Source: an uncultured Lachnospiraceae bacterium | Lineage (GTDB): Bacteria > Bacillota > Clostridia > Lachnospirales > Lachnospiraceae | DNA: 32,531 nt | Reading direction: 5' to 3' | Assembly: GCA_947628955.1 (NCBI GenBank) | Contig: CANRBX010000034.1 | Coordinates: 1 to 32,531, forward strand | Part shown: positions 1-32,531 of the stretch, one piece after another | Layout: every line of letters begins with the position of its first letter | How positions within the stretch are numbered: the first letter of the stretch is position 1 | Made by a program: the position numbers and the translations under genes | The notes under the pieces: generated by a model | The model's input: the letters and a program-made list of their open reading frames with translations, nothing else | What the model was told of the DNA's origin: nothing | Database searches by the model: none

Positions 1-60
1 TCTGACGGAGCTAAAGCTATAGGCGGTCAGATACTGCCGCCCATAACATACCTAATTTTG
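1..60 (+). other. Possible structured RNA element, cut by window start
   Basis: The first 45 bases hold two overlapping inverted repeats. TCTGAC (1-6) can pair with GTCAGA, and GGCGG can pair with CCGCC about ten bases later. The two stems share bases, so they are alternatives. The core GACGGAGCTAAAGCTATAGG loosely resembles the GACGCAAAGCTATGGG core of the two c-di-GMP-I aptamers further on, but the rest of that motif does not follow and the 5' side is missing. It could also be the 3' end of an upstream transcript. I cannot assign a class. Confidence 0.2.
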
Positions 61-189
61 AAATCGTTACAGTTTAATATTTTCTCCGGCGGTTAACACC
101 ATAACTGGGGGAGTAAAAAGTAAAACGCAAAGGGCAGACCTGCTTAAAATCGAAAACTTTTCAGAAACCGGGGAAGATATTTTTTGTTT

Positions 190-273
190 TCCTCGCAATT
201 TTTCCCCCGATATGTTATTCTAAAGATATATCTTATCAGAATCAAACGCAAGTGTTTTATGGGGAATTAGAAA
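190..273 (+). promoter_or_regulatory. Leader of the yesN-type gene
   Basis: A candidate -10 (TATTCT, 216-221) has only a poor -35 17 bases upstream, so the promoter call is weak. A perfect 12-bp palindrome AAGATATATCTT at 223-234 sits just after it, where an operator could act. GGGG at 260-263 is the ribosome binding site for the ATG at 274. Confidence 0.3.
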
Positions 274-1827
274 ATGAAATTACTGATTGCAGACGACGAG
301 GAACTGACGCGCACCGGCGTGATCTCTTCTCTCGACTGGGCCGCGCTCGGCGTGGATGAGATCCTCCAGGCGGACGACGGACTTCACGGACTCGAGATCG
401 CGCGGAAATACCGGCCTGAGATCATTCTGTGCGACGTGCGGATGCCCCGGATGGACGGGATCACGATGCTGCAGCAGCTCGAGCAGACACTGCCCGACTC
501 CGTGGCGATTTTCATGAGCGGCTACTCCGACAAGGAATATCTGAAGGCCGCGATCCGGCTGAAGGCCGTAAACTACATAGAAAAACCGCTGAATCCTTCC
601 GAGATCCGGGAGGCCTTTCTCGCTGCCAAGGAGCTGTACTGGCAGAAGGTCCACTCGCACCGCGGCGAATCCCTCTACTCGATGGAGACCGCCTCCCAGC
701 TCGCGCTCCAGCTCACAGTACCCTACGGGGCGAACGAAGAGCTGATCCGGCGGCTGGCGGGCGAGCTGTCCCTGCAGTTCACGCAGGACACCTCCTTCAC
801 CACCTTTATCGTCCGGCCGGATTCCTCCGCGGACACCGGCGAACTGCCCGCAGACGCGGTCTTTCCGGGTTTCCGGAATTTTCTCATGCAGTATGGCCTC
901 AGGGCCGTCTGCACGGAAAAACACAGGCAGTACGCCGTGTTCTGTGTGTTCGGGGAGAGCCGCCCGACGCCGGAGCTTCTCTCAGAGATCGGCGCGTTTC
1001 TGGGCGGCCTCTATGCGCCCTGCGGAAAGTATATGCTGGCCGCCGGCGACACGCAGCAGGGGCCTGCACAGGCCTATTCCGCCTACGCCTCCGCTGTCGT
1101 CGTTCTGCAGAGCTGCTTTTTCTACCCGGCAGACACATTTCTCATGCCGCAGATCCTGCAGCAGGAGGACGCCCGCCGTGAGCCGCTTCCGGATTCCCTG
1201 GAGGCCCGCTTCAGCGAGTCGCTGGCCGGGCGCAGCCCGGAAGCCTGCCAGGCACTTCTGGACCAGCTTTTTTCCTTTTTCTTCCGGAACAGCACCGTGT
1301 TCCAGAACCAGGCCAAGGATCTGTACTACAAGCTGCTCCTCTCCCTGGAGGACGCCAAAAAGCAGATGCAGCTCGGCGCGGATCCGGATTCCGGCAACAT
1401 CGTGGACATCCTGGAGTCGTGCTTCAGCTTCCAGGAGCTCCACACAGTACTGTCCGAGAAGACCGGGGACTTCTTCCGGCGGCTGGAGCATTCGGCGCGC
1501 GAAAATTCCACGATCCGCCTGATCAAGGAATACATCGGCAAAAATTATGCAAACGAGCTGCTGTCCGTCCGGGACATCGGAGACCACGTGTTCCTGTCCG
1601 CCTCCTATGTCTGCACGTTTTTCAAAAACGAGACCGGGCAGACGCTGAACCAGTATCTGACGCAGTACCGCATGGAAAAGGCAAAGCAGCTTCTGGACGA
1701 CCCGCGCTACCGGATCACGGACATCTCCGCGATGGTCGGCTACAGCGACAGCAGCTATTTCGGAAAGAGCTTCCGGAAGTACTGCGGGCTGTCGCCGTCG
1801 GAATACAGAGAACGGACGTCCGGCTGA
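274..1827 (+). CDS. YesN-type response regulator with AraC DNA-binding domain
   Basis: Cytoplasmic transcription factor of a two-component system, 517 aa. Residues 1-120 form a receiver domain: acidic pair D7/D8, phosphoacceptor D54 in the context LCDVRMP, the conserved Ser/Thr in FMSGYSD near residue 82, and the conserved Lys in IEKPL near 104. The last ~105 residues are an AraC-type double helix-turn-helix, ending with the usual pattern of ITDISAMVGYSDSSYFGKSFRK. The ~280 residues between are variable in this family and I see no named domain there. The partner kinase starts 28 bases downstream and is clearly co-transcribed. YesN/YesM pairs usually govern nearby carbohydrate-related genes, but the next gene here is convergent, so the target is not evident. 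ATG start with GGGG upstream. Confidence 0.93.
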   Translation: MKLLIADDEELTRTGVISSLDWAALGVDEILQADDGLHGLEIARKYRPEIILCDVRMPRMDGITMLQQLEQTLPDSVAIFMSGYSDKEYLKAAIRLKAVNYIEKPLNPSEIREAFLAAKELYWQKVHSHRGESLYSMETASQLALQLTVPYGANEELIRRLAGELSLQFTQDTSFTTFIVRPDSSADTGELPADAVFPGFRNFLMQYGLRAVCTEKHRQYAVFCVFGESRPTPELLSEIGAFLGGLYAPCGKYMLAAGDTQQGPAQAYSAYASAVVVLQSCFFYPADTFLMPQILQQEDARREPLPDSLEARFSESLAGRSPEACQALLDQLFSFFFRNSTVFQNQAKDLYYKLLLSLEDAKKQMQLGADPDSGNIVDILESCFSFQELHTVLSEKTGDFFRRLEHSARENSTIRLIKEYIGKNYANELLSVRDIGDHVFLSASYVCTFFKNETGQTLNQYLTQYRMEKAKQLLDDPRYRITDISAMVGYSDSSYFGKSFRKYCGLSPSEYRERTSG

Positions 1828-1854
1828 GCTCCCGGGCGGCAGATTGGAGCTTTT

Positions 1855-3672
1855 ATGAGACACTTTTTCTCCTCCGTGCGGCAGCATTACGGCGATCTGC
1901 ACCTGCAGACCAAGATCACGATCGTCCTGATGCTGGTCGTCACGGTTCCCGTGCTGATGCTCGGCATCTTTTTTTACGGACGGCTGTACGACATGGTCGT
2001 CTCGTACACCATCCGGCAGGAGCAGGACACCTCCGCGAAAACCTCCCCGATGGTCGGGGACATCATCCGGCAGATCCTTGATGTAAACGCAGAGCTCAAC
2101 AGCCTGCCCTTCTGCGCCGCGGCCTTCGGCCCTGAACCCGTCACACCCGACGGGCTTGCCGAAACCGCGGCGTCCGGCGATTTCCGCGGCCAGACCGAGC
2201 GCCTGACCGACGGGGATCTGATCACAGCCATCCGCATCTACGCCGACCTGCCGGACCAGGACCAGCTTCTCTTCCGGCACGAGGCGACACAGGACATCTT
2301 CCGCCCCCTGTCCGCGGTGCGCGGAACCTACTGGCACGGCATTTTCAGCGCGGGCACGGTCCGCGAGCTCTTCTGCCCGTCCTTCTACCTCGGGACGCGC
2401 GAGCGCGCGGAGAACGGCGACATCGCCTATATCCAGGCCGCGGAGATCCGCTTCCCGGACGGGACGGTTCCCTGTTATCTTGCCGTCTATTTTTCGGCTG
2501 AGCCCTTTATCAGGATCCTCACGGACAACCTCAAGCTGGACGGCGGCGTCTCCTACATCATGAATGAGCGCAATACGCTCGTGGCGTCCTCCGACGCCTC
2601 CCTGTCGGGGATCTACTGGCTCAACTACGATACCATCCGCAGCTCGGCGGTTTCCTCGAACAATTTCATCGAGCGCACGATCCTTGAGAACCGGGTCTAC
2701 GCCGGCTTCTACAGCATCCCGCAGACCGAGTGGTACATGGTGACGATCCTGCCGTCCGCGCCGCTGATCCGCCAGAGCAACACCATCATGGTGCAGTATA
2801 TCCTGTTCTACCTGGCGTTCCTGGTGGTCGCGTTTCTGCTCTCCATTTTTCTGGCCCGCTCCGTCACTGGCCGTATCTCATCCGTCATCGACCAGATGCG
2901 GCAGGTCCGCCAGGGGCCCCCGGTTCCGATGGAGGATCCGCGCTACCACGACGAGGTCGGAGATCTGATCGACACCTACAACTACATGACGCGGGCCATG
3001 GACCAGCTGATGAAGGAACAGGCGCAGGCCGCCGAGGATCTGCGCATCGCAGAGTTCAACTCCCTGCAGGCCCAGATCAACCCGCATTTTCTCTACAACA
3101 CGATGGACATGATCAACTGGCTGGCCCAGCAGGGACGCACCTCGGAGGTCAGCGATTCCGTGCAGGCGCTCTCGCGCTTCTACAGGCTCACGCTGAGCCG
3201 GAAGCAGAGCATCAGCACGATCGACCAGGAGGAAGAACATGTCTCCATCTATGTCCGCCTGCAGAATATGCGCTTTCACGGCAGCATCTCCTTCATCTCC
3301 GATATTCCGGACGAGCTTCTGGGATATCAGATCCCGAAGCTGACGCTCCAGCCCGTCATCGAGAACGCCGTCCTGCACGGCATTCTGGAGAAAGACAGCA
3401 AGTCAGGCACGATCGTCCTGACCTGCTGGATGGAGGGCGAGGATATCGTGATCCTCGTCTCGGACGACGGAGTGGGCATCCCTCCGCAGAAGCTCGCCAC
3501 AATCCTCACCGGGGACGGAAAGAGCTCATCCGGCGGCACGAACATCGCAGTCTACAACACGCACCGCAGGCTGCAGATCCTCTACGGAGAGGAATACGGC
3601 CTTTCCTACTCGAGCGTTCCCGGCAGGGGGACGGATGTACAGATCCGCATCCCGGCCCGCAAGGCACAGTGA
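1855..3672 (+). CDS. YesM-type membrane sensor histidine kinase
   Basis: Inner-membrane sensor kinase of 605 aa, partner of the response regulator just upstream. There is an N-terminal membrane helix (about residues 20-40, ITIVLMLVVTVPVLMLGIFF), an extracytoplasmic sensor region (about 45-305, Cache-like by position), and a second membrane helix (about 312-335). A HAMP linker follows, then the His_kinase domain with phosphoacceptor H411 in QINPHFLYNT. The C-terminal ATPase domain shows the N-box (LQPVIENAVLHG) and the G-box (VSDDGVGIPP). This is the standard YesM/LytS-like plan and length. The start has GGAG nine bases upstream. The signal sensed cannot be told from the sequence. The stop codon lies inside the first unit of a 72-bp tandem repeat. 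Confidence 0.93.
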   Translation: MRHFFSSVRQHYGDLHLQTKITIVLMLVVTVPVLMLGIFFYGRLYDMVVSYTIRQEQDTSAKTSPMVGDIIRQILDVNAELNSLPFCAAAFGPEPVTPDGLAETAASGDFRGQTERLTDGDLITAIRIYADLPDQDQLLFRHEATQDIFRPLSAVRGTYWHGIFSAGTVRELFCPSFYLGTRERAENGDIAYIQAAEIRFPDGTVPCYLAVYFSAEPFIRILTDNLKLDGGVSYIMNERNTLVASSDASLSGIYWLNYDTIRSSAVSSNNFIERTILENRVYAGFYSIPQTEWYMVTILPSAPLIRQSNTIMVQYILFYLAFLVVAFLLSIFLARSVTGRISSVIDQMRQVRQGPPVPMEDPRYHDEVGDLIDTYNYMTRAMDQLMKEQAQAAEDLRIAEFNSLQAQINPHFLYNTMDMINWLAQQGRTSEVSDSVQALSRFYRLTLSRKQSISTIDQEEEHVSIYVRLQNMRFHGSISFISDIPDELLGYQIPKLTLQPVIENAVLHGILEKDSKSGTIVLTCWMEGEDIVILVSDDGVGIPPQKLATILTGDGKSSSGGTNIAVYNTHRRLQILYGEEYGLSYSSVPGRGTDVQIRIPARKAQ

Positions 3673-3840
3673 AATTCTGCCGCGCGGGCGGCGCAAAGCC
3701 CTGTCCCGCATGTGCAGCAAACCTCTGCCGCGCGGGCACAGTGAATATCTGCCGCGCGGGCCGCGCAAGGCCCTGTCCCGCATGTGCAGCAATCCCCTGC
3801 CACGCGGGCACAGTGAGATCCTGCGCCGCCGCGGGCACAA
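3663..3840 (+). repeat. 72-bp tandem repeat starting at the kinase stop
   Basis: The motif GGCACAGTGA occurs at 3663, 3735 and 3807, exactly 72 bases apart, with a decayed partial copy (GGGCACAATCA) near 3833. The intervening sequence, GC-rich with CTGCCGCGCGGGC and GCATGTGCAGCAA blocks, is also repeated. The first copy contains the last codons and stop of the kinase gene (GCA CAG TGA). Because 72 is a multiple of three, copies two and three carry GCA CAG TGA in the same frame. The repeat lies in the presumed 3' UTR. Confidence 0.85.
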
Positions 3841-3873
3841 TCAATGGAAACCTGCAATTACCTGCAATTATCA

Positions 3874-3907
3874 GAAGGGCCGCCGCAGTCTCCTGCGACA
3901 GCCCTTC
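3874..3907. terminator. Hairpin between convergent genes
   Basis: GAAGGGC and CGCAG on the left pair with CTGCG and GCCCTTC on the right around a four-base loop, with a short mismatch between the two stem parts. It sits between the plus-strand kinase and the minus-strand secreted protein. Neither strand has a good U-tract, so this is a weak or factor-assisted bidirectional terminator at best. The rest of 3673-3974 holds the 72-bp repeats, a 10-bp duplication (CCTGCAATTA, twice) and nothing that looks like a gene. Confidence 0.4.
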
Positions 3908-3974
3908 CTGTGAAGCCATCATTTAAAACTCATTTGCAGTCAGCCTGATTCGCTCTGCGGCCCTGCGGCGGAAA

Positions 3975-6830
3975 TTAATCATTGAAAACCGCCACAAAGG
4001 TTCTGCCCGCATGTTCGGGGCCAAAGACACCGCCGCTGTACAGATCACCTGTACGCTGTACGCTGTCTTCCCCTGCTGCGATCACCTGCTGCCAGCCGGC
4101 AAATCCGGCGCCCTCAGGCACAGGAGCCGCAAAGCTTACATCGCTTCTCCGCGTCGGGATATAGGCGTGATACATTTTGCCGTCCATCCAGACAAGGGTG
4201 TGATACCATTTGCTCTCAAATCCGGCCGGAACCTGGCTCCAGCCCTTCTCCGACAGGAATACCGTCCACTGGATGTAGCCGCTTGTCGTACCGTTTTCCC
4301 TGGCACTCTCGTATCCGCAGGCCGGATTGCCCGGAACATGTCCTCTGCGGGGGATTACTTTGTATGTGCCGCACTTGGTGCATCTGACAAATCCTGTCAT
4401 CTCACACTTTTCATCCTCCATGGCTATCCCGACCAAGCTGCTGACGCTGGCCTGTGCCCAGCTGTGGCCGCCCAGGGACGGGATCGTCTCCGGTTCCACG
4501 CCGTCTTTGTAGGCATTGCATCTCGAGCACTGTGCGTAGGCAGTGCATCCGTCCTCGGTGCAGGTCGCCTGCTTCTGTGCATGGCTGACCCACTTGTGCT
4601 CAGCCAGCGCCGGCAGGACCGTCTCCCTCACGTCGCCGCACACGCTGCACCTTTCTTTTCTGCTGCCCTGCACGCCGCAGGACGGCTCAACAGTCTCGAA
4701 CGTGGTGTAGCTGTGGCCGGCTGCCTTTATGACAGTTCCCTGCCGCTCTCCGCAGACCTCGCAGATCTTCCCCTGGAATCCGTCTTCCGTGCAGGTAGCC
4801 TCTATGCTTGCCTCTTCCCACGTGTGTGCCGTCTTCGGAAGGGTTTTCACAGCCGTCTTCTCATCGCAGCGTATACATTTTCTGTAGGACAGACCGGTCG
4901 ACGAGCAGGTCGCCTCTTCCACGGTCGTCCCCGTGCAGAAGTTGTGTCCGAGCGGCTTCACATAGGAAAACAGCTCCATCTGGCAGTACGGGCAGATGCT
5001 TCTGTTCCTCTTGCCGGACGTCGTGCAGGTAGGCTCGATATCCGCCTGCGGCACCATGACGTCCTCTCTGTGCTCGACGCCGCCGGTGACGTTCCTGTAA
5101 TTGCAGACCGTGCAGTAATATATGACATAGTTATAGCAGTGGTTCCCCGGAACGTGCTCAACATGCTTCTCGCCATACTTATGTCCCGCGGCCGCAAACG
5201 TGCGCGTCTTGCTCAGACCGCAGCGGGTGCATCTGCTCTCCTCGATCCCTTCCTCCGTACAGGTGGCGTCCTTCACCACACTCCACGACACATGGTTGTG
5301 TCCGAGCGGGGACAGGGATCTGTAGTACGGCTGGTAGCCGCAGTCCTGGCAGTACTCATAGGGCTCCCATCCCCACGAGGTACAGGTGGGCTGTTTCCCT
5401 TCCACTGAAACCATCCTGTGGGGTGTTTTTGCAACCGTGTCCGGCGTCGTCGCATAGCCGCAGCGGGTGCATGTGTCATATGCCGTCAGCCCTGTGCTTG
5501 TGCAGGTCGGGGCAACCGCCGCATGGTGGACGAGCTCATGTCCGAGTGCCGAGAGCACCAGCGGAGTCGTCCTGTAGCCGCAGACCGTGCAGTACTCATA
5601 GGAGCTCAGTCCGGTCTCGGTGCAGGTCGGGGCAACCGACTCGACCACTACCAGGCCAAGGTGCTTCTTCCCGCACTTTGCCTCTGTCTCCCGCACAGCA
5701 GGTGCGTTTGTCTGGGGCGCTTCTGTCTCCTTCACACTCGGTGCAGGTGCAGGCGCTTCCGTCTCCTTCACACTCGGTGCGGACGCGGTCGTCTTCTCTG
5801 CAGCCGGTGCGGATGCCGGAGTTTTCTGTGCTGCTGTCGGGGTCTTCTGTACAGTCGGTGTCGGCGCAGGTGTCGTCTCCACGCTCGGCGCGGATGCCGG
5901 AGTTTTCTGTACAGCCGGTGTCGGCGCAGGTGTCGTCTCCACGCCCGGCGCGGATGCCGGAGTCTTCTGTACAGCCGGTGCAGGCGCAGGTGTCGTCTCC
6001 ACGCTCGGCGCGGAAACCGGAGCCTTCTGTACAGCCGGTGCAGGCGCAGGTGTCGTCTCCACGCTCGGCGCGGATGTTACCGGAGTGCTCGCCGCGGGAA
6101 CATTTTCCCTGGCCGGAGCCGTGTCAGAAGCTGTCACTGCAGCCGGAGCTTCCGCTGCGGCCTTCTCTGCCGCCGGGGCTGCTTCCGTCTCAGGAGCCGG
6201 CTCTGCGGTTTCTGCTGCCAGAGCAGCAGCCGGTGCCTCCTGCGCGGATTCCTGTGCTGCCGGCGCTTCTGCCGCCGTGTCTTCGCTCTCGCCTCGAACG
6301 TCAACCTTCAGCAGCTTCACATAAGCGGCAGTCTTTCCATCCGGAACAGTGACGACTGTCTTCTTCGAAACTCCCTTCAGAGCATTCTTGTCAACAGTCT
6401 TGAGCACCTTACTCTTGATATCGACTGTCTTCAGCTTTTTGCAGCCCGCGAACGCGTTTGCCTCGATCTTTTTGATCGCCGTGTTCGTGACTACCTTTTT
6501 CAGCTCTGTGCAGTCCTTGAATGCGCCTTTGCCAATCGCATCCACCGTCAGGGTGTATTTCACCTTCTTTACGGTTTTCGTCACAGTTTTCGGCACATTC
6601 ACGGAAGTCACACTGGACTTTGCGCCAACCAGCGCGGCTGTGCCTGTTTTCCCCTTCAGAGAGGTAACCTTGTACTGAAGCTTTCCGCTCCAGAACTCCG
6701 TTCCCTTTTTGAAGGAGCTCGTTTTTGCCTTCGCCGCAGCCGGAATTGTCGTGCTGACCGTCCCAACATTAACAGCCATCATCAGTACCATCATCATCAG
6801 TAAACATTTTAACCATTTTTTCATCTTCAT
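3975..6830 (-). CDS. Secreted LRR protein with Cys/His module array (copy 1)
   Basis: 951-aa secreted protein of unknown function. Residues 1-35 are a signal peptide (KWLKCLLMMMVLMMAVNVG core, then Ala-rich). Residues ~45-175 carry BspA-type LRR_5 repeats (AIGKGAFKDCTELKKVV, IEANAFAGCKKLKTVDI). Residues ~175-383 are Ala/Pro/Thr/Glu-rich, with a 20-aa unit (APSVETTPAPAPAVQK...) encoded by a 60-bp DNA repeat. Residues ~383-855 hold about eleven modules of the form PTCTETG-x8-CxxCG-x10-GH, each with one Cys, a CxxC and usually a His. The final ~95 residues have a Flg_new/InlB-repeat look (SEKGWSQ, GFAGWQQV, TFVAVFND). There is no LPXTG anchor. The gene follows a c-di-GMP-I riboswitch and has an AGAGGAGGG ribosome binding site. 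Adhesion or matrix function is likely by analogy only. Confidence 0.88.
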   Translation of the reverse strand: MKMKKWLKCLLMMMVLMMAVNVGTVSTTIPAAAKAKTSSFKKGTEFWSGKLQYKVTSLKGKTGTAALVGAKSSVTSVNVPKTVTKTVKKVKYTLTVDAIGKGAFKDCTELKKVVTNTAIKKIEANAFAGCKKLKTVDIKSKVLKTVDKNALKGVSKKTVVTVPDGKTAAYVKLLKVDVRGESEDTAAEAPAAQESAQEAPAAALAAETAEPAPETEAAPAAEKAAAEAPAAVTASDTAPARENVPAASTPVTSAPSVETTPAPAPAVQKAPVSAPSVETTPAPAPAVQKTPASAPGVETTPAPTPAVQKTPASAPSVETTPAPTPTVQKTPTAAQKTPASAPAAEKTTASAPSVKETEAPAPAPSVKETEAPQTNAPAVRETEAKCGKKHLGLVVVESVAPTCTETGLSSYEYCTVCGYRTTPLVLSALGHELVHHAAVAPTCTSTGLTAYDTCTRCGYATTPDTVAKTPHRMVSVEGKQPTCTSWGWEPYEYCQDCGYQPYYRSLSPLGHNHVSWSVVKDATCTEEGIEESRCTRCGLSKTRTFAAAGHKYGEKHVEHVPGNHCYNYVIYYCTVCNYRNVTGGVEHREDVMVPQADIEPTCTTSGKRNRSICPYCQMELFSYVKPLGHNFCTGTTVEEATCSSTGLSYRKCIRCDEKTAVKTLPKTAHTWEEASIEATCTEDGFQGKICEVCGERQGTVIKAAGHSYTTFETVEPSCGVQGSRKERCSVCGDVRETVLPALAEHKWVSHAQKQATCTEDGCTAYAQCSRCNAYKDGVEPETIPSLGGHSWAQASVSSLVGIAMEDEKCEMTGFVRCTKCGTYKVIPRRGHVPGNPACGYESARENGTTSGYIQWTVFLSEKGWSQVPAGFESKWYHTLVWMDGKMYHAYIPTRRSDVSFAAPVPEGAGFAGWQQVIAAGEDSVQRTGDLYSGGVFGPEHAGRTFVAVFND
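5750..6075 (-). repeat. 60-bp coding repeats in the first LRR protein
   Basis: A 60-base unit, seen on the plus strand as GTGTCGTCTCCACGC followed by TCGGCGCGGATGCCGGAG and CTTCTGTACAGCC, recurs about five times with few changes, plus shorter derivatives. It encodes the 20-residue Pro/Thr/Ala/Glu-rich unit. The near-identity of the DNA, not only of the protein, points to recent expansion or homogenisation. Confidence 0.85.
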
Positions 6831-6837
6831 ACGATAC

Positions 6838-6925
6838 CCTCCTCTCCAACTATAAAGCAGTTGTTCGTTTCGGGTCCATATTTCCTGTCACAGGATTTAA
6901 AGCATATCTTGTGAAGCACATAAGA
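6838..6925 (-). promoter_or_regulatory. Expression platform of riboswitch 1
   Basis: This stretch lies between the aptamer and the start codon of the first LRR gene. I see no terminator with a U-tract. The bases CCATATTTC at the 3' edge of the aptamer (plus 6924-6932) are perfectly complementary to GAAATATGG (plus 6876-6884) near the ribosome binding site. The latter lies in a 15-base block that is identical in the second leader (plus 6876-6890 and 10347-10361). Control could be by alternative pairing; the direction of control is not clear. Confidence 0.5.
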
Positions 6926-7012
6926 AATATGGCAACCGGCTGTCATAGCCGCGCAGGCGGCCTTAGACCCATAGCTTTGCGTCCCTGCTTTTCAGCAGGT
7001 TTGCCCTTAGAA
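6926..7012 (-). ncRNA. c-di-GMP-I riboswitch (GEMM) 1
   Basis: On the minus strand the sequence runs GGGCAAACC, a short hairpin (CTGC TGAAAA GCAG), the signature GGGACGCAAAGC, TATGGGTCTAAGG, a GC-rich P3 arm, then CAGCCGGTTGCC. This order and wording match the c-di-GMP-I aptamer as known from the Vibrio cholerae Vc2 RNA, including the GGCAA/TTGCC closing helix P1 and the CTAA tetraloop-receptor side. It ends about 95 bases before the ATG of the first secreted LRR protein, in the same direction. Confidence 0.93.
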
Positions 7013-7301
7013 CATTTTCTTCTCGTTGTCATGTTACTTTAGTGTAATGTCTTCATGTAATCATTTGCTGAATCATAGCTCTGTCTACTGTTTTTAACTC
7101 TGATACTCACAGCTGCCTGTTTTCCCCGCATCACCTCCCCCTCAGATATTTTATGCCCTGTCAGGCAAAGTGTACAGGGCACAAAACCGGGACATCTCCG
7201 TGACAGATTCCCTGCTCTTATCATACACGACGGGCAGAGAATCGTCAAGAAAACCTGTTAAAAGATTTACGCAAATCCGTGATTATCCATAGATTCCCGC
7301 A
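7013..7301 (-). other. Intergenic region upstream of riboswitch 1
   Basis: This must hold the promoter for the riboswitch 1 transcript, but I find only a poor sigma-A candidate (TTACAT, 18-base spacer, TAACAT, around 7030-7060). A 30-codon minus-strand ORF (7039-7131, MRGKQAAVSIRVKNSR...) has a GGGGGAGG just before its ATG. It has no recognisable family and its last codons overlap the candidate promoter, so I do not call it a gene. Confidence 0.3.
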
Positions 7302-7349
7302 GAAAAAGAGGGCCGCCGCAAAACCTTCTGACAGTTTTGCGGCAGCCCC
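7302..7349 (-). terminator. Intrinsic terminator of the second LRR gene
   Basis: 23 bases after the stop codon at 7372, the minus strand forms a strong stem (GGGCTGCCGCAAAAC with GTTTTGCGGCGGCCC, loop of about nine bases) followed by TCTTTTT. This is a classical rho-independent terminator and separates the two LRR genes into different transcripts. Confidence 0.88.
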
Positions 7350-7371
7350 CCTGGTGTCTGCTTCAGAAATA

Positions 7372-10302
7372 TTATTCTCCTGCTTCTTCTATGATCTCCG
7401 CTGCATCCTCAGCCTCCGCCGCCGGCTGTCCCGGCTCTGCTGCAGGCTGTCCCGCCGCGGCGGTCTCCTGCTGCGCGGGATCTTCGTTCGCGGCCGCCGG
7501 TGCGTCCGCCAGATGCTCGGACAGGTCGAACTGATGCTCACCGTGAATGACCTGCGGGATCTCTGTCTGCTCCTGCATCTGCAGGGCAGCCTGCTCCGCC
7601 TCTGTGATATAATGTGCCGTGAAGACCACATTCATGTAATCGCAGGGTACCGACAGCTCCGTCCTGTCGATGCTGCCATCCTCAAGCTTCTCATAAAGAT
7701 CGTCCGGGATCTCTTCCTCGCTGTGGGACCAGGTCCACTTCTCAAACACATAACCCGCATTCGGCTCCGGCGCCTCCACTTCTATGCGATTGTCCGAAGA
7801 TATGCTGGTAAGTACTGCGGAATAGGATGTGCTTCCGTCGGACAGCCTGAATCCGCCGCACACATTGGAATCTGCCTTAAACGTGGCATCCCACACAATG
7901 CGGGCCCTTGCGTTTGTCTCTCTGCCCGTCTCCGGATCTGCCTGGCCTCCCTCCGGCCTGGTCGTTCCGCAGACACTGCAGTATACGTGGCCGTTTTCCT
8001 TTGGCTCGCCCCACGTGTGTCCCTTTCCGTTGCACGGAACCTCGGACCATGGAACCCAGCTTTCTCCGATGTTGTACGCGTACCGCAGCTCACTGCACTT
8101 CGTGCATCTCTCGGTCCGTATTTTTCCGGTATCGCTCATGGACGCCAGTGCGCCCTCCTGGTCTCCCGGCTGGCCTGTGACGTGAACCCACTCATGATCA
8201 CATTTTACCCGCGGGATCACCACCGTCTCTACATAGCCGCACCCTTCATTCGTGCACTCTCTTACGGCGTGTCCTTCTACCTCCGTCGTAGCGTATGTCT
8301 CGATTTTTTCCTCCGTCATATTATGCTGCTTCATGGTGCCGGAAACAGTCTTTATGCTCTTGTAATCACATTTCGTGCAGGTGGTCTCAATCTTCTCGTT
8401 CCGGTAGCAGGTCGCCTCAATCTTTGTCTCTATGAAGTCATGCCCGACCGCCGGGATGCGCTCCGACTTTATCTCTGTACATCCTGCATGCGCACAGGCA
8501 ATCTCCCTCAGGCCGTCCTGCACACAGGTTGCCGCCTTCTCAGAGAGAATCTGGCCGGAAGCGAAATCGTGTCCGGTCTTCGGCGCTGTCACCGTCTCGT
8601 TCTGTATCTGGCCGCAGCGGCTGCACTGGTCATAGGAACGTCCGTCCTGTGTGCAGGCAGCCGGATCGTCATGATGCACCATCTCGTGGCCAAGGGCACT
8701 CCGGATGTTTCCATCCGCATCATGAGAATCAACCGTCTGGTAGCCGCAGAGCGCACACTTGTAGTACGTGGCGCCGTTTTCCGTACAGGTCGGCTCCACA
8801 TCCTTTAGCACCTCAAACTGGTGCTCTTCCAGCCTTATGCCCTTCGTCACGGTCTTGCCGCAGATCGGGCAGGTGCCGGTTTTGCTTCCCGTATCGCGCC
8901 AGGTCATATCATAACCAAGATAACCGCAGTATGGCTCCTTCGTCACAACCCAGATAAACTCACACACATGCGGAGCCTCTGTCTCCGGGGCCTGCGGAGC
9001 TTCTGTTGCCTGTATTACGATCTCCGTCTGCGGTGCATTCGTCTCCGGAGTTTTTGCCGCTGCCTTCGGGGCTTCGGTCTGCGCCGGGGCCTTTGCTGCC
9101 ACTTTCGGGGCCTCGGTCTGCGCCGGGGCCTTTGCCGCTGCCTTCGGGGCCTCTGTCTGCGCCGGGGCCTTTGCCGCCGGAGCTGCTGCCTTAGGAGCTT
9201 CCGTCTGCGCCGGGGCCTTTGCCGCCGCCTTCGGGGCCTCTGTCTGTGCCGGGGCCTTTGCAGCTGCCTTCGGGGCCTCTGTCTGCGCCGGGGCCTTTGC
9301 CGCCGGAGCTGCTGCTTTCGGAGCTTCCGTCTGCACCTGGGCCTTTGCTGCCGCCTTCGGAGCCTCGGTCTGCGCCGGGGCCTTTGCCGCCGGAGCTGTC
9401 GCTGCCTTCGGGGCTTCCGTCTGTGCCGGGGTCGCTGCCTTAGGAGCTTCTGTCTGCGCCGGGGCCGCTGCCGCCGGAGCTGTCGCTGCCGTCGGAGCCT
9501 CGGTCTGCGCCGGGGCCTTTGCCGCCGGAGCTGTCGCCGCCTTCGGAGCCTCGGTCTGCGCCGGGGCCGATGCTGCCTTAGGAGCCTCTGTCTCCGGTAC
9601 TCTCATCTCGGTCTGAGCCGGAACCTCAGCCACAGAAGCTTCTGCCGCCGGGGCCTTTACCTCTGCTGCGGACGACGGCAGAGCTGTATCCGCAGAATCC
9701 TCTGCGCCCGGTACAGCCGTCTCAGGCGCGGCCTGCGGCTGCTGTGCGGCCGGAGCTTCCGTCTCCGGTTCCTGAACAGTGACATTCAGCTTCTTCTCAT
9801 AGGAAGCAGCCTTCCCCTCCGGAACGCTGACGACCACATCGCCCGGCACGCCCTTCATGGCGCTCTTGTCAACACTTGTCAGCTTCCTGCTCTGGATGTC
9901 TATCTCTTCAAGCTTTTTGCAGCCGGAGAACGCGTTTTTGCCGATCTTTTTGATCTCCGTGTTCGTGACTACCTTTGTGAGCTTCCTGCAGTCCTTGAAC
10001 GCGTTTGCCCCGATCTCATTTACCGTCAGGGTATATCCGCTTTTTTTGACCGTCTTCGGAATGTTTGCCGTCTTCACGCCCGAATCCGCGTCTATCAGCG
10101 CCACGGTTCCGGTCTTCTTCTTCGTGTTCACGGAAGTTACCTTATACTGAAGCTTTCCGCTCCGGAATTTCGTTCCCTTCTCAACAGCCGCTTTTTTCGA
10201 GCTCGTGGCCGCGGAAGCCGTCAGGCCCGCTGTCCCGACATTGACAGCCATCATCAGGGCGATGACCATCAGCAAACATTTTAACCATCTCTTCGTCTTC
10301 AT
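7372..10302 (-). CDS. Secreted LRR protein with Cys/His module array (copy 2)
   Basis: 976-aa paralogue of the first secreted protein, with the same N-terminus (WLKCLLMVIALMMAVNVGTA signal peptide, then LRR_5 units such as EIGANAFKDCRKLTKVV). Residues ~177-444 are an extreme low-complexity region built from AKAPAQTEAPKAA units. Residues ~444-795 carry about eight Cys/His modules (VEPTCTENGATYYKCALCGY...LGHE type), somewhat more diverged than in copy 1. The C-terminal ~170 residues include a GYVFEKWTW segment like InlB/Flg_new repeats and an acidic Ala/Glu tail. No sortase motif or membrane anchor is visible. It has its own promoter, c-di-GMP-I riboswitch, terminator-type switch and GAGGAGGG ribosome binding site. 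Probably a surface or extracellular matrix protein; function unproven. Confidence 0.88.
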   Translation of the reverse strand: MKTKRWLKCLLMVIALMMAVNVGTAGLTASAATSSKKAAVEKGTKFRSGKLQYKVTSVNTKKKTGTVALIDADSGVKTANIPKTVKKSGYTLTVNEIGANAFKDCRKLTKVVTNTEIKKIGKNAFSGCKKLEEIDIQSRKLTSVDKSAMKGVPGDVVVSVPEGKAASYEKKLNVTVQEPETEAPAAQQPQAAPETAVPGAEDSADTALPSSAAEVKAPAAEASVAEVPAQTEMRVPETEAPKAASAPAQTEAPKAATAPAAKAPAQTEAPTAATAPAAAAPAQTEAPKAATPAQTEAPKAATAPAAKAPAQTEAPKAAAKAQVQTEAPKAAAPAAKAPAQTEAPKAAAKAPAQTEAPKAAAKAPAQTEAPKAAAPAAKAPAQTEAPKAAAKAPAQTEAPKVAAKAPAQTEAPKAAAKTPETNAPQTEIVIQATEAPQAPETEAPHVCEFIWVVTKEPYCGYLGYDMTWRDTGSKTGTCPICGKTVTKGIRLEEHQFEVLKDVEPTCTENGATYYKCALCGYQTVDSHDADGNIRSALGHEMVHHDDPAACTQDGRSYDQCSRCGQIQNETVTAPKTGHDFASGQILSEKAATCVQDGLREIACAHAGCTEIKSERIPAVGHDFIETKIEATCYRNEKIETTCTKCDYKSIKTVSGTMKQHNMTEEKIETYATTEVEGHAVRECTNEGCGYVETVVIPRVKCDHEWVHVTGQPGDQEGALASMSDTGKIRTERCTKCSELRYAYNIGESWVPWSEVPCNGKGHTWGEPKENGHVYCSVCGTTRPEGGQADPETGRETNARARIVWDATFKADSNVCGGFRLSDGSTSYSAVLTSISSDNRIEVEAPEPNAGYVFEKWTWSHSEEEIPDDLYEKLEDGSIDRTELSVPCDYMNVVFTAHYITEAEQAALQMQEQTEIPQVIHGEHQFDLSEHLADAPAAANEDPAQQETAAAGQPAAEPGQPAAEAEDAAEIIEEAGE
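9040..9600 (-). repeat. 39/48-bp coding repeats in the second LRR protein
   Basis: On the plus strand, units built on GCCTTCGGGGCCTCTGTCTG and CGCCGGGGCCTTTGCCGC repeat more than a dozen times, with an optional CGGAGCTGC insertion. They encode APAQTEAPKAA(A/P)AK. The copies are nearly identical at DNA level, so the number of units is likely to vary between strains. Confidence 0.88.
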
Positions 10303-10389
10303 ACAATACCCTCCTCATTTTCTCCAGACTGCTGCTTCGTCTCGGCCCATATTTCCTGTCATACGGTCTTCAGAGAAATTCCCGGAGTC

Positions 10390-10428
10390 AAAAATAACCG
10401 CCTGATTATTCTTCATAATCAGCGGTTA
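10390..10428 (-). terminator. Riboswitch-associated intrinsic terminator
   Basis: Between the aptamer and the start of the second LRR gene the minus strand reads TAACCGCTGATTAT, a short loop, ATAATCAGGCGGTTA (one bulged base), then TTTTT. This is a convincing terminator located inside a leader. Its 5' arm begins GGTAACCG, which can pair over eight positions (one G-U) with CGGTTGCC at the 3' end of the aptamer. The aptamer helix P1 and the terminator therefore compete with an antiterminator, and ligand binding is predicted to favour termination. Confidence 0.82.
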
Positions 10429-10465
10429 CCACTAAATCTCCTATGTCTGTCTGACTCGTCATAGA

Positions 10466-10548
10466 AATATGGCAACCGGCTGTCCTAGCCTGTACTGACC
10501 TTAGACCCCTGGCTTTGCGTCCCTGTCTTTCGGCAGGTTTGCTTTTAA
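10466..10548 (-). ncRNA. c-di-GMP-I riboswitch (GEMM) 2
   Basis: The minus strand reads AGCAAACC, a P2 hairpin capped by a GAAA-type loop (CTGCC GAAA GACAG), GGGACGCAAAGCC, AGGGGTCTAAGG, a P3 arm, then CAGCCGGTTGCC. It matches the same c-di-GMP-I signature as riboswitch 1 and is nearly the same at the conserved positions, while the variable arms differ. It begins about 17-25 bases after the predicted transcription start and precedes the second LRR gene. Confidence 0.93.
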
Positions 10549-10571
10549 AACAATTTCTTCGATTCAGATTC

Positions 10572-10600
10572 ATAATACTACTGCCCGGCCCCTTTGTCAA
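10572..10600 (-). promoter_or_regulatory. Sigma-A promoter of the riboswitch 2 transcript
   Basis: On the minus strand TTGACA (10595-10600), a 17-base spacer and TATTAT (10572-10577) make a near-consensus promoter. Transcription would start about 10563-10566, just before the aptamer. Confidence 0.88.
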
Positions 10601-10611
10601 CCACATTTTGC

Positions 10612-10648
10612 CTGAATCGGTTGAATCGGTTGAATCTGTGGTTGAATT
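10612..10648. repeat. 9-bp direct repeats upstream of the promoter
   Basis: GAATCGGTT, GAATCGGTT and GAATCTGTGGTT follow one another just upstream of the -35 of the riboswitch 2 promoter. The last unit is part of a 16-bp sequence (AATCTGTGGTTGAATT, 10633-10648) that recurs exactly at 12820-12835. They could be activator or repressor sites, or the edge of an inserted segment. Confidence 0.5.
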
Positions 10649-10814
10649 AAATATGAGGGCCAGAGCCTTTCTGCCTGTATGGCTTATTAGAGACTATTTT
10701 GACTAAGAAAAATTTTTTGGGGGGGATTCAGATACATCCTCCAGAGCAAGCGGTGGATTTGTGGGATGGTATCCGATCATAAGCGGTCTTAGCAGCATCG
10801 ATAATTCGGCCGCA

Positions 10815-10973
10815 TCAGCAAAATATTCCCAAATGACCTTCGGTGTCCGAGCTGATCCGGCGTATGACGCCTTTTTCTTTTAACGATTTAAGTCTGAGCG
10901 TAACGGTTTTCTGCTCACACCAAGTTTATCAGCAAAAACGGCAACAGAGTGAATTGCATTCGCAAAGCTATTT
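10815..10973 (-). pseudogene. Frameshifted winged-helix remnant
   Basis: Directly after the stop of the AlbA-type gene the minus strand encodes AVFADKLGVSRKPLRSDLNR, then a stop. One frame over it continues KEKGVIRRISSDTEGHLGIF. Joined by restoring one lost T (R-L-K-E-K-G), these give a typical C-terminal winged helix of AlbA_2/HATPase_c_4 regulators. There is no start codon or upstream domain, so this is a leftover 3' end of a related gene. Below it (10700-10815) I see no clear gene. Confidence 0.6.
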
Positions 10974-12461
10974 TCATTTTAGAATAATCCACTTTCCACC
11001 TTTATCCGGTCCTTCCCGTTTGATTCGTTTTTTGACTTTAAGTTTTTTGATGATGCGTTCAACTGTGGATATGGGGATGCCGGTTATATTCGCTATTTTG
11101 GTTCCGGAAATGGAGGAATCCTTTTGCATAAGTGATAGTACGGCACTTTCTCTTTCGGTCAGTCCAACTTTCACTTCACGGTTATGACCTTCATTTTCTC
11201 CCTCATTATGATGGAGAAAATAAGGGTGAATGAGAAGCGTAGTTGAGAAAGATAAGCGGTCAGGATCCGTTTCAAAAATGGGCATTGGAGAACCATTCTG
11301 TGATAATGCGTTCAATATTTTACGGAATCCGGTATTACGTCCCTCAGTGAGGTGCATTTCCTTTAGAAATTCTCCAATACGCCGATTGCGGTAGCGTCTG
11401 TTAAAGACACGGTAGGTTCTCAGACCTTCTTCTGTGATGGAGCGATCCGCACCGGGATGACTGACGATTTCTATTTTATCCGGCAAAATACGGACTTCAA
11501 TCGGTTCCCGGACATCGTAACCCTTATGATAGACGGCATTGCAGAGACTTTCCTCAATGGCTGCATAGGGGTAGTTGAAAAATCGGTCGGCTTCCGCACG
11601 GTCAGCGCGTTTGATCACCTGTTCTGTGATAACAGTATTGCGAATATAAAGCAATGCCTCACGAAGCTGTTGGTGAAGGGGGCCCTTGAAGGTTTTTTCT
11701 ATGATCTTGTCCCCGCCCAGATCATCGGGAAACTGGACGACATCAATCTGCGCATATGGGAAGAAACGCTGCGGCTCCAGGCTGAAGAACATCAGGCCGA
11801 CATTCTTGGGCTTTGTATATTCAGGCAGAGAATTTACAATATTCATATTCCGGCACAGCTCGATGAAATCCATTTGTCGGGATTCTTCATAGAGTGAACT
11901 CCCTATCTCTTTGAGATACGCCTGTATCAGCGTAAGATTCAAATCGGCCAAATCTGCTTCATGGCTGATTCTGTCGTCAAAAGGCACATTGTTTGCAAGA
12001 TTATAGAGGTCTCGTTTTTCTTCTTCGGATGGCACTATGGTGCTGGCCATTTTCCGAATATAATAAATTCGTTCCTTTTCTCCCTTCGCCATGGATTTTG
12101 GAGAGGAATATGGACGTAGATATCCCCCTGGAGCCCAGATGACGATAAACTTCTTCCCGTCATAGTCGGCAACCTCTACGATAGGAAGGTACTCGGGCTG
12201 AATACGCTTACATTTGTTCAGCATGTCTTTCAAATAGGAGTCAATCTTTTCCACGGGGACGCCCTGAAGTACACCGGGTCGGCCATCTTTTTCTTTCACA
12301 CCGATTACAATATATCCGCCGCCCCAGTTGTCAATATCATTTGCAAACGCACAAATTGTTTTAAGGGAAGCTTCTGCGTCCCACGTTTCCTTAAATTCAA
12401 TTCTTGCCCACTCCACGACATTTCCGGAGAGTAAGGTTTTAATATTAGTTGGAACGGCCAT
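10974..12461 (-). CDS. AlbA_2 / HATPase_c_4 putative transcriptional regulator
   Basis: 495-aa cytoplasmic protein. Residues ~10-140 form an AlbA_2 (Schlafen-like) DNA-binding domain: EFKETWDAEASLKTICAFAND, then GGGYIVIGVKEKDG. Residues ~255-400 are an HATPase_c_4 domain, with AIEESLCNAVYHKGYD and the late motif RNRRIGEFLKEMHLTEGRNTGFRKI. The last ~65 residues are a winged helix (LTERESAVLSLMQKDSSISGTKIANITGIPISTVERIIKKL). Such genes are common accessory genes in gut Firmicutes and Bacteroidetes; their targets are mostly unknown. The gene is clearly AT-richer than its neighbours, which suggests transfer. It overlaps the end of a dead helix-turn-helix ORF. The ATG has a modest GAGG upstream. 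Confidence 0.85.
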   Translation of the reverse strand: MAVPTNIKTLLSGNVVEWARIEFKETWDAEASLKTICAFANDIDNWGGGYIVIGVKEKDGRPGVLQGVPVEKIDSYLKDMLNKCKRIQPEYLPIVEVADYDGKKFIVIWAPGGYLRPYSSPKSMAKGEKERIYYIRKMASTIVPSEEEKRDLYNLANNVPFDDRISHEADLADLNLTLIQAYLKEIGSSLYEESRQMDFIELCRNMNIVNSLPEYTKPKNVGLMFFSLEPQRFFPYAQIDVVQFPDDLGGDKIIEKTFKGPLHQQLREALLYIRNTVITEQVIKRADRAEADRFFNYPYAAIEESLCNAVYHKGYDVREPIEVRILPDKIEIVSHPGADRSITEEGLRTYRVFNRRYRNRRIGEFLKEMHLTEGRNTGFRKILNALSQNGSPMPIFETDPDRLSFSTTLLIHPYFLHHNEGENEGHNREVKVGLTERESAVLSLMQKDSSISGTKIANITGIPISTVERIIKKLKVKKRIKREGPDKGGKWIILK

Positions 12462-12663
12462 TGCAGTCTACCTCAACTTTATTCTCGATATACTTTCCGC
12501 TTTTAATGCGGACATCGGTGGGCTTTTACGCATCCCCCGGGATGATTCAGCAGGAGCCGGCTTTCTGTGCGCCCAAAATCCTGCCATCTGCACAGGGGAT
12601 GCTTACCCTCCGTGCAGAAATGCTCCATTTAGCTGCAGCTTCAGAAGCAGAAATGTATTTCAT
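12445..12663 (-). pseudogene. Dead helix-turn-helix (excisionase-like) gene
   Basis: From ATG at 12663 the minus strand reads MKYISASEAAAKWSISARRV, then SIPCADGRILGAQKAGSC, a TGA where related proteins have Trp, IIPGDA, a TAA, then KPTDVRIKSGKYIE. This is the standard small DNA-binding protein usually written KYISAKEAAEKWGISERRV...GA...WxIPxDAxKPxDxRIKSGKYI. Two nonsense codons at conserved positions make it a pseudogene. It has a GAAAGGGG ribosome binding site and its own promoter, and its end overlaps the AlbA-type gene, so the promoter probably still serves that gene. Confidence 0.8.
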
Positions 12664-12696
12664 CTCTTATGGCCCCTTTCAAGGGTCGATAACTAT

Positions 12697-12725
12697 ATTA
12701 TATTCATCAGCTCGAATATCATCAA
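12697..12725 (-). promoter_or_regulatory. Promoter of the HTH remnant / AlbA-type gene
   Basis: On the minus strand TTGATG (12720-12725), a 17-base spacer and TATAAT (12697-12702) form a good sigma-A promoter, about 35 bases before the ATG of the helix-turn-helix pseudogene. Confidence 0.8.
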
Positions 12726-12819
12726 GAAGTTTGAGAAAAAAGATTCGTGCTTTATTTTTTCGTGAAGTGAAAAGTTTATTTCCACTTTGAAAAGCACCGG
12801 AAAAAAAGTGGCATTTACT

Positions 12820-12835
12820 AATCTGTGGTTGAATT
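12820..12835. repeat. Second copy of the 16-bp direct repeat
   Basis: AATCTGTGGTTGAATT is identical to 10633-10648 and in the same orientation. The two copies bracket the AT-rich segment with the AlbA-type gene and the two gene remnants. They may mark insertion boundaries, or be a shared site upstream of two minus-strand promoters. Confidence 0.5.
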
Positions 12836-12873
12836 TATGGTTGATGCCTTGTCTGTCAGGACATTCTCTGCCG

Positions 12874-12913
12874 GTTAAAATGTCTGCCCGCAGGGCGTAC
12901 ACTGCGGGCAGAC
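12874..12913 (-). terminator. Likely end of the rhaB/pdu transcript
   Basis: A perfect 12-bp stem (GTCTGCCCGCAG with CTGCGGGCAGAC, eight-base loop) is followed on the minus strand by ATTTTAA. It lies after the 54-bp repeats that trail rhaB and is the best terminator candidate for the long operon. The U-tract is short; on the plus strand it is followed by AGATTTT, so it may work both ways. The remaining bases of 12462-13079 hold the HTH remnant, its promoter and the repeats. Confidence 0.65.
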
Positions 12914-13090
12914 AGATTTTACGCGGTATACCCAAAGGGCACCCCGTAACTCACGCCCCTCCGGGGCCGGTTTTATGCTGTATACCCACGGGGCACCCCG
13001 TAACTCATGCCCCTTCGGGGCAGATTTTACGATGTATACCTAAAGGTACCCCGTAACTCATGCCCCTCCGGGGCCGGTTTCATGCGGTAT
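12914..13090 (-). repeat. 54-bp tandem repeats trailing rhaB
   Basis: Three full units plus the gene end, spaced 54, 54 and 53 bases. On the minus strand each unit carries TATAC, two codons, a stop, then a GGCCCCGGAGGGGC-type hairpin and GAGTTACGGGGT. The four versions of the gene tail are TAT ACC GCA TGA (the true rhaB end), TAT ACA TCG TAA, TAT ACA GCA TAA and TAT ACC GCG TAA. Each reads Tyr-Thr-Ala/Ser-stop. The repeats fill the 3' UTR between the rhaB stop and the terminator. Confidence 0.88.
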
Positions 13091-14483
13091 ATATCTTGAC
13101 GTCGAACGACTCGTGGATCACGGTGCGGGCTTCTTCGATCGAAGTAAATTCGCCTGCCTCGAGCATCTGCGCCGTGATGTTGCCGATCGCGGTCGCCTCT
13201 CCCGGGCCTGCATGGACTTCCTTGCCGGTCGCTCTCGCGGTCAGTTCGTTCAGGTAGCCCGCATTGGAGCCGCCGCCCACGACGTGGATGCGGTGATACG
13301 TTCTGCCCGTCATCTCTTCAAGCTCCTTCGCCGTCTTTGCATAGCACTCCGCAAGGCTTGTGTAGATCACTGTCGCCAGCTCCCCGAGCGTCTCCGGAAC
13401 CTGCTGCCCGGTCCTGCGGCAGAAGTCCTTCACGGCCTCGGTCATGTTGTCCGGGGAAAGGAAGCAGTCCGCATTCGCGTCCACCCTTGACGGGAAGTCC
13501 TTCGCCTCCTCCGCCATATCGCAGATCTGCGCAAAGCTGTATTTATCGCCAAATTCATGGCGCACGGACTGGATCATCCACAGGCCCATGATATTCTTCA
13601 GATAGCGGAAGCGTCCCGCGTAGCCGCCCTCATTCGTGAGGTTGCGCCGGAAGCTCTCCATCGAGCAGTCCGCCGTCGGGCGCTCCAGGCCCATCAGCGA
13701 CCACGTGCCGGAGCTGATATAGATAAAATCGTCGTCGTTCGCCGGAACCGCGAGCACCGCAGAGCCGGTGTCATGCGTAGCCGGAGCGACCACCTGCAGG
13801 TCGAAGCCGACTTCTTTGCGCACTTCCTCGCTGAGGCCGCCGATCACCGTCCCCGGCATGATCAGCTTCTGGAAAATCTTCCGCGGATATCCGAGCATAT
13901 CCATCAGCTCATAGTCCCAGTCCATCGTCGTCGGGCTGACGAGCTGTCCCGTCGTCGCCTCCGTGTACTCGCAGGTCTTCTTTCCGGTCAGCAGATAGTG
14001 GAAATAGTCCGGCACGTGCAGAAGCGTTTCCGCCTGCTCGAGGTACTCCGGATGCTTTTTCTTAACAGCCATCAGCTGATAGATCGTATTGAAGATCGCC
14101 TTCTGAATGCCGGTGCGCGCGTACAGCTTCTCGTGCGGAATGATCTTATAGACTTCCTCGTCCATCCCGTCCGTGCGGTGGTCGCGGTATCCGACCGTAT
14201 TGCCGAGCACTTTATCGTCCTTGTCCAGAAGCACAAAATCCACGCCCCACGTATCGACGCCCATGCTCACCGGGATCTTGCCGATCTCTTTGCACTTCTT
14301 CATCCCGGCGATGATCTCCTTATACAGGCGGTCAAACTCCCAGCAGAGTTCCCCGTCCTTCTTCACCATGCCGTTCTCGAAGCGCCAGACCTCTTCAAGC
14401 TCCATCTTTCCGTTTTCCAGATGCCCCAGGATCAGTCGTCCGCTCGACGCTCCGATATCCACGGCCAGATAATATGCACTCAT
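13080..14483 (-). CDS. rhaB: Rhamnulokinase
   Basis: FGGY-family sugar kinase, 467 aa, that phosphorylates L-rhamnulose to rhamnulose 1-phosphate using ATP in the cytoplasm. The N-terminal phosphate-binding motif AVDIGASSGRLILG, the segment GVDTWGVDFVLLD, the mid-protein HDTGSAVLAVPA and SSGTWSLMG, and the C-terminal HVVGGGSNAGYLNELTA all fit RhaB. L-fuculokinase is a related alternative but the wording is RhaB-like. It is the last gene of the operon, 51 bases after pduO, with an AGGAGG site before the ATG. Its presence links the microcompartment to L-rhamnose. The stop codon is within the first unit of a 54-bp repeat. Confidence 0.9.
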   Translation of the reverse strand: MSAYYLAVDIGASSGRLILGHLENGKMELEEVWRFENGMVKKDGELCWEFDRLYKEIIAGMKKCKEIGKIPVSMGVDTWGVDFVLLDKDDKVLGNTVGYRDHRTDGMDEEVYKIIPHEKLYARTGIQKAIFNTIYQLMAVKKKHPEYLEQAETLLHVPDYFHYLLTGKKTCEYTEATTGQLVSPTTMDWDYELMDMLGYPRKIFQKLIMPGTVIGGLSEEVRKEVGFDLQVVAPATHDTGSAVLAVPANDDDFIYISSGTWSLMGLERPTADCSMESFRRNLTNEGGYAGRFRYLKNIMGLWMIQSVRHEFGDKYSFAQICDMAEEAKDFPSRVDANADCFLSPDNMTEAVKDFCRRTGQQVPETLGELATVIYTSLAECYAKTAKELEEMTGRTYHRIHVVGGGSNAGYLNELTARATGKEVHAGPGEATAIGNITAQMLEAGEFTSIEEARTVIHESFDVKIYTA

Positions 14484-14534
14484 TGTTCATCCTCCTTTTT
14501 GTGGTTTTATAAGATATATTTATATTCTCCGCTG

Positions 14535-15740
14535 TCAGGTCTCACTCAGTATCTCTTCCAGTCTCGACAGACCGTACATCGCGAGCGAGTGGTCTTCCTC
14601 TCCGGTGCCGCCGCTGACGCCCAGCCCTCCGATGATCGTTCCCCCGGCCACAATTGGCACGCCGCCGCCGAAAATGATGATGTTGCCGCCCTCCATCTTG
14701 TCAAGCCCGTAGAACGTTCCGCCCGGCTGTGCCAGCGCATTCAGCTCCATCGTGGACATTTTAACCGCCACAGAGGTGTAGGCCTTTTTGACCGCCACGT
14801 CAAAGCTTACAAGGAAGGCCCCGTCCATCACGTGCACGGCGATCGGGTTACCCTCCGGATTGCAGACCGCGATCACGGCCTTTTTGCCGCGGCGCTCTGC
14901 CTCTTTTTCTATCTCCCCGATCAGCCTCTTGGCCTGCTTTAGAGTAATTCTGCCCGGCGTACCCACGCGCCGGAGCACCTCCTGTATCACGGCCTCGCTG
15001 ATCTGCTGATTTCCATTCTCCTCCATCGCCGACTCTCCCATGCCTGTCCGGCTGCCGCCGGCTGCTCTCATCTCATACGGTTCCTTCTGTCCCGGAAGCT
15101 CCCGGCCTTCTGCCGCATACTCCCCTGCGCCTGCCCCGGACGCTCTGCCGTACTGCGCCGGGGACGTCCGGTTTTCGTTTTCCCCCGCTTCCGGCCGGCT
15201 GCTTCCCGCCGCTTTCGCATCCTCATACCGCGCAAGCACATACAGGTAATCCGCCAGGCGGTTCATATACTTCTTCGTCCCGTTGTCCGAGCCGAACTTC
15301 ACGCTGACGCTCGCGAGCGCGCGCTCCGCCCTCCTTGCCACGGTCCGGGCGATATCGATCTCCGCCGACAGCCGGTTCTGTCCCGGCAAAATGAAGTACT
15401 TCGGGCGCTCAAACAGCGCCTCCATGTGATCGATCTCTGCCTCAACGGCTTCCGTCTTCTCATCACCGATCCTGTAATCTTTATTGTAAGGATCTGCCAC
15501 GCCGGACATCACCGTGATCAGCGTCTGCTGGATCTCCTCCAGAAACGTTGCTGCGCGCTGTGTCTCCGCCGCGGGGCCGGTCTCCCGGCGCTCCCGGAGC
15601 ATGGTCTTCACCAGGCCGAGATGGCTCGTCAGCTCGTCGATGCTGCCGACAAGCTGAATGCGGTCGTCCGACTTGGACACGTTTTTTGTGTGGATCAGGC
15701 TTGTGATTCCCTTATCTCCGCCCCTGGTGTAAATGTTCAT
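14535..15740 (-). CDS. pduO: PduO-type ATP:cob(I)alamin adenosyltransferase with HbpS-like domain
   Basis: 401 aa. Makes adenosylcobalamin, the cofactor of the diol dehydratase in this operon. Residues 1-~175 are the PduO adenosyltransferase domain (MNIYTRGGDKGITSL at the start, RRAERALASV and the late MNRLADYLYVLARYED). A ~75-residue Gly/Ala/Glu linker follows. The C-terminal ~150 residues are a GlcG/HbpS-like domain (ITLKQAKRLIGEIEKEAE, GGGVPIVAGGTIIGGLGVSGGTGEEDHSLA). The linker ends in ISEAVIQEVLRRVG, an amphipathic helix like the encapsulation peptides nearby. I chose the ATG at 15740 because GGGAG lies eight bases before it; the ATG five codons earlier has no usable site. Confidence 0.92.
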   Translation of the reverse strand: MNIYTRGGDKGITSLIHTKNVSKSDDRIQLVGSIDELTSHLGLVKTMLRERRETGPAAETQRAATFLEEIQQTLITVMSGVADPYNKDYRIGDEKTEAVEAEIDHMEALFERPKYFILPGQNRLSAEIDIARTVARRAERALASVSVKFGSDNGTKKYMNRLADYLYVLARYEDAKAAGSSRPEAGENENRTSPAQYGRASGAGAGEYAAEGRELPGQKEPYEMRAAGGSRTGMGESAMEENGNQQISEAVIQEVLRRVGTPGRITLKQAKRLIGEIEKEAERRGKKAVIAVCNPEGNPIAVHVMDGAFLVSFDVAVKKAYTSVAVKMSTMELNALAQPGGTFYGLDKMEGGNIIIFGGGVPIVAGGTIIGGLGVSGGTGEEDHSLAMYGLSRLEEILSET

Positions 15741-15791
15741 ACTGACATCTCCCAAATTTCCTGTCTGTGGTCACTGTCATGAAGCTCTGCA

Positions 15792-16136
15792 TCACTCCGG
15801 CCCGCTCACCGGCTTAAACGGCAGCTTTTTCACCGCCCGCGCGCTGTTCGCCCCCAGATTCCGGCACTGCCGGAAGGACGGCATGTCCAGCTCAAAAACA
15901 TTTTTTCCCCGCGGGAGCCGCTGCATCTGCATCGCCAGCCGCGCGCCGCACATCCCAATCCCGGAGCCGAGCATCGACTCCGCGGCCGCCTCATAGGCGA
16001 GACCGTCCAGATCGCCCTCATGCGTCTGCACCTGGTACAGCACACCCTCTTCCTCGATCCCCGCGCAGACCTCGCGAAGGAGGTCCTCGTCGGGCTCATG
16101 TACATAAATCATAATCGTCGGCCGGTTCACAACCAT
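15792..16136 (-). CDS. pduH: Diol dehydratase reactivase small subunit
   Basis: 114 aa, PduH/DdrB family. With the large subunit it removes damaged cobalamin from the dehydratase in an ATP-dependent way. The family pattern is visible: TIMIYVHEPDEDLLREVCAGIEEEGVLYQV and SMLGSGIGMCGARLAMQMQRLPRG, which resembles the corresponding fold of the dehydratase medium subunit with which it exchanges. AAGGAGG stands seven bases before the ATG. Unlike the tightly packed pduCDEG block, it is separated from pduG by 118 bases that contain a folded RNA element. Confidence 0.88.
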   Translation of the reverse strand: MVVNRPTIMIYVHEPDEDLLREVCAGIEEEGVLYQVQTHEGDLDGLAYEAAAESMLGSGIGMCGARLAMQMQRLPRGKNVFELDMPSFRQCRNLGANSARAVKKLPFKPVSGPE

Positions 16137-16177
16137 GCGGGGTCCTCCTTATGAAAATCGGGCTGCGCCTCACTCTT

Positions 16178-16248
16178 CTGCCATGCACGCCGCAGACCGC
16201 CTTTTCAAGGCTCTCGCTGCTTTCGCAGCTTCCGTCTGCGGCTGGCAG
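16178..16248 (-). ncRNA. Structured three-way-junction RNA between pduG and pduH
   Basis: On the minus strand CTGCCA pairs with TGGCAG, and GCCGCAGAC with GTCTGCGGC. Inside are two perfect 5-bp hairpins, GCTGC-GAAA-GCAGC (GNRA loop in this orientation) and GCCTT-GAA-AAGGC. The result is a compact multi-helix junction of 71 bases that begins seven bases after the pduG stop. There is no U-tract, so it is not a terminator. It is likely an mRNA stability, processing or expression-ratio element; no known RNA family comes to mind. Confidence 0.75.
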
Positions 16249-16254
16249 AACTGT

Positions 16255-18063
16255 TTATTCAAAGTATGACAGGAGCAGTCCTGTTGCGACTGCGTTCCGC
16301 GGGCCGCAGACGCCGCGGACGTTCCCGCGCCCGCAGACGATGCGGTACTCGGAAAGCGCCTGCGTCAGCATCTCCGGGATCTCGAAATCCTCCGCGGAGC
16401 CGCCCACAAGCACCACATTCGGGATCCGGCGCAGGTCATGCTCCGGGGCCACCTCGCGCAGTGCGCGCAGCGCGTTCGTTACAAATACCTTCCGCTTCGC
16501 CTCGCGGCGGACCTCCAGGATCTTCTCCATCGGGATGTCCTCTTCCACCTTCAGCATCTCGCCCGGCGCGAGAAGCACCACATGTCCGTAGTATCTCGGG
16601 TCGATGGACTCCTCGAAAAACCGCATCGCGCCGTTCTCCAGGCGCATGTGGAACAGGCTCTCCACCTTGCCCATCGGATATTTTTTAATCTGCTCCGCCG
16701 ACGTCCTGCTGCCCAGCCCGAGCTCGGTCCGGATCAGCATCGAGACGAGCTCTCCGGCGCCTGCCTGGTGCGTTGTGCGCACACTGCCGTCCGGCTGCAG
16801 AAGGGCCGCATCCGTCGAGCCGCCGCCCATATCGAGTATCGCAAGCGGAAGCTGCGTGCCCGGCGTCGTCATCGCGCCGAGCGAGGCCATCACGGCCTCA
16901 ACCCCGGCCACGACCGCCTTCACTCCCAGCTCCCGCTCGAGGCGGGCCGCGATCTCGCGCATCGGCAGCCGCTGTGTCTTCACCATGGCGGCGATGCCGA
17001 CGGCCTTCTCCATGCAGGTCTCCCCGGCCAACGAGCCGGAGATCTCCACCGGGGCCAGCGTATCGACCGCCAGGATATCAGTGATCTGTATCTGTTCGCG
17101 GTGCTCCTTCGACACATCCGCCATGCTGGCCTTGATGCGCGTGAGCATATTTCCCACGTTTGTATTCTTCTCTCCGTCAATGTCCCGGATCTCGCCCGCA
17201 GAGGCGAGCGTCTCCATGATCCGGTCTGCTCCGGCGTCGATGTCGACGCGCTTTTCCTGCTGCCCGCGGAAGGTGATGTGCCCGGCGGGCAGAACATTTT
17301 CCTGAATGTTTCCGTGCGGCGTGCGGATGACGACCGCGCTGCGCTTGCCGATCAGGCTCTTTGCGATCGGTGTGACCGACTTCGTCTCGGCGGCGTTCAG
17401 GCCGAGCAGCGTGGCGATCCCGTAGGGATTGGACAGCATGCGGATCGACGTCCCCGGCAGGGCCACCTCGATCGCCGCCAGCCTGCCCTCCGGCACCCTG
17501 TCGATATGGCGCACCTCGTCCACGATCGGCATCTTCTTATTCAGGCGGTTCTCCACCAGCACCGCCTCGTCGGCCTGCAGGATCAGGCCGCGGATGTCGA
17601 GCTCCGGGATGTGCTGGTTCAGCCGCGCGGCGACCTCTTCATACGAAAATCTGTCCGCGGCCGCCACAATGTACGGCACGCCCGGCTTCCCTCTCCAGAC
17701 ATTCTCGAGCAGCAGAAGCTCTCCCACCGCCTCGCCCGCGCCTGCCGGCGTGGACGGATTGTGCCCGATCATCGAGGATTCCGTGATGATCGTCTCGGTG
17801 ATCGTCTCCATCGCCGTGTCGCCGATCACCGGCGCGGCTTCATTGAGCCGCACGAAGTCAAGCGCAGAAAGCGGCTGCCGGATCTCGTCCAGCGCCTCCT
17901 CGAGCGCGGCCTTCACACCCAGGACATTCGGCAGCGTGCCCTTTGTCCCGGTCGTCATGCGGGAGGCGCTGCTGAGGAAACGGAGCCCTCCGTCGTCCCC
18001 GACGCCCCCGATGCACACTTCAGTTGTAGAGTTTCCGATATCAACGCCTGCAACCAGTTTCAA
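16255..18063 (-). CDS. pduG: Diol dehydratase reactivase large subunit
   Basis: 602 aa, the usual PduG/DdrA length. Actin/Hsp70-like ATPase that reactivates the B12-dependent diol dehydratase. Nucleotide-binding motifs are clear: VAGVDIGNSTTEVCIGG at the N-terminus and LAILDMGGGSTDAAL in the second half; SSMIGHNPSTPAG and ITFRGQQEKRVDIDAGADRI are typical of the family. The start is TTG at 18063: the frame of MKLVAGVD begins TTG AAA CTG. Its first three bases overlap the TGA stop of pduE (TTGA). A GAGG lies nine bases upstream. This coupling suggests translation tied to pduE. Confidence 0.93.
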   Translation of the reverse strand: MKLVAGVDIGNSTTEVCIGGVGDDGGLRFLSSASRMTTGTKGTLPNVLGVKAALEEALDEIRQPLSALDFVRLNEAAPVIGDTAMETITETIITESSMIGHNPSTPAGAGEAVGELLLLENVWRGKPGVPYIVAAADRFSYEEVAARLNQHIPELDIRGLILQADEAVLVENRLNKKMPIVDEVRHIDRVPEGRLAAIEVALPGTSIRMLSNPYGIATLLGLNAAETKSVTPIAKSLIGKRSAVVIRTPHGNIQENVLPAGHITFRGQQEKRVDIDAGADRIMETLASAGEIRDIDGEKNTNVGNMLTRIKASMADVSKEHREQIQITDILAVDTLAPVEISGSLAGETCMEKAVGIAAMVKTQRLPMREIAARLERELGVKAVVAGVEAVMASLGAMTTPGTQLPLAILDMGGGSTDAALLQPDGSVRTTHQAGAGELVSMLIRTELGLGSRTSAEQIKKYPMGKVESLFHMRLENGAMRFFEESIDPRYYGHVVLLAPGEMLKVEEDIPMEKILEVRREAKRKVFVTNALRALREVAPEHDLRRIPNVVLVGGSAEDFEIPEMLTQALSEYRIVCGRGNVRGVCGPRNAVATGLLLSYFE

Positions 18064-18455
18064 AGAAGGATTCCTCTTTTCTCATAAATCCCGGCCGCCT
18101 CAAGCACCAGCTTTGCGCAGTGCGGCGCATGGTACTTTTCCAGCAGCTCGCGCGCCATCTCCGCCAGCTCCCGCTTTGTGGAGCGGTTCGGACGCAGTTT
18201 ATTGTACATCTCCAGTATCACAGCGTCCGGCACATCCACCAGCTCGGACGCGCGCTCAAAATTCGCCGCCATCTGGGGATTGTCGGCCTCCGCCGCAACC
18301 TGGCCCTGCCGTTTCAGCATCTCCGTGGAAATCTTGATGTCCTCGGACGTCACATTTCCGCGCTTCACTTCCTCCAGCGTGATCTGGGAAAGCTTTTTTC
18401 CGGTCTTTGAAGTAATCGTGTCTGCCTCGTGCAGACCCAGAGGATATCTGCTCAT
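18060..18455 (-). CDS. pduE: Propanediol dehydratase small subunit
   Basis: 131 aa, small subunit of the B12-dependent diol dehydratase. Family wording: YPLGLHEADTITSKTGKKLSQITLEEVKRG and the C-terminal RPNRSTKRELAEMARELLEKYHAP. I start it at 18455 (MSRYPLG), because GGGAGG lies seven bases upstream and the ATG overlaps the pduD stop as ATGA. The ATG five codons earlier would place the ribosome binding site inside the coding sequence. It overlaps pduG by four bases at the other end. Confidence 0.93.
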   Translation of the reverse strand: MSRYPLGLHEADTITSKTGKKLSQITLEEVKRGNVTSEDIKISTEMLKRQGQVAAEADNPQMAANFERASELVDVPDAVILEMYNKLRPNRSTKRELAEMARELLEKYHAPHCAKLVLEAAGIYEKRGILL

Positions 18456-19276
18456 CTTACGCCCTCCCATACGATCATTCCCTTGTCGGGATCCAGCTGC
18501 TCCGTCTCAATGATATGCATCAGCGCGGCCTTCACCTGATATTTTGCGCGCACCATCGGATCGTTCGTGCACTCGATCGGCGTGACCTTTTCGCCCTTGA
18601 CATATTTTGCGGCGTTCCTGCCGATCTTGCGGTAGGTCTCCAGATCCATCAGCGGCGCCTGCGGGAAAAGCTCCAGGTTTGTCAGCGGATAGAGGTCCTT
18701 CTGGTGAATGACCGTGGTTCCCTTCGACTGGATGCCGATCCCGATGCCGGAGCCCGAGAGCTTCGCCGACTGCAGGGCCATGAAGCACACGTCCGAGGTG
18801 TCCAGAACCTTCACAACACGGGATGTCATGCCCTCTTCCTCGATGCCGGCCCGCACATTGCGCAGGACGTCGTCGAGCGGGATCCCGCAGATCGTCGCCC
18901 GGATCTCCGTCTGGAACGCGGCCCCGACGCCGATCACGACCTCCTTCGGGTCCGTCCCTTGTTTCGCGCGCTCAGCGCCCTCATAGGAGTGCTTCGGGCG
19001 CATCCGCGTCTTCCCTGCGAGGCTCCGTCCGGAACCGCTGCCCGAACCCTGCCCGAAACTGCTGCCAGGAGCCTGTCCGAGGCCCTGCCCGGAGCCGCTG
19101 TCCGAACCCTGTCCGAGATTCTGCCCGGGGCCCTGCCCCGGAGCCGGCGCCTGCAGGCTGTCCTCCTGCGTCGTCCAGCTCTGCGCGGGATCCCGGCCCG
19201 TCTGCCCGCCGTCTGCGTGAAGCTGCCTCACCACTTCCTCTGTGATCACACGTATCAGTTGTTCATTCACTTCCAT
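18452..19276 (-). CDS. pduD: Propanediol dehydratase medium subunit with long linker
   Basis: 274 aa, medium subunit of the B12-dependent dehydratase. Residues 1-19 (MEVNEQLIRVITEEVVRQL) are an amphipathic helix like the known PduD encapsulation peptide that directs cargo to the microcompartment lumen. Residues ~45-90 are an unusual Gly/Gln/Ser/Pro-rich stretch (GQGPGQNLGQGSDSGSGQG...). The conserved subunit follows from about residue 105: EVVIGVGAAFQTEI, LDDVLRNVRAGIEEEGM, KLSGSGIGIGIQSKGT. The linker makes this protein longer than the classical ~220-aa PduD. Start has GGAGG seven bases upstream. Confidence 0.93.
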   Translation of the reverse strand: MEVNEQLIRVITEEVVRQLHADGGQTGRDPAQSWTTQEDSLQAPAPGQGPGQNLGQGSDSGSGQGLGQAPGSSFGQGSGSGSGRSLAGKTRMRPKHSYEGAERAKQGTDPKEVVIGVGAAFQTEIRATICGIPLDDVLRNVRAGIEEEGMTSRVVKVLDTSDVCFMALQSAKLSGSGIGIGIQSKGTTVIHQKDLYPLTNLELFPQAPLMDLETYRKIGRNAAKYVKGEKVTPIECTNDPMVRAKYQVKAALMHIIETEQLDPDKGMIVWEGVR

Positions 19277-19325
19277 GGCGTTCCTCCATTTATTTCCATA
19301 CGCGCCCGGCCCGTGCCGGCCGCCG

Positions 19326-20990
19326 CTAAAAATCTTCTACGCTGATCCTGTGCGGGATCGCCTTGATCTCCTCCCAGCGCTTTCCCGTCACCCGGTAGCC
19401 GGTGCCCGGTCCCATATAGTCGTTCGGCGTGTTCACACCGGACATCACCTGGAAATTCTCGTCCAGGATCGCGGCCGTGTGCATGTAGTCGCCGATCACG
19501 CGCTGCTTGAGCATGTTCAGGATGCTCTCCGCCAGATCCACAAAGCCGCTCTCCGCCAGCGCCTTCACGACGTCGATGCCGGTGATCCCGCGCTTCATCA
19601 GATCGTCCGCAGCCATCAGGTCCGAGGCCACGTCGCGCTTCAGCGTGTCCCTGCTGCCGTGCGCGTAGGTGACGGCCTCCACCTGCTCGTCCGTGATCTC
19701 GGTCAGGCCCAGATACTTGAACACGGCCTGCACCGCCTTTCCGGCCTCGCGGCGCACGCGGATGACCTCCTCCTCCGTCACCGGCCGGAGTCCGCCGTCC
19801 ACCTGCATGTCTCTCTGCAGCACATTGTAATCGTCAAAGTCCTCAGCGTCAAAATTCGACCCTGCAAACATATTGTCGTAATTTGGCTCCGCCGCATAGC
19901 CGGAGAAGATGAAATCCGTGCCCGGCATAAACTGCAGCATGGTCCGCGCCGTGCGCCTCATGTCCGAATTTGAGAAGCTCTGGTCGTTGGAGGACGCGCA
20001 CTCCAGTCCGAGCAGCGCCGCCACCAGATTCTCGCCCATGATCTCGCGGATGCCCGCCGGCACCCCGGCCGCCACGCCGACGCAGCTCACGGAACCGTTC
20101 TGGATCCCCTGCGTGCCCGCACCCTTCGTCACATACAGGCAGCGGCACTCCAGGTAGAGCATCGACTTGCGCTCGCTCGAGCCCATCAGCACCTCCGAAC
20201 CGGCGCCGGAGGTGAAGCGCACCTTCAGGCCGCGCGACGCGTAGGCCGCATTCAGAAACGCCTTGGAGTACGGCGTGTCGTCCCCGTCGATGAAAACCTT
20301 CTCGGTGCCGTACACGGAGAGCGTCTCCGCGTATGTCGTCAGGCCGCGGATCCCGAGCTCCAGCTCGGTCGCCTCCTCCACCGCGCACTGCGTCAGCACC
20401 CCCCTGCGGCCCGCCTGCGAGCCGATCAGCAGCGCGATTGCGTTGAACGGGGCATAGCGCGCGACTCCGGTCGTCGTCTCTTCCTCGGAGAACCCGCGCA
20501 GCGCGCCCTCCGCGGCGTCCGCGGCGATCTGCACCGGATCGTCCTTCAGGTTCGTGATGTGCGCCTGGTTGCCCGGCACCTTCCTGGCACGCATTTTCTG
20601 CATGCCCATCATCATCTCCACCACGTTCAGATAATTGATCACTTCGACCATCTTCGCCGGAGTGATCCCCGAAATGATCTCCAGAATCTCCTTCCGCGTC
20701 GTCTGGATGTCCACAATCTTCCGCGCGATCTCCAGGGAGGACATCGCCATCGACTGCTCCGCCCGGTCGATGCGGATCGCGTAATCCGCGATAAACTGAT
20801 CCAGGAAATCAAAATCTGCCCGCTTTTTTCCATCCAGCTCCGTGATCACGCCGTTCTCCACCGTCACAGACGGCTTCGGATCGTACGGGCTGTGCATCGA
20901 CACAAAGCCCATCTCCGGCCATTCGTCGATAAATCCGTCCTTGTTTACGGCACGCGCGTCCAGCGCTTCGATTCGTTTTGATCTCTTCAT
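19326..20990 (-). CDS. pduC: Propanediol dehydratase large subunit
   Basis: 554 aa, the standard length for the catalytic subunit of adenosylcobalamin-dependent diol dehydratase, which converts 1,2-propanediol to propionaldehyde. Typical segments: MKRSKRIEALDARAVNKDGFIDEWPEMGFV, EEATELELGIRGLTTYAETLSVYGTE, LYLECRCLYVTKGAGTQGIQNG and CASSNDQSFSNSDMRRTAR. Glycerol dehydratase is the close alternative, but the aldolase, rhaB and shell genes argue for propanediol. AGGAAAGG precedes the ATG. No cobalamin riboswitch is visible in the 61 bases upstream. Confidence 0.94.
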   Translation of the reverse strand: MKRSKRIEALDARAVNKDGFIDEWPEMGFVSMHSPYDPKPSVTVENGVITELDGKKRADFDFLDQFIADYAIRIDRAEQSMAMSSLEIARKIVDIQTTRKEILEIISGITPAKMVEVINYLNVVEMMMGMQKMRARKVPGNQAHITNLKDDPVQIAADAAEGALRGFSEEETTTGVARYAPFNAIALLIGSQAGRRGVLTQCAVEEATELELGIRGLTTYAETLSVYGTEKVFIDGDDTPYSKAFLNAAYASRGLKVRFTSGAGSEVLMGSSERKSMLYLECRCLYVTKGAGTQGIQNGSVSCVGVAAGVPAGIREIMGENLVAALLGLECASSNDQSFSNSDMRRTARTMLQFMPGTDFIFSGYAAEPNYDNMFAGSNFDAEDFDDYNVLQRDMQVDGGLRPVTEEEVIRVRREAGKAVQAVFKYLGLTEITDEQVEAVTYAHGSRDTLKRDVASDLMAADDLMKRGITGIDVVKALAESGFVDLAESILNMLKQRVIGDYMHTAAILDENFQVMSGVNTPNDYMGPGTGYRVTGKRWEEIKAIPHRISVEDF

Positions 20991-21051
20991 AATTTCTGCC
21001 TTTCCTGCCCCGGCCTCTGCCGGGCAACAGATCGTTCACACCGTGTCGGCT

Positions 21052-22203
21052 TCAGAAGGCCCACAGCTTCGTATAGATCTTTATGATGTCCTCTTTGGTC
21101 GGAACACGCGGATTGTTCGCGGTACAGGTATCCGCCAGGGCCGCGTCCGCCATCTTGTCGAGCGAGCCGAAATAGGCGTCCGGCGGGATGGTCCCGAGCT
21201 CCTGGATCGTCAGCGGGATGTTCATCTCCTTCTGCATGAACTGGATCCAGTTCACCAGGGAGCGCACGCTCATGACCTTGTTGTAATTGCTCAGGCCCAG
21301 GATGTGGGCGACATTCGCGTACCGCTTGACTGCCGGGAGGTACTCCTTCTGGCTCCTGCTGTGCTTGTTGATGTTTGCGTTAAACTCCACGACGTGCGGC
21401 AGCAGCATCGCGTTCGCGCGCCCGTGCGGAATGTGGAACATCGCCCCGAGCTGATGCGCCATGCTGTGCGCGATGCCCAGGCCCGCCGTGTTGAACGAAA
21501 GGCCCGCGAGGCAGGACGCCACATGCATCTTCTGGCGGGCATGCATATCGTTCCCGTCCAGGTACGCCCGCAAAAGAAACACGCCGCAGATCTCTATCGA
21601 CTTCTCCGCAAGCGCGGAGGAAAATTCATTGTGCTCTGTGCTCACGTAGGATTCCAGCGCATGCGTGAACACGTCCATTCCGGTGTCCGCAGTGACCGCG
21701 GGCGGCACGCTGCGCACCAGCTCCGCGTCGAGGATCGCCTCGTCGGCGGTGAGGCTGTCGGACACGAGCGGATATTTGACCCGCGCAGCCGTGTCGTTGA
21801 CGACCGCAAACGAAGTGACCTCCGAGCCCGTCCCGCTCGTCGTCGGGACCGCGATCAGCCCGACCTTCCCGTAATCATTGATCTTCTGCGCAAATTCGCG
21901 GATCGCCTTCGAGGAATCAATCGCCGAGCCTCCACCCACCGCGACAACCACGTCCGGCTGGAACTGCAGGAATTTCTTCACGCCCTCCGCGATCTTGTCA
22001 ACCGGGGCGTCCGGCACGACATCCTGGAAAATGTCATACACGATGTCCCCGCGCTTCAGCGGCTCCGTGATCAGGTCGATCATCCTGCTCTGCACGACAA
22101 ACGGATCCGTGATGATCAGCGCCCGTCTGTACGGGATTGTCCTCAGCCGGTCCAGCGAATTCTCGCCAAAATGGATGACCGTCTTCATTTCAAATGTTTT
22201 CAT
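21052..22203 (-). CDS. pduQ: PduQ-type iron-dependent alcohol dehydrogenase
   Basis: 383 aa, family III iron alcohol dehydrogenase. Likely reduces propionaldehyde to 1-propanol and so regenerates NAD+ inside or beside the shell; lactaldehyde reductase (FucO-like) is also possible. The nucleotide site AVGGGSAIDSSKA (88-100) is present. By alignment with FucO from memory, the metal ligands fall at D177, H181, H246 and H260 (TGMDVFTHALE; GIAHSMAHQLGAMFHIPHG). No encapsulation-like extension is seen at either end. It sits between deoR and pduC with an AGAGG site before the ATG. Confidence 0.88.
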   Translation of the reverse strand: MKTFEMKTVIHFGENSLDRLRTIPYRRALIITDPFVVQSRMIDLITEPLKRGDIVYDIFQDVVPDAPVDKIAEGVKKFLQFQPDVVVAVGGGSAIDSSKAIREFAQKINDYGKVGLIAVPTTSGTGSEVTSFAVVNDTAARVKYPLVSDSLTADEAILDAELVRSVPPAVTADTGMDVFTHALESYVSTEHNEFSSALAEKSIEICGVFLLRAYLDGNDMHARQKMHVASCLAGLSFNTAGLGIAHSMAHQLGAMFHIPHGRANAMLLPHVVEFNANINKHSRSQKEYLPAVKRYANVAHILGLSNYNKVMSVRSLVNWIQFMQKEMNIPLTIQELGTIPPDAYFGSLDKMADAALADTCTANNPRVPTKEDIIKIYTKLWAF

Positions 22204-22264
22204 ACCGTGCCTCTTTTCTGCACTTCATGTGTGCGGCATTTTCTTACTGCCCGCAGCAGGCCGC

Positions 22265-23035
22265 TCACGCGTCCTCCGGATACCGGCAGTCGATCTTCAG
22301 CTCCTCAAACAGCCGCAGCCACGGATCGTCCGGCCTCCTGTCCGTGATCACCATGCCCACGTCGCGCAGGCTCCCGACCACGGAAAACGCGGTCCTGCCG
22401 AACTTTTTGTTCTCGGCCACCAGGATCTTCCTCCTGCCGCACTCTATCATCGTCTTCTTCGTGGACGCGATCGTCTCGTGGGACTCCATCATGCCCCGGC
22501 GGCTGTCCAGCGCCTTGCAGGAGAACAGCACCTTGTCCACGTAGTAGGAGCGGATCGCATCCTCCGTCCTCGATCCGAGAAACGCCAGATAGCGCTCCTC
22601 CAGCATGCCCCCGGTGGAAATGATGTTCCATCCGGTCACGTCGGAGAGCTCCAGCAGGATCTCAACCGAGTTTGTGATGACCGTCAGGTGCTTCTTTCCC
22701 TTGAGCGCCCTTGCCACGAAGACCGCCGTGGTGCTGGCGTCGAGGAAAATGTGCTCGCCCTCCCCGACCAGGGAGGCAGCGATCTCGGCCATCCTCTGCT
22801 TGCCGACGACGTTCTGGTTCTTGCGCACATTGAACGGAAGCTCAATGCCCACATTCTCATTGACCACGGCCCCGCCGTAGCTCTTTGTCGCGTAGCCCTC
22901 TTTCTCGAGCTTTTCAAGGTCGCGGCGGATCGTCTCCTCCGAGACCTCGTACAGCTGGCTGAGCTGGCTGACCACCACTCTTTTTTCTATCTGAAGCTTT
23001 CCGAGAATCAGATTTCTTCTCTCTGCTGCCAGCAT
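22265..23035 (-). CDS. DeoR-family transcriptional regulator
   Basis: 256 aa. Residues 1-57 are a DeoR-type helix-turn-helix (VVVSQLSQLYEVSEETIRRDLEKLEKEGYATKSYGGAV). The rest is the DeoR sensor domain, which binds sugar phosphates in many members (IFLDASTTAVFVARAL, LTVITNSVEI, STGGMLEERYLAFLGS, DKVLFSCKALD). Placed inside the operon, so it is probably autoregulated. A plausible operator is the pair of T-rich 17-nt boxes next to the operon promoter. A sugar 1-phosphate made by RhaB, or DHAP, would be a sensible ligand, but this is inference. Confidence 0.9.
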   Translation of the reverse strand: MLAAERRNLILGKLQIEKRVVVSQLSQLYEVSEETIRRDLEKLEKEGYATKSYGGAVVNENVGIELPFNVRKNQNVVGKQRMAEIAASLVGEGEHIFLDASTTAVFVARALKGKKHLTVITNSVEILLELSDVTGWNIISTGGMLEERYLAFLGSRTEDAIRSYYVDKVLFSCKALDSRRGMMESHETIASTKKTMIECGRRKILVAENKKFGRTAFSVVGSLRDVGMVITDRRPDDPWLRLFEELKIDCRYPEDA

Positions 23036-23068
23036 ACCTCCATCCCTCTCCTTTCACTTCAGGCAATC

Positions 23069-23097
23069 GTCCCGCCCGTTCTTTTCCGGGGCGGAAC
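23069..23097 (-). other. Intercistronic hairpin before deoR
   Basis: GTTCCGCCC pairs with GGGCGGGAC over nine positions (one G-U) around an 11-base loop on the minus strand, between pduT and the deoR-type gene. No U-tract follows. It may affect mRNA decay or lower regulator expression. Confidence 0.55.
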
Positions 23098-23145
23098 CTT
23101 CTCTCTTCATCTGCTGTCGGGGTCAAAAGGTATCTCGCTCTGGCG

Positions 23146-23694
23146 CTACAGGATCGAATCCATCATTTTCCTGTCCGGATGTGCGATCACGGACGAATCC
23201 AGATACATTCCCTTCTCAGCCACAAGCTGCTTCGCCTTCTCGATCGACGCCTCCACGGCCGACACCTCGCCGGTGATCAGCATGTAGGATTTGCCGCACA
23301 TGCCCTTGGCAATGCGCAGCTCGATCAGATCGACGATCGCCGTTTTGGCTGCCTGGTCCGCCGCCTCGATGATGGAGGCCGCGTCGTACGTCTCCAGGAT
23401 GCCGAGCGCGCTGACTTCCTCCACCTGCGTCGCCCCGTAGATCGCCGGAAAGATGGATTCGTGCGGGTTGCCCAGCACAAAGCTGTCGATGCACTTGTCC
23501 TCCGCGGAGGATACGGCCGCCTCGACAGCCGCCTTTACCGCGCTCAGATCGCCGGTGATAATTGCAATGTATTTTCCGGGACATACGGTCTGCGCCTCAA
23601 GGATCTCCACGTCCGAGGTCTTTACCATCGTATCTGCCGCCGTGATGCCAGCCGCAGTCGTCTTAAATTCAATCATTCCGATTGCTCTGCTCAT
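23146..23694 (-). CDS. pduT: PduT-type BMC-T shell protein with Fe-S cysteine
   Basis: 182 aa with two tandem BMC domains (residues ~1-90 IGMIEFKTTAAGITAADTMVKTSDVEI; ~93-180 ALGILETYDAASIIEAADQAAKTA), as in trimeric shell proteins. Cys38 (AQTVCPGKY) occupies the position that in PduT binds a [4Fe-4S] cluster in the central pore. Together with pduS next door this suggests an electron path through the shell. I start at the ATG at 23694, with GAAAGGA ten bases upstream; a GTG three codons earlier has no room for a site. Confidence 0.92.
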   Translation of the reverse strand: MSRAIGMIEFKTTAAGITAADTMVKTSDVEILEAQTVCPGKYIAIITGDLSAVKAAVEAAVSSAEDKCIDSFVLGNPHESIFPAIYGATQVEEVSALGILETYDAASIIEAADQAAKTAIVDLIELRIAKGMCGKSYMLITGEVSAVEASIEKAKQLVAEKGMYLDSSVIAHPDRKMMDSIL

Positions 23695-23713
23695 ATTCTG
23701 CACGTCCTTTCTT

Positions 23714-25042
23714 CTACTCTGCAGCTATTGTGACAAAACGGTCTGTCACTTCGGTTACTTTTCCGCAGATACTTGCGTGGATCCCGACGCTCAGGCCGTT
23801 CCCCGGCTTCGCGATCATCTGTCCCCTCGTGACCTCGTCGCCGACGCTCACAACCGCCTGCGCCGGGGCCCCGATATGCTGGCTCAGCAGAATCTTTACC
23901 TTCGGTACTCTGACGAGCGTCTCGTCGATCGGCGCTTCCCTGTCATATTTCGTCAGGGCCAGCCGCGCCATCAGGCGCGCCTCCGGCACCTTGCGGTACT
24001 CCCTTGCCTCCTTCACCGGCTTCGGCTGCACGCCCTGCGGCGGCTTCAGGCCGTTTTTGCGAAGGCCTGCCTTCATGTCTGCCAGAAGGCTTCTCGGCGC
24101 CAGGCTCTGCGGACAGGAGTACATCTCGCAGACGCCGCACGAGCTGCAGAACGACGCGTCCAGATACGGGTTCAGATCCCTGAAATCCTGGTTCGACGCC
24201 GCCCTCATAAATCGTGCCGGGTCGATCGGATGTCCGAGATTATTTCTCGGGCAGAGATCCGTACAGGTGCTGCACTGGCAGCAGATCGACGCCGCACGCT
24301 TCAGATCTATCGAAGAAGTCCTGCGCTTCTTCATCACGATCACATGATCCTCCGGGAGAACCAGGATCGCATTTGTCGTCTTTGTCACCGGCTCCTGACC
24401 GCTTCCGATGCGCCCCATCATCGGGCCGCCCACAAAGTAGACAGGATTTCTGACGGTCACAGTCCCGGCCTGCGCGGTCACTTCGTCGAGCGTACACCCG
24501 ATCGGCACCCGCACGGTCACCGGATTGCTGACTTCGCCAACCACCGATATGTATTTGTCTGTCACCGGCTTCTGCTTCTCCACCGCGCGGTACGCATTGT
24601 AGACCGTCTCCACATTGAACACCGCCACACCCTGCTCGATCGGCAGTCCGCCCGGCCTCACGACACGCCCGGTCGCCTCATAGATCAGGACGACCTCGTC
24701 CCCCATCGGGTAGACCTCCTCGAGAAGGTGGATCCGCATCCCCGGAAATTCCTCAATATGCGCCCTCAGCGCATTCACCGTCTGCACATAGGACCGTTTG
24801 ATCCCGATGACCGCCTCGGACGCGCCGAGCGTCTCCCGGATCATATGGAACGTCTTCATGATCTCATATGCATGCTTTTCCAGAAGCTGCCTGTGCAGCT
24901 TCAGAAGCGGCTCACATTCCGCACAGTTCAGGAGAATCGTGTCCGCCTTGTCGGTGAGCTTTCCATACGTCGGGAAACCGGCCCCGCCGGCGCCCACCAC
25001 ACCGCTTTCCTGCAATATTTTCTGTAATTCTCTGATATCCAT
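23714..25042 (-). CDS. pduS: PduS-type flavin/Fe-S cobalamin reductase (RnfC-like)
   Basis: 442 aa. RnfC-like electron-transfer protein thought to reduce cobalamin for PduO and to connect with PduT. N-terminal glycine-rich flavin site GVVGAGGAGFPTYGKL (residues 15-29). Two 4Fe-4S motifs: C254, C257, C260, C264 (CCQCSTCTDLCP) and C299, C302, C305, C310 (CSSCGVCEMYSCP). A C-terminal barrel-sandwich domain ends the protein. Start chosen at 25042 (MDIRELQKIL), where GGAG lies eight bases upstream within the end of pduN. Longer in-frame extensions have no site and no family similarity. Confidence 0.93.
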   Translation of the reverse strand: MDIRELQKILQESGVVGAGGAGFPTYGKLTDKADTILLNCAECEPLLKLHRQLLEKHAYEIMKTFHMIRETLGASEAVIGIKRSYVQTVNALRAHIEEFPGMRIHLLEEVYPMGDEVVLIYEATGRVVRPGGLPIEQGVAVFNVETVYNAYRAVEKQKPVTDKYISVVGEVSNPVTVRVPIGCTLDEVTAQAGTVTVRNPVYFVGGPMMGRIGSGQEPVTKTTNAILVLPEDHVIVMKKRRTSSIDLKRAASICCQCSTCTDLCPRNNLGHPIDPARFMRAASNQDFRDLNPYLDASFCSSCGVCEMYSCPQSLAPRSLLADMKAGLRKNGLKPPQGVQPKPVKEAREYRKVPEARLMARLALTKYDREAPIDETLVRVPKVKILLSQHIGAPAQAVVSVGDEVTRGQMIAKPGNGLSVGIHASICGKVTEVTDRFVTIAAE

Positions 25043-25046
25043 GGCG

Positions 25047-25313
25047 TTACTCCAATCCCGCGCCGTCGTCAATGATGCCCACGATCGCCGCATCAATCGG
25101 CGCTGTCTCTTCCCCGCAGCCAATCCGCGCTGCGCTGCCCAGGGCTACCAATACATATTCTCCGACTCCCGCGCCGATGATATCGATCGCGATCATCTGT
25201 TCAAGACCGCCCTTCATATGCTGCAGCGGCTCGACTATCATAAATTTCTGTCCGATCAATTTTTCACTTTTCCGCGTGGAGACCACGCTTCCAACAACCT
25301 TGCCTACAATCAT
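25047..25313 (-). CDS. pduN: BMC-P vertex protein (PduN/EutN/CcmL family)
   Basis: 88 aa. Pentameric protein that caps the vertices of the microcompartment. Whole length fits the family: MIVGKVVGSVVSTRKSEKLIGQKFMIVEPL, then AIDIIGAGVGEYVLVALGSAAR and PIDAAIVGIIDD. Start at 25313, seven bases after GGAGG; the longer frame upstream is not protein-like. Only one vertex gene is present, enough for a shell. A long hairpin lies in the gap before it, fitting the low copy number needed for vertices. Confidence 0.93.
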   Translation of the reverse strand: MIVGKVVGSVVSTRKSEKLIGQKFMIVEPLQHMKGGLEQMIAIDIIGAGVGEYVLVALGSAARIGCGEETAPIDAAIVGIIDDGAGLE

Positions 25314-25435
25314 ATGAGAGCCTCCGTATTTCTCATGATCCTTCACACGACACCTTTTTTGCGGACGCCGCCGGATCCCTCCCGCGGCGCCCGGTAGTCG
25401 TTTTTGTCTCAGTATCACACAAGTGATGATGCTAT

Positions 25436-25494
25436 GGCCAAAAGCCATAAGCCACGGTGCGCCTGCGCAAAGGCGGTTTTATGGCTTCATGGCC
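25436..25494 (-). other. Long intercistronic hairpin between pduL and pduN
   Basis: On the minus strand GGCCA pairs with TGGCC, AAGCCATAA with TTATGGCTT and CGCCT with AGGCG, giving a tall interrupted stem of 59 bases just after the pduL stop. No U-run follows. Likely a processing or stability element setting the level of the downstream vertex gene. Confidence 0.7.
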
Positions 25495-25500
25495 CGCCCG

Positions 25501-26145
25501 TCACCGGATGATCGTCACCGTATTTCCTGTCGCGATCTGCGCCGCGTTCGCCTCATCCGTATCGATGTGCATCTCCAGCGTAAAGCTGTCGTCCACGCGG
25601 ATCTTCACGTGATTAAAGATCGTGCCGCGCTCGTTATCCGCCTTCACAGAGACGATATCGCCGTCCTTCAGGCCCGCCGCCTGCGCATCCTTCGGGGACA
25701 TGTGGATGTGGCGCATCGCCACGATACAGCCCTCCTTCAGATAGATCGCGCCCTTCGGCCCGACGATCGCGATCGGCGCGCTTCCTTTGACGTCGCCGGA
25801 CTCGCGGACCGGAACCTTCATGCCCAGCTTGATCGCGTCTGTCGCGGATACCTCCACCTGGGACGCCCTGCGGACCGGCCCGAGGATGCGCACATTCTCG
25901 ATCGCGCGCAGCTTCAGTCCCACGATGGTCACCGTCTCGTTGGACGCAAACTGTCCGCCCATCAGCTCCTTCTTTTTCGTGAGCTGATATCCCGGGCCGA
26001 ACAGCGCCTCAACATGCTCCTGCGTCAGGTGAATATGTCTGGCGGAAACTCCGATCGGAACCATAAAGCCATTGCTCTTTTCCTCGCTCTTGTTGATCGC
26101 GGCGATCACCATTTTTGTGATCAGTTCAATATTGTTCGCTTCCAA
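25501..26145 (-). CDS. pduL: PduL-type phosphate propanoyltransferase
   Basis: 214 aa. Converts propionyl-CoA and phosphate to propionyl phosphate and CoA, recycling CoA in the lumen. Zinc-site motifs characteristic of PduL: GVSARHIHLT (H37, H39), AMRHIHMSP (H146, H148) and LEMHIDTDEANA (H193). The N-terminal helix NIELITKMVIAAINK fits an encapsulation peptide. The frame begins with TTG at 26145, with AGGTG about six bases upstream; starting at a later ATG would remove the targeting helix. The matching kinase is not in the window. Confidence 0.92.
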   Translation of the reverse strand: MEANNIELITKMVIAAINKSEEKSNGFMVPIGVSARHIHLTQEHVEALFGPGYQLTKKKELMGGQFASNETVTIVGLKLRAIENVRILGPVRRASQVEVSATDAIKLGMKVPVRESGDVKGSAPIAIVGPKGAIYLKEGCIVAMRHIHMSPKDAQAAGLKDGDIVSVKADNERGTIFNHVKIRVDDSFTLEMHIDTDEANAAQIATGNTVTIIR

Positions 26146-26245
26146 GAGTTACACCTGCTTTCTGCTCTCTGGAACCTTCCCCTGCGCGCAGCCGGGCCGG
26201 CAGGCGCACCTGCCGTCTGTCCCCGCACAGGGAGCGGCCTCTGTG

Positions 26246-26524
26246 TTATTTCAGTACCGGAAGGATCTTCTCCACATCGCCGTGCGGTCTCGGAATCACA
26301 TGCGTCGCTACCAGCTCGCCCAGTCTGGACGCAGCCGCGCTGCCGCTCTCCACCGCGGACTTCACAGCGCCTACATCGCCGCGCACCATAACGGTCACGA
26401 GTCCGGAACCGATCTTCTCCGTGCCGACGAGCACTACGTTTGCCGCCTTGCACATCTGGTCAGCAGCCTCGATCGCCGCGGTAAGTCCTCTTGTTTCCAC
26501 CATTCCCAATGCTTCCTGTGTCAT
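26246..26524 (-). CDS. BMC-A hexameric shell protein (PduA/PduJ type), copy 1
   Basis: 92 aa, single BMC domain. Typical: [31 protein letters not shown], pore loop [20 protein letters not shown], and the late [16 protein letters not shown]. By eye about ten of 91 positions differ from the second copy at 27171-27446, so the two are recent duplicates or under joint constraint. Forms shell facets with a PduA-like pore. AAGGAGG before the ATG. Confidence 0.95.
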
Positions 26525-26675
26525 TGTTTTTCCTCCTTATTATTTGAATCTCTGTGTCAGCCCTGCGTTTTTCCCGGACGGTCCTGCCGGTCCGCGGGCA
26601 TTTCCTTACATCGGCGTCCCGCCCGTGCGGCATGCCGTTTTGTCATAAAGCTGCGGTAAATACGTTCCATGCGGA

Positions 26676-26741
26676 CTGTGTTCCCCTGTAAAAAATGATC
26701 CGGGCAGGCTGCGTTCCCCTGCAGAAATGATCCGGCAGCCA
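26676..26741. repeat. 33-bp imperfect duplication between shell genes
   Basis: CTGTGTTCCCCTGTA...AATGATCCGGGCAGG (from 26676) and CTGCGTTCCCCTGCAGAAATGATCCGG (from 26709) are adjacent imperfect copies. They lie in the 235-base gap after the stop of the upstream shell gene. The gap also contains a 61-codon ORF made by the repeat, which I do not consider a gene. Confidence 0.6.
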
Positions 26742-26759
26742 CCTGCGTCTTTCCCGGGA

Positions 26760-27095
26760 TCAGCAGTCCAGCGGAACCTCCTCCGAAATGCTCCCGCTCA
26801 GCGGGGAGCTCTTCTTCCAGCGGCTCGCGCTCAGCTCAACGATCCTCACGATTTCCTCATGCGGGCGGGCAATGACTGCATGGGACACCGGTTTCTTGAT
26901 GGCCTTGGCATTTGCGTTTTCGACTGCCTCCGTGACAGCGGCCACATCGCCCTGCACAATGATCGTCACCAGCCGTCCGCCCAGCTTACGCTCCCATGAC
27001 GCCAGCTCCACATCCGCCGTTTTACACATGATATCCAGTGCGTCTATCGCTGCAGCTACACCTGTAATTTCAATAAACCCATATGACTTACTCAT
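26760..27095 (-). CDS. BMC-A shell protein with C-terminal extension
   Basis: 111 aa. One BMC domain (SKSYGFIEITGVAAAIDALDIMCKTADVELASWERKLGGRLVTIIVQGDVAAV) with a pore loop around RKLGGR instead of KIGSG. About 25 polar residues follow the domain (SASRWKKSSPLSGSISEEVPLDC). It may be a functional counterpart of PduK/EutK-like extended shell proteins. Start at 27095, seven bases after AGGAG; the sixteen codons before it in the frame have no site. Followed by an unusually long gap with a short duplication. Confidence 0.9.
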   Translation of the reverse strand: MSKSYGFIEITGVAAAIDALDIMCKTADVELASWERKLGGRLVTIIVQGDVAAVTEAVENANAKAIKKPVSHAVIARPHEEIVRIVELSASRWKKSSPLSGSISEEVPLDC

Positions 27096-27170
27096 GAGTG
27101 AACTCCTTTTTGTTGGAAAGCCCGGATGTGATACGCGAAGCACTCCGCCGGGCCTTCACCTGTGCTGTCT

Positions 27171-27446
27171 TCAGAGCTTCGGCAGGATCTTCTCCACATC
27201 GCTGTGCGGTCTCGGGATCACATGCGCCGCTACCAGCTCGCCCAGCCTGGACGCCGCTGCGCTTCCGCTCTCCACCGCCGCCTTGACGGCTCCCACGTCG
27301 CCGCGCACCATGACGGTCACCAGGCCGGAACCGATCTTCTCTGTGCCTGTCAGCGTTACCTCTGCTGCCTTGGTCATCGCATCTGCCGCCTCGATCGCCG
27401 CGGTAAGTCCTCTGGTCTCAACCATTCCTAATGCTTCCTGTGCCAT
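27171..27446 (-). CDS. BMC-A hexameric shell protein (PduA/PduJ type), copy 2
   Basis: 91 aa, near twin of the shell protein at 26246-26524: same pore loop ([13 protein letters not shown]) and same C-terminal [17 protein letters not shown]. Differences cluster at positions 23-33 ([11 protein letters not shown] against [11 protein letters not shown]), on the domain surface. The pair may parallel PduA and PduJ. TAGGAGGAG precedes the ATG. Confidence 0.95.
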
Positions 27447-27489
27447 AATCTTACTCCTCCTACAAATGAATGTGATGTGCGCCCGTGCC

Positions 27490-27804
27490 CTAATTCTTAT
27501 CCAGGGCGCTGATCTTGAGCATTTCCTCCGTGCCCGGTTCCGGGTTCGGGATGATATGGTGCTGCACCACGCCGGTCATGTTTTCGGCAGCCTCAATACC
27601 GGCTTCCATCGCCGCCGTCACATCGGCAACGCTTCCGCGATATTTGATGGTAACCAGCAGAGGCACCGGAAGGCTGTCGGCGTTGGCCGGCTTGTTTTTA
27701 TCGAATACGTCGAGCCGGACATTCGCGGCCTTGCAGCCTGCATCGGCCGCCACAAACGCTGTGGCCAGCCCATATACCTCTAAAATTCCTACTGCTTCTG
27801 CCAT
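27490..27804 (-). CDS. BMC-A shell protein with enlarged pore loop
   Basis: 104 aa. BMC fold is clear ([34 protein letters not shown] and [32 protein letters not shown]). The pore region carries an extra segment ([13 protein letters not shown]) where PduA has the short KIGSG loop, so the pore should differ in size or gating. It ends in [12 protein letters not shown]. It is the first of four consecutive shell genes after the Zn-type dehydrogenase. AAGGAG lies before the ATG. Confidence 0.9.
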
Positions 27805-27828
27805 GTCATGTCTCCTTTATGGTGCGGA

Positions 27829-29055
27829 TCACTCGTTGATGATCGCGATCTTCAGGCCCGCCATCGCCAGGTTGGTCTTGTGGGCCTCGTTGATCTGGTC
27901 AAGCGGGAACCTGTGTGTGATCAGCTCCGACATCGGAAGGCCGATGCCCTTCGCCCTCTTGAGGAAATCGAAGGTCGTCACGTAGTCTCTCAGCGTGTAG
28001 ACCCAGGAGCCAACCGTCGTGATCTCCTTGGAGCAGATATCAAAGTGCGGGTTGATCGTCGCGTCGCCGCCGTTGATGAAGAAGCCCAGCTCGCACAGGC
28101 CGCCGCCGTTGCGGATGAACTTGTAGATGTTCGCGTGTGCGACCGGCGAACCCGTGCACTGGAACGCGAAATCCGCGAGATGGCCGCCGAAAGCGTCCTT
28201 CACGCCGCCCGCGAGCGCCTCGATGCCCTTGAAATCCTTGAAGTTCACGGTCTGCGTCGCGCCCATCCTCTTCGCGAAGTCGAGGCGCTTCTGCTCACCG
28301 TCCACCGCGCAGATGTTCTCGATGCCCATCGTGCGCAGCACCGCGATGCAGATGAGGCCGATCGGCCCGCAGCCCTGCACGACGACCCTGCTGTTGAAGC
28401 GGAGGATGTTCGTCGTCTTCGCGCGCTCCACCGCGTGGACCAGCACGGCGCACGGCTCGATCAGGATCCTGGAATCCAGATCCAGATCGCTCACGTTGAA
28501 GAACGTGGAGCCGAAGGAACCGCCGCGGATGAAAATATAGTCGGAAAACCATCCGTTCAGATGGACGTCGTCGTCCGGGAGCAGTCCGTAGACGTCCGAG
28601 CCGCCTACATTCTTCTTGTTCAGGTCAAACATTGTGATGTCCGGATCGTCCTTGAAGATCATGCAGGTGACGATCTTGTCGCCGATCTTCACCGGCTTGC
28701 CGGCTGTGTCGGTCTTGACGTTTTTGCCCATCGCGACGATCTCGCCGGTGCCCTCATGTCCGAGCGCCACGGGGATCAGTCCGAACGGATCCCTCTTGAA
28801 CTCGTGGGCATCCGTGCCGCAGATGCCGCAGCCCTCGACCTTCACCAGGATGTCGTCGTCGCCCACGGGCGGGATCGGAAATTCTTTGATGTCGTAGTGT
28901 TCAAGAGCGGTCAGCATCGCCACTCTGGCGGTCTTCGGGATCGCCTTCCCGGCCGCGGGCGCAGCCGGCGCGGATGCCGGGGCCGCTGTACTGCCGGTCA
29001 TGCCGGAGAGAACCTGTCTCACGATCTCTTCGATATTTACATTATTAATATCCAT
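27829..29055 (-). CDS. Zn-type alcohol dehydrogenase with encapsulation peptide
   Basis: 408 aa, medium-chain (MDR) dehydrogenase. Residues 1-19 (MDINNVNIEEIVRQVLSGM) are an encapsulation-type helix, joined by an Ala/Pro linker (20-40) to the enzyme. Catalytic zinc residues fit C79 (CGICGTD), H100/E101 (ALGHEGTG) and the later EPCAV. The Rossmann motif is VVQGCGPIGLICIAV. The four-cysteine structural-zinc lobe is missing; only C131 remains there. Likely reduces L-lactaldehyde to 1,2-propanediol or propionaldehyde to propanol in the lumen. It lies between pduP and the shell genes with GGAGGAG before the ATG. Confidence 0.85.
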   Translation of the reverse strand: MDINNVNIEEIVRQVLSGMTGSTAAPASAPAAPAAGKAIPKTARVAMLTALEHYDIKEFPIPPVGDDDILVKVEGCGICGTDAHEFKRDPFGLIPVALGHEGTGEIVAMGKNVKTDTAGKPVKIGDKIVTCMIFKDDPDITMFDLNKKNVGGSDVYGLLPDDDVHLNGWFSDYIFIRGGSFGSTFFNVSDLDLDSRILIEPCAVLVHAVERAKTTNILRFNSRVVVQGCGPIGLICIAVLRTMGIENICAVDGEQKRLDFAKRMGATQTVNFKDFKGIEALAGGVKDAFGGHLADFAFQCTGSPVAHANIYKFIRNGGGLCELGFFINGGDATINPHFDICSKEITTVGSWVYTLRDYVTTFDFLKRAKGIGLPMSELITHRFPLDQINEAHKTNLAMAGLKIAIINE

Positions 29056-29073
29056 TGTCTGTTCTCCTCCCGA

Positions 29074-30462
29074 TTAACGAATGCAAAGGCTGTCCGCCAT
29101 GACGCAGCGTCTTCTCTTCGTGAATACGCTCGCGCTCGTAAGGCCCTCGCCGGTACGGCTCGCGATCGTAAATGTGCAGAAGCCCTCTCCCCCGAAGCCG
29201 ATCGCCGCGTAGGACGGCGCGTTCTTCACGAGGATGGCGGTGTCGATCGCCTTCGCATACTTTGTGATATTGTCTATGTTCTTCGAATGAATGTGCGCGG
29301 AATGACGGTTGCCGTGCTCCAGCCATACGGCCTGCTCTACCGCGTCGTCGAAATCCTTCGCCCGGACGACGCCGAGAATCGGCATCATCAGCTCCGTCGC
29401 GATCAGCGGATGCTCCTTCGGCCCCTCGAACGTGATGCAGCGGATATTTGACGGAGCGTTCACCCCGATCATGCCGAGGAGCGTGCGCGCGTCGCGTCCT
29501 ACGCATTTGCGGTTCAGCTTGCCTCCCGCCAGAACCACATCGACCAGCCTGTCCTGCTCCTCCTTCGAGGCCAGGTAGCAGTCGTTCTCGGTGATCATAT
29601 AGTGCATCAGCTCATCGACCACGGAGGAAACCGCCACGATCTCCTTCTCCGCGATGCACGGAAGGTTGTTGTCAAACGTACATCCGTTTACGATGTCCCG
29701 CGCCGCCTTCCGGATGTCCGCCGTCTCGTCCACGAGTGCCGGCGGATTGCCCGCGCCCGCGCCGATCCCGCGCTTCCCGGAGGAAAGCACCGCAGTCACG
29801 ACGCCGGGGCCGCCGGTCGCAACGATCAGCGGGATGTCCTTGTGCTTCATCATAATATTGCTCGTCTCTAAGGTCGGCTTCTCCACCGTCACCGCGATAT
29901 TGTCCGGGCCGCCGGCCTCCAGAGAAGCCTCGTTCACCAGGTTGATCGCGTAGATGGTTGTCTTCGTCGCTCCCGGATGCGGGTTGAATACGACCGTATT
30001 CCCTCCGGCCAGCATGCCGATCGTATTGCACAGGACCGTCTCGCTCGGGTTCGTGCTGGGAGTGATCGCTCCGATCACACCGAACGGCCCCATCTCGATC
30101 AGGGTCAGGCCGCGGTCGCCGGACCACGCCGTCGTCGTGATGTCCTCGGTGCCGGGCGTCTTGTCCGCCACGAGATGATGCTTGAGGATCTTGTCCCCGA
30201 CGTTGCCCATCCCGGTCTCCTCAACGCCCATGCGGGCGAGCACTTCCGCGTTCTCCTTGATCTTTCTGCGGATGCAGGTGATGATCTTCTCCCTCTGGTC
30301 CATCGGCATCCTTTTGACCACGAGCTCCGCCTTTTTGGCGGCCTCGATCGCGTCGTTCATGTCCTTAAAAATGCCGTGCTTCCCGGCGGGGGCCTCCGCA
30401 ATCTGCATCTTTGCTATGACTTCCTGCACAATTTCCTGTACCATGTTCTCATTGATTGGCAT
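29074..30462 (-). CDS. pduP: PduP-type CoA-acylating propionaldehyde dehydrogenase
   Basis: 462 aa. Oxidises propionaldehyde with NAD+ and CoA to propionyl-CoA in the lumen. N-terminal helix MPINENMVQEIVQEVIAKM is an encapsulation peptide of the known PduP type. The aldehyde dehydrogenase domain shows GVIGAITPSTNPSETVLCNTI and the catalytic Cys269 in FDNNLPCIAEKEI. EutE-like acetaldehyde dehydrogenases are close relatives, but the context supports propionaldehyde. AAGGAGGG lies before the ATG. It is 19 bases from the next gene. Confidence 0.92.
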   Translation of the reverse strand: MPINENMVQEIVQEVIAKMQIAEAPAGKHGIFKDMNDAIEAAKKAELVVKRMPMDQREKIITCIRRKIKENAEVLARMGVEETGMGNVGDKILKHHLVADKTPGTEDITTTAWSGDRGLTLIEMGPFGVIGAITPSTNPSETVLCNTIGMLAGGNTVVFNPHPGATKTTIYAINLVNEASLEAGGPDNIAVTVEKPTLETSNIMMKHKDIPLIVATGGPGVVTAVLSSGKRGIGAGAGNPPALVDETADIRKAARDIVNGCTFDNNLPCIAEKEIVAVSSVVDELMHYMITENDCYLASKEEQDRLVDVVLAGGKLNRKCVGRDARTLLGMIGVNAPSNIRCITFEGPKEHPLIATELMMPILGVVRAKDFDDAVEQAVWLEHGNRHSAHIHSKNIDNITKYAKAIDTAILVKNAPSYAAIGFGGEGFCTFTIASRTGEGLTSASVFTKRRRCVMADSLCIR

Positions 30463-30519
30463 GAAATTGTCCCTCCTTCATGTTACCCTTTATTGCCATC
30501 CTGTAAATGAAAGTCCGGC

Positions 30520-30587
30520 CCCGGGCAGACAGGCCTGCCGGGTCTGAATCACTTTCTTACGGCCTAAGCAGCAAGTTCTTCGGCCTG
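30520..30587 (-). other. Two hairpins between aldolase gene and pduP
   Basis: On the plus strand CCCGGGCAG (30520-30528) faces CTGCCGGG (30535-30542), giving a GC-rich stem with one bulge. A second stem of GGCCT/AGGCC arms lies at 30562-30587. Neither is followed by a U-tract in the operon direction. They may separate aldolase and dehydrogenase levels by mRNA processing. Confidence 0.5.
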
Positions 30588-30634
30588 GTCTGAACAGCAG
30601 CCCGGGTCTCCTTTTCATCTGCCTGTTGGCAGAA

Positions 30635-31435
30635 TTATTTGCCGAGCTGTTCCAGAACCTGCTTTGTGATCTTCGCGATCAGCTCTGCATCCGCCTCCGG
30701 AGCACTGTCCGTTGAGCCGCATCCGCCGCCGCAGTTGTGGCAGTTCATGCCGCCCTTGTTCAGGCAGAGGTTTGCCGGATGCTTGCCCGGAAGACCCATC
30801 TGTCTGCGGATCTCGTAAAGTCTCTGAACGGTCTCCTTGTCGAACTCCTTCGGGCCGCCGAGCACCTTGGACTGGTACAGCAGCTGCGCATAGAACTCGA
30901 CGGACTCCATCTTCAAATATGCGGCCAGCAGGTCTACCGACCAGGTCAGGGCGCCGTGGCTCTCAAGGAGAACTGCATCGTAATACGGAAGATACTTCTC
31001 CAGCCTGTCCGGGATCTCGTTTGTGGACGGCGTGCCGTATTCAGCGATCGGCACACAGCCAAGCGCGATAACTGCCTCCGGCATGATCGGCTGAGTCAGC
31101 GGAATACCGGCAATCGCAAAAGAGGTCGCATATACGGGGTGCGCATGCACAACGGCGCCCACATCCGGTCTCTTCTGATAAACTCTCATGTGCATCTTGA
31201 TCTCAGAGGACGGACGGAAGCCCGGATTTGCCTGGATCACTTCGCCCTTTGCATTGACCTTGCAGATGTACTCCGGGGTCATGAAGCCTTTGGATACACC
31301 GGTCGGCGTGCAGAGAAACTCATCGTCGCTGAGCTTTACGGAAATATTTCCGTCGTTCGCCGCTACCATGTTGCGATTGTAGATTCTTTTTCCGATGTCG
31401 CAGATTTGTTTCTTGATTTCAAACTCGTTTACCAT
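30635..31435 (-). CDS. Class II sugar-1-phosphate aldolase with encapsulation tail
   Basis: 266 aa, FucA/RhaD-type class II aldolase: splits fuculose 1-phosphate or rhamnulose 1-phosphate into dihydroxyacetone phosphate and L-lactaldehyde. Residues fit the family: NDGNISVKL, TPTGVSKG, E78 (SSEIKMH), zinc ligands H97 and H99 (VHAHPVYAT) and H160 (LESHGALT). After the enzyme comes a Cys-rich segment (C224, then C232, C235, C239 in NCHNCGGGC) and a C-terminal amphipathic helix (DAELIAKITKQVLEQLGK) that looks like an encapsulation peptide. First gene of the operon; AGGAGG before the ATG. rhaB in the operon favours rhamnulose 1-phosphate, but dual use is likely in such systems. Confidence 0.9.
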   Translation of the reverse strand: MVNEFEIKKQICDIGKRIYNRNMVAANDGNISVKLSDDEFLCTPTGVSKGFMTPEYICKVNAKGEVIQANPGFRPSSEIKMHMRVYQKRPDVGAVVHAHPVYATSFAIAGIPLTQPIMPEAVIALGCVPIAEYGTPSTNEIPDRLEKYLPYYDAVLLESHGALTWSVDLLAAYLKMESVEFYAQLLYQSKVLGGPKEFDKETVQRLYEIRRQMGLPGKHPANLCLNKGGMNCHNCGGGCGSTDSAPEADAELIAKITKQVLEQLGK

Positions 31436-31609
31436 GCTTTCTTCCTCCTTAAGCGCATTGGTGGGGCGGTACCGGCAGATCTGCCTGACAGCAGGCCCGC
31501 CCTGATTTTATGATAATTCACAACTGTTCCGTCAGTCCTCACAGCTGAAATCTGCCAGCTGCCGGCCATATTTCACCGCACACGTAGGCCATCTTGAACT
31601 GTTGCAAAA

Positions 31610-31638
31610 ATATTACAACATCCCACACTAATTGTCAA
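31610..31638 (-). promoter_or_regulatory. Consensus sigma-A promoter of the microcompartment operon
   Basis: Minus strand TTGACA (31633-31638), exactly 17 bases, TAATAT (31610-31615). Transcription would begin near 31603, leaving a leader of about 165 bases before the aldolase ATG. I see no riboswitch in that leader. Confidence 0.93.
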
Positions 31639-31658
31639 TGTATTTTTGCCTGTTTTCT

Positions 31659-31707
31659 TTGTTTTTGTTGGTTTTACTAATTTTGGCATGTTGTTTTTGT
31701 TGGTTTT
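31659..31707. promoter_or_regulatory. Duplicated T-rich boxes, candidate DeoR-family operator
   Basis: TTGTTTTTGTTGGTTTT occurs exactly at 31659-31675 and again at 31691-31707, 32 bases apart (about three helical turns), so both face the same side of the DNA. The nearer copy is 20 bases upstream of the -35. T-rich repeats of TTTGTTTTTGTT type are common operators for DeoR-family repressors, and such a gene is in this operon. Confidence 0.6.
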
Positions 31708-31725
31708 GACAGTGATATACCTGAC

Positions 31726-31765
31726 AAACTGCCCGTTATCGGCTTTGCGCTGATAGCGGGCAGTT
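31726..31765. terminator. Hairpin after the AlbA-type pseudogene
   Basis: AACTGCCCGTTATC pairs with GATAGCGGGCAGTT (one G-U/mismatch) around about eleven bases. It begins a few bases after the pseudogene stop on the minus strand and ends with TTTGTC there, or TTGTTTTATC on the plus strand. It probably ends the upstream transcript before the operon promoter. Confidence 0.6.
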
Positions 31766-31768
31766 GTT

Positions 31769-32531
31769 TTATCTGTCAGGCTTCCTGAAAGTGTATTTTC
31801 CCTTGCCGTACCCGCCGACCGCTTCAATCAGCCCTGCTTTCTTCAGCTTGGTAATCAGATTTCCGGCAGCAGTTACGGAATCATTTGTAATCGCCGCAAT
31901 GTCAGAACGACCAAATATTCCGTCGGTTCCCACTTTCGCAAAGACAGTCTTCGCTTTCCTAATTGTGTTTGGACTTGCGGTCAGTTTCTCAATCGCAACA
32001 TCAATCGCAACTTTAATCGCAACATGATCAGACTCAATCGCAGCATTTTCAGCCGTGGTCGCTTCTGAGCCTGTCTTTGCCCCATAATTCAGATTATACA
32101 GTGTGACCTGAAATGAGGTAACGTCCGAATAGAAGACTGGCTCCAACTCCGCACGGAAGTTGTGGGCGGCATGATAGGCGTCCGTTATTTTCTTAAAGCC
32201 GCTGCCCTGACGTTCCATATATCCCAGCCGCCCAAAAATATCAGCCAGAATAGGATTACACCGTCCGCTTTGTAGTAATAGGGCGTGGAACGCCCGGCAG
32301 ATACGGTCAAGAGCAGAATATCTTTCCCGTTTTCTCTTTCTGGAGTGAGAATGAAGTTCGGGAAAGGCGTGACCCGCTCCTTTATCAAACGGCTGATTGC
32401 CTCGGCATCGGCCTGCGCATCAGACAAGCCGATTATATTTCTGTCATTGTCAACGCCGAAGAATAATGTTCCACCGATCCCATTGGCAAAGGCGCTGATG
32501 CTTTTGAGCCAGCTTTTGGGTTTCCTCGTTT
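31769..32531 (-). pseudogene. AlbA-type regulator with internal deletion, cut by window end
   Basis: From the window edge the minus strand encodes an AlbA_2 domain (KSWLKSISAFANGIGGTLFFGVDNDRN...GRSTPYYYKADG). At about 32260 the frame breaks. In another frame the sequence resumes with CNPILADIFGRLGYMERQGSGFKKI, which is the end of an HATPase_c_4 domain, and continues to a C-terminal winged helix (IFGRSDIAAITNDSVTAAGNLITKLKKAGLIEAVGG), stop at 31769. The ~200 residues expected between the two parts are missing. So this is a deleted, frameshifted relative of the intact gene at 10974-12461. A short VAIKVAIDVAIEKL repeat lies in the linker. AT-richer than the operon. Confidence 0.82.

Follow-up and report, generated by a model that had tools for sequence, protein, structure and literature searches.

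Separate c-di-GMP-I aptamers ahead of two paralogous LRR/Cys-module genes in a Lachnospiraceae genome, with predicted OFF control

We found that two paralogous genes of an uncultured Lachnospiraceae bacterium, both coding for predicted secreted LRR/Cys-module proteins, are each preceded by an aptamer of the c-di-GMP-I class. The locus is a well-supported new occurrence of this class, unusually split across two paralogous leaders. Judged by their sequences both aptamers should bind c-di-GMP, and we consider it rather probable that c-di-GMP represses both genes, with premature termination as the likely route for gene 2 and masking of the start codon as a possible one for gene 1. We infer that both proteins belong to the low-c-di-GMP state.

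RESULTS

Organization of the locus

The window, meaning the whole stretch of DNA that was analyzed, is one entire contig of 32,531 bases from a 3.5 Mb draft genome with a completeness of 93.8% and a contamination of 6.2%. On the minus strand we observed, in the order of transcription, aptamer 2, gene 2, aptamer 1 and gene 1. Together with the accompanying signals these features are:

10572..10600, minus strand: promoter-like site of gene 2, TTGACA-17-TATTAT, 11 of 12 matches, adjoining aptamer 2
10468..10553, minus strand: aptamer 2, c-di-GMP-I (RF01051), A at the Vc2-G20 position
7372..10302, minus strand: gene 2, paralog of 976 aa with the layout of gene 1 and fewer Cys modules
7310..7348, minus strand: 15-nt inverted repeat and T-rich run 3' of gene 2, likely terminator
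7220..7248, minus strand: promoter-like site of gene 1, TTGACG-17-TATGAT, 10 of 12 matches, ~205 nt upstream of aptamer 1
6928..7015, minus strand: aptamer 1, c-di-GMP-I (RF01051), G at the Vc2-G20 position
3975..6830, minus strand: gene 1, ORF of 951 aa with hydrophobic helix, LRR domain, linker, Cys modules and C-terminal domain

The promoter-like sites come from a scan that yielded 7 sites versus 2.0 expected. Because of the likely terminator after gene 2, the sequence suggests that genes 1 and 2 are likely separate transcription units. Just upstream of promoter 2 we noticed three 9-bp repeats at 10613-10639 (TGAATCGGT twice and TGAATCTGT once), which a 9-bp inverted repeat at 10597-10645 adjoins and partly contains; repeats and inverted repeat together might possibly form the site of a regulator. 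As for the neighbourhood, the gene of an AlbA_2/HATPase_c_4/winged-helix protein (10974-12461, minus strand) lies immediately upstream of aptamer 2, and a pair of an AraC-type response regulator and a histidine kinase (274-3672, plus strand) is convergent with gene 1. The region 13080-31435 (minus strand) holds rhamnulokinase, propanediol/diol dehydratase, reactivase and aldehyde dehydrogenase genes, probably a rhamnose/propanediol pathway.

Identity of the two aptamers

The preliminary description had recognized two c-di-GMP-I aptamers, one for each paralog, and both points hold. In a covariance-model search RF01051 matched 7015-6928 (minus strand; 81.1 bits, E 1.1e-14) and 10553-10468 (minus strand; 75.2 bits, E 3.1e-13), both scores being more than twice the gathering score of 35, and the aptamers lie 97 nt (aptamer 1) and 165 nt (aptamer 2) ahead of the respective ORFs. 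An Rfam scan of the window gave no family besides RF01051 above its cut-off. In the RF01051 alignment both aptamers show the GAAA tetraloop in P2 and the UGCC end, which, by an assignment borrowed from Cd1, would hold the ligand-pairing C in both. For 19 aptamers, including both of the window, the covariation score was above all 500 shuffles, with a structure derived from the same alignment. By our own count, P1 of aptamer 2 consists of three pairs only. The conserved cores had been described as near-identical; they differ at model position 11 of RF01051 (Vc2 G20), which is G in aptamer 1 and A in aptamer 2. A third aptamer of this genome, located on a different contig (G000:C17:7410-7493; L002, L004), has A at this position as well.

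The two proteins

The proteins had also been called paralogous, and this is borne out by 52% identity over 253 N-terminal aa and 59% identity across the LRR domains. LRR_5 (PF13306) was found in both with 44.1 and 43.7 bits (Pfam cut-off 27.7), which makes the repeats BspA-type LRR. In protein 1 the LRR domain covers residues ~40-182 and is followed by an Ala/Pro/Thr/Glu linker, the Cys modules and a C-terminal domain. We counted 11 Cys modules (C..C-x2-C..H) in protein 1, while protein 2 has 4 by the strict pattern and 6 CxxC. Compared with BspA-type LRR proteins (PDB 4oju, BACCAP_00569), the window proteins add the long linker and the Cys-module array. Among solved chains, protein 1 had matches with E <= 0.001 to its LRR part only; likewise the fold comparison took in mainly the LRR domain, and the top ranks of a plain Foldseek search were scattered and of low probability. 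Secretion is predicted for both because each has a hydrophobic stretch near its N-terminus, which we recognized by eye; in protein 1 this stretch was modelled as helical (residues 4-21). A sequence scan for the sortase-type motif [LIN]PxTG found it in neither protein. From their spacing one might guess that the Cys modules bind zinc, which we do not claim, and binding of a surface or a ligand via the LRR domain is likewise a guess.

Recurrence of the aptamer-LRR pairing

The pairing of a c-di-GMP-I aptamer with an LRR gene is also found in related genomes, as the preliminary description had led one to look for. When 47 genomes of the genus were searched with the LRR domain, 20 closest relatives stood out, and 19 of them have an aptamer directly upstream. 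These 20 matches, in 14 genomes, scored at least 178 bits and the next one 128 bits. Thirteen of the 20 belonged to the query alignment, and six of the seven outside it have an aptamer; in the previously unexamined genomes (G067, G068 and G069) this applies to five of six LRR relatives. None of the five lower-scoring matches that were checked (L206-L210) has an upstream aptamer. Among 79 loci of LRR relatives in named genomes, we observed an aptamer at three (L094 twice, L095, L097), where L094 is an uncultured Lachnospiraceae of the 'Lapin' MAG set and L095 is labelled Marvinbryantia (family Lachnospiraceae). Altogether c-di-GMP-I was found in 42 of the 60 genomes searched, the window genome counted, and 67 of the 78 aptamers of that search were placed. 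For 26 of these 67, including the third aptamer of the window genome, the roughly 1 kb that follows was kept out of the analysis. Aptamer-bearing gene pairs, 3.8 to 6.6 kb apart, occur also in G004, G008, G015 (where the second gene is of the Lys-rich kind) and G069, and G068 has a triple. Among the titles listed in searches of open-licence literature, none reported a c-di-GMP-I aptamer paired with an LRR/Cys gene, subscription papers lying largely outside these searches.

Leader 2: a predicted terminator switch

In leader 2 the promoter is followed by the aptamer and then by a terminator, with the following elements:

10469..10478, minus strand: antiterminator strand 1, CGGUUGCCAU, 3' strand and edge of aptamer 2 P1 (predicted pairing)
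10423..10432, minus strand: antiterminator strand 2, GUGGUAACCG, 5' arm of the terminator (predicted pairing)
10390..10429, minus strand: intrinsic terminator hairpin (10429-10394) and U tract (folding energy versus shuffles)

The terminator region (10386-10438) folds with -19.9 kcal/mol and none of 200 shuffles was equally stable; a simple pattern scan did not list this hairpin. For the antiterminator duplex between the 3' strand of P1 and the terminator 5' arm we calculated -16.3 kcal/mol, a strength reached by one of 500 base-shuffled arms, and pairing in the same register in seven other terminator leaders gave 0 to 46 of 500 shuffles as strong. Across nine leaders the invariant P1 strand CGGUUGCC pairs with the arm at 68 of 72 positions while the arm is variable at 4 of 8 places; this set comprises eight LRR leaders and one Lys-rich leader, with arms picked by hand, and the leaders are related rather than nine independent cases. 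Counted among the nine is G011:C36, whose terminator-like hairpin (-7.3 kcal/mol) is under the limit of -9 kcal/mol. In four Lys-rich relatives terminators are present and the antiterminator register does not fit (38 to 373 of 500 shuffles as strong); inspection by eye suggests that their aptamer edge and terminator arm might be able to pair in a different register.

From these pairings the following mechanism can be proposed. In the unbound leader the 3' strand of P1 (CGGUUGCCAU) would pair with the 5' arm of the terminator (GUGGUAACCG), and this antiterminator would permit read-through. Bound c-di-GMP would keep the 3' strand of P1 in the aptamer, so that the terminator could form and gene 2 would be off. 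According to folding energies, which include neither ligand nor tertiary contacts nor kinetics, the antiterminator beats P1 by about 8-9 kcal/mol as long as the terminator is incomplete; once it is complete and with no ligand, the lowest state is the terminator with P1 unformed, and the antiterminator lies 2.3 kcal/mol higher. Since the ligand-free model thus favours the complete terminator, leader 2 could be ON only by kinetic control, and a kinetic ON state is described in the accessible text on Cd1 (PMC9262584).

Cd1 (Cdi-1-3) is given there as an OFF switch before the flagellar operon of C. difficile, in which the antiterminator takes the ligand-pairing C (PMC9262584). As far as this account goes, the likeness consists in an aptamer followed by a terminator and in an antiterminator that uses the 3' strand of P1, as predicted for leader 2. 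An OFF platform of the Cd1 type, with an aptamer-free terminator and an antiterminator made with the P1 3' strand, is thus present in leader 2 by predicted pairing and is not seen in leader 1. In contrast to the flagellar operon of Cd1, the gene that follows here codes for a predicted secreted LRR/Cys protein, in a genus whose searched genomes yielded no FliG, and aptamer 2 has A at G20/G11. Because the layout of leader 2 is that of Cd1, it is predicted to be OFF, and by this analogy we regard a c-di-GMP OFF switch in leader 2 as likely.

The opposite logic, by which c-di-GMP would turn the genes on and the proteins would be those of the attached state, has its model in Bc2, described as a class I ON switch before cap, a collagen adhesin gene of B. 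thuringiensis (PMC4933901). In the accessible description Bc2 resembles our locus in that a class I aptamer and a terminator stand ahead of a surface protein gene, and differs by its ON logic. For C. difficile, the available part of one study reports class I switches that were uniformly OFF in reporter tests and one gene after a class I switch that was up >30-fold with c-di-GMP (PMC6200980). However, the leader 2 terminator contains no aptamer strand and is compatible with P1, whereas it is the alternative helix that disrupts P1 in the predicted pairing; the pilM ON switch, as described, makes its terminator from an aptamer strand (PMC9262584). We therefore consider ON control quite improbable and retain the OFF reading.

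If OFF control is true, the proteins would be made at low c-di-GMP, the opposite of a high-c-di-GMP attachment factor. The OFF-switch layout of leader 2 thus speaks against the role in c-di-GMP-induced attachment that the preliminary description had suggested. A part in a motile/sessile switch, suggested as well, fares no better for flagella: neither FliG nor CsrA was found in any of the 47 genus genomes, 25 of which reach a completeness of 90% or more with no more than 5% contamination. With FliG in 0 of 47, a flagellar switch is unlikely, as far as the assemblies are complete. In the window genome we found two GGDEF domains above cut-off and no EAL domain, which we count, together with the A at G20 and the short P1 of aptamer 2, among the points that weigh against our reading.

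Element X in leader 1

Leader 1 contains an additional element between its promoter and its aptamer:

7125..7219, minus strand: element X, two covarying hairpins and a GGAGGUG stretch

Element X is common to 12 leaders, 11 with an aptamer and that of G067. The latter belongs to a close LRR relative (L205, G067:C167, minus strand), in which promoter, element X and start region are kept and the c-di-GMP-I aptamer is missing. The hairpins of X have 9 pairs with changes on both sides compared to 3.8 after shuffling (none of 500 shuffles reached 9), and 87.3% of cells are paired compared to at most 52.5% in slid versions, the structure having been read off the same, related sequences. In the window, hairpin I is of ordinary stability (40 of 200 shuffles as stable), and for hairpin II 1 of 200 shuffles was as stable. 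A model of X recovers its 12 training sequences by construction. Within this genome it picked up one further good match, of 41.9 bits, ahead of an aptamer-less Cys-module gene (L236/L237), and in the genus it gave ten additional weak matches (E 0.0027-0.048). In 299 family genomes we obtained five hits with E <= 0.001 besides this genome, the best one in G294 (32 bits; E 2.3e-6, computed for one genome). These five are unconvincing, as by eye they look coding or antisense, and they precede no comparable gene.

Compared with known Rfam families, element X gave nothing above cut-off, and the weak matches at a permissive threshold look like chance. A loop of X contains ACGGA, which we take to be the CsrA motif; CsrA as the binder of this loop was rejected given its absence from the 47 genus genomes. 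Taken together, X looks like a genus-limited leader element that is sometimes in series with the aptamer, and it is a candidate for a new structured RNA.

Leader 1: possible start-codon masking

When both leaders were aligned, they were alike through the aptamer and alike again from GACAGGAAATATGG to the start; between these parts lie a poorly matching stretch and a 69-column block that leader 1 lacks and that carries most of the terminator. Of the 24 leaders examined, 12 have a terminator that reaches the limit of -9 kcal/mol; by this limit none of the 11 leaders of the leader 1 kind (X-type), window leader 1 included, has one. The two kinds were also inspected for promoters. Nine leaders of the terminator kind have a TTGAC-type promoter-like site immediately before the aptamer; in the 11 leaders of the leader 1 kind, which have TTGACG/C-like sites, the second promoter hexamer starts 182-265 nt upstream of the aptamer. 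Downstream of aptamer 1 we identified the following strands:

6924..6932, minus strand: CCAUAUUUC, strand at the 3' edge of aptamer 1 P1
6876..6884, minus strand: anti-P1 strand GAAAUAUGG, complementary to CCAUAUUUC
6872..6881, minus strand: AUAUGGACCC, predicted partner of the SD/start region once P1 forms
6829..6839, minus strand: GGGUAUCGUAU, SD end and first start-codon bases, predicted target of AUAUGGACCC

The anti-P1 strand lies 39 nt downstream of its complement. This complementarity is present in 11 of 11 X-type leaders and yields little covariation, because the sequence hardly varies. In unbound leader 1 the P1 edge CCAUAUUUC could pair with GAAAUAUGG; upon binding, AUAUGGACCC would be freed to pair with the end of the SD and the start codon, and gene 1 would be off. 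When P1 was forced in the model, the predicted access to the start codon of leader 1 went from 0.85 to 0.18, and access to the whole SD did not drop (0.59 and 0.63). Of the 10 other X-type leaders, start-codon access dropped by at least 0.1 in three, barely changed in six and rose in one, and across X-type leaders the SD access shifted by at most 0.10. The aptamer-less G067 relative retains GGAAAUAUGGACCC and the SD stretch, so GGAAAUAUGGACCC may serve another purpose. Because SD access stays steady, the effect appears in few homologs and G067 keeps the stretch, we propose a translational step in leader 1 with low confidence only, as a tentative reading of the folding model that falls somewhat short of even chances.

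We also asked whether a protein with an N-terminal extension could begin at GAAAUAUGG. Its AUG leads into the gene, in frame and without a stop, in only 9 of 16 leaders; in the other 7, both window leaders included, it is out of frame or stopped, and this candidate was rejected.

The same observations can be read in another way, namely that leader 1 no longer switches, that its aptamer is a remnant and that promoter 1 together with element X determines expression. The missing terminator, the many homologs that do not share the start-codon effect, the persistence of X and start region in aptamer-less G067 and the presence of X ahead of another Cys-module gene without aptamer are all in its favour. 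Against it, aptamer and anti-P1 complement are retained in 11 of 11 aptamer-bearing X-type leaders, and aptamer 1 outscores aptamer 2 (81.1 versus 75.2 bits). We judge this reading to be unlikely, and masking of the start codon stays our preferred proposal for leader 1.

The selectivity base

The A site of aptamer 2, occupied by G in most of the family, corresponds to G20 of Vc2 and G11 of Cd1. An A at this position, which we take to be the mark of GEMM-Ib, occurs in aptamer 2 and not in aptamer 1. In a survey of 55 genus aptamers, 54 of them readable and five with A in total, A was observed in 2 of the 3 aptamers of this genome versus 3 of the 51 others. Five more aptamers (three of G068 and two of G069), drawn from a set of 17, all have G. 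The literature describes G20 as contributing to selectivity among cyclic dinucleotides (PMC9262584) and reports cGAMP binding for a class I aptamer with the G20A change (PMC7288161; PMC6274999); in Cd1 the G11A change does not abolish binding of c-di-GMP (PMC9262584). The site would tune selectivity rather than decide binding.

On this basis the paralogs could read different signals, with aptamer 2 taking 3',3'-cGAMP also or instead and aptamer 1 taking c-di-GMP. The selectivity role and cGAMP binding reported for this base, together with the A in both aptamer 2 and the third aptamer of the genome, would fit; the c-di-GMP binding kept by Cd1 G11A does not. Nor do the synthases found fit: a SMODS-type CD-NTase gave no match in the genome (93.8% complete), and the two GGDEF domains above cut-off have D (canonical) in one and N in the other at the base-contact site, the Hypr-type Ser/Thr being in neither. 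Furthermore, the count of A was made post hoc and the aptamers are related. We think that different signals are improbable. As a separate observation, a GGDEF protein (L214, G000:C5), in which N replaces the base-contacting D (GHLEGNFAL), has by eye an N-terminus like that of a sugar-binding repressor.

A still more doubtful extension would be a two-signal device, in which both leaders go back to one ancestral switch that was split. Leader 2 would have kept the terminator, with G20A shifting its specificity toward a second cyclic dinucleotide, leader 1 would have lost the terminator and gained element X ahead of the aptamer, and the proteins would follow different cyclic dinucleotides at different expression levels. 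We prefer c-di-GMP as the predicted ligand of both aptamers.

DISCUSSION

Two further known arrangements can be compared with the locus. In Bc1, a c-di-GMP-I leader, regulation of transcription and of translation is combined according to the accessible description (PMC11218506); both levels act there in one leader, whereas here they would seemingly be divided between two paralogous leaders. Tandem c-di-GMP-I riboswitches are reported as 347 doublets and 12 triplets (PMC9481103). As far as they are described, they resemble the window in that a single locus comes with two or more class I aptamers, but in the window the aptamers, one per gene and each with a promoter of its own, are separated by 3.5 kb.

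Our findings link the c-di-GMP-I class of switches with a family of LRR/Cys proteins, predicted to be secreted, in Lachnospiraceae relatives whose searched genomes yielded no FliG. Since no FliG was found, c-di-GMP must serve something else in these bacteria. Moreover, the leaders constitute a natural series, with and without terminator, with G or A as selectivity base and with and without aptamer, on which the evolution of expression platforms may be tested.
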